Shown here one piece after another: positions 1 through 64,000 of a stretch of DNA of 64,000 bases (positions are counted from its first letter, which is position 1; each line of letters starts with the position of its first letter). The stretch covers positions 21,044,449-21,108,448 of the forward strand of contig CM026424.1 in assembly GCA_014871385.1 (NCBI GenBank), read 5' to 3'. The position numbers and the translations under genes were made by a program. The notes beneath the pieces are model-generated. The model made no database searches. It had not been told where the DNA came from and saw nothing but the letters and a program-made list of their open reading frames with translations. This DNA comes from Ceratodon purpureus. Taxonomy: Eukaryota; Streptophyta; Bryopsida; Pseudoditrichales; Ditrichaceae.

Positions 1-1558
1 TATTTAGAATATTTAACCACGGTATAAATATAAGTATACGTTACTGAAACAAGTGCTTGTTAAACCTTGGTAAGATTGAACGTTGAATTGGAAGATTATA
101 ATAGTTTTTAAAATTGTATAATGCACACTCAAAAATGTGATTTTGCAGGGTGCCTGACTTCAAAGTTAAATAGAGTTTTGGTTGAATTTTTAAAACTAAA
201 AGCTACTAGGTGCAACAATGATTTGTGTTAACACCACTATAATAAAATCTTCCATCTTGAGAACAAAACTTGCACATGTTTATTGTGAATTTTATAAGTC
301 AGAGTGGCTCATTGAAATATAATTTAGGACAAAAATTTAAATGTTTCAAAGTGGAAGGAGTTCACACATTAATTAATATTAGAATTCATAAACTTATGGA
401 ATATGAATAAGAGAACGCAACCTAAAAAAGTGAATGGACATATTCCTAATCCACCTAGGAACAAGAATGTGAAGAGCCTCAGCTCAAATTTACATTGGAA
501 ATTGATTTTTTTGGCTCACGAAACACTTCAAAACCATTTTGCGGCAAGAGAATAAACATTTTTTCTAACTTTGAACATTATGATCTCACAAATGGTAAGG
601 ATTTTAAATATGAGAATTTGAGTAGATGTATATGTACAAATAAGGGGTACTTACCACCATTTTACAACTTACTCTACTGTTGATTCTAATGTTGGTTCTA
701 GTGCTACTTCTATTATTGCCAAAATTAAAAGTATCAAACTTTTTGAAATTGTTCAAATTCAAATAAGATAAATTAGATATTTATCTTGTAGTCTTAGCCA
801 TGTAATTTAGAAAGAAATAATGAACAACATTTTATTGAAGGAGATATGAACTTCAACATTTTCATTTAACTATAGTTGCCTTATACATTGAATTCTTGCT
901 ATTTAAAATAAAATAGATTATATCATCAATTTTCACATTCATTATATTATATATATATTAAAAAATTCAAGAAAAAAACATATAATTTTGTTGTATTTTT
1001 TTAAAACTAAATTATTAATGCTAATGAATTTGTTGACAAATGATTATTGGAAGAAAAAAAAAAAAACTATAAAATTTATAAAAATATATTCAATAGGATC
1101 CAAAACTTTGCAAAAGAGAATTTATCCAAAATCAAACACTTCTGGACTTAAACTCTTACCAATTCTCTTTACTTATTCTTTTAATTGACAAATGATTTAA
1201 ATAAAATTGGAATCCAACAGAAATTTTATTGAACTTAAACTTTGGATGACGAAGAGACTATCGTGCAAGATTATCCCCTAAAGTAGAAAGGCCTCAAAAC
1301 TTCCAAAAGCCCTCAAAACTAGCCTCTTTCAATACCAGGTATAAGTTTTCAATTTTTAATGTATTTTGGAGGAAAATAACCAAATGATATAGTAACCCTA
1401 AATGGCTTTTTGTACCGAAGTCTGTGATTTAATTTTACAATCCTCAAAGAAATATATCACATTCAAGTTCAATATATTTATTCAAATACCGTCTTTTTTG
1501 AAAAATGAAGTGTTGAATCTAGTTGGACCGGTTCTTTTCATCCGAAATTAACTTGATG
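1..1558. other. AT-rich intergenic DNA, no gene seen
   Basis: This stretch has no convincing reading frame; the short open frames here are low-complexity and lack splice or domain support. Around 505-625 it contains a fragment that resembles the internal part of the TTAA-flanked repeat family seen at 47964-48901, sharing the words CTTTGAAC and CTCACAAATGGTAA. It is best read as decayed transposon DNA. Confidence 0.6.
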
Positions 1559-1842
1559 TTAACCCCTAAAGGTTCAAGCCGTTTTCAGACCTCCAAAACC
1601 AAAAACTGTGATTTTTGACAACTTTGCAGAAGTTGGAATATGATTTTGGACTTGAAACCTAAAATTTCTAGATGAAGGTTCTAAAAGTGAAATTTGGCTT
1701 TGAAAATTTTACCACACACACCTTGCGGTATAGGGAACATCCAGTAAAATTTTTAGGCAAAAATATTACTTTTTACCCCTTCATTTAAGCTGCCCAAATC
1801 AGCCGAGAGCCATTTTGGATTTCCAGAACCTTGAGGGGTTAA
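1559..1842 (-). mobile_element. TTAA-flanked non-autonomous element, internally deleted copy
   Basis: A 284-bp element bounded by TTAA. It starts TTAACCCCTAAAGGTTC and ends CCTTGAGGGGTTAA, so the ends are inverted repeats. The left part matches the reverse complement of the right end of the 47964-48901 copy (words around CAAGCCGTTTT and ACCTCCAAAACC). The right part matches the reverse complement of that copy's left end (words around AGGTTCTAAAAGTGAAAT). About 650 bp of the interior is missing. No coding capacity is visible. Confidence 0.75.
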
Positions 1843-2209
1843 AAACCTTCCGTGGCTCAAACGTGAACTTCAGAACACAGCTTCTATTCAAAAATGAAGT
1901 CATGACTTTGAGGAAGGAGATCAAAAATCAAGCAAACTTTGCCTTAGTATGAAGATTGCCATCTCTATCTAGGAGATTTTTGCGAGCCACTGTTGGGCGT
2001 GTAATATTTACTTGATTTATATGTAAACTACATACAGTCTGAATTTGGGAGCAAATCGGTGTTTACAAATTAATAGCTCTCCGTTGTCAAATGGCCCCTG
2101 AACTATAAAGAGATGCTAAAATACAACTACCGGAAATCTAAGACGAAATCAACCTCCACAGAACTAATCTGACAATCAGAGGACTAAAAATTGCTAATAA
2201 ATCTGTCAA

Positions 2210-4242
2210 TTACACTGAATTTGCAAAGTCGAGCAACGCCTTGTTCACTTGTTCAGGAACCTCGTCATGGGGGCAGTGCCCAGCTTGGAGACGCACTATG
2301 GTAGCTTTCGGGTACAGCTTCTTGAATTGATCACACTTGGAAGGCCCCATCCAAGGATCAAGGTCACCCCAAAGTAGAAGCACTGGGCAGGAAATTTGAG
2401 TTACAAGTTTGTTGATTGTCTGGTTCGACCGCTTGAAAAGCACTTGCGTCATAAGCCTGCATTCCCAAACGATGTCAAATTCCACATCGGAGGATTCAGA
2501 ACTTATGATTTATGTAGTGATGATTCGTCTTGCTAGCCTTTATTCTTAAATGACAGAAAAGGTTAAATAGTGAAAGGACAAACCTGTAATAAACCTCTCC
2601 AGCATTCGGATCTGACGTCGGTTGTACAATCGAATTCACTAGATAATCATCCACATTTGTTTGATCCTTGTATACCTGCAGGAATTGCAGACAAAGTTAA
2701 TAAAAATAAAACAAAATGTTTCCATGCAATTGTTTCAAAAACATTCGATCCATATATAACTCAGCTGCAGGAGATTACAGGGAAGTAACCACCCGTTTTA
2801 AGCTACTTAGAGCTGTAAATTAACAATTTCTTTAGAGTATAGAAGTGAACCTACATTTCGAAGAACCGATTCAATGCGTGCTGGCTGCTTCGCTTGCCAA
2901 AAGGCGAAAAGAATACTGTACTTTTGAACTGTATCCTTAATGGGAGTAATAAAAATGCGTTTCAACAGACTCTCTTCCATTTCAACGACATCCTTCTCAG
3001 GAGTCTCTTCACCTAGCTTTTGATCTGAACTTTCAAACTGGCCTGAAGCATTTAGCAACACCAGCCCTGAAACCAGATCGGGATTTGCAGCAGCAGCATT
3101 CAAAATTGTGTACCCACCAACGCTGCACACAATGGTAAATCCATCAGTATTGCGTATTTTACCAAGATAAGCTAAAGCATTTGAATATCACAATTCTTTG
3201 GAAAATAGGGCAAGTCTTATAGGATTCAAGATAAAGCACTTTGCAGGGTCCACGAGAAATACCTGTTGCCTGCAAGAACAGCAGGCTTGCCTACCACTTC
3301 TCTCACAAAGTCTGCTACTTGATCTCGCCAGACGTCAGCGTTGTATTCTATTAATGCTTTCTCGGACAAGCCAAACCCTAGAAGATCCATGGCGTATACT
3401 GTATGAGTCTTAGCCAATTCTGGGATGTTGTATCTGCAGAAAACAGACAGGTTAATATCCCAACCGGAATTTGATAAATTTATTTCTACGGAAATGAAAA
3501 CAGGTTCAGACTGAACAAATGGGCATTGATAACCCTACCTCCAATGAAAAGCTGAAGCCCCGAATCCGTGGATAAGCACCATGGGAGGACCCTGGCCTTT
3601 CACAACATAATGCACCTTATGGCCTCGCCATGTCCAAAAGTTGTAGCCATCTTTCTTGTAAGGCAACTGCTCTAGACCTAATCACAATCGCAATGAATCA
3701 GCTACAAGATTTCAGCGTCCACCTGCAAATTTAATCCTCCAGCACTCTTCCTCATCTAGAATCCTAAAAAATTCAATCTTTGTACCTGTCTTTGAAGATC
3801 CTCCTTGAACTGCCGTCTCCGCCATAGCCGCTGCGCACACTAGTAACCCAGCCCCGGCCAACACACCGTCTCTCACGAACGCCCTCCTCTGCACCCTCAG
3901 CTCACCTACAAATCACCGACCAAAATCGATCAAATTCACCAACCTCTCCTAAACACTTTCCACAGCACATCATCACGAAGTCATCATCATCCTGCACACA
4001 GTCTCACACCACACAACAATGAATCCAGCAACTCAATAACCAGCTAAGTCAGATGAATTACCAACAAGTGGCGTCCAAGTCTTCCTAGAAACGGAGCGAT
4101 GCCGCCTGACTGCAACAAGCGCTGGCAACGGTCCCAATCCGCGAACCCCCACCGTCACAAAAGAACTGGACTTACTAGCAAGTGCAGATGACGCCCAACA
4201 AGAGGGAACTGCACGAATGGCGGCTTGGAGCTCCATGATCAC
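2210..4242 (-). CDS. alpha/beta-hydrolase-fold protein, probably plastid-targeted
   Basis: Seven exons read on the minus strand: 4242-4062, 3905-3786, 3677-3539, 3433-3263, 3122-2855, 2675-2584 and 2456-2210, all with GT-AG junctions and consistent phase. They give about 405 residues. A second Met at 4236 is an alternative start. The N-terminus is rich in Ala, Ser and Arg with few acidic residues, as expected of a chloroplast transit peptide. The hydrolase core follows: oxyanion-hole region VLIHGFGASAFHW, nucleophile elbow GNSVGG created across the exon 4/5 junction, acid residue in GDLDPW, and histidine in AGHCPHDE. The Ser-Asp-His triad is therefore complete. Plant relatives of this fold include chlorophyll-dephytylating and pheophytin-hydrolysing enzymes, but the substrate cannot be read from the sequence. 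The gene looks intact and stands alone, with no operon-like neighbour. Confidence 0.9.
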
Positions 4243-4795
4243 TGGTTTTGTACAAGTAGAATGAGGTGGCGTGCAGAAAATGGGTGAGATCAGTTCATTC
4301 TAGTGTGTTCTAGCAGCTTATAGCCCATGGGCCATGAGAGTTGTTTAATCTTCCAGACAGTTGGGGTGGGGATGCGGTGATGACATGATCGATGGAGACG
4401 GAGCCGGGCGAAGGAGGCGGTGCACATGGCGGCTGCGGATGTGCACCACCCATGAGGCGGGGCTGCAACGGGATCATCGATCAGCGCCATCGCATCGATG
4501 GCGTGGGTTGCGTCGTGTGGCTGCTTCTTCTGCTGCCAAACCAACGCAGTGCACTTTCTGCTTCCACTTCACACTTGTGCGTTTCGGAACTGATCAGCCT
4601 TTTCAGGATAGGACGTACCAATCCCCACCAGCTTCAGTATTCAGACCTCTTTACTTTGCTTGTTGTAGCGCTATCATCATTCGGAGCTCCCTTTTCCCAA
4701 GTGAGGAGATGGTTTTTCTGTGCACTACACAATTTTCCACAGTATGTTTTCTTCTAGAAAGTTTTCTACAATTTTTTTGGAAGGAAATGGTACTT
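4243..4795. other. Upstream region of the hydrolase gene, left flank of the large transposon
   Basis: This holds the probable promoter and 5' leader of the minus-strand hydrolase, then the host DNA into which the large transposon inserted. Two overlapping plus-strand open frames (about 120 and 160 codons) cross it, but they have no recognisable domain and run into the transposon end, so they are not called as genes. Confidence 0.5.
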
Positions 4796-4809
4796 TGGAA
4801 TCCATCGCA
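4796..4809 (+). repeat. Left copy of 14-bp direct repeat, candidate target-site duplication
   Basis: TGGAATCCATCGCA occurs here and again, identical and in the same orientation, at 17636-17649. Both lie immediately outside the inverted-repeat ends of the large transposon. This is what a target-site duplication looks like, although 14 bp is longer than the 8-11 bp usual for Mutator-like elements. Confidence 0.85.
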
Positions 4810-4870
4810 GCGACGCTATCTTGTGAGCGGTGAGCGGTGAGCAGTGAGCGGTGAGCACTAAATTTTCAAA
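4810..4870 (+). repeat. Left terminal inverted repeat of the large transposon
   Basis: Pairs with 17575-17635. It contains five head-to-tail heptamers (GTGAGCG, GTGAGCG, GTGAGCA, GTGAGCG, GTGAGCA). The other end has the same array with one G/A change in the second unit. Such an array is a plausible transposase-binding platform (inference). Confidence 0.92.
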
Positions 4871-5145
4871 TTTTTAGGTAAAAATTTGATTTTTTTTTTT
4901 TTTTTTTTTTGAATTTTTTGGAGAACGATCAAACAATGATGAGCAATTTAGGACACTTCGTTGGAATATATGAATGCAAATAAAGTAGACCCTATAACCG
5001 TGGAATCAATCAAATGTGAATGGTTGGAGGGAAAATCTTACTGTTTAAATCACATACAGAATGTATATCCAATCTTTTTTTTAATTTTTTTTATTGCATT
5101 TTTGTGGACGCTGATATGAGAGAAGAATATTTCCAAGGTATGAAA

Positions 5146-5181
5146 GAATATTCTTCTCTCGGATCCGAGAGAGGAATATTC
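5146..5181. repeat. 36-bp near-perfect palindrome in the left subterminal region
   Basis: The palindrome runs from GAATATTC to GAATATTC and is centred on CTCTCGGATCCGAGAG, with a single mismatched pair. A further arm, GAGAGAAGAATATT at about 5117-5130, is complementary to its left half, so alternative hairpins are possible. The central CTCTCGGATCCGAG core recurs twice inside the same transposon (near 12980 and 13380). Confidence 0.8.
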
Positions 5182-5387
5182 CCTAACATTGGAAGATTTT
5201 TTTTTTTTCTTTCATTTTACCACAAACACATTCGAGAGGTGGACAATATATAAATAAATAGTGACCTTTATTTATGTTCTGCGGATTCCATATCCATCAC
5301 AAAGCCATAACAAATCAATTCCGCTATTCATATAATGTATACTTGAACTGTATTGGTCACTTAATTCCACAGTCTAACCATAAGAAA

Positions 5388-8300
5388 CTACTGAAGCGGT
5401 TCAGCAACTTTGGCCATCTCCAGAACACGCATAACTTCGTTGAAGCTGAAGCTAGGGGCGTGCATAAAAGTATCAACCTTGTAATCCATCTCACATAGAT
5501 AGCGGAAGATATAATAAACATGTTTGCAGTACTTCCACTGTCCTCTTTTGCCAAGGGTTTCCGAAGTCATTTTCATGAAGTCGGGGCAAGTACATCCAGG
5601 GAAGTCCGTAATGGTGATACAATATATCGTTTCACTTGGACTCTTCAAGGAGATGACGCAGCCAAATCCTGGGTATGGAATCGATGTGACATTTGTAATC
5701 CAATAGTTCTTCATGAGACCGGCACTGCTCCACTTGTTGCGGTGGTCGGAGGTAGGAGCGTCAGAACTTCTCCTGATGGCATATTCGTTTCGAGTCGTCG
5801 GGTGTGTATCCGGATCAACAGGAACCGGGAAATGACTCCTTGGAAGCGGCATATTAGCAGAAACCTGGAACTGACGACGAGGTGATAGTACTCCACGTTG
5901 TTGGAGTTGGAAGCCGGCCTCTTCAAGAGCCAAAATCTCTTTGATGGTCAAATTCGTGCCCATTTTCACAGGCCAAGTCTGCGGGATAGATGGCCAATCG
6001 ATCACAAACGACTTCTTTGTGCCCTTCACACATCTACTAATGTTATCGGCGCAAAACCAAAAGTCAGTAGAAATCTGGCGATCGGTTCTGAACTCCTTCT
6101 TCAGCCCTACATAGGTAGGAGCAGGCGTACCATGCGTACCTCGGCGCACTCGGGTATCGCACTTTTCATTTGTATGAGCCTGCATTGCTTGGCATTTTCG
6201 GTTAGACTTGCCGGACAGTCTAGCAATGTGCCACTTAGACGGGTCGCAATCTGTCTCCTGCACTGAAGTAGTGTGTTCAACACCGGAGTCAGGTTGAGAA
6301 AGAGCCTCCTCAATGCGTGCTCTGGTGGATCTCGTGCCATTACGAGGAATGGAATAATTCACTGTATCATAACGATGCGAGTCATGACTCAAACCAGGCG
6401 GCAAATCTAACTTCCGTTTCGTAGATCCAAAGATCTCTGCACCTTCCAAGCCTCCTTTCTTCGTCAGTAAATCCTCGGCTCCCGGGTAGGAATTAACTGC
6501 CTCAGCAATCAACTTCGGATCACCAGAGCGTTGAGCGTGGCGTAAACGAAGTTCTGCTCTGTCCGGACCTTTACCGCCCTTTCCTCCCTTCAGCCAAGAC
6601 CGGTAACTTGTGATCTGCATGAATGCTCGGATCATATCATTCACTGTTGCCTCGTACAAACAGGTCATTGTATTTCCTGATTGTTGAAGCCATCTGTTAT
6701 GCACGGTTTCCGCAAGGTTGCAGGAAGGCATGTCGGCTCTCTCGTCAAGGGTAAGATCCTGGGAAATAGAATAAAATAAATAATGTCATTTTCTGGATTA
6801 AAGATAAAAACCAAGCTATACTAGTTTTTGATGGAAGGTTTAGAGATGAATGAACTTACGAGCTGCATCGACCCTCCCCATTGTCTATATCGATAGTGCC
6901 AGAAAACCATCCAATCATTTAGATGACGCCTTCCTTCTTCAGTCGTAGCACCTGACGAAAGCCACCACCCGCGGATGACATTGTATTGCGCTTCTGCTTC
7001 CTCTTGGGTCTTCGCGTCCTTCCATACTTTGCACAAAGCTTTGGTTGGTCTTGAAAGCTTGGCAAGATATTCCGGGAAGTAGCCCTCTGAAGGCACTTTG
7101 TCCAGTGGAAAAGACAAGTGCGCTCCCGTTCTTCCATAGGTTCATTTGGGTCTCCGTTCCCATACACCTTCCGAACAGCGTGCCAATTGGCTCCAGCATT
7201 GTCAGCCATGAATCCTTTGAAATTTGTATTTGCAAGGCCGTTTTTGCGCATTACTTCATTGAGCTGGAGCCAAAATAACTCCTGAGCAGCAGCATCTTCA
7301 GATTGCATGTCACAAAGAGCAATTGTCATAACTTTACAATACTTACTGTCATAAACGTGGCATGCCATAGTGGTCCAGTCAGCTACACGCCTAACATGGT
7401 CGAACATGATCCAGCAGTCTTGAAGATCACCTCCAGGCTGCATGCGCTTCACCAGATCCACACCGCTTCCTGGACGATCAGTGGACATCTTGAACAGAAA
7501 CACCTTGCCTTCATTCTGTCCAGGGAATTGATTACGGTGGATGAAATCAAAGTTGGAGTAATCCTTCAGCTCCAGGATGCTATCTGTGACTCCTCTCCCT
7601 TGACGGAAAAACCTCTTCGATCCAGAAACAAAATTGCGTATATTCGGTGAAGAAAGAGTCTCAAATTGGTCCATTACAGCATCCATAGATGCTCCGCGAA
7701 GATGACTGCCCCCTGCAGTAGGTCGGATCAGAGCATCGGCAAGATACTGCTTGCTGGCCGCTAAAACGATAGCAGAGTTTTTGGCGTTAGGTGTCCTCTG
7801 AACCTCCTTAGCTATGCAGTCAAACATGATATCCATAGAATCTTGACATCTGCCCTGAGATACAGGATGTCTATGACGTCCTAAATGAATCGCCGCATGG
7901 GTCATATCAATGTCTGAAGACGACACATGATAGATCCTAGCGTCACACAATGCTAGACAACTAGGAGGTGTTTGACATACTTTGCATGCTAAAGTAGATT
8001 TCTCTGTGGGGGAGCCTCCCACAGAGAATGGTACTAAAGCTACGCCTGACCATTCAGTGCTATTTACCATCCCATTATTCCTGCAGATGTAATCACAACT
8101 GATGTTGGGACATTGTAAGTGTCCAGTACAGGATGACTTACGATATGTGAGGCCATACTCGTTCTTGATGTTTGTGGTCATGGTCTTGCACCAAGTGTGG
8201 CCATCATACTGCTTGCTCATCCCGTCCATTCCACCTCCGAATGGATTCGGAACTCCTTCTGGTATAGGGGGCAGCTCGAAAATCTTGTCTCCATCGTAAA

Positions 8301-9006
8301 CTGGCGGTAAGTACTTCACTTGTTCATGATCAATAGTATCGAAATCAATCTTCGATAATTCTGATCGGGAGCCCCTTCTTGATGCTGTCATTCTGATGGA
8401 AAACATAATGCTCCTGTTTTTTTTGGAAGCAGGGTGAATAGGTGGACGCCGTGTAGACAATGACGCAGACATACTAGAACGACTACCCTGTCGAGATGGA
8501 CGACCTGAGTCTTGGGATCCACGACTCTGAAATGGATTTGACCTAGTGTCTCCTAGCTTGATCTCACTGTGAGTGTCATCATCCGAGTCACTCAACAAAT
8601 GTACGGAGTTGTCACTCGGTTCAATTTTGACAGATGCTAGACCAGGAACTTGAACAGTTGACGTGGAGGGAGGAGGGGTCAAAAGAACAGTAGACTCAGA
8701 CATCTGTGCATGTGATAACCCATAAACCTTGAAAGTGCCAGTGGTAAGAGTCCAGACGTAACCATCGGGTGTACTATCCTTCACTTGAAATACACACTCA
8801 AGAATCTCACCATTATCATCAAAGATCTCTTCTTCCACGTAAATAGTCCCAGCTCTAAACCCAAACCTTAGGCTAAGTAATCGCTCCTCCACAACTACGT
8901 TATTGTCTGGACCTACAGACATCACAAAAGGAATACCTCCATCATGAGACCGTAGAGAGGCCATTCTAAGTGTACTATAGAAGATAGGAGAAGTACAATC
9001 ATGCAT
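5388..9006 (-). pseudogene. DDE transposase with SWIM zinc finger, one frameshift
   Basis: Two exons on the minus strand, 9006-6860 and 6758-5388, join through a clean GT-AG intron and would encode about 1170 residues. The N-terminal half has a Cys-rich patch (CTGHLQCPNISC). Next come a first acidic stretch around CWIMFDHVRRVADW and a second with MADNAGANW. Then follow a C..H motif in CLFHW, the W-rich linker RGWWLSSG, and the probable catalytic Glu in SCNLAETVH, just after the intron. The C-terminus has a SWIM-type C-x-C...C-x-H finger (GCTCPDF ... YCKHVYY). The order matches MULE-like transposases. Near 7080-7100 the reading frame must shift by one base, between CLFHWTKCLQ and EYLAKLSRP, and the spliced length is one short of a multiple of three. 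The gene is therefore damaged, or an assembly error exists there. It is divergent from the ParB-methyltransferase gene. A start at 8964 is also possible. Confidence 0.85.
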
Positions 9007-9705
9007 TGGAGGAGAGCTTGTGCAAGTAGAGTGTAAGAAGATGTGCTTGGTGTGTTCCAGGTTGTAGAGATTATATAGTTGTTAGTGGTTAGTGTGGTGG
9101 GACAACTAGCATACTCTAAATTGAAATATAGTGTACTGGCGAATTCACCATGACCTGTATAGCTTAATTTAAGTTCAAATGTGTCAGACAATTTAAAGTG
9201 CTTAGGCGGCTGAGTCCGCCAACCACGTCATGATCAGCTAATACAGTTATATCATTTAGCAGCGAATTTGGAACGTCACAGATGTGCACCAATACATTTA
9301 TAACAATTAGCCGTCAATGTCAGCGTGATCAAGGTAGCGTTAATTTAAATGGTTCTCTTGTTTAGAGGTAGAGTTCCATAAGTTACATTATGTTAAGGAA
9401 AGATATTATACCTGAGCAGACAGTGCTGTTGTCGCATTTCAACATATTATGTTGTCATTCCCTTTACAGATAATAATCTGCCTTTCTAAAATGGTGTGCA
9501 CCTAACTTTATAAATATATACTACTATTATATATAACAAGGACACTGACACAAACTTTAGCAATCACATATTCATCATGCATGTCATACAGTTATGAACT
9601 GTTATGAGACTAAGAGACTACTATATAACTGGAATGAGCTCTTCTCGAATCCAAAGCATTCTTCTTAGTTAGAATTATGTGCAGGGGATAGCGTTACTGA
9701 GACCT
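9007..9705. promoter_or_regulatory. Divergent promoter region between the two transposon genes
   Basis: About 700 bp separate the start codons of the two oppositely directed transposon genes. It is AT-rich, has a TATA-like run (TATAAATATATACTAC) near 9510, and carries no coding sequence. It is inferred to hold both promoters; no specific factor site was identified. Confidence 0.5.
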
Positions 9706-12700
9706 ATGAGGGAAGAGGAAGAGCCAAGCTCCAGAGTGCCGAGGGCTCCTAGATCGTGTACGACTAGAGGTAGAGGGAAAAAGCGAGGTTCAGGTTTCAC
9801 TAATTCGAAGCAGTTGGCGGCCCAGAAGAGATGGAAGGAGAAAGACGCTCTTGACCGTATTGCAGAAGTGGATTATGGGTCAGATGATCCCAAGCATCTC
9901 AAAATCAAAGCATTAGCCACCATATGCCAGGTATACTACATCATGCGGTTTGCTCATATGTGTAATTGTCTAATTGTAAGTAATTTGAAGTATTGCTTCA
10001 TTATGTTATATGGATTAATGTATAATTGTTTTATTTTACTCCGAGGGTCAACAGCATTAAAGGCAGTGCGCATTGCATTTTTATATATTTTTTTTATTTT
10101 GCCGCAAAGGATTTTCATCATAGAGGTAGAGTAGACCCTCACAAAGACAAGACCCCGAGGAAGTACGCATCGCTTTGACAGTAAGTGGATAATGAATGTG
10201 CAATATCTAGGATGACACCAGTTATACAACTCACGGACTTGGGATGATAATGATAGCTATCAGGTACAGAGAGTTGACTGCTTGAAATATTCTTTGGTCG
10301 GTTTGCAGAGCAGCTTGTCGTTAGGAGCTGAAGTTGTCGAAGTGGGCGACGGCTGCGACCCATCACGCACTGCGCGCAACAAGCATCCCAACACGCACAG
10401 CGACCCAACACGCACTTCAGCTGATTCCGTAAGTGCTTCAATCTGTTCTTGACAAGTTCTTCCTTGCGATTTGCGGAGTTCGAAGAAAGAGAGCTGCCTC
10501 GCTTGTTGTAGCCATTTCTTTGAATCTAAAACCCTAGATATGTATGTAGGAGATTCGGGTCGGAGGATTCGAGGAACGAGGCAGTTTTGAACCAAGCGAG
10601 ACGGTAGGAAAAGCTACTGCTCAACTGCCTTCAACGAATATTTCAAGGGGAACCAGCACTGTCGTTCTGGTGAGTTCCTTCGTATACATATTGTTTCCAA
10701 TGTTATAATTTCCAAATAGTGGTTATGTAGGTGCTGTGAGTATGGAGTTGCGAGTGACCTGGCTTGGTTAAAATGGTTTATGCAGGTATCGGAGAGTATC
10801 GTTGAAGTTGAAGGCTGCGCAGACATACCTGCTGCTTATGAATCACTTCATTTCGAGGTATGTACACATTGTGATCCTGATGGGTCTTGCAATTGGATTC
10901 TGTGCTTTCTGAACGTGAGGTGGTTCTCTAAGTATAATTGTCCCGTTGTCTGAGATCCAGGTAAATCAGGTCGTAGAATACACGGGAGAGGAGCCAACTG
11001 TTTTTCGAGAGGTGGAAAGAGACCTGTCGACTTCCAATTCCAATTCTGTGAAGGTAACCAACCCAACACATTGTCCTTGCCAAACTCGTGAATGTCGTCG
11101 TAGACAAGGAGCCCTTCAATTGATCAATTCTGCTAGAATTTATAGGGGACCCGGAGCCGCTCTTATCCCGGTAATGGTTATCCCATCGGTGCTGCGAATG
11201 CCATAATAGACATAGCTCGTGGTGAAGCAAGTCACCTGAGCAGCAGCTGCTCAAGAGACTGGCTGAATTTATTCTACAGCTACATCTAACTTGGATAATG
11301 TTTTTAGCGCCACTTATAAGTCCTGGTAAATGTAGTGGAAGCTGCAATGCATGTGGATAGATTTGGGCTAAACTGATTATATATTTGCCACGCAGATGGA
11401 CTGTGACCAGGGCATGGAAGAGGTGCACAGCCCGTCTACGGCCATGGACTCTACGGATGTGGGTCTGGCTGAGATGGAAGATCAGCTCCGCAAGGTTGTG
11501 CAGGGTACCTCACATTTTGCTATTCAAGATGCAGTGGACCTTCCCGGCATGGAGATTGATGTGCCATTGTGCAGGATGATACCTATGAAGGATGTGAGGG
11601 AGCCATTGAAGACTGACATACAGAAGCTAAAGGCTGAATTCAGCCACGGATACAAGCGAGGTTCATCGAGCTTCTATCTATCACTCAAGAGCTTTAGGAT
11701 GGAAGAGTCAAGTGTCACCGAGGCTGAGAGGTCAAGCTGGTCCGCATTATGGCAGAAGGAGGACCTGGAGTTTGAAGCCCGATTGCTGTCAAATCCAGAC
11801 TTGAAGAAATACTCCAATCGCTACTTCTATGTATGGGACGGGAATCATCGTCACATTGCTTGGTCAGAATTGATCAATTCTCTCCACAAGCATGATGCTT
11901 CTTTCCATGTTTCAGCCCGTTCAATCATCATCAACGTCACGCCTGCAAATTGCAATATGTTGTTGCATGCCATGACAGATTGGAACAAGTAAGTAATTCA
12001 TTCAATTTAAAATCATTACAATTAAAGTATATGATTTTTTAGAACATAATCCTTTGATTTATTTTACATATGCTTCATTTTTTAATTGTATGGATTGACT
12101 GTTCACTGTTCACAGAAAAAATGAAGTGGACCATGTTGTTCAGCATTGGACCCATGAGGTGAAGAGGGTCCAACAGCTAGGTCTTTTGGACTTTGACTAG
12201 CTAAAGGGTCTGGTCAAAGATGAGGATTTGCAAGCAAGCATTATAGAGTGGGGGCGTATCAAGAACAGAAAGTGGTATCATCTATTACATGATTCATTTA
12301 TAGACTTCTTATACGAGGTGAGAATGTTTAATGGATTTAAGTTGTCAAATATTTATCAGTAATTACTTTAACTATTGCCAAAGCCAATACACTAACAGGT
12401 AATGTATGTATTTAGAGAGAAATATGAGCCGCCCAAGAGGAAGCTATTCGGATCTATAGAGACTCATTAGTCACAGGTCGCGGGGAGGACAAGGTGGGAA
12501 GTCCCTCTGAGCTCCTTGCCGTTGCCAAGAAGGCCGTAGCGGTGACGAAAACATCCCTCTCCACTAAATTGGACCGATACTTGGCCATTGCCAACCCAGC
12601 TAATGGCGAAGGTTTCTTAAAAGAGGTATGTATATTTCCATAAATCATCCATAAATCTGTAAAAATTTTGTAAATGGTTGTTACCACTGAAGTTCAAAGC

Positions 12701-12717
12701 CATTTTGCTCTCTTATT

Positions 12718-13032
12718 TTCGTCGTTCATGAGGACTTTGTTGTTTTCGTTTGGTTATGCTTGATCAGCCTGCTGCTGCTTGCCTGCTCGCGGTGTCTAAG
12801 TCTGATATGTTTTGAGCATGGCTCCGGGAAATACTGGTTTTAATGGGGGATGCTGGTGGCTTTGTGCAAGCACGTGACTCCGGTTTCAATTTTTTTTTGG
12901 TACCTTGCCTCCAGTGGAGGCTCGGTTTTTGAGTGGTTTTTCGAAAAAAGCGTCTTCAGGCGGCACCCCCGGACCACCTCTCGGATCCGAGGGGTGCCTG
13001 GACGCACCCAGGGTACTTCACTTTTTTTCATG
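12718..13032 (+). repeat. First copy of a ~310-bp intronic direct repeat
   Basis: This segment lies in the intron between exons 8 and 9 of the ParB-methyltransferase gene and is repeated almost exactly at 13131-13433. It includes GGCACCCC ... GGGGTGCC, an inverted repeat enclosing the palindrome CTCGGATCCGAG. The two copies differ at only a few positions, so the duplication is recent relative to the decay of the gene. Confidence 0.88.
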
Positions 13033-13130
13033 TAGTGCCTCCCATTCTGAGCCTGGGGTACGACTTGCTTTTAGATTTTAATTTTTTTTTGCTCACGAGT
13101 CGAGGCTCTGTAGTAACTGAGCTAGTTCTT

Positions 13131-13433
13131 TTCGTCGTTCTTGGATTTCGTTTTTGTTATGCTTGATCAGCCTGCTGCTGCTTGCCTGCTCGCGGTGTCT
13201 AAGTCTGATATGTTTTGAGCATGGCTCCGGGAAATACCGGTTTGAATGGGGGATGCTGGTGGCTTTGTGCGAGCACGTGACTCCGGTTTCAATTTTTTTT
13301 TGGTACCTTGCCTCCAGTGGAGGCTCGGTTTTTGAGTGGTTTTTCGAAAAAAGCGTCTTCAGGCGGCACCCCCGGACCACCTCTCGGATCCGAGGGGTGC
13401 CTGGACGCACCTAGGGTACTTCACTTTTTTTCG
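13131..13433 (+). repeat. Second copy of the intronic direct repeat
   Basis: Near-identical to 12718-13032, with a spacing of about 410 bp. It carries the same GGCACCCC/GGGGTGCC hairpin and CTCGGATCCGAG core. No coding function is evident. Confidence 0.88.
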
Positions 13434-16400
13434 TGAAGAGTGCATTCGTGATCGAGCTTGGGTCATGATGCTTTTCTTTCTTTCTGAGTTCTATTAGCTT
13501 GTTGTAGCCTCATGCTGTGTAGTCTGAGTGCTGCTGCGTGCAACTAGCAACAGCTTGGGTGCCTTGCTGATTATTTGTTATGTCTTGTGTGATGCTGCGT
13601 GCTGGCAGTACCTTGCCTTGGGCTTGGTATTTGTTTCGGCTTAAAATGTGTTCAGTGTTGCCTGCTTAATGCAAGCAATAATTCTCAATCATTGTTTACC
13701 GAGTGCTGCAAGTAGGTTGTTTGGGTTCTGTATTGTATATTACTTTGATAAACATGATTAAGTCTGGTAATATTTAGTTTGTTATGTTCACTTGAAAGCA
13801 ACTATATGTTATAGATATTATATGTTGTAGAAGTCTTTTATTCTCAGATGATTGTATTATTTTATGCAGATCATCCGCCATTTTGATGTTTATCAGAGCG
13901 ACTCAGAGATGATCCCAGAGAAGTTGCAACTTTTTGCAAGCGCCAAGGTTGCTCCCAAGTACAAAGAGCGATGGCTAAAATGGTGGAACATGAGCAAGGA
14001 GAGTCGGGTGGAGTACAACTTCCCTCCGACACCAGCTTCTGATTTAGTTCTTCGAGTTTGGATTGATCAAGCAGCTTTCTGGGCCGGGGTAAGCACAATC
14101 CTGCTTTCTCTCATAATTTGAATTGATCTATGTCTTCTAATGTTGCAATTGAAATTCAAACCACATTCTTTCTAATGTGATGCATTCTAATATTTTTGGT
14201 TTGTTTCTTATCCCGCAGTTAGAAGAAGAGGCAGCCCTTCGTTATGCCAAGATTGTAGAGGAGGATATCATAGTTTTGAGGACAGATTTACCTAATATTG
14301 TAGATGATATTGGCTCATGGATTGAGGCTCATTCTCTTACTCTTTGGGGAAAGGCCTTCACTGGTTTCTTCCCCAAGGCTGGCACTTTCACCAAGAAAGA
14401 ACCATTTCTTAACCAAGCTGGAGCTGAGAATGCTATGAAGAGGGTTATATTGAGGTACTTCTGGAGGGAGTTGGTAGTTAAGGGTGCCATTGATAGGAAT
14501 GATATTCCACAGCGTTTTAAGAAATGGGTGGATGTTTCTAGCTCTGAGTGCATTTTTACAGATTATCAGAGGAGGCATTTTCGAGCTCCACATCTTGTTC
14601 AATGTCCCTGGTACCTTGAATTGAAGGAGAGTGAGAAGTGTCCTGGTGATGAGAGAGCTTTGAAGGCTAGCTGTGACAACTTGGTGCTGCAGCTTGGGGA
14701 TGAGAATACCATGAATTTGGAGGAGACTGCCTCGGAGATTGGTGATGATGCTTCTCTTTCTGAGAAGCAAAGGAAGAAACTAGCAGAGAGGAAGGCAAAG
14801 GCTGAGGCAAGGATGAAGGAGAAGGAGGACAAGAAGAAGGAGAAGGAGGAAGGACTCAAGCTCAAGAGAGAATTGGCAGCAAGGAACAGGGAGCTGGCCA
14901 AGCTTGTTTTGAAGGAAGGGCCAGAGAAAATGTTGACTCATGTTGGCATTTCTCCTTCAGGTAGCAGCATGGCTGCTGCCATAGTTCCTGTAGCTCCTCA
15001 GGTGCCTCTTTTTTCTACCCTCATGCCTTCTCAGACTATCTACACCATTCCATGCTCGCAGTTGGATGACTTAGACACTAGGGTTGAGATCATCAATGAC
15101 TCCCCTATGGGCATTTTGGAGCTGTTTAATGATCTATCAGAGGGGGATGAGCCTGAGGTTTGGATCAAGGTGAAGGATCGGATCAAGGAGAATCTCGGTA
15201 GCAAGGCTAGGAATTTTGGAGGTGAAGAGGCTGAGGCTGCTGTAGACCTTATCATTTTTGATGTTCCAGAGGATTTACCAGTTCCAGGTTTAGGGCAGGA
15301 TGGTGAGATTCCATTCTGGAACAAGCACCCCAAGATTTCAGCAGGGAAGAAAATGGAGTCTTCATGGATTAAGGCCCATTTTGAGTTTGCTATGCAGTTT
15401 CTGCAGGATGATGGAGCCTTGATTGTATTCTACCCTGATTCAAGGTTCATTTCGAATGAGCTTATTTCCTGGGCAGAGTGGGCTAACTTTCAGGAGGAGG
15501 CCAAGTGGTTTGCAATCAATGGCCTGCCATTGACTATTCCAGACCGTTATCCACGGGAGCACAAGACTTTTATGGTCAAGTGCTTCATCAAGATGGAGAA
15601 TGCGGAGGAGGGTGTTCCAAGGTCTAAGTTCCAGTTTCATGATAGGGCTGAGCTTGGTGCCCAAGGCATCAAGCTCTCCACTGATGGTCACTGTACTAAT
15701 TTGATAACTGCAGATTCTCTGACTTATAATTCAGAGACAGGTTTGCCATTCAGAGGTCCTAGAGAGAAGACTTCTAACCTCTTGCAGGCTCTGATTGATC
15801 TCTGCACTGTAGAGAATGACATTGTCATGGATCTCACAGCTTCTACAGGTATTTTTTAGTCTTTCTGTTTTCTGATTGTTGTTTTTTGTATTTCTTTTTA
15901 TTCTTTAATCTCATGCAATTGAGCTTCGATTTTTTTGCAGGTGCTTCTATTCGAGCATCGAAGAGTCTCCGGCGCCATGTCATAGGCTTTGAGTATGACA
16001 CCACCTTGTACAAGCAGGTGTTGTTGCCTCTTCTTCCAAGCGCAGAAGAGGTTGAGTCTGCTCCAATTCCTGTGGCATCACCAAAGAAGAAACGTGCCAT
16101 TGAATCAGATGATGAGCCTGAGAGGAAGACTGCCCCCAGGCGTTCTTGTAAGTAAGTCTCTACATTCATTTGACATTTGTTTATTTGTTTAAAAAAATTT
16201 AGTTCAATATTTATTAAACTGTGAAATTGTCATGTGCAGTCGGAAGAAAGCGTTGAAGAATGACATTGGTGGCTCTATTATCTCCCGCCATCTTAGCAAG
16301 ATTAAGAGTCCAGTTAGACCTTTAGAGCTTCCCCATTATGCAGAGATGCAGGCTCAAGCTTATTTAGCTGCTCCTTCTCCATCTATTTCATCTGATAGAG

Positions 16401-16531
16401 ATAGCATTTGTCGTGATGCTGAGATTTATCTTGACATAGCTGCAGAAGTTGCCAGAGTGGTATTATCTAGTGATAGCGATTCTTATGATGGTTGGATTGG
16501 TACTTGTAGCGATGACGAGATGTCTACTTGA

Positions 16532-17574
16532 TCATTGCATATTTACTCTATATTGTTATGTTTTCCCTACTTATATATTATATGATAGCTTTGGCTTTGG
16601 ATTTTATATTTTGCCTTAACCTCACTTTACTCTACTTTTCTATGAATTTCTCTACCGGCCATATATTTTAAATTGACTTCATACATGATTGAATTATAAA
16701 GATGGTACTAATTTATGAAGAAGTTTAACATTCCTTGGTTAAAACTTGAAGGCATCAGAATATAATGTGGTTTTCTTTAAACCTTTTTCATGTATTTTTC
16801 CTTGCCCTATTATGCAAATACCCCTAGTAATTACTTGGGGTACTTGGGCACCCCTAGTAATTACTTGGATTCCCCTACGAACGCAAATCCGGGATCCCAA
16901 GTCGGTTTTAGGAGTAATTAACTCTCAGTTAATTAATTCTGCAGCTTTAATTCAGTCATCCAGCACTTGGATGAAGAATTAGTCATCCCAAAAAACAATA
17001 AGCCACATTCATCTACAATAGCCGTTGTGTATATCCGTTCTTCACCTAACTTTGTTTTTTTTTTTTTTTTATCTTCCTTCTTTCTCTCCTATATGTATTC
17101 ATTCATTTTTTATTTTATTTTTCTTTTTTAGTTAATTCGTTTTTATGTTTTATCTTTTATTTTTTTTCATTTATTTTTTTATTTATTCGTTGTTTGTTAT
17201 CCCACGTTGTTTTATTTATATTTCTTTCTTTTCTTCTTATTTTCCTTATTTTTTTTAATTTTTTTCCCCTATATTCCTTTTCATTATTATTTTTTATTCT
17301 ATTTTCTTTCTTTCATTTATTTACATTTTTCTCTTTTCTTTTTTTTTCCTTTTTTTAATTTTTTCCCTCTTGGTCGTCATGGCGTGGGATTGATAGGAGA
17401 TATGAAAAAAAAATCACAATTTATTCGGGTATGAATCGGGTGTAAATTTCTACATTTATCAATTTAAAAGCCACTCTTTTTAGAATATACCCTAAAAGAC
17501 TTTCCACGGTCATAGGTCCCATATATGCCATGGCATGCAAAATCATATCAAAATATCAAATAAATAGTCGAAAT
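16532..17574. other. Right subterminal region of the large transposon, low-complexity
   Basis: There is no gene here. A short tandem duplication of CCCTAGTAATTACTTGG lies near 16822-16868. From about 17056 to 17370 the plus strand is almost pure pyrimidine and T-rich, mirroring the T-rich tract just inside the left end near 4890. Confidence 0.65.
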
Positions 17575-17635
17575 TTTGAAAATTTAGTGCTCACCGCTCA
17601 CTGCTCACTGCTCACCGCTCACAAGATAGCATTTC
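17575..17635 (-). repeat. Right terminal inverted repeat of the large transposon
   Basis: Reverse complement of the left end 4810-4870, with five GTGAGCR heptamers. One heptamer base differs, plus the four bases next to the terminal G. Confidence 0.92.
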
Positions 17636-17649
17636 TGGAATCCATCGCA
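17636..17649 (+). repeat. Right copy of 14-bp direct repeat, candidate target-site duplication
   Basis: Identical to 4796-4809 and directly adjacent to the transposon end. Confidence 0.85.
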
Positions 17650-19600
17650 ACCTTGAGGTTTTTCCATGTCCACACCATGTGGTATTAACTTCCATTCATG
17701 ATGATACACTAAATCATTACTCAAGTTGTTCTTTCTAGGCTTGGTGTTCCACTGGTGAACTTGTATTGTTTATAATAGTAAGTTGTGGTGGTTTGGAGTT
17801 TGATGAAATGTAGCTTTAAATGAGGTCTATAATTTGCTTATGGAACATGTGGTGGTTATCAATACTTTGACCTTATTCAACCAAAGTCATCAAAGTAGCA
17901 TAGTTTTGTAGTAATTTGTACATTCTTTTGTCAAATTTATTAATCAAAAAATTGAAAAGAATTAAAGTTCTATATACATTTGTTGAAATGAGAGCATGTT
18001 CTTCAAAATACAGTTATAAAACTTTAGTTTGAAAAACAATATTTTTTTAACATTGAGGCATTTTTTTATTTTGGAATATGTTTTATCAAAGTTTGCAAAT
18101 AGTGTATGGTAATAAAGATATTTGGAGTAAGAAAAAAGCCACTAAACCTCTAATTAGTAACAAATTGATTACATATGACATAGATTGAGAGTGAATATTA
18201 TAGGATGCTTTGATTGTTATAGAATCCTAATTAGGTACAAAAAATTCCAATTTTTTCTTAAATTTTTTTTTTCTCAGTATAATGATAAAAATTATTTTTT
18301 ATAGAGGAAATACAGAAAATGATTGGTTTATTATTGTTAGAACTTGATTTTACTTGTTCGACATACTTTAAATGTATGGATTAATTTAAAATCCAAACCT
18401 TTAAGTTTTAATTTTTTCATTGAATTGATACCTAGTAATAATTATAAAAATCACATACATTTAAAAAATTGAGAATATAATGGCAATTATTGATACAACG
18501 ACTTTCATTGGCACAAAAAATAAAAATTTGTAAGCATATAGTTAGGGGTAATGGTTAGGTTTGGGTATCCATTAACAAATCACCGGCAGTCCGGGATGAA
18601 ATCAATTTTGTCGCAAAAACAACGTGATCATCAATAAACTGAGTCCTGATCCGGACCCTAATGGTTTCGGGAGAAACTGCCATCGCATCTTTGCGCTAGA
18701 GGCGCCAAATGAATGTGGACTTGATGCTAGTAAATTATCTGTTTACAAAGGCGCGAAAAGATTTGTTCTAAATAGGGCCAACGAGGCTTCATCCACCATT
18801 TGCAATTTCTTGTTCGCCTTTCGCAGCTTCTCGCAACTCTTGTACTTGGTGCATTGACACTACTACAGATAGTGTTGTTCTCCATTCCAGGGATTATGGA
18901 AAGTATTGCTTTCGACTGCTGCGAGGGATTATGGAAGGCTCCGCAATTCCGCTGACCGTCCCGGGTGTTTGACGAATCTTTATCTTTCGCGCGGCGAGGA
19001 ATGTGGCGCACTCGCTGCGTTCTCACCTCTGTGAATAGTTTCACCTTATTTTGACCATTTACTTTTTAAATTACTCTGTTGGGTCTGCGAGGTTCTTACC
19101 CGGGACACTGTTTGTGGATCCAACATAAGCCGTTATGTATATGTATGTGAATTCTAGAACAAGACATCAATTGAGATTTCAAGTGGTTCAAATGTACTCA
19201 TTCGTCAGAAGTTTGTGACAATGAGATAAAACGCGGTTTAACTGTTTACAATGTCTCGGCAAGTCCACATAGATGCTGCACAACGATCCCACTACTTCTC
19301 CTCTTCAGGACTATGCTATGTACAACAAACAACATTGCTATATGAATTCACACAAGTACATGGAACTGCACTATCCTAGACCAAAAACAAAATGTAGCAT
19401 TGATTTCTATCAGTGGAGAAATGATCGGTTCATTCGACTACCAAGCTGCTACAAATGTTGAGTCTGTTTGATTCATTGAACTCCTCTTTCCCTGACTGCT
19501 AAACTCCTCTTCTCTTGGCTGCATACGCCATTTGCGTGCTCTGAGGCTATGAGTTTAGATACAATTGGCTATCATTCGGTGTCTCACCAGATTCTAAAGT
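17650..19600. other. Intergenic, AT-rich, no gene seen
   Basis: From 17650 to about 18550 the sequence is AT-rich without open frames of note. Around 18600-19040 composition becomes more balanced and short open frames occur on both strands, but none has domain or splice support. No clear repeat was recognised. Confidence 0.5.
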
Positions 19601-20554
19601 TTAGTTTTTAACAATTTGGAAATGCGCGTGGCTTATTTGGCTGAACACCAAGGTGTCGCCCACGTTGAAGTAGTTACTGTCTCGGAACTTGGCCCAGCCG
19701 TGCGTGAAGTAAACAAATGTTTGCTTAGTTGTTTTTTTGATCATTGATGACACTGTCACGGATGCGTAGGGTCCTCAGAGGGTGAAGTATTGATGGTTGA
19801 ACATTTCTTTTCCGTACCGGCGCCAGAAGGATACAGGTATGTCCTGTGGATCAACAAGGCCAGTGAAAGGATTAGATGTACTCGCAGGATATTAGCAGAG
19901 GGACAAGCTGTCCGTGTAGAAGATGAATGCGATGAATGTCAAAGAGAGGAGATAAGCAGACGTGAAGTATAGTACCAATAAAATCTAATCACCTGAATGT
20001 ATTTGTGTGAATGTGTAACCTACCAGCTTCGCAGAGCTGTGCTTGGAATTGTGAGATAATCGCAGGGTCTTCCTGAATTCTGGTGTGTTGGCTAGAGGAT
20101 ACACCGTTGCCACGAGGCATCTTTCGTTAGCGGGTTCAAACACAATGAATTTTCCCTTGCGGATTTTATGTTCACGTAGGAACTTGGACCACCCATCTCC
20201 AGTGCTTTTCGCTACTACTCCTGTGCAAATAAACTTCAAGGGGTACTTTGCCATTGTGGTCATCGAAGTCGCAATCCCGCAGTCAGCGCAACCAAGCCAT
20301 CCTGTGCTTGCTGTGAACTCAGGTGGCACTTCTTGTTTGAGGAACAGAGATGTGTTAGTGAAACTCGCGCAAACTTACGATACATGTTCAAGATCGCTGC
20401 TGTACCGCACATACACCTTTGTACGTAATTCAGTAGGCTCAAGTTTATGACGAACCATAATTGTCATGAAGCGTTCCGTCTCCAGGTAGGTGCTGAAGAA
20501 CCGCGCTCCAATTTCTTCCATCTTCTCCACCGCGTAGGAAAACAGATCTGCCAT
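19601..20554 (-). pseudogene. Two-B3-domain protein (REM-like), in-frame stop in the second domain
   Basis: Three exons on the minus strand, 20554-20425, 20331-20024 and 19843-19601, give exactly 227 codons in phase. The first B3 domain starts ARFFSTYLE and contains the typical GWSKFLREHKIRKGKF and FEPANERCLVATVY. The second starts KLDIPVSFWRRYG at the exon 3 boundary and contains FTHGWAKFRD and NVGDTLVFSQ. Tandem B3 domains of this kind define plant-specific DNA-binding proteins of the REM group. Codon 23 of exon 3 (19775-19777) is TGA, where a CGA arginine would keep the domain continuous. Downstream, B3-like coding carries on to a TAA at 19601-19603. The first donor (GTACAA) is weak. The gene is therefore a recent pseudogene, a truncated protein, or carries a sequencing error. 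Confidence 0.7.
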
Positions 20555-21002
20555 GGAGTGAGAGATTAGAGACGGTGATCAAATTGTGGATAGAGGGTGT
20601 GCAATTGGAATGCTCTGTGCCAGAATCAACGAGGAGAGGAGATGAGAATGGGGGAGTTTTGGGTTGGAGTTTTGGGTTGGAGTTCTGGGTTTGAGTTCTG
20701 AGTGTACCATTGGATTCAGGCCTAAGGTTTAGGTGAATTACCAGAATCCCTGCGCCGAGATTTCCTTTGGAGCTTTCCGTCACATCGCCGCCGTGGAGGC
20801 TGTGCATTTCAGATTCATAGCCCTCAATGGGCCAACATGTAGGTCTTTTAATTATGAGGTCGCCATACGCTCAATTAACGTGGTGATGTACAATTTAGTA
20901 ATGAGGGTGGATACTCATTGTGAAGTCCCAGCTGATAAGACATTATCACTAAAAACGTCATAGCTTCGTTTGAGTTGACATCATGGAGCAATTACGGCAA
21001 TG
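20555..21002. other. Upstream region of the B3 gene
   Basis: No independent gene is seen. It contains an imperfect direct repeat of TTTTGGGTTGGAG near 20650-20690, in what is probably the leader or promoter of the minus-strand B3 gene. Confidence 0.45.
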
Positions 21003-22473
21003 ATGGCCGCTAGTACGCACAAGGCTGCTGCTCCGAACAAGGAGCAGCTTCAACATGGACTGCAACAAATCCGTAGATGCGTGTTTCCGTGCGAAGACTT
21101 TGTAACAATGTCCTCCATGGCTGCCAAAAAAACAGAGCACCCCCCTTTTGTACGCCACCAAGGCAGCTCTTAAAGTGAAACAAAATTCATAGTACTAAGG
21201 AATCCCAAATCGTCATGGCTTTATCACACCATACCTGATCAGTCGGTTCACGGAAATGATCTCCAAATGTGAATCGCCCAGCGATCCTAGTCGTGTATCA
21301 TCGAGGCAAGCATTTATGACGATATTCTGCATACTCACGGTACTCTCTTAGATGTAACGTAACATTCAACTAGGTTAAGAATGACGTCATGACCTCCCCA
21401 CTTCCAGATGCATGCCAATTCTTGGAAATGCTTTTGTGTGTAATTAAGTCTGTTGTACAATTTCCCCTGTTGCTGAATCTTGCACTTTCTTGTTGTTTTG
21501 TAGATGGAATGCTTGCGCTATGTGCAAGGGCCTCCAAACATGGGAGGTTCTCATTAGTGATACATGTGAAGAGATTTCTAAGGCTACAATTTGCTAGTAC
21601 TTTGGGCGCAAAAGCTCAAAGTCCGGTTGGAAGTATCCATCTCACACCGCAGTGGAGGAACAGTTTGCCATCCCTAGTCTGTATCGCAAAGTCTATGAGC
21701 CAGACGACCGTCATAACAATTAGATAACCCTTTCTTTCGCAAAGAGTTTGATCCTCATGTTAAAGGCACAAAATATGTTATGGGCCTAGTTTATAGCTGG
21801 GAGAAGGAAGGTTAGAGAAGTCTTGAAAAAAAGTCTGAGGACAGAAAGGTAAAGAAGGAGAGAGAAAGGGAGGGGGTTAAAAGAGGATGGGAGTGCACCA
21901 TTGAGTGCACCATCTGTTCCTGGAAATGATAGATGCACAGTAGAGAGTGAAGACATAGGGTTTTCCGGATCCTTCTCTTTAGGTGTAAAGTCAAAGTGCG
22001 GTGCGGAGGATTTAGAGATGGCAAGGAAGTCGAGTACGAAGTCGGAAAGTACAGTTGGAGGACAGTGTTGGGGGAGAAAGGAGATTGAGAGCATCATGAG
22101 GTCGATTGAGAGCCACTAGGGTTTAGGAGAAGAGTGCAAAACTATATTGGTAGAGAGTCGTCGGGAATTAAAAACCTTCGAAGACAAGCTTTGGAGAGAG
22201 AAACTTCTTTTGAGCGATCTACAGCTCATGCTGGACAAAGTGAAGCTTTGTTTGAGTTGGCTGAGAGGGGAGGAGCTTCTGTTGCAATGCACTGTGGAAG
22301 AAAAGAGCCAAACCTTTGCTAATATTGAACCAAATGAGACTGGTTCAATGTTTTCAGAAAGTGCTGCATTTTGTAAAGACATCGCTCCGCTCACTACCAA
22401 GAAGGACGGATCATCTTTTAGAAAAGCATCAGATGAACTCATGGTCCGACTTTATAGTGAGACAAATACATAG
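21003..22473 (+). pseudogene. Degenerate coding relics of unrecognised type
   Basis: Several plus-strand segments read like protein but are interrupted. 21003-21173 encodes 56 residues beginning MAASTHKAAAPNKEQL. 21490-21715 reads continuously except for one TAG and includes AVEEQFAIPSLYRKVYEP. A one-base shift then leads into DNPFFRKEFDPHVKG (ending near 21810). 22147-22473 reads as a Leu- and Glu-rich, possibly coiled-coil stretch (ELKTFEDKLWREKLLLSDLQ). I do not recognise the family. Whether these were one gene or several is unclear. Confidence 0.35.
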
Positions 22474-23962
22474 TATAGTGGTCAGATAAAAGATCTCCAT
22501 TGCACATCAAGATTGAGGAGCGAGAGTAACAAGAGGATCGGACAAAGTGTAGAATGTTCTAGTTGGAAAGTGTTTTGCTATCTAAGGTGGTTTCCCCATT
22601 CCCAACTGGCTCTTTATTCCAACGGCTATAGTTTGGCGTCAAAACCAATGGTGTAAAATTAACTGATATGGAAATGGAACAACCCCCTTTTTCCATTCCG
22701 TAAATCATAACTAATTCACAGTAATTCCTAAAAGTCTCAAACCATGTATTTGGCTCATTTGTGTAAATTTTGTCCCAGCGATTTTGCTCATTTCCCTTGC
22801 AATATCAACTTATTCAGTTGGAAATGGGGTAACCACCTTATGCGTGAGCAATTGAGTGGAATGGAAGAGGGTGACGGTGTTGCGCTCTATCTCAGACCAC
22901 TTGACGGCAGTCCACAGCTACCGGTCGTAGAGGAACATACTCTAAACGCCTATCTTCTTTGCTCTTTGTAGTTTGAATATTACAATTATTCATCTTTAGC
23001 TTGCGGTCACTCCAACCATTCTTACCATAGTAAGGTCTAGTAAGATATCCATCATGTGGGGCATGATGTGCTCCTTGTAAAAACCATTAATAACACATAT
23101 TGCTCTTGTTTTTAACTATTATTCTATTGTTTGCAATGCAGATGATATTTCTCCTAATGTAGTCACCGCTACTCGTCTCAACAGATTTTTAGAAAGTTTT
23201 ATTTATTAAGATTTGAATAGTTTACATTTCTAACCAATTTAGTTTGAATTCCTTGAAAAATTCTAAGTCAATTATACAATTTATTGTAAATAGTGCTGAT
23301 TAGATTAAAAAAAAGAAGGGGCTACGGTGTTCTTTGAACCATCTAAATGATAAAGAATACTAAATAAAATGTGTCTTTATCCTATACCATATTGAAATTT
23401 GAAAATTTGATATTGTAGAATATGAGATTAAGGCTATTTATGAGACATAGAACAATCGTACAACCTTGGCCTCAAAATGTAAGATTCATTTTAATAATAG
23501 AACCAAGCTTGACTAAAATCTATGCGCACTGTTCAGTATCTACCTAAGAAAATATGTAGAGGGATGATTTTACAGACATATGAGTGTTTGGACAACAATG
23601 ATAGGGTTTCTTGCCCATCACCAGTGAAGGTAAATGCGTCATAATTGCCTCACCGATGAATATTTGAGGGTGATGGTATTCCGGTTCCAGGTCTCCTACC
23701 TGAACAAGTATTTTAGGTTGCGCAAAGTGTTTTATTCGTCCTTGTTTGGAATCATGCGTTCCAGCAAACGGAAAACCCTCAAGTTAGACATTGAGTCCGG
23801 AGCTCAAAAATCACGGTTTGGAACGATCCTGTTAGATAAGAATGATGTCAAGCTCTTGATTGGGTTGCTAAACCACAATTTGACCTAATTTCATAGTAGG
23901 ATAGATTGCAGGAGCTTTGTTTTGAGAGGTGATGCTGAGGTGATTGGTTTGGTGGTGATGCA
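22474..23962. other. Intergenic, no gene seen
   Basis: AT-rich sequence with scattered short open frames, none with a recognisable domain or convincing splice sites. Some upstream exons of the peroxidase relic might have lain here, but I could not identify them. Confidence 0.45.
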
Positions 23963-24290
23963 GGTGGGCATACATTTGGACCTTTCTGCACTGGTAATGG
24001 TGTAGTACCAGACTTTGCATCGCTGAATCTGACGACGTTTCTGGAGTTGCAGACGTCCAACATGTTCAACAACATGTCGTACATTGTTGTGAATCTAAGC
24101 ATTGGTTGTGGAGTGATGATCTTGGATCAATATGCATGTGACCAACGATCCACGGACGCAGCCGCTGGCGACGACGTTTGCTTCGAACCGAAATGCTTTC
24201 TTCGACACGTTTGGGATGTCTATGCAGAGGATGGGGATGCAAGGACTGCTGTCAGGGCCAAATGATGTTGTAAGAAAGCAATGTTGGGTA
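23963..24290 (+). pseudogene. Class III peroxidase 3' fragment, frameshifted
   Basis: An acceptor-like GATGCAG precedes GGHTFGPFCTG, the proximal-histidine motif of plant secretory (class III) peroxidases. The same frame continues through NMFNNMSYIVVN and GCGVMILDQ, matching the family's FDN.YY.nL and G.L.SDQ regions. Near 24130 the frame shifts by one, and the other frame supplies NDPRTQPLATTFASN, AFFDTFGMSMQRMG and LLSGPNDVVRKQCW, which match the conserved D.RT..V, FF..F..SM.KMG and LTG..GEIR..C segments. No upstream exons with the distal histidine were found. Remnant of a duplicated peroxidase gene. Confidence 0.72.
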
Positions 24291-26573
24291 TGTTCACATC
24301 TTTCCCCCTTTCTTTTTTCGCTCCTCAACAAGGGTTTTAGAGTGTGGGAACTGAGCACCGTCATCCGCTTCTAACGTACCATATCTTGATCACTTGCCGC
24401 TTTGTTTACTCGCTTTGCCTGTTCAACTGATGACACCTCCGTTTGCCTTATGGTACTGTCACGAACGGTTCACTGTGAACTCAGAACCTTGGAGACACGG
24501 GGCTGTGAAGGGGAATATCGATGATGTGTCCATGTCAGCTGAGAACACTGGTTGGCTGGGAAGGTTTCATGGACTAAAACCTGAGATCGTTGGGATCTCT
24601 GGAATGCCAACCGTGTCTCTTGGCCCATGTCTCTTCCCCATCCCCTCTACACCCTTTACTTGGTTTCTGCCGGGGTTCGAATGGCCTGGATTTCCCCCTC
24701 GTATTATGAATTGTTGAGTTCACTTGCATTACCTAAGCCAAGCTTGAACTTTCTTTAGTGGGATATAAATTATGCATTACAAACACCTGCAATTTTTTGA
24801 TGGTATCCTGCATCAGTATGAGATCTCGCAAGTACTTTAGAGGACTACTTGATGCAGGGAAATTTTTGAATCTGCCAAACCCTCGCACTTGAAGAGTGTG
24901 TTCAATTCTTGATCGTTGCGTATTGAAACTTCGGTACATATCAGTGTAAGCCTAATTCCAGACATTTCCCTTGTGCTTCTACCTTGGGCTGTTGTGTTAC
25001 TCCATCATAAACGACTGCCTTAGATATTGACTGACCTTTGTGGCGGAGAACTTGGAAGGGTAGCGGCCTTTTTTATTATTTTGTATAGAGCACGCATACA
25101 TCTTAGACGAGATGTGATCAAGTGACGCGACGGTAAGCTTCGAGATTAAGCACTTTATCGACTAACATTTGATTTTGACCAGTCTAGTGCTACTGATGCA
25201 TAATTCATTTACAATATCAATCTCGAAGCTGGAGAGAAGAGTTCATGTTTTATGAAGGTCAGGAATTTTTATGCGCTGTTTCTAGCAGATTCTCTGATGA
25301 ATGGAACTCTGGGTACTCGGGTAGAGGTGAAGTAATATTCCACTTTCTACATGATCTCTGCAGTGAGCGTAGAAAAAGAGCTGATCATCAAACTTTTTAA
25401 GGACATCTAATGTTATCCATCAATCTGGACCTGGATACTAAATGTCCTTATTTTTGGATTTTGCACAAACCGTCACATGGGAGCGTGTAAGCCTGTCGGT
25501 GATGATCCACACCGCAGCAGTAATTGCGAGTTGTGTTTAGTCTCAACATTCTATGACTTAAAGTTATGCTACTGGTCATGCGGAAAACCAGGGAAAGACA
25601 TTCTGATCTGCATCTTCCGGGTTGATCATTATCATGCGTTGTAGCCACATCAGAATTATCGATGTGCTCTCTTTATGTAATTCTGCGTTCTAAACATAAT
25701 TTTTTTCTTGCAGTATCGCTGAACTTGCCTAGAGTTCGGTTCCCTTGGATATTGAAGAAACCGTGTACAGTCATGATGATGCTTTGTGCTCTTCGTGGCA
25801 GAAAGACTTTGAGGGGACTGAACCAAACGGCGTGGTAGCTGCTGGTGAAGAGGAGCATATGGAATGGACAAACGTCCACAAACAGGACTTGAGAAATATT
25901 TTGCTCGTGCCTGAAATACTGAAAATACCATTAGTGTAATTTCTCTATGGAAAGGTCCCGCGAGTTTTTTTCGGCAGTTCTGAACTGATCATAACTCTAA
26001 ATTATAGAAGCAATCATGTTCAGGTAAGATAGTTTTCCGAGGTGAGGATTCATTTGCGTTCTTATGTTGAGACTTCTAGTGATGTAGCGCATCGTGGTTG
26101 ATTATTCATTCTTCCACTTTAGTCTCTCAAGCGAATTGAAATGCAACGTGTGACTAAACCTTTCACGGTTCTATTATTAAACAGAGGATTAGGTGCTTGT
26201 AAATTTGGATATCCTGGGGAAGTAAAGTGTTTCTAGGCCCTGAGTTGCCCAAAGCCGACCTGGATAAATTGTCGGCGGTGAATTGAATCACGCCCTTAAT
26301 GGACTGGAGAAACAAGAACTCGGGCACATGTTGAAGGACGCCATCTGATTGTTAAAGGTGTAGCTTTCACAAAGTACGATGAATGATTACAAGCTGTAAG
26401 GCCCACGTACTAGTCAAGATCCGGACGACTGAGAGCGGCCAGCATGTCGGGAACTATGGCGTGATAAATGAATATATCATTTGACTATTGTGGATCTACA
26501 TGGCATTTGTGGACCCTAATGGGCCGCAGCGGAGGTTGAATACCAAGTTTGTGAGATCTCATACAAGAGAAGG
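24291..26573. other. Intergenic, then 5' region of the Cys-rich gene
   Basis: Short open frames on both strands have no recognisable content. The last few hundred bases presumably contain the promoter and leader of the plus-strand Cys/Pro-rich gene. Confidence 0.45.
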
Positions 26574-29204
26574 ATGTGGAAACCATCTCAAGATGTGAAA
26601 GGTGGGGGTGGAGCAGACGAAAGCAAATTTTATGATAGACCAAGTCAGAGGCGGAGGTGGGATTCCTTGGCCGATCCAAAGCTACTACCTTCCGATTTGG
26701 AGTATTCGCCGCCAAGGTCATCACGTTGGGATGCCAGCACCCAGGTCCCTTCCGAGCGTAGGCTACAACAACGCCCTAAAATTTGTCTGGAATATAAGAG
26801 CTCTTCGTCAAGACCCTTACAGTGGGATGTTAGCACTCAAGTACCATCCGAGCCCAAGTCGCGTCCTTCACATATCGTGGAACATCATTCAAGTCCTTCA
26901 CGGCCAGCACGAATAGCAGGTGGCAACGGGTGTAATTGTTGCCCGTGCCCTCCAACTCCTTGTGAGCGACCGGTGGAATCTTGTTTACCTGGTTTGCACC
27001 AGAAATATGTGGATGTCTACGACACAAAAGGCCATGCTCCAGAAGGCCATCTTCCTGCCGGGTACCGAAGGTTTGTTGAGCATGATGACCTCTATCTGCC
27101 TCCGTCGCGGGCCCTCAGTCCAGCTTCAACAGACCATGATGACTTATATCTGCCTCTCAAGACGAACGAGTACTCGCCTCGAGACTGTTGTCCTTGCGAC
27201 TTGCGCATGTGTGATTCTGACCCAACCTATGGGGATATTTATTTGCCACCCTCAAGACCTTGCACCCCTGCCTTCCCCAAAGATCCGTGTGGATACCAGC
27301 CTCCTTGCCCGCCTCCCTGTTGCCCTCCGCCTCCGTGCAGACCCTGCCCTCCGCCTCCCTGCAGCCCTCCTCCCCGACAATCATCATGCGGACCCAAAAT
27401 AGTGTGCTCCTGCCCACCGTACATCAAGAAACTGGCTCCCTGCCCTGCACCACCTTCCAACGACTGCAGCTGCTCTCCTTATATCAAGAAATTATCTGGT
27501 TGCTCTCCTCCTCCATCTCGTCCTCCCTCGCCTCCTCCTGCACCTAGCTGTCGCCCAGGCTGCTGTCGTCCAGTTCAGCAGTGTAGTTCAGTCTACATAG
27601 ATGAGGTCCCTTCCCCTCCTCCAGGCACTCGTTATGTAGCATGTCAAGAATGTTTATGTCACAAGGATATTAGCACGCGTAGCCTTTGTCCTTCCCCGAA
27701 AAAAATTAGTCCTTGCCGAGACTGCGTTTGTCATTTAGGTGCGAGGAGTCCGTCACAGGGGGGTAGATGTCCACCTAAGGGTGCCCATACACGATGCCAG
27801 GCAGGGTTTCAGACGCCTGGCAAGCCTCGTCTTAAGATCAACTTAAACCAAAGTGCCCAGTGCTTGGAGTGTAAATCGCCTTATAACTGCAAGGGGCCAC
27901 CCAATTGCAATCCCCAGTACATTCTGGAGACGCCATTGTCACCCAATTCAGCAAGGTCCAGATCTCCTTCACCCGGACTAAGACCCAGGTCTCCTATGGG
28001 CGCAGGCAAGTGTTCAGCAGGACCGCCCCCGAGCTCAAGATGTCAAAGCTGCGATTGTCATAAAGGCGGGAGCAGCTCTAACAAATGTGGTGGGCCACCA
28101 AAGGTTAGCCCAAAGCTTTTAGAAGATCCGTGTTGCTCTCCGTGCAGACCATCTCCATGTCGACCCCTACTAGCTGCAGAGATGCTGAGTGGAATGGAAG
28201 CATGTGTGAGTCAAGCAAAAGCCTGCGGTGCAAACCCTGCTTCGTGCATGGATACACGTTGTGGAAGCTGCGACTGTCACAAGCCGAAATGCCCACCACC
28301 TCCTTCTCCACCGTGTTCGCCTTGCAGCAAACCATCACCTCCTCCTTGTAGAGCGCCGCCCCCTTCTTGTTCACCTTGTAGGTCTCCTGGGCCATCTTGT
28401 TTTGACGATGATGTTCATAACCCCACCTTCAAGAGTTTCCAGTCAACAAGCCCAAGATGTAAAGATTGTGATTGTCACAAGCCAAAGAACTGCAAGCTCT
28501 CCTCGCAAATCTGCAAGTTCTGTCGGGGGGCAGGCTGGTGCTACTGCGAATATCATACGACACTGCAGCTCTTAACGGACAGTAATTCTGAGCCTCAAAC
28601 CTCGCCGCATCATGATAAGAACTCCATGGAGGTGGAGGAAACAGTGGTTTCTCAAGTTTCGGGTATATCACCTGAGAACACGTACCGGAGCTCTGACTTG
28701 TCGGCCAGGAGTGCAAAATTGGAGTACAATGAGTCCCCACGTGATGAAGAAATTGAGCAAATATCAAGGTCCCCGATGAAAGATATACCATCCCAATCTG
28801 ATATAATACAGCTTTGCTGCTGTGGGGAGTGCGAATATACCAAGCCTCGGTTTCCTATGAAAACCGAATGCCCGTTTTGCAAGCACACACATTCGTGCTG
28901 CTGTGGAATGTGCAGTTGCCCGATCCCAACTTGTTCCAGCAAGACACCTCTCGACGGCCCTCTATCACGCGGCGTGTCAGTGAATAGCAGTGGAGCCTTA
29001 ACGGGGCGGAGCAATCCTCCACTTTACAGTTACAGGCCGAAATCGGTGTCCCAACAGCTTGCACCGAGAAAGAAGCTGGGGTTCACCTCGCCAGACAAAT
29101 CTACTCCCAAGACATTTACTACATCTAACTCGCAACTCTCAAATGCAAGATTGTGCTACTCCAGTCCTAAAACGCGGATGAAACAATCACCTACACGAAG
29201 GTAG
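26574..29204 (+). CDS. Cys/Pro-rich repetitive protein, 876 aa, family unknown
   Basis: A single uninterrupted frame from ATG at 26574 to TAG. I do not recognise a named family. Visible repeats: RWD.STQVPSE-like units near residues 50-90; DDLYLPPSR-like units at about 165-220; a pair of CSC.PYIKKL units at about 275-310; a Pro/Cys block of PPCCPPPPCRPCPPPP type at about 240-265; and five copies of C-x2-C-x-C-H (CQECLCHK, CRDCVCHL, CQSCDCHK, CGSCDCHK, CKDCDCHK) between about 355 and 635. After CKFCRGAGWCYCEYH comes a Ser/Glu-rich spacer, then a final cluster (CCCGEC ... CPFCKH ... CCCGMC) at about 745-790 and a basic tail. There is no N-terminal signal peptide. The regular Cys/His spacing suggests metal binding or redox cross-linking (inference). 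It could alternatively be structural, like Pro/Cys-rich wall or sperm proteins, though secretion is not supported. The lack of introns is unusual beside its neighbours. Confidence 0.75.
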   Translation: MWKPSQDVKGGGGADESKFYDRPSQRRRWDSLADPKLLPSDLEYSPPRSSRWDASTQVPSERRLQQRPKICLEYKSSSSRPLQWDVSTQVPSEPKSRPSHIVEHHSSPSRPARIAGGNGCNCCPCPPTPCERPVESCLPGLHQKYVDVYDTKGHAPEGHLPAGYRRFVEHDDLYLPPSRALSPASTDHDDLYLPLKTNEYSPRDCCPCDLRMCDSDPTYGDIYLPPSRPCTPAFPKDPCGYQPPCPPPCCPPPPCRPCPPPPCSPPPRQSSCGPKIVCSCPPYIKKLAPCPAPPSNDCSCSPYIKKLSGCSPPPSRPPSPPPAPSCRPGCCRPVQQCSSVYIDEVPSPPPGTRYVACQECLCHKDISTRSLCPSPKKISPCRDCVCHLGARSPSQGGRCPPKGAHTRCQAGFQTPGKPRLKINLNQSAQCLECKSPYNCKGPPNCNPQYILETPLSPNSARSRSPSPGLRPRSPMGAGKCSAGPPPSSRCQSCDCHKGGSSSNKCGGPPKVSPKLLEDPCCSPCRPSPCRPLLAAEMLSGMEACVSQAKACGANPASCMDTRCGSCDCHKPKCPPPPSPPCSPCSKPSPPPCRAPPPSCSPCRSPGPSCFDDDVHNPTFKSFQSTSPRCKDCDCHKPKNCKLSSQICKFCRGAGWCYCEYHTTLQLLTDSNSEPQTSPHHDKNSMEVEETVVSQVSGISPENTYRSSDLSARSAKLEYNESPRDEEIEQISRSPMKDIPSQSDIIQLCCCGECEYTKPRFPMKTECPFCKHTHSCCCGMCSCPIPTCSSKTPLDGPLSRGVSVNSSGALTGRSNPPLYSYRPKSVSQQLAPRKKLGFTSPDKSTPKTFTTSNSQLSNARLCYSSPKTRMKQSPTRR

Positions 29205-32071
29205 CAAGCGTCCTTAAACTATTCATGCGGCAACTTTGACGTCGAACCAGGTGGCTCGCATACCAAATTTACCTGTGTTCCGGCCCTTGCTGCCTTGATC
29301 TGCCCCTCCTGTTTCGACGGTTGTGTTATTCAAGACAGTGTTGCTTCAAACTTTTAAGTGCAGCAGCTCGCCGTCACAGCGTGTCATGAACTTGAGCAGC
29401 AGTCCCACCCCGATATCTCTATGGTTGTACCTGTGCGGCTGCTCTCTCCTTCACGGCCATCATGTTTTGGAAGAGTTCCTTGTGCTTCTCCGATTCTCCT
29501 CTAGCCTTGCAATGTGAGACTTTGAAGTCATGTGTACATCTGCAGCATAACTTTGAGTCCTTCCAGGCAGATGAGTGATTCATCCATAATTTACATTGTA
29601 GAGGATCTGCCTTGTCTTGCTCAGAAGTTTTGCCTGACTGGAACTCGACGGCCTTCTATTTGACCATGGAATCGCATTTGACTGATAATATGAGTGACAC
29701 ATGTAATTCTCTGTCGTTTCAACGTTGAAGCCCCTGAATATGGATTGATGTTTCAAGTGGGAAATGTTTATTCAAATGCTATGGGCAGGGCCGATGCGAA
29801 CCGATGCATCATCCTTAATTCCGAATTTCTAGTTAGGAATGACTCACTCCGATGTAGACAACTTAGATAAATTGTTGATTTGTTGTAAGTTTCGAAGATT
29901 TCATGTCAAAGTGTGTGTCATCTTAGTATTTTCTTCAATGATTAGGTGCAGAAGGGAGGCACTTATGATTGTCATCGTCAGATCACTTTCGTTTGTGTTT
30001 CACATGTTCAGGTCTTTGATAGTTGCACCTCTTTACTTAGGCAATGATGATCAGGCTGATTTGACGAAGTGTGAAGCTTCGTTTAACCCCAAAGCACCAA
30101 TGTCTATGCCACAATGTCTATATCATAGACAATTACAATTTTGGGTGGGTTCCGATGAGATTGATTTTTACCGTGATATTTCAAAGATTTTTTTTTTTGT
30201 GGAAGTAGGGACTCTTACGTAAGATCATGTTTTTTTAATCATACTACATGGTTTGTTTAATAATTAAGTTTATTTGACAGCTGAAGCCGAAGAAGCTGCT
30301 CTGAAATGACCTTCGTAGTGAGAGAGATCAGCTGTGGAAGAAACAGTCAAAACTCACAGGGATACTTCAAGAGTGGTTTGGAGACAGAGGAACGGAAGGA
30401 GGGGTATTTCTTGTGATGAATTGCCCTCGCTTACAAGACAGACTCGTCCCAGACTATTACTGCTATCTCGCACAACCGATCCGATTGCCAACGCATTCTG
30501 AAATTAAAGCCAATCACGTCTGAACCACTTGAGAATCGCGTGTATATATGCGTGTGTGCATTTTCAACGCGCAGCTACAGATTACCATGCAGAACTCTTT
30601 TTCCTTTTTTCTATTTTGACACAGTTCGAAGTTAGTGCGTCTGAATCTGACCCCGGGCACCGTATCGTAATTGTTTGTTTTGGAATACATTTCCATGTCA
30701 ACCGATTGCATCTGCAAACTAATTTCTTCCCAATTTCTTACCTTACAACAGTAGTTCATTTTTAGTGGCACGTATTCACAAACCTTGTTAAGTACAAGCT
30801 GCCCTTCCATGGAGCAGTGATCACATGACTTCATATCATCAATCTCACAACTTCATATCTTCCAATGAATCAAATGTAAAAATCGTTAACCTATACAAGC
30901 CTCAAGAGCACGTTTTGCTTCACCGTCATGAAATTCTCTCTCTCGGACACAACGGTGTCTATTGTCCATCAGAGCACATTTGTAAAATTGCCTAAAACAG
31001 TGGACATCCAACAGCCTGCTTTACGTGAAAGTCTAGCAGGTCTTCGCACATACATGAATTTGTAAGTGTTCGCCATGTCCGATCGCTTGTGCGCACAAAT
31101 GTATGTTGACGTTTGTTGGCAGTTTGAGCATCACATTGGCACTTGCAGATCTTTTAGTTTAGAAAGAATTTGCAACCTTTCATTGAAATTACCTAGTAAT
31201 TTTGAACATCGCGGTAATTTTTGTTTAATCTTGGATTAGGAAAAAGAACTGCACTGTAGTCTTTCCCTGGGTCCAGCATATATAAAACGGAATTTTAAAT
31301 TTTTAAATTTTTAAATTTTGTTTTTATTTTTTTTGTTGAAGAAAATGGCGAGTTTATTCGACAGCAAAAGAACAAAACAAAAATGCCACAATGCAATGGA
31401 GCCACCACAAGGCCAACTTGCGAAACCAATTTTAAATTAAAAGGCACAGTTTGGGGTTCAAAGAAGAGTTACTTTAGAGTTATTTCATTTATAGGTCAAT
31501 AGTAGCTCAACTAGGCATGTGATTCAAGATGGAACACCGAGAGATAAATAGTAGTTACAAAATTAAGGTTAAAAATGAGGAAAAGCTATTGTCTCTTGCT
31601 TAATGTAGGTGGACTTTTGGTTTAAAGAATCTTCTTCTTTTCTAAATTTGTATAAAACTGCAAAGATTGACTATAAAAGATTCGTAAAAGGAAAAATTAG
31701 AAGTTGGTGTTAAAAATAAATCAAAAGTAGCACATCATGAATTTTAAATTACGCCTTGTACACACAGTTCAATTCATGATCACTAAATATAATCAATATT
31801 ATTTTTATAATTTTTGGAAATCCACATCCAAATCTCTTTTAAACTTAATAAGAAAAAACATCAATAATCTATAGATAAATTTTTTGGAGATAGATTGAAA
31901 TGTGATGCTTTAATAGTTGTCATTATTTCCATTTTTTGATTGCTTTATTTTTTTTTAAAAAATTTACAAGAACATTTTTTGTAATAAAATCTTAGTAATT
32001 TCTTGTGAATGACTTCAATCTAAAATTAAACATAGAAAAGTCGCTTAAACCATCGTCTTTGTATAAATTAC
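29205..32071. other. Intergenic region downstream of the Cys-rich gene
   Basis: It probably begins with the 3' UTR of the Cys/Pro-rich gene. No supported gene follows. From about 31250 it is strongly AT-rich. Open frames of 100-130 codons around 29839-30834 lack domains and are probably chance. Confidence 0.45.
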
Positions 32072-32471
32072 ACATTAGGGGAAGATTGGGGTCTCCAACG
32101 CGCCTTTGGTCGGAATCCGTGCCTGAAAATTTGGCCATGCCCGTGCACTTTACCTGCTGGCACCAATGGTGCCAACAGGTCGCCAAATTGGCGTTTGGGG
32201 GGTCCAGCCAATCGCTTGCAGCGAAGGCGTTGCCCACTGCTGTCACCCCATTGGACAATACAATCAGTAATGACACTGTCAATGAGCGTGTGCCCACTGC
32301 TGTCACCCCATTGGACAGTAGCGGATTATGTTGTTAGCGGGGCGAATTTTGTTGTCAGCGGGCAGGATATCCACCAATGAGATTTCGCAGAGAGGTGTCA
32401 GCGGGCAGGAAGCTCACCTAATCCGGGCTGTCTTACAAGGCCCGTTGGAGACCCCATTTTTCCCCTAATGT
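32072..32471. mobile_element. 400-bp miniature inverted-repeat element
   Basis: The left end ACATTAGGGGAAGATTGGGG continues as TCTCCAACG. The right end is its reverse complement with two differences (29-bp TIRs). The GC-rich interior holds a direct repeat of GTGCCCACTGCTGTCACCCC about 65 bp apart and a second direct repeat of GTCAGCGGGCAGGA. The surrounding DNA is AT-rich, so it stands out by composition. No clear target-site duplication and no coding capacity are visible. Confidence 0.8.
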
Positions 32472-34894
32472 TTGTAAACAAAGTTAACTTAGGATTTGAA
32501 TTTATAATAATTTTTGGAGATTAGATGTCAAACGATACCATGTGCGTGCACAAGAGATATGCCAAGCAAAACGTCGAAAATTTCGACGCTTGCACTGTCA
32601 AGGGGTAACCGTCAGTACGAGGTGAGCAAATACATCACAACAAATACACTACTAGTCTGTGAATGTAAGTAATTGTAATTGTATATATTTGACGTGAATC
32701 ATGGATTTTCTAACCTGAGGCCGCTGGAGCAATATGTTAGAAAAGCATGCGGTTCCCCCTTTCGCAGTGAAGTCAAATTTTGCTTGTGTCGGGGTTACTT
32801 CGCGGAAGATTGAAGGAGATGCTCCAGTCGAGGAAAGCGATAGTCCTGGCCGGAATCAGAATAAGTAACACCGACTGAGTCTGATGATTGGCAGACAGCG
32901 CTCTTCTGGTATTGGTTGTCCACACGACTCTTTGCCTCCGAACAATCGATGTCGGAACTATGTGATTTTGTAGTGATTCTCTCAAGATATAGCCAGTCTT
33001 AGAAGAAATTCATGTAATTCTGGATTTTCCTATGGCGCACGGAAATATAACTTAATGTTTTTTCTTCCAGTGTTTTAAATATCGACTTCTGATTATGTAC
33101 TGCTGGAAACAAGTTTTTTTTACTCATTCTATGTTTTGTCTCCAAATTTCCTAAAAACGTATGTGTAAATGTAAGTAGGATGCACATTACCGATATATAA
33201 ATTTCATGATCACCGTTTTAATCACGGTGTCTTAATAGAGAACTTGCATCAAGGAAGATGGCTTGGAGAGTTATTCGTAAGGTTAATGGATAGTGCACCC
33301 TTTGTGTTAGATTGTTGATTCGTCACCGTTGCCATTTACATTCTGAATTGATATGTTTAAATTGTAAGCTGTTTTAACACTGTAAATTTTATTAGTCAAA
33401 CAGATCAGTACTTATAAAGACCCGTAATGAAATTACGTAAATGAATTCAACTGTCTTGGTAACCTTGGGGTAGAGCGTATGAATGTCCATATCTGAGACA
33501 AGAACTCGTTCTTCTGGTCGGTCTTCCACTGTCCGTGTCGTCGGCGTTTATGAACTTGTGCCCGGGTAAGTCTTCAATCGTGAAGCAGACTCTGTCTCTG
33601 GTGATCACTGCCATTACCTTGAATACACTCAAGTAGAATGGACGATCTAAACATTGGATACATGAGAAGATAGAATGTTTGGCAGAGAGTGATGCAGGCA
33701 TTTCTCGGGAACTATTCGATCCGTATATCATCCACGTAAGCACATCTTTTGCATTTAGTTGTGCATCTACATAGAACGTGGTTGAAGTCATGGTATGATA
33801 TATACAAACCAGGTAAAATTTGATAATTTTCGTACTTCCTGAAAGATTAGATATACAAAGCATTCTAACTCATGGTAATTTGATTCTACTTCAGAGGAAA
33901 CCCCGAGGTCACGGAGATGTACCTACTGTACTTCACAACAGTGTGCTTCTTCAAAGATGAAAACTACTTGCATGGCGTCGGCCTTCTGGTTTGTGAAGTT
34001 TTTGGTTCTGCATTAGCCCTTATCATGTATGCTCGGTTAATTTGATGATTTCATGTTGTTTATGGATTGAAAATGTATGTGAGTACTACTTGACTATTAC
34101 GACAGTATAAACATTCAACAAACGAACTCGAAGAGGAGTGTGTGTATGTTTTATACACCGCATGTGTTAGTTTATTAAAGTGATCCGAATCATCCTTGTT
34201 AATATGAATTTCACAGTTCTCGTCGAGAGACGGAGTGGCGGGAGTGGCCTTTTTTTTTTATTCCCAAAATACAAATGGTATGATGTTGAAGGCATTCGAT
34301 TGTATTGCTGGTTTTATCTCTCTGGTTATGGTTATATTTCTTCTACGAAAAAAATGATTTGGAAAAGTATTGCTCCATTTGAGGACTGTGATCGCAGACT
34401 TAACATGTTGTTCTCCATTAGTTCATGGAAATCCGAGGAGCAGTATCAGGCGACAGTATAATGTACATTCAAACGATAACTCTGTGTTGGTCTACAAATA
34501 TTCAAATTTTTTTTAGTTATTTTCCACTTACTGGCTGGTTTCTACATATGTCAGTGGTATGAATGGGAGCCACGGTTAACAGTAACCAGTGAGACTGTGA
34601 CGCGCGGTTAAGGGCCAGATTGGACAGACGACTTGACATCTCTGTGGCAAAATGGTGGCGAAAGAAATCATGATACTTAGTTGCCCATTTCACCTGGCAT
34701 GATGTCTTTGGGAGTTGTCTTGTCCGCAGTCGGGGTTGTCAACTCATGCCTTGCGTCTCCATGATCATCTCTCCCAGAACACATTGCCAATGTGGCCTGC
34801 AGAGGATTCCCTTTTTGTGTTGCATAGTAGGTGTGCGTTTTCATTTTGTATTCACTCTCTATTCGAAAGTCGGTGCACACGGATTTCTCACAGT
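32472..34894. other. Intergenic with doubtful coding segments
   Basis: No gene can be assembled. A minus-strand open frame of 138 codons at 33447-33863 overlaps plus-strand segments that also read well (33487-33560 beginning MSISETRTRSSG and ending at a GTAAGT; 33893-33988 reading EMYLLYFTTVCFF after an acceptor). The plus-strand phases could not be reconciled, so neither version is called. Confidence 0.35.
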
Positions 34895-35574
34895 ATGGAC
34901 ATTGAGAAAGGGTGTCTACTGGCATGGATGTCCGTCGTTCTCTTTAATGGAACGCGAAGGACAGATGGGCGAAGAAGCGTTGGCTCCCAAATGTCCCTCA
35001 CCTTGCCAACCTTGTTCGAATTTCTAACGCGTTTCCATTCACAGAGAAATGCTACCAGGAGGTGGTGTATCTCGGACAAATAGCCGGATACACATATGAC
35101 GAATTTCTGCGGCAGTTGGACGTACCAGGGGAGACTCGAGGTTTTTGCGCAGCAAATCCGATCAACCTTGATGAACCTTCCGATGGCTCTTCCGATGACA
35201 CCTCCGACCTTTCTGCAACGAACTACAGTAGCTCGGACATTGGGTCTGATCGCCGAAGCCTTGATGTCGGACTATCTATGTCCGATGCATCCGATGGGGT
35301 GACCACCGACGTTCAGGGAGGCGCGGAGAGTGGAAGCGTTGAGGATGGAGGACAAAGCGGAGACTACTGCGTCTGTGATGTGGCGGAGAGCGTGGAGTAC
35401 TGTTCGTGCGAGTTAAACTTATTCCCAGCATGTTCAGAGGAAGTTGTGAGGAACGCACTGTTCAGTGTTTGCAAAATTTTTTTTTGGAAATATTTTGTTT
35501 TTCTGCGGCATGATGGAAGCATCTTCTTTTTTGGTTTTTCACGTACTGTTACCTTCATAGTGGTGCTGCAGTGA
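34895..35574 (+). pseudogene. Upstream tandem paralogue of the acidic MDxEKG protein, frameshifted
   Basis: The segment starts with MDIEKGCLLAWMSVVLFNG and, after a one-base frame change near 34955-34970, continues as WLPNVPHLANLV and then YLGQIAGYTYDEFL and CAANPINLDE. Each part aligns with the intact gene 900 bp downstream (MDSEKGALLAWMGLVF; WLPDLPHLGRLL; FTFAEYLAHY; SAANPIVVDE). A long Ser/Asp/Gly-rich acidic region follows, then a hydrophobic, aromatic-rich C-terminus that the other copy lacks. The family is not recognised. The frame change could be an intron-free indel, making this a pseudogene, or a sequence error. Confidence 0.6.
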
Positions 35575-36438
35575 CGTGATTGATATTGTTCTGAGGATGC
35601 CGTATGAGAGTGGAGGAATTTCAGAGCTTTACGTTCATTACTATGTTAGAAAAATTACTGTAGCTCAAACATTGAATTTCTATTCCAATTCCGAGACGTT
35701 CAGCACACAGTCACATTTTTGGTACATAGAGAGTGACCACATACAAGAACAGAGGAAACGCTTTATCCGGCTTTATACACTAACAGAGCAGTCGATGTTG
35801 TTTAAATTTTTTTGTTGTTGGTTGTAGAATTTTGATGCATACTCTGTGAACACATAGCTGTGAAGGTGTGGTTTGGTCTTCACAGTCCTGTTGTAGAACT
35901 GCCTTGCAGGGAAAGCGTAATGATGTAGTTTTCCAGATAACCCTTTGTGAGAATGTAATGGATTACTAAAACGTATCCAATGTGTTGATTACTGCCTTGT
36001 TTATGTCATAGTCGATGAGTATGTGTCGTCAAATATTCTGTGGAGGTTGTCGACACAATGATGGGATGTTAGCTTACCTATTATCTGTGTTGTCTTCTTT
36101 GATTATTGTACCACGCCAAGCTAGGATTTCCCCTGGCTTTGAGTTTGACGTCTTGTTTGTTGCCGATCATTGTATGTAGTTAACCGGAATATGGGGATTG
36201 GACATCTTGGGGTGATCAAGGGCGGCTTCTGATGGTTCTGGGAGATGCAGGACGACAAAGACATCAATGCTGACCTAATTTTTTTTGTGCTACTTCGCAT
36301 AGAATGTGGGAGTCAGGTGTATTAGTAGCCAACTAATAGAGAAATCCAGTGGGGTTGGGAGTTATGTGTTTTGTGGAGTTAGATTTTGGGAGTTTGCTGT
36401 TGCTGTGGGGTTTTCAGTAAGGTAGCTTGTACGTAGAA

Positions 36439-37161
36439 ATGGATTCGGAGAAAGGGGCACTGCTAGCATGGATGGGGTTGGTCTTTATGCGTCGAGGTGC
36501 TGTAGGTGGTCAAGTTCCTAAACCATGGCTGCCGGATTTGCCTCACCTTGGACGTCTCCTAGAGAATTCTGATAACTATGTCCTAATAGAGCAGTGCAAT
36601 CGCGAGATTCGCATGTTGGGCAGTGCCGCAAACTTCACATTTGCAGAGTATTTGGCACATTATCATACACCTGTACAGGCGATTGGGAGCTCAGCGGCTA
36701 ATCCTATCGTCGTTGATGAGTACACTGATGCTACGTCTGTTCTAGACTCGTCCCCTCTTTCCTTGTGTTGGACGAAAGGGTCTTCATGGTGTTCAGAGGT
36801 TGTTTCGCAGGGGGTAATGGTCGATCAAGACGGAGCAACGAGCTGTGGCAGCGCTCCAAGTTGCTCAATATGTGCCACTGTGATTGCCTCACCGTGCGTG
36901 GTCGAAGCGTTGGATGAGTTGACTCTCGATGATCTGGTGTTGGCGGACATGGCCGAGGAGCTGCTGGAAAGTAATGCTCCGGAACCTGAGGTCAATGGAG
37001 CGGTTGGGGGAGTTGGAGGTAGTGAAGACGTTGCCTCCAATTTGCTGTTTATGTTGGCGAACGTGACAATCCAGAACTCTACCAAGAGTGATCGCGGTGA
37101 GAAGAGTTCAAATGGTGAAGACTCTGATTCTCAGATGTATTCGCCTTCTCCTCGAGACTAA
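36439..37161 (+). CDS. Unknown acidic protein, MDxEKGxLLAWM family
   Basis: A 240-codon frame starting at ATG 36439 (MDSEKGALLAWM); an in-frame upstream extension lacks an ATG. The N-terminal third looks folded, with WLPDLPHLGRLL, FTFAEYLAHY and SAANPIVVDE conserved against the damaged copy at 34895-35574. The remainder is rich in Ser, Asp, Glu and Val, with an acidic LDELTLDDLVLADMAEELL stretch that resembles an amphipathic acidic activation-type segment (inference). There is no signal peptide or membrane segment. I do not recognise the family. The tandem arrangement of two copies in the same orientation shows local duplication. Confidence 0.6.
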   Translation: MDSEKGALLAWMGLVFMRRGAVGGQVPKPWLPDLPHLGRLLENSDNYVLIEQCNREIRMLGSAANFTFAEYLAHYHTPVQAIGSSAANPIVVDEYTDATSVLDSSPLSLCWTKGSSWCSEVVSQGVMVDQDGATSCGSAPSCSICATVIASPCVVEALDELTLDDLVLADMAEELLESNAPEPEVNGAVGGVGGSEDVASNLLFMLANVTIQNSTKSDRGEKSSNGEDSDSQMYSPSPRD

Positions 37162-38940
37162 GTGGTACTGCGTCTAGTGACGGTCGACATCTTATACAGC
37201 CATTTCGACAAGTTTTGTGATTATACTCTCAATATCTTACACCTACAGGGAGTAGTTCATAGTATGCACGGAATTCAATGAGATAACTCTAAGGTTTTGA
37301 AGACGATCAGTATTCTACAGACGCTTATATTTTGGTTTTGATCCGATGATACCGGATAGGAAGACGTTTAAATGCAACATTTTGGGAGTTTGCAGTCATT
37401 GATCAAGGGCCAGGATAATCTGAAATGCCATTTTAAAATTGATAACTATGTATCCCTCATTTGTACTTTGAGGATGTGTACTAGTTGGATGTGTGATCTG
37501 TGGTTAATCTGTAGTTTGAAAATAGCTGATCTATCGTTGTAGTGAAGTTGTTTCGGGTGCGGTAACATGGAGAGTTGCCTAGGCTGTGAGAGAGATAGAG
37601 TGTGGAATCGCTCTTGCTCTGCTTGGTCAAAGCTAGCATCTTTCTCGCCCACACTATGAACACCTATCTATGTCTCTCTCCTCTTACCCAGTGAAAGTGG
37701 TTGCAGAAAATAGACTGGATTGTTTTCTTTCTTGTTTCTCATTCTCAACCTGGAAGTTGCTCTAAGTGTATCCTCGTTGAGCTCGATATTCTCGTTTAGA
37801 TTTTTCGATATTGTGCTTTTGGTTAGGCTGTTGTAATTTGTTCTTCCAGCTCTTAAGTTTAGGATACAGTTTATGGATATGTTCTGACGTTGAGTACTTA
37901 GCTCCGATAAAATTGAAAGTTTACAAAGAATTCCTTGATGATTTAAGTGTATTTTGAGTTTACGAGGTTGCAACTTCTGGTGCTGTAGGTGGGAATTAGT
38001 GTTAACATTGTTCTGAATTGTGGTGAACATGTATTATTGTGGCGAATGAACTAACTGGTTATCAAAAAATTAATCCTTTATTTCTAAGATGAAGCACTAT
38101 AGAAACAATCACCTGAACCAGTTCCCACGTGAAAATGTTGACAACTCCGCAGACCGTGTAAAATCTATATCCGGTGGAAGTTATAAAAATCAATATGAGC
38201 AGAACATGTCCCAATAATTACTAATAGATTTGTTAATGCGGCTAGGATGAACATATCACAAAAATCTACGAGTATTGAATTGTGCACATGACGGTGCAGT
38301 CCATTATGATGAGTGAATTGAATATTTGTCCGAAATGACTGAGTCACCATGGACAACAATTGCCACGTGAGGACCAACATTGTGCCCTAAAACTCCCTGG
38401 CGCCATTTTCTTGTCATATGGGACCAAATCGGAATCACCTGCTCATCATCCCGGACCGTGATTTCTACTAGTGTAAGGAATTAGTAAACAAAATTACTAG
38501 TTGCATTGAGGACAAAAATGTACCATATTTGATACTTTTTGATTAAATAATTTATTTAAGATTCGTTTTAAAAGATTTATCTTAAAGATAAAATGTCAAT
38601 TCAAAATAGTGCCGAAATGTAAAATAAGTTGCAAGGAATTTCAAGAACTAAATCCTTCAAAAATATGATGTATTGAAATATGTTACTTTACAGGTGGTAA
38701 TTTTCTATGTATCTTTAGTCACTTGATTTTTTGAATTGATTTTTTAAAAACAATTATAGAACTAAAATCCAACAACTCTCATATAAACCATTTCAACATG
38801 ATATGAGACATAGGAAGTTCATTAATCATCCTCTCTCTATAAACCCATATATCCACTAAACTTTCAAATAAGAAGAACTGTACGATACTTTTTTGAGATT
38901 GGATGAATGCCATGTAGAAAGATCTACCACTGTCTAGCAG
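37162..38940. other. Intergenic, no gene seen
   Basis: 3' flank of the acidic-protein gene, then AT-rich DNA from about 38460. Nothing recognisable as a gene or repeat. Confidence 0.45.
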
Positions 38941-39087
38941 TCAAACGTCAAAAATTTCAACATAGGCAGCTGATGGGTTAGTAAGGACATCCTCCGTGAT
39001 TGGATATGTTTGTATGACAACGTGACCAGTATCTTCCACCAAGGCATGGGTTCCAGTGTTGGTTGGACGAGGGCGGCCTTTCCTACC
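38941..39087 (-). CDS. Possible terminal exon of an unidentified gene
   Basis: A TTGTAG acceptor is followed by a 49-codon open frame reading GRKGRPRPTNTGTHALVED, then HVVIQTYPITEDVL, ending AYVEIFDV and TGA. The codon content looks protein-like. The HVVIQTYP...AYVEIFD pattern faintly recalls the H-[IV]-x-[IH]-x-T-[YW]-P...A-x-[VI]-[DE]-[IV]-F end of bacterial-type S-adenosylmethionine decarboxylases, but this is weak. No upstream exons were found, so it may be an orphan exon. Confidence 0.25.
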   Translation of the reverse strand, partial: GRKGRPRPTNTGTHALVEDTGHVVIQTYPITEDVLTNPSAAYVEIFDV

Positions 39088-41130
39088 CTACAAAACACAA
39101 CTTTGAAGTTAGCACAGGGAACCGTGACACCCACTCTTTGAATCTGGTAGGTCGTTTTGTCCTTGCACAAGTTATACACGAAATAAAAAACGGTGTACAT
39201 CGACGTACTTGGTATATTGTACAATGTATAATACAGCGAGCCAGACAAACGTATGAAACTTCGTCTAGAGCTCTATAACAAACTTTCCATAATGGGCAAG
39301 CACAAGCAAAGCATTCCGCAAATGGTCATCGTCGCAGGCTCGCTTCCGCACCAGCTTTATGGTAAGTGGCCTTTTGCCAGAGCCCCTTCTGGCTGGTCAC
39401 AGGCCAATTTTGTCAGTCGACGTGACTCATCAGCGCTCCTCCCATTATCCTGATTGGCACCATCTCATCCCAGCCAGGGCCCAGGAGTCACATGGGCCCT
39501 TCCATTTGTATGGACACGATGCACTGGACTCACACCGATCGGGGCTGCAGGGTCCCATCATAAAGGATATGTAGCATATGTTCTTGAGCTCAGGGACATG
39601 ACGCACTCCCACTTGCAGACCGAAGCCACAAAGATAGACATGGAGGCCGGGAACATGAAGCACAGTGCACAGTGCATACCAAACTTAGTACAGATCCTAG
39701 AGAATCACGTCCAGGAATACTGCGAGGAGTAAATGTCATCGTAGTCCTGCCGTCTTAGTAGCTGTAACGAAGAAAGTTAGCCGCATGATTAAGCTTTGAT
39801 CATTCATCCCACAGGCTGCCATTTCTTTGAACGTCTAGGATATAATCATCACGCGATCGAAACGTCGAGCTACAGTTCATTTACCATTACTAGCAAAAGG
39901 AAAGTTCCATATCTCCGGAAATGTTCCTGTTCGAGCTGCTTCCATCGTTGCTTTTGTAGTTCATTTCGATCGCCACCTTCAATTCAAAAGCTGGCTACAG
40001 TTATGCTCCACTACACTACAAATACAGTATTGAATATACCAAGATTGATGATTCGTAATTTGGAACTTACAGTGTACGAAAGCAGCAGTAGATCATTTAT
40101 TCATTCTGCTATTCAACTGGTTAGAGACTGTTCACAAACGTTCCAGCCCGGGATTCTTCCCAAAGCTGATTGGAGTGGATCGTAATCGGGATGGTCGTTT
40201 GCATAAACGAATTCTGCAGTAAGTTAAGTTAGATCGGAGCGACACGCTGGCGCGATCTAGTCAGTCCGGTGATGTGATGATCGACTGACCAATGCATGCA
40301 ATGAATTAAAGCAATTAAATAGTCAGGGCTGGCTGGAGCAGAAGGACGATCGATGAGAGGCTGCCGCACTGCAGCTGGCTGGCTGGCATCGGGACCGGCG
40401 CTGGAAGGCAGACAGGCAGACAAATGGGAGAGCGAGGTGGGCAGCAGGGAAGGATACGGTTGAGTCACATTCATATATGAATGCTGGGGATATAGAAGAG
40501 CATGTCTGAATCGGGAAGGCGGGGCGGCTTTTACCCCATTGGGAGAATATTCGCAGAATGGGCGGGGACGACGGTACATCGATCGCGGGTGTCGGCAGGT
40601 AGCGGTGCGTAGATCCGGTGGAACGAACGCCATCCTTTTCGTCTGTGTCGCAACCAAGCTCCCGCTTCGGAGGTTCGAGAGCCTACTCAGTTGCAGGCTA
40701 AAGGTACTAGTATACTAGTGTAGGACGCAGGGCCGCGCTCGCAGTCACGGCCACCGTGTTCTAGATCAGGACCAGTAGCGTAAGCTCAGGCTGCGACGCC
40801 CATTCGAGCTCCAGTTCCGGGGTTGTTGGCGTTGTTGTTCAGATGTTGGTGTTGGAGGGGGCGGATTTGTAGGAGGTGAGAGGGGGAGGAGCCGGGCTAT
40901 GGACGATGACTGCTTCGGGACCAATCTGCGAGCAGTGGCAGTTCGGGGGCGGAGCTGCCACCGTGCACCACACCACCACCACGTCGTCGGGCGAGGATAA
41001 TATCGGGGAGGTGGCGGGCGACGGCGAGGTGCCGACGTGCTTGTCGCTGCGGGTGAGTAGCGGGAAAGCTGGAGAGCAGGAGTCGTCGTCGCAAGGGCAG
41101 GGTGGGCGGCGAGGCGGAGGCCGCGGGGTG
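39088..41130. other. Intergenic and GC-rich leader of the MADS-box gene
   Basis: 39088-40200 has no supported gene. From about 40230 the sequence becomes GC-rich and leads into the MADS-box gene. The frame upstream of the MADS start is open from ATG 40906 (75 extra residues, Gly/Ser/Thr-rich), so part of this could be a coding extension, but it more likely is 5' UTR. Confidence 0.5.
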
Positions 41131-43862
41131 ATGGGGCGCGGCAAAATTGAGATTAAGAAGATTGAGAACACTACCAGCCGGCAGGTGACATTCTCCAAGC
41201 GCCGCGGGGGGTTGCTGAAGAAGGCGCACGAGCTCGCGGTGCTGTGTGATGCGGAGGTTGCTCTCGTCATTTTCTCCAGCACGGGGAAGCTCTTCGAGTA
41301 TGCCAGCTCAGGCAGGTAGATTAGGAGCTCCAATTATTTCACACGCCATGGCCATAACAATCTGTGCACCCGAACTACTTTTTTTCCCCGCACTATATTT
41401 GACGCATTCATTTCAAAACCAGATGTGTGTTGTGTACATGAGTTTTTTGACCCTCTCTAAATTTTTCGAATCTTTCCTGCATCCTTTAGCATCCAAAGTT
41501 ATTTTGGTTTTCATTGTCGCAATGCTCTGTCATAGGGCAGGTAAGACGATCGCCTGTTGTGGCGGATGAGCAATCATGTGCTGGTTCGTCAAAAAATTAT
41601 AGTTTTGGGCGTTGTTTTATGATCTTTAGAAGTGAGGCTTGATCACATTCCAATGGATCAGACAATCTACGTCATATGGTTACCTCACACGGTGATTGTG
41701 TACGTTGGAGCGAGTTTTATAGTGAGGTATCTATGAGGAAGAATTAGCGCAGGTTGCTGCAAGTAGCAGCTAGGTTGATGGGCTGGTTGATTTGATAATG
41801 CAACTACGGGAGAACACTATCTTGCAGCTGGAAGATTTTGTGACTTGAGTTTCAATGAGAAGCTCTGGGGAGTGTGCAGTGTTTCAGTTAGGGTTATGGT
41901 GTGGATTTGCTCACGTTTCTGATGGTACGCTCTGATGCTTTTTGGGAGCTTGTCAATGCTGTGTAGCATACGGGATATCATCGACCGATATAAGAAGTGC
42001 CCTGACGGAGTGAAGACGGGCAGCAACTCCGATGTACGTCCTCGTCGGACCCTGTTTATCCTAGTTTTAGTACTGAAAGTACGCAATTCTTTAGCGTCCG
42101 AATTCGAACTCGTTTATGTTGCATTTGTTTGACGAGGAGAATGTGTGCAATTTGACAGTACATGGGTCGTGAGGTGGTGAAGTTACAGGAGCATTTGGAG
42201 CGATTGAGAAGCTCTCAGAGGTATTGAATTCTCAGGGTTCTTTTATCTCCACCTGCCTTATGAGTGTGACTACTGTTATTCTAGAAAATGCCATTCTGGG
42301 CTTCTTTTCTCCACGTGCACATGCAGAGAAGTTACTGCTTGTGAGGTCTTTGTCAGCAGTCAATGTGATTTCTAAAGCACTGTGACTGTGTGATGTTTCC
42401 TTAAGGCACATGCTTGGTGAGGATCTTTCATTGCTCAAGGTGAACGACCTGGTGCAGCTTGAGCAGCAACTTGATTTGGGTGCTTCACGTATAAGAGCAA
42501 GAAAGGCAAGTGTCCAGGTTTCTTTTGATGAAAGAGACCGGAATTTCACTGTCACCTATGTGCAATGTCAAAAACCTCGAGTCTCTTTGGAGTTGGTTTA
42601 TCATAATGCATTCCGGAATTCTTTGTGACTCGACAAAGCATGCAGTGTCGACCTAGTGGAGCTTTAGATTGACGGTGGTTGTAGTTTCTGATTGCAGAAT
42701 CAACTCATTCTGGAAGAGATCGATGGTCTGCGAAGGAAGGTGTGTTGCATTTTTTCTTTTCTTTTCTTTTCTTTTCCTCTTCTAAATTTTACAGTTTACA
42801 ATTTTATGGATATCTTGTACTGTAGCCTGTTGAAGCCTTATGATTTTTCTTTCTTCCTAAACAGGAGCATGAACTGCTGATTGCAAATGAAGAACTTCGC
42901 AAGAAGGTATGTAAATGTGTGTAGGTTATTGCTTTCACTTGTGTTGTTGTCTACGGCGTGAAAAGTTACTGGTTCTGCTTTTTAAGGTTTCTACTCGTTG
43001 AATGTGAAGGTTTGTGAGAAGTTACAATACAATTTTATCGTATTGCTACGTCAAAAAATGAATTACTTACGAACAGGCATTTCTCCGCTTCTTATCTGGT
43101 GATGTAGCTTGCAGACGCGGAAGGAATTGCAGACGCAGCAGTTCGAGCTAAAGTGCAAGACAGCCCTAGATGCTTAGGAAGCGCTCTCACTCAAGATATT
43201 GGTGGTAGCTCGCAGCCGGCAGCCGCTGTGTATCCTCATCCCAATCTCCGAGATGCGCACAGATCACAGACTTCGCTACAATTGGGGTATGCACTCCTGA
43301 ACGTCGTTCTATACATCGTTTTACCTCTAATACGTTTACATCATAATGGTTAAGGAGAGAGTGCCACCGACGTGTTATATTGAAGTACATTAATTTAATT
43401 GTAGGTTTTCACTTCGTAAGGAATACAGCCTGATTCATGTTTGAATTTTGGTTGTATTTTGAGCAGCATGTTCTCTTCTGAGTCATACCTCCCAAGCTCT
43501 AGCAGATGGCCATCTGAGCAACAGATTCCTGTTGGGCCCGAAGGTAAAATCGTCTGAAAACGATATTGTCAATTATGTCTGTACTTGCATTAATTCTTCC
43601 TCAATTACCGTTATTTATCGCATCTTCTAGCAGTTTCCAGAATATAATTAATCGTCGTATTTTCTAAGTAATTACATCTATGTATTAATCATAGTGTCGG
43701 TTATCTCAGCAAATATTTTAATAAAATTTACTTTCTTGCTTACAATTAGTGTTACTCCTCCCTACAGGTTGTGCAGGTGAATCTGCCATGAGGTGGGATC
43801 ATCCGCACTGTCACATTCAGAATAGACTCCATGCAAACACATCACCAAGTGTGAGGATTTAA
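41131..43862 (+). CDS. MIKC-type MADS-box transcription factor
   Basis: Nine exons: 41131-41315, 41967-42033, 42159-42220, 42406-42505, 42698-42739, 42865-42906, 43108-43286, 43467-43543 and 43768-43862, totalling 849 nt and 282 residues, all in phase. The MADS domain (residues 1-60) begins [18 protein letters not shown] and includes [21 protein letters not shown] short I region ([11 protein letters not shown]) follows. The K domain is spread over exons 3-6 with heptad-rich [16 protein letters not shown] and [18 protein letters not shown]. The C-terminal region contains a QTSLQLG motif. Two 42-bp K-domain exons match the classic MIKC-C exon pattern. The intron after exon 4 begins AAG|GCAAGT, a GC donor. 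The protein should bind CArG-box DNA as a dimer in the nucleus. Start chosen at the family-typical MGRGK; a 75-residue extension from 40906 is possible. Confidence 0.93.
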
Positions 43863-44840
43863 AACGTTACTTGTTGATCGGGAAGCCACCCCAGAAGACA
43901 CAAGGCCTTTGAAAAGTCGGGTTTACGGGCTGTAGCTCCCTCGTCTCCGCCTTTGTTTCTCGTCGATGCAGATGCACTCTAGCGTCAGGCTCAAGAGTGT
44001 CCAAGGTTTCGATTTGAAGAAGTTTTTATGCACCTAGAAGCACTGAATATGGCTCTAGTGTAGCACCCCTGGTTCCTATTGAAGCAGCTCCTCGTTTGGT
44101 TTGGTGGCAGCAAATGGAACTCTCTCGAACTCTTCGTATCGCATATATTATATTCATGGGATACCTCTAGCTAAATAGCAGTATTATTGTGCTTTTAGTT
44201 TTAACTTAGTCGTCAAACTATATGCCTTTCCTGAAGGTTGCTCCTGATTTTCAGTGTAGCACGTGAACCGAAGACCTTGGATCGTAGCGATAGGCTTTTA
44301 AGTTGTGGATTGTTAATGTGTATCACTTGTATTCCTTTTCCAAATATATGTGAGCTTCTATAAGTGAAGTTGAAATGTCAGATTGGTAAAACCGAAAGTG
44401 TTAACTGAATCCACCATGTCGGTGTTCAACTACATCACACTGGGTCCATCTCATTCTTGACGGAATCCATAACGTCACAAATTGTCGAAGGATACAAATT
44501 TTTAACATGGTTGTCGACAATTTTCTAACACCAGATATGTTTGCATCTTTTTAGAGATCTCGTGAATTAAACAAGACTCTCGAGGCGGTTTCGCTCTTTC
44601 CAAGACTGGTTGGGTTCTTGACTCCTTCGTTTTGTATACCTGTTATTCATAATTTGATGCTATTGTGAATGACTTGCTTTCTGGCTGTTGCTTGTTTAGT
44701 AATGGAAGATTCGATGAGCTTACAAGCCGAATTCTTCCGGAAGTCGTTACTTATTGCTCCTCTTTTCTTTTGGTCCAGGAACAGATGGGTTTGTTACCGC
44801 TGTTCGCAACGTGCTGACACGGATCAGCAGGTGTAGCCCA
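43863..44840. other. 3' flank of the MADS-box gene
   Basis: Probable 3' UTR followed by intergenic sequence; no other feature seen. Confidence 0.5.
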
Positions 44841-45002
44841 CACTAGAAGCAGACCTGTCGTTCCTCACTCAAAAAGTGTCGCCCTTCACTGACGGAGAAG
44901 GTGGAAAAGGGCACTTTTTCTTGTCTTTTGTGACTCCAGTGACTCGCCAACTTCAAAATTGCTTGATATAGTAAGTGAGGAACGACAGGTTTGCTAGTAG
45001 TG
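44841..45002. mobile_element. 162-bp CACTA-type miniature element
   Basis: Begins CACTAGAAGCAGACCTGTCG and ends in TAGTG. The 28-bp ends are inverted repeats with three mismatches. The trinucleotide CCA directly flanks both ends (44838-44840 and 45003-45005), which is the 3-bp duplication expected of CACTA (En/Spm) transposons. No coding capacity. The fold-back size also resembles a miRNA precursor, but the CACTA ends and duplication argue for a transposon. Confidence 0.8.
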
Positions 45003-46946
45003 CCAGCGTCCTCCCAAAGTGCCGTAGTCCACGCAACCATTGTAAACTTGATCGCTGCACAAAGCATAAATTTGTGCTACACTCTAGTCTGATTGAATAC
45101 AGGCTACAAATGCACAAAACAGAGACATCTGCATCTAAAGTTTGTTGGAAACCTGAGAATGACATGACATTTTAGGAAACTAAAATGAAATTGGCAGGTA
45201 TGGATGGCAGTTGTATAAAACTCTAAGTTGATGATGATGTATGCAGTTTAAAACAACTGAGGAAGTATAAATTGAGACCAAAGTTCTAACTCTTCAATGT
45301 GTAATTTTGAAGTTACGCGTCTGTCTTATCTTAGAGTGCTCTGCAACTCCAACAAGAATCACAAATACACCATACATCAGTGTATCATCCCACATCAGTG
45401 GTGGGGTTTGTATCAGGTTGGTGTTCCTTGTAATGTCAAGTTGTGAATTTGTGAAGAGAGTCCTCTCTTCTCTATTCTGCAAGAGGACGTCTGCAGACAG
45501 GATCCTCAAGAGACTTCATGGATAATATAGTTTTCCATTGCATGAGGACTAGCACATGCAGGCTGGCATTTTGAATAATTATTGCAGTGTTGTGGCACAA
45601 ATCAGGGTACTGTAACTTACATCAGGGTCACTAATTTCAATGTATGGATGCTACACTACCACATATTTTCCACATCACTTTGTGTATAGTAAATGACTGA
45701 AAGAAGAAACTGAATGGGATTTTAAGATGGCCCACATCAATTGAAATTTGATAAACATGAAACACCACTCTAAGCAAGTTGCACACATGATATGCAAGTT
45801 CCTTGGATACCACAAAGGTATATGGAGTAAACCTTTCTTAGGCCAATATGAGACCACACAAGACCATGCCAAAGCAAGATGCATGCTTTGGATCCAGTTG
45901 GCTACTATATCAGTGTACATGTAGACAAGCAATTCTCTTCCTTCTAGGACATAATATAGCATTAGTAAACTACAAGAGCATGCTTAGCACGAGTCCTCGA
46001 CTACAACAACAATGCCAAACATGAGTCCTTGGACACAACAACAAATTTAGGCAAAGTCACACTCTTATAATTAAAACAATATTTAAACTCAAATATGATC
46101 AATCTTGAGATTTTTCATGCAAAGTGACACTCTTATAATTAAAACAATATTTATACTCAAATATGATCAATCTTGAGCTTTTCATGAGCTCATTTTCCTA
46201 ACTGCAACATTCCAACACTAAACGCAAAATAAATTCTGTATGGAATCAATAAAGTCAATATTCAATAAAAAACTCATTGAGATTAACATATTCATACGTC
46301 ATTATTGTAATCCTATTATCATTCACCAATGGAATTGGAAAATTATCAACCACTTCCAATAATGTTGGAACCTCCTTAAACATTTGCATACAAAAGTACT
46401 TAGAAACATCAACATACCATATATTTATATTCATAAAAGCATACACAATGACACTCCTTCCTTTTATGGCTGGCTCCACATGGTTTCACCAAGTCTTTGA
46501 ACATTTTATTCTGTTCTTCTTTTCTGGAGATAGATGGTGCATCCCCAAATCATTTTGTAAACAGGGACTAGTTCTTTGCACCAGTCCCCTGATGTCTGAG
46601 AGCGGATCTAGTTGCACATGTAATCAGCCGGGCCTTACTCCCTCCCACATCAGCAGTCACACAAGGTAGGATGACCGATCTCCTGTAGGGTGTGGCTCAA
46701 ACGCAAAGATTCCTAATCATAGCATAGAATTACCATAAATTGTGAAATCAAGTAGATTTGTAAATTAGTAATGAAACTATATTTAAGGACATAAGTCTCA
46801 TATAATAAAAAAGAAGAAATCATAAAGAGGGAAAGTGATTTCGTGATATTACCCCATATAGATCATTTTCTACAATTTTTAGAAAAGGAGAAGTATTTTA
46901 AATCCGCTAGTGGTTACATAGGCTCATCTTCAACCAATACTTGGAC
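45003..46946. other. Intergenic, AT-rich
   Basis: No supported gene. Contains the 68-bp tandem duplication listed separately. Open frames of 60-130 codons lack domains. Confidence 0.45.
46051..46186 (+). repeat. 68-bp tandem duplication, two units
   Basis: Two adjacent units of 68 bp, both starting GCAAAGT and ending before the next GCAAAGT or GAGCTC, differ at only a few bases. Simple tandem duplication with no coding content. Confidence 0.85.
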
Positions 46947-47095
46947 TAAGGTCGACTCTCCTAAAACCACCAACTTAAGGATTCTGAGTTTTTTTTTTTT
47001 TTACAGGGTATATTTTTCCCCCATGTAAAAAAGTTGTTTTCTAACAAAATGCAATTTTTTTGGGAATTTTCTTTCCAATACCGAAATAGATTGAA
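46947..47095 (+). mobile_element. Left part of a TA-flanked miniature element
   Basis: Begins TAAGGTCGACTCTCCTAAAA and matches the left end and first ~150 bp of the complete element at 54553-54953, including AACTTAAGGATT and TTTTCTTTCCAATA. The matching right end was not found nearby, so this is a truncated or highly diverged copy. Confidence 0.65.
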
Positions 47096-47963
47096 CAAAC
47101 ACTTAATTCAGGTTGGTCTCCTTCGGAAACCGAAGTTTCTTTTTGTGCGCTAATGTTGATAATAGGCCGCTATGACATTTCTTTTTACAAAAATATTATA
47201 AATCATGTATTGTTTAAGTTTCATGTTTCACCTCTCTTCAAAATGGGGTTAAAAAATAAAAAAGTACTTCAAAAAATTTCATCAACTTATCACATATGCA
47301 GTTCTCCAAACTGTTAGTTACAAAACTAAAAATAAAAAACCAAATAAACAAATAAAATGTGGATTTTACCACATGACCTTCAATTTAAACGGTTATATTA
47401 ACACTTAATGAAGGTTTTGTCTAACAATTTATGAAAGATGTCGGTTCTTAGAAACATTTTGTCATATTGGGGTATAAAGTGACACATCTTTATTTGACTC
47501 CCTTTCTAGGCCTAGGCTTCCAATTAGTATTATGATTAAAATAAAGCAAATGTGGTAGGGATTTGAAGCTCGAAACTATAAAATTAATAAGATATTTTGT
47601 AGAGAGAAAAATACAAACCTCATTGGATTTTCATCCATGGCAAAAGAACTAGAACTAAAAGAGAGAGAACACTAGTCAAAACCACTTGGGGGTAATTCCA
47701 CCTTGCGGGATGAGATTCCACTTCGCAGTGAGATGTGTTGTGTGACCCATAATGTTTCTAATTAGCCACTTAGAGTCAAAGGACTTAAGTGTATTGTGGA
47801 TCAGTGCTTCTACAGACACACAAGAATTCCACTACAACGTGATCATATGGAAGGTACTATGTGATTATATGGAGTTTGTTAAAAATTCATGTGAAAATTC
47901 CTAGTAAAAATTGCACTAATTATCGGTCTCAACAAATTCAAGTTCTGCCATATCTTTACACAT
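47096..47963. other. Intergenic, AT-rich
   Basis: No gene or clear repeat boundary seen. Confidence 0.45.
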
Positions 47964-48901
47964 TTAATCCCTAAAGGTTCTCGAAATCCAAAATGGTTCT
48001 CGCCTGTTTTGGGCAGCCTAAGTGAAGGGGTTAAAAGTAATATTTTTTGCCTAAGAATCTTGTTAGATGCTCCCTATACCGCAAGGTGTATGTGGTAATA
48101 TTTTCAAAGCCAAATTTCACTTTTAGAACCTTCATCTAGAAATTTTAGGTTTCAAGTCCAAAACGGGCAATTTAAAGTTAGGTTTTTTTAGATTATTTTT
48201 TTTTAAAATGTATTCATAACCAATTCACTACTCAAAATCCAAAGTGGCCTATGTCAAAAAGTTTACCAATTTTACAAGGGCAGCCTCCAAAATTTACAAG
48301 AACAACCTTCACAGATTTTTGGTAATTTTACAAAAAAAAAAAATTCAAAATTTGTTAAAATTTGAGATTTAGAAATCTTTCAATTTTTTTTTTTCAATAA
48401 TTCAAAAACACATAAATGTAACTTCCAACCGTTCACTTTTTTAAAAAACCAAAAAAAAATAAAGTTATTTAAGTTTTACCATGTAGTGGTTTTTCTTCCT
48501 CCTTCTGGTAAATAATTTTCATGAAGGCCAAGAAAGCGTAATGAGACTCTAAAATTTTGCATGGAGGTGCCCAACTTAATTACCTACATGAAAAAAATAT
48601 GAGCAAAATTTTTGGGGTAACAATCATCAAGTCTCCCTTGGCACCATTTAGAGTATGCCGTTCACCCAAAGCCCTCGAAAAAAAAACAATAAACTTTGAA
48701 CGTTATAATCTCACAAATGGTAAAGATCCAACCGTTGAAATTTGACATGGTATTAGTGCAGGTAGTTAGGTTCAAGATCTAACAGTTGGATGTACCAAAA
48801 AAGTAAAAAATAAGAATCATACTCCAACTTCTACAAGGTTGTCAAAAATCATAGTTTTTGGTTTTGGAGGTCTCAAAACGGCTTGAACCTTTAGGGGTTA
48901 A
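47964..48901 (+). mobile_element. TTAA-flanked non-autonomous element, 938 bp
   Basis: Bounded by TTAA on each side, with ends TCCCTAAAGGTTC and GAACCTTTAGGGG as inverted repeats. The interior aligns with 55250-56172 in the same orientation (shared words TTTTGGGCAGCC, GTTTCAAGTCCAAAACGGGCA, AATTTTGCATGGAGGT, ATGAGCAAAAT). No long open frame. The TTAA borders and C-run ends resemble piggyBac-type elements (inference). Confidence 0.75.
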
Positions 48902-50868
48902 GTCAGGTATGAAAATTTCATTAGAAAATTGGACATTTCTACAGTACTGTACAGCACATACTTAGGTGGTAGTGGAGTACAGAAACACACAACCCATGAT
49001 ACCTATCTTCAGCTGAACTCTAGAGTCCTAGACATCACTCAACTTGGACCGAGACAGTAGCTTTGCTCCCATCTGCAATTGGTGCAGAACCTTTGTTGTA
49101 GGAGTAGTAATTAAATGAAGCATAATTTTTGGTTCCTGTGAGTTTGAGAATAATTTTGGTGCAATCCATGGCTCCCACCCAGTGACGTATGAGGATCATA
49201 ACTCTGATATGTATTTGTGTAACATAATGTAACATGTATACATGCATAACTGTGCCCTTGGATACAGTGATAGAAATGACCCATCCCCTTTAGTAGTGGG
49301 CGTAAGAAAAAGGATTCTGTAACTGCAAGTTGCAGCAGTGCAACATGTACCACTCTGTTGACATTTGACAGGGCTTGTATAAATCTAGGATATCCTTGTG
49401 ACTCATTTGTTGTAATTAAACTAACTGCCCCCAGCAAATTTGTGGTAATCAAGGCAATACTGTGCATGCATGGTGCAGTAGGAAACCTTCGTGTACTCAT
49501 TCATGGTATTTAAATTTTACAGGAGTGAACTAATCCACTTTGACTCTTTGTAATCCACAACAGTGCATCTCAAAATGTAATTTACGGGAACCTACATAAA
49601 GAGCAGGCCCCATCACCTCAGAAACTAACAATCACTGCTAGTATTTTGTAACAATTTCTTTCAGCACTTTGAATATCCCTTGAAAGCTAAGTAGCTTATA
49701 ATTACTCCATTGTTTTTTTTTAAATTAATTTTTGATGAAGTCACTTGTTATCTGCAATGAGAATCACATAGCTGAAGTACATCCTGAAGATCAACAACGC
49801 ATCTGCTCCAACTTCCAAGGTGGCTTTCGTGATATAATGTACTTAGATTGCTGTAACTTATTTTCCACGCTCCTACTGTAAGTTCCTAGCTATGCTACGT
49901 ACCCAGCTGAAGGCTGAAGTAGGGGATTTGAAGGACATAAGTTCCACCAGACTTACTTACAAAATGTACTGATCACAATGGATAACCTGCCTGTACTCTT
50001 GGCATGCTGGAACACAGTCTGGAAATCTTGTGATCCAAGTGAGTCACAGTTCTCGGTTGCCAGACATAACTTACATACTAAAAAGCTGCTGCTGTGATGA
50101 CACCAATCTATAGCCATGATAAATGCTACCTGGGGGAAAATTATATACTCATTCATGCAGAGATGCCCTAAGTTAGATGTTGCTCTGGATATATTCAAGA
50201 AACATATTGCCCTAAATTTATTCAAGAAATGTGGGCGGTGAATTGCAACAGAAATTATATGGACATGGATGTGGAGATGCAGAAAATTGGTATGGATTTA
50301 TTTCTTCACAAGTATCTTCAGAACTCTACCAATACAAGCCTCAGGGGCATCAAATTCCTCACACCAGCTCACTGGTCAGGAGCAATTAAGCATACTTGGA
50401 AGCAAATCTTTATCGATGCACTACGTTCTACCATCAAAAAGATCGGCCTGCCATACATGTAAGCACCTGCAAATCGAGTGCACTTTAAGGACCTGATGCT
50501 AATCTGCAGCATTATTACTTGGATACTTGGACACCTGCACAATGTTGCTACTTGTCACAATGAAAGGAAGAAAGAAGAAAAGAAAAACCGGAATTGATAT
50601 GTATAATTTTTACAAGCGAGAACGTCTAAAACACTTTTCTATCTGCAGGCTCACACGAGAAAAGAATCACACTCCCCTAGTTACAGCGTCACGGACAACA
50701 TTGAGTACATGAATGATCCAACCGGAATTGCTGACGGCATTAGTCGGTCTCTGCTCTGGATCCAATACAAAAAACACCCCAAACTAAAAATTCAAACATG
50801 AGAAATGCTTAACCAAAAGTATCTCGAGCAGGAGATAGTTTTGTACAGCTGATCTAGAAACTTCATCT
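48902..50868. other. Intergenic, downstream side of the aquaporin gene
   Basis: No supported gene. The part nearest 50868 is probably the 3' UTR of the minus-strand aquaporin. Open frames here lack domains. Confidence 0.45.
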
Positions 50869-52789
50869 CTATACGTGGGTAGGCGCACTTCGGGACGACC
50901 CCAGTGCTTTAAACCGGCCTGCTCGCAAGACGTATTGGTGATAAGCGGCGGCCAAAGCTGCTCCGAGGAGTGGACCCACCCAGAAGATCCACTGCACATA
51001 TGTAATCAACAAATCGTACCGTAAGACAAATTTTCAAAATATTGTCCCTAACGCAGAATGTGAATCCATCTGAATAACAAGGTTCTTAGATTGTAACTCA
51101 AGACGAGAGAGATACAAGGTTTACTGCAACTTACGTGATCATCCCAAGTTTTATCACGGTTGTAAATCACAGCTGCACCGAAGCTCCTGGCGGGGTTGAT
51201 GCCAGTGCCAGTAATGGGAATGGTTGCAAGATGCACCATGAACACTGCAAAGCCAATGGGAAGAGGAGCCAACACCTGCGCAGCATGACCCCAACAGGAC
51301 GTATGGTTACAAATTAGCAGTGAAAACGTTTTAACATTGATTAAAACAATTTAACTTTTCATGAACTTGTTTTCTGATTGACCACGTTAAAATAAGATCC
51401 ATGTTCTAGTGCATGTCAGCTCGACATATTAACTAATATATTCGAGACGTATGGCGAGAACGATTCTTAAACAGGGGACAAATTTATCTGGTGGAGAAAC
51501 GGTCGTACTCTCTGGAATCTTTAGCAAGTTGGAACTTGTGAAGGAACGAGGGCCCCGCTTAATAGATTATTCTGTCGGTGTGCACGAACTCTAAGATTCA
51601 ACGACGTAGCAGAGACTCAATTGTGAGACAAGGAATTGGTTGTGCATGGACCAAAATAAATTCTAGTTTGATATAGGGCGGGGTTGGGTTCCGTTCCATG
51701 ACGTTGCCAGCTAGTCTAGCAGGGTAGTCGGTTAGACCTACATACCGGGACATGGGAGTCACGAGCATTGCGCTTAGGATCCGTGGCGGAGAATACAGTG
51801 TACACCAACACGAAGGTGCCGATGATCTCCGCAGCCAGGCCAGTCCCGAGGCTGTAGCCGGCCGCGACCGAGTTCGCACCGCCTCCGTTTCTCATGTAGA
51901 ACGAATGCTGGAACGCTTTCACCAGGCCTGCCCCGCAGATGGCCCCCAGGCACTGCGCTACCATGTATGCCAACGCCCTCGGCAACGAAATCTTGCGCGC
52001 TAGAAGCAAGCCGAACGTGACTGCCGGGTTTATGTGCCCACCTGCAGACCAAACATGATCCCGCAACCATGGTAAGACTATTGTACTACTTCATCAACCT
52101 TTGCTTAATATTCTCTGACTTATAAGCTTCCAATGCATCTCATTAACGTGTGCATGCTTCCAGCGACGGGACAAGTTCTTGAAAGCTTAGGAGCCTCTTG
52201 CAGTAAAATGGAAGAAGTGATTTTCTGGAGCTTCAAACCACAATTACTCAGCTTGCTGACAATGAGCTGTTTAGACAAGAACTCCTGAAGCTCAAAATTA
52301 GTGGAATGTTAAGCCTTCTCAGCACTTGACATGAAAAGAAAAGATACTATTTCTTCCAAAATATATGTCAAGCAACATAGCAGCAAACTCTAAGTATATT
52401 GCACACAACTCGTCCCAGATGGTGGAGCTCATTGTTGCAGTTTTACTCATGTATTGAACTGCAAAAGGCAGACAGTACGCTGTCAGCTTGGTAGCTCGGC
52501 CTGTATTACCTGATATACCGGCGGTGCAGTAGACAAGCACGAAGATCATGCCGCCAAAGGCCCAGGCGATGCCGAGCAGCCCAACGCCCGCGCAGCCGGG
52601 GTTGTTACTGGCCCCGATGACGGTGGCGACAGTAATGTAAAGGAACAACAACGTGGCGACGAATTCCGCGATCACGGCCCGGTAGAAAGACCATCGCCCG
52701 AGCTCCGCCGCGTCGATCAGTGGCGCTGGCGGCGGGTCTGTGTAGTCCTTGCTGGGGTACCCCGGCTGCACCCCCACGTCCTTCGCCAT
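50869..52789 (-). CDS. PIP-type plasma-membrane aquaporin
   Basis: Four exons on the minus strand: 52789-52510, 52041-51746, 51275-51135 and 50991-50869, totalling 840 nt and 279 residues. The 296-bp second and 141-bp third exons match the standard plant PIP gene structure. Both pore motifs are present, [11 protein letters not shown] (completed across the first junction) and [14 protein letters not shown]. The selectivity filter residues appear to be F-H-T-R ([26 protein letters not shown]), the water-selective PIP type. Six hydrophobic helices are readable. The N-terminus ([21 protein letters not shown]) contains the conserved KDY.DPPP. It is short and the C-terminus ([14 protein letters not shown]) carries serines, as in the PIP2 group, although the group assignment is tentative. 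The protein works as a tetramer in the plasma membrane, moving water. The start is the ATG before GCGAAG; an upstream in-frame GTG is ignored. Confidence 0.95.
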
Positions 52790-54552
52790 CACTTCACTTC
52801 ACCTCACCTCACCTGCTCACCACAATTTGGCAGCTCAAAACATGAACTCACTCGTCTTGAACACTGAATTGGTACAAAGTATTCTACAACAGTGGCCGGA
52901 GCCAAACTCCAACGTCTCCACGTCAAGTGATGGTGATACCAGTCTAGCTGATGAACTAACTGTCTCGAAGAAATGGCGATGCTCAATCTGAGTACACCAA
53001 AACTGGCAACCAGACAGAGCCAGACAGAGAGAGACACACCCAGTGGGTTATCAACATATCAGCTCGTTGCTTAATATATATATATATATTCCAGGAGCAC
53101 TGCTGTTTAGGCTCATAGCTAGTGAGGCTCAACTTTTGAGCCAATCCTTCAATCAGGCTTTTTCTCATGAATTAATGGAGGCTTCGACTAATTTGTAGCA
53201 TTGGGGATTGGGGAAGGTTGCACGGCCTATGCCAATGCTATGTTGATCATAGGGACTAGTATTGCAGGACGTGCTTGGCTAGGTAGAGGGTGTGTTGTGC
53301 AGTAGGTCAGTGAAGTAGGAGTTCGGACTGTGGAGGCCGGTTACTTTGATTTTTTTCTCCATGCGTGACATGATTGGCTGAAGTCATCATCCCAGTTTTT
53401 GTGGACAGGGTGGGGCTTGTTGAGCTCTGTCTGTGAATTTTATCCCTTTCTTTTGATGCCTTTGAGTACGTTGGTAGAATCTTTCTGCACTTCCATCATG
53501 CTGTTTTTACATCGATGAGTTTCATAGAACTTGAAGTGTTTTGTCTTCTTTTTATCTGATATGTTGACCATCTGTGCAGGGTTACTCATTGATTTAGTGG
53601 TTATGCACGTGTTTGCAGCATCTTGACACTGTGCTGCATCACTTCAATATATTTATTTGATTAAAAGGGATTTGGTGACACGACTTTAAAGTAAACAAGT
53701 TGAGCCTGAGTAACCCAACTTATGGTAACTTAGAAGAATTCAGGAAGCATGTACTTCACCCTCTGAAAACAACTTACAGGAGACAGGCAGTTCTGTTGAA
53801 GTGTAAGGTTTAGGCTTCTGTTTGGTTCCATGTGGTGTTTGTGTACTTGTTTCCAAGTAACAAATGCTACATTATGTGTAAAAAAAACAACAACAATAAC
53901 AACCTACTGGAAAAGAACTGTGGCCATGCAAATAGTGATGGTACTTCTCCAGTCTGCGTGGTATGTGTGCTTGGACCATTTCTAGATGGCTAGATTGAAG
54001 GTGCACTCTTATCTTAGAGAAGGACCACAAGTCAAGCCTATGTTGAGGTTATGACCAGAGTGTGTCCACTTATAATACCGAATCAAAGAAAAATTCAAAA
54101 TTGTTTATGAGATTGTGTCACACTTGCACCAAATTCATAGTCTGGAGGAATTTGCTGGTTCCGGTTTCATTCATACAAGATTTTACAACTTCTCTTTTCA
54201 GTCCCATTGAACAATTCTGATCACGGATCTCTTGTGCATTTTGCAAATAATTCCCATGACCTGGCAAGAATCTTCTGCATAATTTTCTCATAAACAGGGC
54301 TATTGTGGAGGGGTGATGAATCAATTCATTTCTCCGGCCATGGCTAACTGGGTCTCGCTATCTGTTCCCAATTCATATATCTCTAAGTTACATATCAAGA
54401 TTCAACCCACTGCTGCAAAAATACAATTTGGACTAGTCTACTCTGTAAAAGTGTAAACAATGGTCAGCAGTAATTTTCAGTGGTACTATACCGTCTTGAC
54501 TCGGCCCTTTTCAAGCCAGCTAACTTGGCAGTGTTTCATCATTATCAACCAG
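52790..54552. other. Aquaporin upstream region and intergenic DNA
   Basis: Includes the promoter and leader side of the minus-strand aquaporin, an AT dinucleotide run at about 53078-53091, and otherwise no recognisable gene. Confidence 0.5.
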
Positions 54553-54953
54553 TAAGGTCAGACGTCCTAAAACCACCAACTTAAGGATTATGAGATTTTC
54601 TTTGCAGTGTTATCTTTGGGGTATATTTTTCTATGTACAAAAAATGTTTTTTTAATAGAATGTAATTTTTTTGGAATTTTCTTTCCAATATTGAAATAGA
54701 TAAAAATTTCTAAAGGCAAAAGTACTTTGTAATCCAAACCTGATCTATGGGTTTTCCGATGTTTTCACCTTGTGCTACAAACTTTCACTCATAATGATAC
54801 CCAAAACCACCAACTATTTCTTTGCAATGCTTGACGTACATTGGTCTACTTGAATAATGAAATTGGTGGTTCTAGGTCTCAACTGTGGTGGCCCCAAGAA
54901 AGGACTACATGTCATAAATAGGGAAGGTGGTGGTTTTAGGACAATTGACCTTA
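54553..54953 (+). mobile_element. ~400-bp miniature element with TA duplication
   Basis: TA at 54553-54554 and 54952-54953 borders inverted ends beginning AGGTCA and sharing GTCCTAAAACCACCA (24 bp, three mismatches). No coding capacity. The TA duplication points to Tc1/mariner-like mobilisation (inference). A partial relative lies at 46947. Confidence 0.8.
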
Positions 54954-55249
54954 TCTTTTCTTTTTTCACTTTCTTCTTGTAGCCAAGTTACCCACAAAAT
55001 TGAGTGTTTGTAGCTCATAAGGTAGATGCACCCATGAGCAGCCAACACAGAGCAAAAACCAGCAAGTTAGGCCCTTGGGGCCTGGGATAACAACTTTTGC
55101 TAATATTGCCACCTTAATATAGTAACTGATTTAAAAGTGCTGTAACTTTCTAATCAAAATAATCATTGTAAATTGTTATGTTGATAAAGGTTCTTCAACT
55201 TGAATAGTTTCAATATCTTCATTCTTAGTAAAAACACTCAAATTTCAAT

Positions 55250-56172
55250 TTAACCCCTAAAAATCCTGGAAAGCCAAAACGGCTTTTTGCGATTTTGGGC
55301 AGCCAAGATGAAGGGGTTAAAATTAATATTTTTGCCTAAGATTTTACTGGATGCTTCATATACTGCAAAGTATATGTAGTAAAATTTTCAAAGCCAAATT
55401 CCAATTTTAAGACGTTCATCTAGAAATTTTAGGTTTCAAGTCCAAAACGGGCAGCTTAAAATTAGGCCTTTTAAAAAAAAAAATCTTGAAATATGTTCAT
55501 AACCAAATCACCACTCAAATTCCAAAGAGACCCAAGTCAAAAAATATACCAATTTTACAAGGGTAGCCTCCAAAAATTACAAAGACAAGTTTCAAATTTT
55601 TGAATTGTTTCTTTCAAAATTCGTCAAAATTTGAGATTTTGAAATTTTTCAAAAGTAATTTCGCCCAAAAATCAAAAATTTATAAAGGCACCTAACCACT
55701 GTTTAGATTTTTCTAAAACCAAGTATACGTAACGTCATACATGTTTTACTATATCAATATTTTTAGACTTGCTTCTAGAAAACAATTTTTATGAAGGTCC
55801 TAAAAAAGGAATGAGTCTCTAAAATTTTGCATGGAGGTACCAAACTTGATTACCTAGATGGAAAAAAATATGAGCAAAATGCTTGGGGTAAAAATCTTCA
55901 ACTCTCCCTTTGCACCATTTTGACTATGTCATTTGAACAATGCCCAAAAAAAGTTTTGTTGCGACTTTGAATGTTACAATCTCTAGGATGGTAAACATCC
56001 AACGGCTGAAAATTTTATTAGTATTTCTAAAGAAGGTAAAGTACAAGATCTTACGGTTGGATGTCTAAAAATATTAATTTTTTTTGTCCAAACCGTCGTT
56101 CCCACAAGGTGGTCAAAAATGGCTGTTTTGGGTTTTGGAACCTCCAAAACCGGCTGGATTTTTAGGGGTTAA
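55250..56172 (+). mobile_element. TTAA-flanked non-autonomous element, 923 bp
   Basis: Starts TTAACCCCTAAAAATCC and ends GGATTTTTAGGGGTTAA, exact inverted ends over 17 bp including the TTAA. The interior aligns with 47964-48901. No long open frame. Confidence 0.8.
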
Positions 56173-56836
56173 GTTAATAATAGTAACCCTTAGTAAATAA
56201 TTAGTGTGAACTTTCAATGGTGCTATAAGTTACCAAAAGTGTAATGTGATGTACAGAAGCAGGTTTCCCACTTCTGACAGGTGGTACAGCACAACAACTT
56301 ACATGTCGGTCGGCGACGTGGAATCCCAGGTTATTGTTCCTTTGTGGTAGCTTTGTACTTCTCCCTCCTGCACATGAAGTAGAACGGAAGGAAGCCAACT
56401 CATGCATTTTTATGGCCTTCCATTTGAAAGGCGGTGCTGGTTGTTTGAAGAGGTAGACTCTTTTCTTAAGCACTGAGCTCCTAGCGGGTAGCCATGAAAT
56501 GGCCCACCTATCTTTTAAGTGCACTTGCTCATGATAATTCATAAGAAGATGTATCATGGAAGTGGTTCAAGTGAAATAGTTATTTGATAATAGTTATGTC
56601 TTGTAATTGATAGGTAGAATTCAGTAGTATTGAGGCTACCTGTACTTGTTTCTGTCTAAGTTGGTTCATTGGAGTGCTTGATGACAATTTCTGTACAAAA
56701 TTTGCAGAGCCAAAGCTGCAACTGTGGATGCTGGATTGCTCTTTCCAGGTCATGTTTGCAGAGAAACTGAAAAATATTATTGGAAAATCCGTTGGGAGTG
56801 CCTAGAGCCTAGCCTCCACATCTAAGGAGAACAGGA

Positions 56837-57244
56837 TAAGGTATACACACCCATGAGGGATCACTTACACATGACTCATATGTAGGCTTCCCCATTCCAT
56901 AGCAATGGGAAACCAGTAACGGATAATTGATGAACAATAGATTTAGGATGCATCCTCCAATAGAATGCCTTTTTGAGTGTGACAATATAATCAAGTAGTC
57001 ATATGTTTGTTCACTAATCTGAGTATGGTCGGTCATTGGTACACCTATATGTCAATCTTGGGTAACCCTAACTTTTAGACAAATTTTTTTGTAGTAATTT
57101 GAATTTTACTGAATTAATTTTTGAAAAAATGCTCATTCTTCATGAACCTTATGATACTACGCACGAAAAATAACTCCTTATTGAAAACCAAAGATTTACT
57201 ATGCTGAAATGCTTAAGTGATCCCTCATAGGTGTGTATACCTTA
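56837..57244. mobile_element. 408-bp miniature element with TA duplication
   Basis: Ends TAAGGTATACACACCCATGA and, after reverse complementation, TAAGGTATACACACCTATGA, continuing as GGGATCACTTA. This gives 31-bp inverted repeats with one mismatch, bordered by TA on both sides. No coding capacity. The ends differ from those of the 54553 family after TAAGGT, so it is a separate but possibly related family. Confidence 0.85.
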
Positions 57245-60145
57245 GTACAATTTTACAAAGGTCCTTGCTCAAGTTCCATTATTTATGATCAGCAGACAAC
57301 AGAGTTTAAAATGTAACCTTGGCAGAGAGAATATTAACATTGACTTTGTACTTGCTTGTCCCAACTCCAAGTCTGCACAATGAAACTAGGATATGCTCAT
57401 TTTTCTAGCAAGGAGTTTAATGCAGTTGTAGGAATTTGTGTTAGTATAAATTCTCCTTTCCAAATTAGCTTTTTAGAATAAAAGTTAATGTAAGTTTTAA
57501 AGAAATTTACTAATTAAGAATGAATCATTATTTCTTAACTTATAAATATTGCAATAGCTCATTTTTCTTCACAATTGTATGGGTTTCTATTTTATTTAAA
57601 ATCATGTATGTGGTCTAAGTTTGTGTTCAATGTAACTGCCCCATGACTCAGCCATGATCATCAAAGGTTTAGGCAGCTCTATTGGGATTGGATACTACAG
57701 CATAGAAAACCCTGAAGAAATTTGATAAGAATGTACCTTTATTTGAAGGGGAAAGAATCCATTGTTTGGCTAAAGTGAAGTACAGTTTTGGAGTTTTTGT
57801 GCATGGGTTGTGCATGACCTTTGCACTTTTACAACACATACACTATACACCAAACAACCTTTTGTGTAGTACACTGAAGATCTGGCAACCAGATACAACT
57901 CATACTTTCAACGTAAAAAAGAATAGAAAACTGTAAGAACTTTTGGAAGTTCGTCTTTGACGTTTGATCCTCAAAGGGACATTCAGTTTTATCTTTTCAT
58001 CATAAAAAGAAATTCCAGTTTCATGAAACATGTGTTGTGAATTCCAGTTGATGCTTTGGAAGAAAGCGGGCTGGCTAAATCTACCTTACTAAACTAGTAA
58101 TCATGTTCATTTGCTGTTCAATTAAGGTTCATTATTTCCACTGCAGAAACATGCACATGTTACCCACAAATTACAGTAGTACAAGGTAAGAGGGTTTGTA
58201 TCACTTTTGAAGAACTTTAATGGGCAAGTCACAGAGCTGAGGCCACTTGCATAAATCATTGAACTTCCATAGCAGAAGTGTATGTGCAACACTGCTCTAT
58301 GACTATTTCATAGCACCAAATCTTAATATCAAGCCTTTAACATGAATGCAGGGAGATGCAGTCACACAAGCTGCATGGTTCTGAATTTTGCAAAGCTCCA
58401 GCCTGAAAAAGCCAGGTCGGAAAAAAAAAAAAAAAACAGTCCATGTCCTGGACTGCCTATTTTCAATTTGATGCCGCTATGTATCCATCAAAATATTCAG
58501 AAGTATGCAGCACCCCCTTTCTTGATCAATTTGCTGCTCCTGGTATTCCAAACCCTGTGGATCATCTTGAGACCACTTTCTTTATAGAATTCAACTAATC
58601 AATGCACTTGACCAACAGATTGTAAGTACAAAACAACGAACAGCCAAATACCATTGTACTTGTACACTATATAATATAATAGCTAGTGCAGAAAAATGGA
58701 ATTCATGCCACAAATCAATATTAGAGATGCATACCATAGCAGGTTCATCAAAAATAATTCAAAAAATCAATTATGAAGTGCTTGTGGTATTGTTCAAACT
58801 AAAATTAAAAAATTAAAAATTCCTAGGAAAACAAAGGATTTTGATTATTTCACAATTCGACAAATGCAGTTGTTGCACTTTAAATAACTATTCAACTCTG
58901 CAGGTACATCATTCTACTTCCCAAAGATTGAACAGTGCACACAATATGCTGGTGAATCTTAAACCAACAATGATCCTCTATGATCTTACATGGACACCAG
59001 TACATGGATCATTATTGCACCATTTCCTTGAGATGCAGCAATCACATGCCTCAAAGGCATGCAACAACCTGCACAATGATTCACTGCCATTGCCCATAAC
59101 AAGCTTCTAAAGAATATTTCACCTCTGGTTTTAAAGAATCTCATTCCTGTGTCAACTGCTTCACTTCACAGATCAAAATTCACTCCAATGAACTTTCTCC
59201 ATTCAGCACATTAAAAGTGTCAAAAATAGAAGTGGAACATGAAACTAAGTTTCCCAGGGGCTCCACCTTTCATACGAAACATATACCGTGTGCATGTACA
59301 ACAATGATTATGTGATATTCTCCACACATACACATACAGCTTCTTAAAATTTTATACCCCTCATCCCTTGTGTACAGTACATTCATTTGCTATGTTCTTA
59401 TACCTCAGCCTAGAAATAGATGAAATGTATCTGAACATTAAAGCTCCAAAAAGACCCTGTAGTACATAAAGAGAGACAAACCAAAGCCCTGGGCCAAACT
59501 TACTGTTGGTATCATGCAAATCACTAAAAGAGGCATAACTACATGAGAAGATTCATAAGAAATAGTTAAGTTCAAGCAAGCACGCAAGCAGTAAGGACTT
59601 CAATAGTGAAAGAGAAATAAGAAAAGGTAAATTAGTCATCAGCAGATTTGTAGACAAAGTCCTCCATGATATTTCTACATTAGATCCTGGTGACAAGCAG
59701 CATACCTGTCATCTGGCTACAAGGAACTGCACACGCAACTGTCATGGCCCATGATCTTGTCCTCCATTTGTTCCAGTTGCTTCTCAGCACTCAAGGTCAA
59801 GACAAAGTATCCAATTCACTGACAATCTTTGGATAGAGCCCACAATGTTAGAAGTCTGGTCCCCTCACCTTCCAAATAATACCTATGATGTTCTACTACT
59901 CTCAGCAAGGAGTTGGAGAATTTTGATCACTTACAAATATGATAGCTCTCCGAAATCAACAATTGCATTTCGTCTTAATGACAATAACATCACCTGCTAC
60001 CTGATATGAATTGAGGAGCTCTAAGAACATGGTTAAGGGTTTAGGAACCTTGAATTCATGATGCCAATCGCTGCCTCTTCGTCTTCAGTGACAATGTTGG
60101 AGAAAAAACAAGAAAAAAGAACGAGTGCATGCGGTCCGGCGAGAC
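57245..60145. other. Intergenic, AT-rich
   Basis: No supported gene in 2.9 kb. A 16-base poly-A run lies near 58420. Short open frames lack domains. The last part is probably 3' UTR of the minus-strand gene that ends at 60146. Confidence 0.5.
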
Positions 60146-62152
60146 TTAAGCAAAGGGGTTAGTTCTGAACTCCTGGCGTACAAAGTAGCGAGTTCGGCTG
60201 AGCTTCTTCATATTTGCCCTGTAGTGTTTCCCTGGCAAAAGCATGAAACTCTGAACCAGAACTAGAGACCGAGGCTTAGTTTGATCTACAGTCTGAAGGA
60301 CATGCAAAAGTCGTAAAAGGTGGTCCAACCCCAAGGAGAATATTAGTAGCAAGGCAGCAAAAGGTAGAACTTCAAACTACGTGAGCATAAGAGAACTTAC
60401 AAGACGTGAACCCAAAGCTCTTGATTATTTATTATGCTGCCAAACCATGGAACACAGAAATGACCATGATCCTTTCAATCCTCCGTAGCAATGACGTTCA
60501 CATACTGAATTAGCCAGGACTGCGAGGTTATTATCATGTCAATCCTCTACAAAGTTTATAAAGCTTGCATACGCAAGTAATGGACTATACAGAGCGTTTC
60601 TCATGTACAAATGGAGGGAAGCTTACTCCAGCTCTCATTATTATACTCAGAATGTTGGATTCATCATCAACGAGAGGATTGGACAATGATCTGGAGCGAG
60701 ATCTTACAACATCCATGACTGTTTTAGGAAAACTTCGAACTCTCGCAGGTGAGGCTTCTCTTCTCTGGCGTTTCTGCTGTCCATGAAGCTCTTCAACGCA
60801 GTTTACTCGTTTCAAGCGTTTAAAGAAAGATCTCCTGTCCCCGTTGCTACTTTGCATCTGCTTCCTTTGATCTGAGTCGGAGGATATCCTCCCAGTCCCT
60901 AGCTCGACAACTTCGCTGTTTTGTGGGGCCAGCTGAGCATTGTCTGAGGGCGCTGGATCTCTTTCTACATGAGGGACATCTTTGGTAATTACATGGCTTC
61001 CGTGTTCTTGCTGCATGTGTTCCGTCGACCCCGGGTTCTTTCCATCATTAACAGGCAGTTGAGAGTCACTAGAAAGCCCATCTACTCCCCCCTCTGTCGG
61101 CATTTGCTCCCCTGTGCATCCGTTATCATCATCTGCGGCTGGGGCATCCTTGACCAGCTCGTCACGTCCGCTTCCTTCCTGCACTGGTTCCTGCAGCACC
61201 AACGCTTAACTTCAGTTACATTTAGCCTTATGACCCTCTTCAACCACCAGAAGATTTTCTTCGCTCACCATGAATTACAATGACTATGTGCCGAGTGACT
61301 TCTTCTGTTGCAACTCCCAGGTGTCACTCCCGCAATGGTTACTGTAAAATAGTTGTGAAAACATCGAATACAAAACAGGGCAGATATACACTTATTCCAA
61401 ACAAGCAGTACCTGAAGTTTGTTGAGGGACTCCAGAGGCAGAGGCTCAGGGGGCTGAGTCTCAAAAGCTGGTTGAGTGAAGGGCTGAAGACTCGATTCCA
61501 TCAAAACAACAGAAGCCTCAACCACGCTAACTGCATTTTCTGGGATCGGGGAAAGCAATAGAGAACTTCCTTGGAACTCCGCTTCAGGAATCGTTTCCCG
61601 CATGAGAATATGATTCTCCACATCCTCAGATGATGCGAATTGAAATTCCGTTACACCTGCGACGGGTTGAGTGAAGAATTCAGCACTTACGCCTAGGTTA
61701 GGGATCGTCACTTGAGGATCAGGCTGTTCGCTCTGCCCGTGCCACTCTTGGCTCGGAGACCGCGAGCGATCGCTCTCAAATGCTGCAACGTAACTATCTT
61801 CCTTCTCCACCCTGTCATTCCCCTCACCCCCCACGGTCGCCTGCAAGCTGCTTGGCGGCGACATCCACTCCACAGGCTCCTGCGTGAACCCCATGTCACC
61901 CTCCCCGTCCACAGACTCCGACGACTCAGACCCGCTGTCACCTCCATAGGACGCAGGCGGCTCCGCATGCAAAGTCAGCGAATTACGCTGAACCCTAGGA
62001 GGCGACAACTGCATGGAATTCTGGCTCGGCGTCTCGTCCAAGCTGTACAACCCGCTGCGCTCCCACCCCTCGCCAACATTCGCCAGCTCCTCCTCCTGCG
62101 ACACCGAAACGCTGTATTCCGACACGAACGACGCCACAGACGGCCCAGCCAT
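60146..62152 (-). CDS. Unknown, probably nuclear protein with an SQ/TQ cluster
   Basis: Three exons on the minus strand, 62152-61412, 61190-60627 and 60292-60146, join in phase with GT-AG sites to give 483 residues. The exon 2 donor (GGA|GTAAGC) replaces an in-frame stop 40 bases further on. The N-terminal half is acidic and disordered-looking, with at least seven Ser/Thr-Gln sites (SVSQE, TPSQN, FTQEP, SPSQEW, FFTQP, PFTQP, ETQPP). The middle is acidic and polar. Towards the end there is a basic stretch (FFKRLKRV, QQKRQRRE) that could be a nuclear localisation signal, then RSRSRSLSNPLVDDE. The last exon is compact and basic (HYRANMKKLSRTRYFVRQEF). I do not recognise the family. SQ/TQ clusters are typical substrates of ATM/ATR kinases, so a DNA-damage or meiotic role is possible (inference). 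An upstream in-frame Met at 62218 is less likely as the start. Confidence 0.7.
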
Positions 62153-63480
62153 TGCTACCCGCAACCAAGCTACCTCACCCCCTCCTCCCACAACAAGAAC
62201 CTCACACACGCCCATCACATCTCACCCCCTCCTCGCCCGGTACCGTCATCCCGGGCCCCACTCACTCCGCACACCTCAAACGCTGCGCTCCACACCAAAA
62301 AACACACTCCACCACACCTTCACCTCCAATAATGCTGTCTCTCCAACCCAGGCCCCGCCCGCCCCTCGAACCTCCCCTCCCACCTCGAACCCCCTGCCCC
62401 CTCCTCGCGCCCGTACGCATAAGCCGTCTCACCACAGTCCAAAAACCCCGCCATCGCACCTTGAAACCTCGCAAGTACCACCACGACCACGACCACGACC
62501 ACGACCAGCGCACGACCTCCAAACCCTAACCACTCCTGCACATGGAAGTCACCCCACTGCCGGCTAATCACTCCCACTGAACGCCACCAAACCCCCTCAC
62601 CACACCACACCACACCTGTTGATGGATCGATTACACTCCACCCGCCCTGCACCGCGACGGACGCAATGGAGCCTGGTCCCTCGGCGGAAGAGAGCATGGA
62701 ATTTGGACATGGAGGATCGAAGCCATAGCCATGGCTGTATGCAGTGGAGTGGCCTTGACAAGACACTCTCTCTCTCTCTCTCACAGTTGGGCTTGTTGGT
62801 GACGCTTCTTGTTCGTTTCGTTTGTTGTTCGTTTCGTTTGTTGTTCGTTTCGTTTCTCATTCATTCTGGTTTGTTGTGTCTGTCATGGTTCCATTCCACT
62901 GACTGAGTTTGGGGGGAGTTTAGGATTAATTCATTGTTGTTGGGATAATAAGTTTGTGGATTTGTCTTCAAATGGTTTGATTCTTTAATGATGACATTCT
63001 TAGAAGGTAGGGGTTTCTTTTTTTATTCATATGGTTTGAATTTGTGTGGTTTGAGAGTTAGAAGTTAATTTATCGTTGTTTGTTTTTTATGTTCATGTGA
63101 TGATGTTGTTCCTTTGATTTATATCTTTTTATGTTTTATTTTATTTTATTTTATGGAGTAGGATAAAATGGTGACGAAAATTATAGAGTAAAGAAGTTTA
63201 TGTTGTTAATTGTTGTTAGTTATATGAAATAAGGCATTTTAGTAAAATTGATTGATTTTTATTATGTTTTCTAAAAAGATTATTGGAATTAGCCTAGATG
63301 ACTTTAAAATAGGGAAATATCAGTAAAATAAATGAATTTTTCATAATGTATCTTTGTATTTGCCATCAGGCTTGGAATGTCCATATTTTCTAATTTCCTT
63401 GTGTTCTAAATTGTAGAGTTATGAAGGAAAGAAGGAACCAGCACCACACCTCGATAAAGAAAGAGCCGGGGTTGTAGGCC

Positions 63481-63540
63481 TGGAATGGAACGGAATGGAA
63501 CGGAATGGAATGGAATGGAGGAGCATGGAATGGAATGATG
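63481..63540 (+). repeat. (GGAAT)n satellite-like tract
   Basis: About ten pentamers of GGAAT and GGAAC, interrupted once by GGAGGAGCAT. A shorter run recurs at about 63603-63620. Confidence 0.85.
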
Positions 63541-63973
63541 AGGAGATTGGCGACTGATCATGAGGTGTGAGACAACCGAATGAAACGAATCGAATCTACT
63601 CGAATGGAGTGGAATGGAATCTGATTTCGAAGATTCAAGTGAGCCACAGTGCGAAATATACTTGTGTGTGACTGGAGAGATGGAGATCAAACTGTCTGTG
63701 TGAGCCCAATGGAATTATGGAATTAGGATGCTCCAGGCTCCCAATTGCAATGCACAAGTCACTCCGACTGCACAAATTATGAATTCAACATACCATTACA
63801 GTGTAATGGACGAGCCTCATAAGCTAGGGCTTAGGGTTTAAGGTTTAAGGCAGTCAGGCACGCACCAGTGAGCCAGAAGCGAGGGAGGGAGCGAGGGAGG
63901 GAGGGAGGGAGGGAGCCAATTCTACTTGTCATCAGCTACTAGGCTCCCACCGAGCTAAGCTAATTCATTCGGA

Positions 63974-64000
63974 CTCTCTCTCTCTCTCTCTCTCTCTCTC
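63974..64000 (+). repeat. (CT)n microsatellite running off the window end
   Basis: At least 13 CT units continuing to the last base of the window. Confidence 0.95.

What the first reader, a model, noticed from the sequence alone, without database searches (positions are those of the whole stretch)
4810..17635. A 12.8-kb plant transposon pairing a SWIM/DDE transposase with a ParB-methyltransferase gene
Seen directly: matching 61-bp ends, a perfect 14-bp flanking direct repeat, and two divergent spliced genes with recognisable transposase, ParB-like and methyltransferase-like segments. Known: class II elements with SWIM transposases (Mutator-like, Zisupton/KDZ) exist, and DNA methyltransferases with ParB-like domains are common in phages and prokaryotic mobile DNA. 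Inference: the element carries its own DNA-marking module, which could protect, silence or mark its copies. I know of no described plant element with exactly this layout, but could not search.
Basis: partly seen in the sequence, partly recalled or inferred. Interest (0 to 1): 0.9.

Follow-up and report, generated by a model that had tools for sequence, protein, structure and literature searches.

The report
Plant jumping gene with methylase-like partner
This is a real, now broken, 12.8-kb plant jumping gene that carries, beside the enzyme that moves it, a second gene whose protein is built like a bacterial DNA-marking enzyme but has an altered active site; similar pairings were known from algae but not, as far as I could find, from land plants.

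Summary
A 12.8-kb element (4810-17635) has 61-bp inverted ends (58 of 61 identical), each with five GTGAGC heptamers, and a perfect 14-bp flanking repeat. It carries two divergent spliced genes. The minus-strand gene is a DDE transposase with a SWIM-type finger (54 hits in a capped search). The plus-strand gene encodes a ParB-like motif and a DNA-methyltransferase fold (profile comparison E 8e-12). This copy is dead: two nonsense codons in the plus gene, one frameshift in the transposase. 'DNA-marking module' is only partly supported. In all seven sequences reaching it, the catalytic motif reads D[VI]PE, where 11 of 12 phage enzymes have Tyr last. The base-stacking aromatic is missing, as in inactive METTL14, so methylation is doubtful. 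ParB rests on a motif only. ParB-methyltransferase genes opposite a transposase are already described in a brown-algal Sola1 transposon (PMC12477816). New here: a land-plant element, an unclassified SWIM/DDE transposase, a 14-bp duplication and the altered motif. The host genome could not be searched, so constant pairing of the two genes is untested.

The parts
4796..4809 (.). left copy of the 14-bp target-site duplication TGGAATCCATCGCA
4810..4875 (+). left terminal inverted repeat: 5 poorly matched outer bases, then 61 bp matching the right end (58 of 61), with five tandem GTGAGC heptamers at 4823-4856
6759..8964 (-). transposase exon 1 (coding 8964-6860) and its intron (6859-6759); first two acidic residues of the inferred DDE triad at about 7401 (FDH) and 7203 (MAD); one frameshift near 7.05 kb
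   Evidence: frameshift judged against P0003 and L001
5388..6758 (-). transposase exon 2: NLAE glutamate (about 6710), SWIM-type CxC...CxH at 5603-5505, stop at 5388
   Evidence: SWIM above Pfam cut-off in relative P0054
9706..9930 (+). probable first exon of the accessory gene (basic N-terminus); join to the next exon inferred from splice sites and phase only
11396..11988 (+). accessory gene exon with ParB-like motif VWDGNHRHIAW (11831-11863)
   Evidence: fern relative P0002 shares the region
12116..12625 (+). accessory gene exons 12116-12317 (in-frame stop at 12198) and 12416-12625 (in-frame stop at 12425)
13870..14088 (+). accessory gene exon
14219..15848 (+). accessory gene exon: conserved linker, then methyltransferase domain from about 15233, with motif IV D-V-P-E (within 15257-15280) and start of motif I DLTASTG (from 15830)
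15941..16531 (+). accessory gene exons 15941-16151 (end of methyltransferase domain) and 16240-16531 (C-terminal tail, stop)
17570..17635 (-). right terminal inverted repeat (matched part 17570-17630, five heptamers at 17589-17622, 5 poorly matched outer bases)
17636..17649 (.). right copy of the 14-bp target-site duplication

Best explanation
A large cut-and-paste DNA transposon of a land plant, inactivated in this copy. Its DDE/SWIM transposase cuts at the 61-bp ends and inserts with a 14-bp target duplication. The divergent second gene makes an accessory protein of about 1,100-1,200 residues, with a ParB-like motif region and a methyltransferase fold of the CcrM/DpnA type. Shown: the ends, the flanking duplication, both genes, the methyltransferase fold, and conservation of the altered motif in seven related sequences. 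Inferred: the protein binds its own element, most simply at the tandem GTGAGC heptamers in both ends. It then either protects the element from host silencing or helps assemble or license the transposition complex. Because the base-stacking aromatic of motif IV is glutamate in all seven sequences seen, the methyltransferase half more likely acts as a binding or scaffold module, or at most as an atypical enzyme, than as an ordinary N4-cytosine or N6-adenine methylase.
For: Ends, heptamers and flanking duplication. Transposase family: 54 hits; both inferred catalytic Asp invariant in 18 aligned rows, the window plus 17 of the 54 hits; NLAE glutamate in 4 of 4 rows. SWIM in P0054, E 6.8e-5, above cut-off. 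Against L001, codon positions 1+2 differ at 0.21-0.24 and position 3 at 0.57-0.62, so the transposase evolved under purifying selection. Methyltransferase fold: hhalign Prob 97.5, E 8e-12, score 82.7, against at most 20.6 in 20 column shuffles. Motif IV D[VI]PE in 7 of 7 rows reaching it, against Tyr at the fourth place in 11 of 12 phage enzymes. The core GTGAGC occurs 5+5 times in the ends and once elsewhere in the element, both strands counted. Precedents: Ectocarpus Sola1 with an opposite-strand ParB-methyltransferase gene; VANC proteins of Arabidopsis VANDAL elements bind tandem short motifs and remove silencing marks; METTL14 with EPPL lacks the stacking aromatic and is inactive by its authors' tests.
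Against: No binding, expression or methylation data. ParB assignment is motif-level: hhalign against seven phage partition ParBs scored 18.5, and 3 of 50 shuffles did as well or better. The methyltransferase signal is weak by single-library searches: Pfam below its cut-off (3 of 8 rows match at E up to 1), PHROGs E 0.23, and a profile of A3 found no methyltransferase in PDB sequences up to E 10. The motif keeps the Asp and the second Pro, and DLPY occurs in two of the twelve phage enzymes, so activity is not excluded. Linkage of the two genes was seen in this one copy only. Binding to the heptamers is untested.
Confidence: 0.5

Rival explanations
1. The accessory protein is an active N4-cytosine or N6-adenine DNA methylase that marks the element's own copies, the first reader's idea and the one proposed for the algal proteins.
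For: Whole-domain methyltransferase fold. Asp and second Pro of motif IV kept in 7 of 7 rows, Asp of motif I in 7 of 7 and its last Gly in 6 of 7. Strong conservation of the region. Ectocarpus authors predict 4mC or 6mA activity for their protein.
Against: The aromatic of motif IV is Glu in 7 of 7 rows, against Tyr in 11 of 12 phage enzymes; motif I is DLTASTG-like instead of DPFxGSG-like. Pfam match below cut-off (E 0.0018).
Confidence: 0.28
2. The plus gene is a passenger captured by the transposon (Pack-MULE-like) without a role in its life cycle.
For: Giant algal transposons often carry additional genes of unknown function (PMC12477816). Pairing was seen in one copy only.
Against: The gene has its own family: 8 distinct relatives in two capped searches (P0001, P0002, P0057-P0062), with frames of 326-839 residues, not scattered host-gene fragments. 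The same domain pair is reported in algal transposons.
Confidence: 0.12
3. Two nested, independent elements: the plus gene belongs to a separate insertion inside the transposase element.
For: One weak inverted pair does lie on either side of the plus gene (9680-9709 and 17510-17539, 30 nt, 70%).
Against: That pair is no better than other internal chance pairs (20-30 nt, 70-91%), and no strong inverted repeats bound the gene. The genes are divergent around a spacer of about 0.74 kb, as in a two-gene element.
Confidence: 0.04

Closest known systems
Sola1-1_Ec32 of the brown alga Ectocarpus (PMC12477816; section 5 read), with cited green-algal (Iyer 2011) and red-algal (Petroll 2025) cases, which I have not read
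   Same: Giant DNA transposon; gene on the strand opposite the transposase; protein of about 1,100 aa with ParB-like and N4/N6 methyltransferase domains
   Different: Sola-1 transposase and 21.5 kb there; here an unclassified SWIM/DDE transposase, 12.8 kb, 14-bp target duplication, land plant. Whether the algal proteins are homologous to this one, or keep an aromatic motif IV, is unknown to me; their sequences were not held
Mutator-like elements (MULEs), including VANDAL (PMC6446971 and PMC5735166: passages; PMC10398659: abstract)
   Same: C-terminal SWIM finger in many clades; antisense accessory genes in some; VANDAL carries a sequence-specific anti-silencing protein that binds tandem short motifs
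   Different: Target duplication 8-11 bp in MULEs, 14 bp here; no Pfam transposase match; accessory protein without shared domain hits
KDZ (Kyakuja-Dileera-Zisupton) elements (name in PMC12477816 passages; features partly recalled)
   Same: Large, with long transposases and accessory genes
DNMT-carrying retrotransposons of dinoflagellates and charophytes (PMC5890265, abstract read)
   Same: A mobile element carrying a DNA methyltransferase
   Different: Retrotransposons with C5-cytosine enzymes, shown to methylate; another enzyme class
METTL14, pseudo-methyltransferase (PMC5023411, passages read)
   Same: Methyltransferase fold whose motif IV lacks the stacking aromatic (EPPL)
   Different: RNA m6A complex; also lost the Asp, which is kept here
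Phage proteins fusing a ParB-CTPase fold to N6_N4 methyltransferase (PMC12704722, passages read)
   Same: Same pair of domain types in one protein
   Different: Prokaryotic; the passages seen name no plant or transposon case, and no sequence match was found here

Membership tests
DNA transposon (DDE, cut-and-paste) | terminal inverted repeats with target-site duplication | tested here: met
   58 of 61 identical ends, perfect 14-bp direct repeat
DNA transposon (DDE, cut-and-paste) | DDE catalytic triad | tested here: met
   two Asp invariant in 18 aligned rows, NLAE Glu in 4 of 4; assignment by motif order, no structure available
Mutator-like elements | target duplication of 8-11 bp (PMC6446971) | tested here: not met
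   14 bp in the single copy available
Mutator-like elements | SWIM zinc finger in the transposase (many clades) | tested here: met
   Pfam SWIM above cut-off in one relative, P0054; the window's own copy shows only the CxC...CxH pattern
Mutator-like elements | sequence match to MULE transposase profiles | tested here: not met
   no Pfam transposase family for window exons, P0003, P0007, P0054, P0055 or L001 exon 2
KDZ | KDZ transposase domain and 8-bp duplication (recalled) | not tested
   no KDZ sequence was held; the 14-bp duplication speaks against it
ParB-methyltransferase accessory protein of algal transposons | ParB-like plus N4/N6 methyltransferase domain in one protein encoded opposite the transposase | tested here: inconclusive
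   layout and methyltransferase fold met; ParB only by motif; homology to the algal proteins not testable, sequences not held
active CcrM/DpnA-type (beta-class, recalled name) DNA methyltransferase | motif IV ending in an aromatic, usually [DNS]PP[YFW] (recalled) | tested here: not met
   D[VI]PE in 7 of 7 rows; of 12 phage enzymes 8 read [DS]PPY, 2 DLPY, 1 DILY, 1 did not align there
active CcrM/DpnA-type (beta-class, recalled name) DNA methyltransferase | fold with motif order IV...I | tested here: met
   hhalign E 8e-12 over 203 columns
ParB fold | profile match to ParB proteins | tested here: inconclusive
   no support: score 18.5 against 7 phage partition ParBs, 3 of 50 shuffles as high; no Pfam, PHROGs, NCBIfam or PADLOC hit. 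The query profile had only two rows and the ParBs were of the partition type, so power was low; only the WDGNHR motif speaks for it

The most novel reading that the evidence does not exclude
A previously undescribed superfamily of land-plant giant transposons, with SWIM/DDE transposase and 14-bp target duplication. It has turned a prokaryote-type ParB-methylase into a conserved non-methylating factor that recognises heptamer arrays in the element's ends and shields or licenses its own copies, a pseudo-enzyme counterpart of VANC anti-silencing. The same module would then have been used by unrelated transposases in brown, red and green algae and land plants.
Probability: 0.2. Interest if true: 0.78.

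Novelty: new variant of a known kind. Interest (0 to 1): 0.55.

Why it matters
It extends the ParB-methyltransferase transposon accessory, known from algae, to a land plant and to a different transposase; if the proteins prove homologous, the module has been attached to several unrelated transposase classes. It also raises a sharp, testable point that the 'transposons methylate themselves' idea has to face: here the methylase-like domain is conserved while its catalytic signature is altered in all seven sequences that reach it. Either the chemistry is unusual or the domain has become a DNA-binding tool. A bryophyte or fern with intact copies would allow a direct test of 4mC/6mA on the element and of binding to its end repeats.

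Tried and rejected
Nested insertion: no convincing internal element ends around the plus gene. LTR-like or TRIM reading of the 287-nt pair at 12749-13438: it reads as a plain tandem duplication (unit 403 bp) inside an intron. Viral origin: three protein scans of viral contigs returned no relative; ten contigs sharing a 20-mer of the end repeat gave no tblastn hit in the stretches held. Phage origin of the methyltransferase half: no phage match at E 0.1 for P0001. ParB homology to plasmid and phage proteins: no plasmid match at E 10, seven phage matches at E 3-9, no profile support. PADLOC gave methyltransferase hits for P0001 at E 0.002-0.016. My first thought that losing the first Pro of motif IV was decisive was dropped, because DLPY occurs in two of twelve phage enzymes. 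Profile searches of PDB sequences with A2 and A3 gave only unrelated matches; the A3 result is against the methyltransferase reading, and most of its rows stop before the last part of that domain. Rfam and tRNA searches found nothing.
Full report
WHAT IS THERE. The element spans 4810-17635. Its two ends match as inverted repeats over 61 bp (4815-4875 and 17570-17630), 58 of 61 identical. The outer five bases of each end match poorly (GCGAC, GAAAT; 2 of 5). Both ends contain five tandem copies of a heptamer, GTGAGC plus G or A. The six-base core occurs five times at each end and once elsewhere in the element. The ends are flanked by a perfect 14-bp direct repeat, exactly 5 bp outside the matched part on both sides. 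In 200,000 random pairs of positions only one had an equal-offset repeat that long.

THE TRANSPOSASE. The minus-strand gene has two exons, 8964-6860 and 6758-5388. A protein search, which scored only the 7,999 candidates sharing most words, returned 54 relatives at 30-80% identity; nine carry a source's name, each 'hypothetical protein', and none names a host. In an alignment of the window's first exon with 17 of those 54, two Asp residues (in MFDHV and GFMAD) and a C..HW motif are invariant. The NLAE glutamate in exon 2 is kept in 4 of 4 sequences. One relative, P0054, has a Pfam SWIM finger above the curated cut-off; the window's own copy has the CxC...CxH pattern but no Pfam hit. L001, a 4.1-kb contig filed under a cyanobacterial MAG but with an intron at the same place, carries open frames of the same gene at 64 and 70% identity. 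I take it as eukaryotic contamination of that bin. Against L001, codon positions 1 and 2 differ at 0.24 and 0.21 (exons 1 and 2) and position 3 at 0.62 and 0.57, dS saturated: long purifying selection. The window's copy has one frameshift near 7.05 kb.

THE ACCESSORY GENE. The plus-strand gene runs from a probable first exon at 9706 through seven further exons to a stop at 16531, with GT-AG introns and agreeing phases. It holds in-frame stops at 12198 and 12425. Without the probable first exon the read-through is 1,118 residues. Two capped searches found P0001 and P0002 and, with an alignment of the methyltransferase exon, P0057-P0062: 8 distinct relatives. P0002 is from the fern Adiantum nelumboides and aligns over the ParB-like third (26% over 289 positions). 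It ends 'VIDVLLVDV', where our protein reads 'AVDLIIFDVPE', so its record may be cut just before motif IV (inference from a weak global alignment). The hosts of the other relatives are unknown to me.

METHYLTRANSFERASE HALF. Pfam N6_N4_Mtase matches at E 0.0018, below its cut-off, and 3 of 8 rows match it at E up to 1. PDB sequence matches are DpnA E 0.004 and CcrM E 0.012; a profile of A3, most of whose rows stop before the end of the domain, found no methyltransferase there. A profile of seven sequences against twelve phage enzymes gave Prob 97.5, E 8e-12 and score 82.7 over 203 columns, covering motif IV through motif I. Twenty column-shuffled versions reached at most 20.6. I take the fold as sound. 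The catalytic motif is not ordinary. Seven of the eight A3 rows reach it (P0062 stops short); six read DVPE and one DIPE. Of the twelve phage enzymes eleven have Tyr at the fourth place: eight with PP at places two and three, two with LP, one with IL; the N15 row did not align there. So the Asp and second Pro are kept and the base-stacking aromatic is Glu in all seven. Motif I reads D[LI]T[AT][ST]T[GC] instead of DPFxGSG. In METTL14 the corresponding EPPL lacks the aromatic needed to stack the acceptor base, and its authors found the protein inactive (PMC5023411, passages). By analogy I think loss of ordinary activity more likely than not, but the retained Asp leaves room for an atypical enzyme.

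PARB HALF. The motif VWDGNHRHIAW and its flanks resemble ParB's (recalled pattern). No library gave a hit. Profile comparison with seven phage partition ParBs scored 18.5, and 3 of 50 shuffles did as well or better. I keep 'ParB-like' as a lead, helped by the reported recurrence of this domain pair in algal transposons.

ONE ELEMENT OR TWO. No strong internal pair of ends bounds the plus gene; one weak pair (30 nt, 70%) lies on either side of it. The genes are divergent around a spacer of about 0.74 kb.

HOST. A plant-type aquaporin exon at 52319-52798 (Pfam MIP; PDB matches include PIP2-4) and the fern relative point to a land plant. The species is not known to me.

COMPARISON. The Ectocarpus transposon paper (PMC12477816, section 5 read) describes a 21.5-kb Sola1 element with an opposite-strand gene for a 1,104-aa ParB-like plus methyltransferase protein. 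[quoted passage not shown] The kind is therefore known. Phage ParB fusions to N6_N4 methyltransferases are common (PMC12704722, passages). MULEs have 8-11 bp target duplications (PMC6446971, passages); 14 bp here and the lack of any transposase profile hit argue against simple membership. VANDAL elements carry VANC proteins that bind tandem short motifs and remove silencing marks (PMC5735166 passages, PMC10398659 abstract), which is the best functional model I have for an accessory protein beside heptamer arrays. I saw no land-plant ParB-methyltransferase transposon in the listings. Only one search listed all its papers (5 of 5); the others listed 20 of 683, 20 of 89, 20 of 667, 10 of 2,631 and 15 of 2,945, and the listing was filled by papers holding several plant names and no ParB term, so this absence is weak. 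That library lacks most subscription journals; Iyer 2011 and Petroll 2025 were not read, and Iyer 2014 was not held.

VERDICT.

Noticed in passing
window 12749-13438: A 98% identical 287-nt direct duplication (unit 403 bp) inside the intron between the fourth and fifth accessory-gene exons; each copy has a GGATCC-centred palindrome.
   Followed up: partly
window 1559-1843, 47962-48903, 55248-56174: Three copies of a repeat family about 0.9 kb long (the first a fragment in inverted orientation), 76-94% alike in the matched blocks; a separate element.
   Followed up: no
window 52319-52798: An exon of a plant-type aquaporin, minus strand (Pfam MIP, E 6e-16).
   Followed up: partly
window 26520-29204: An 894-aa open frame rich in Cys and Pro with repeated CxxCxCHK-like units; no Pfam match at E 0.01.
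   Followed up: no
window 34948-35574 and 36421-37161: Two neighbouring open frames with similar N-terminal parts (PNVPHLANL / PDLPHLGRL ... AANPI) and no Pfam match at E 0.01; possibly a tandem gene pair.
   Followed up: no
window 46046-46181: A 68-bp tandem duplication, 93% identical.
   Followed up: no
L001 1-4101: A contig filed under a Synechococcales MAG encodes an intron-containing relative of this transposase, most likely eukaryotic contamination of the bin.
   Followed up: partly
window 4810-4814 and 17631-17635: The five bases between the target duplication and the matched ends differ (GCGAC, GAAAT); either degenerate outer ends or carried-over flanking bases.
   Followed up: no
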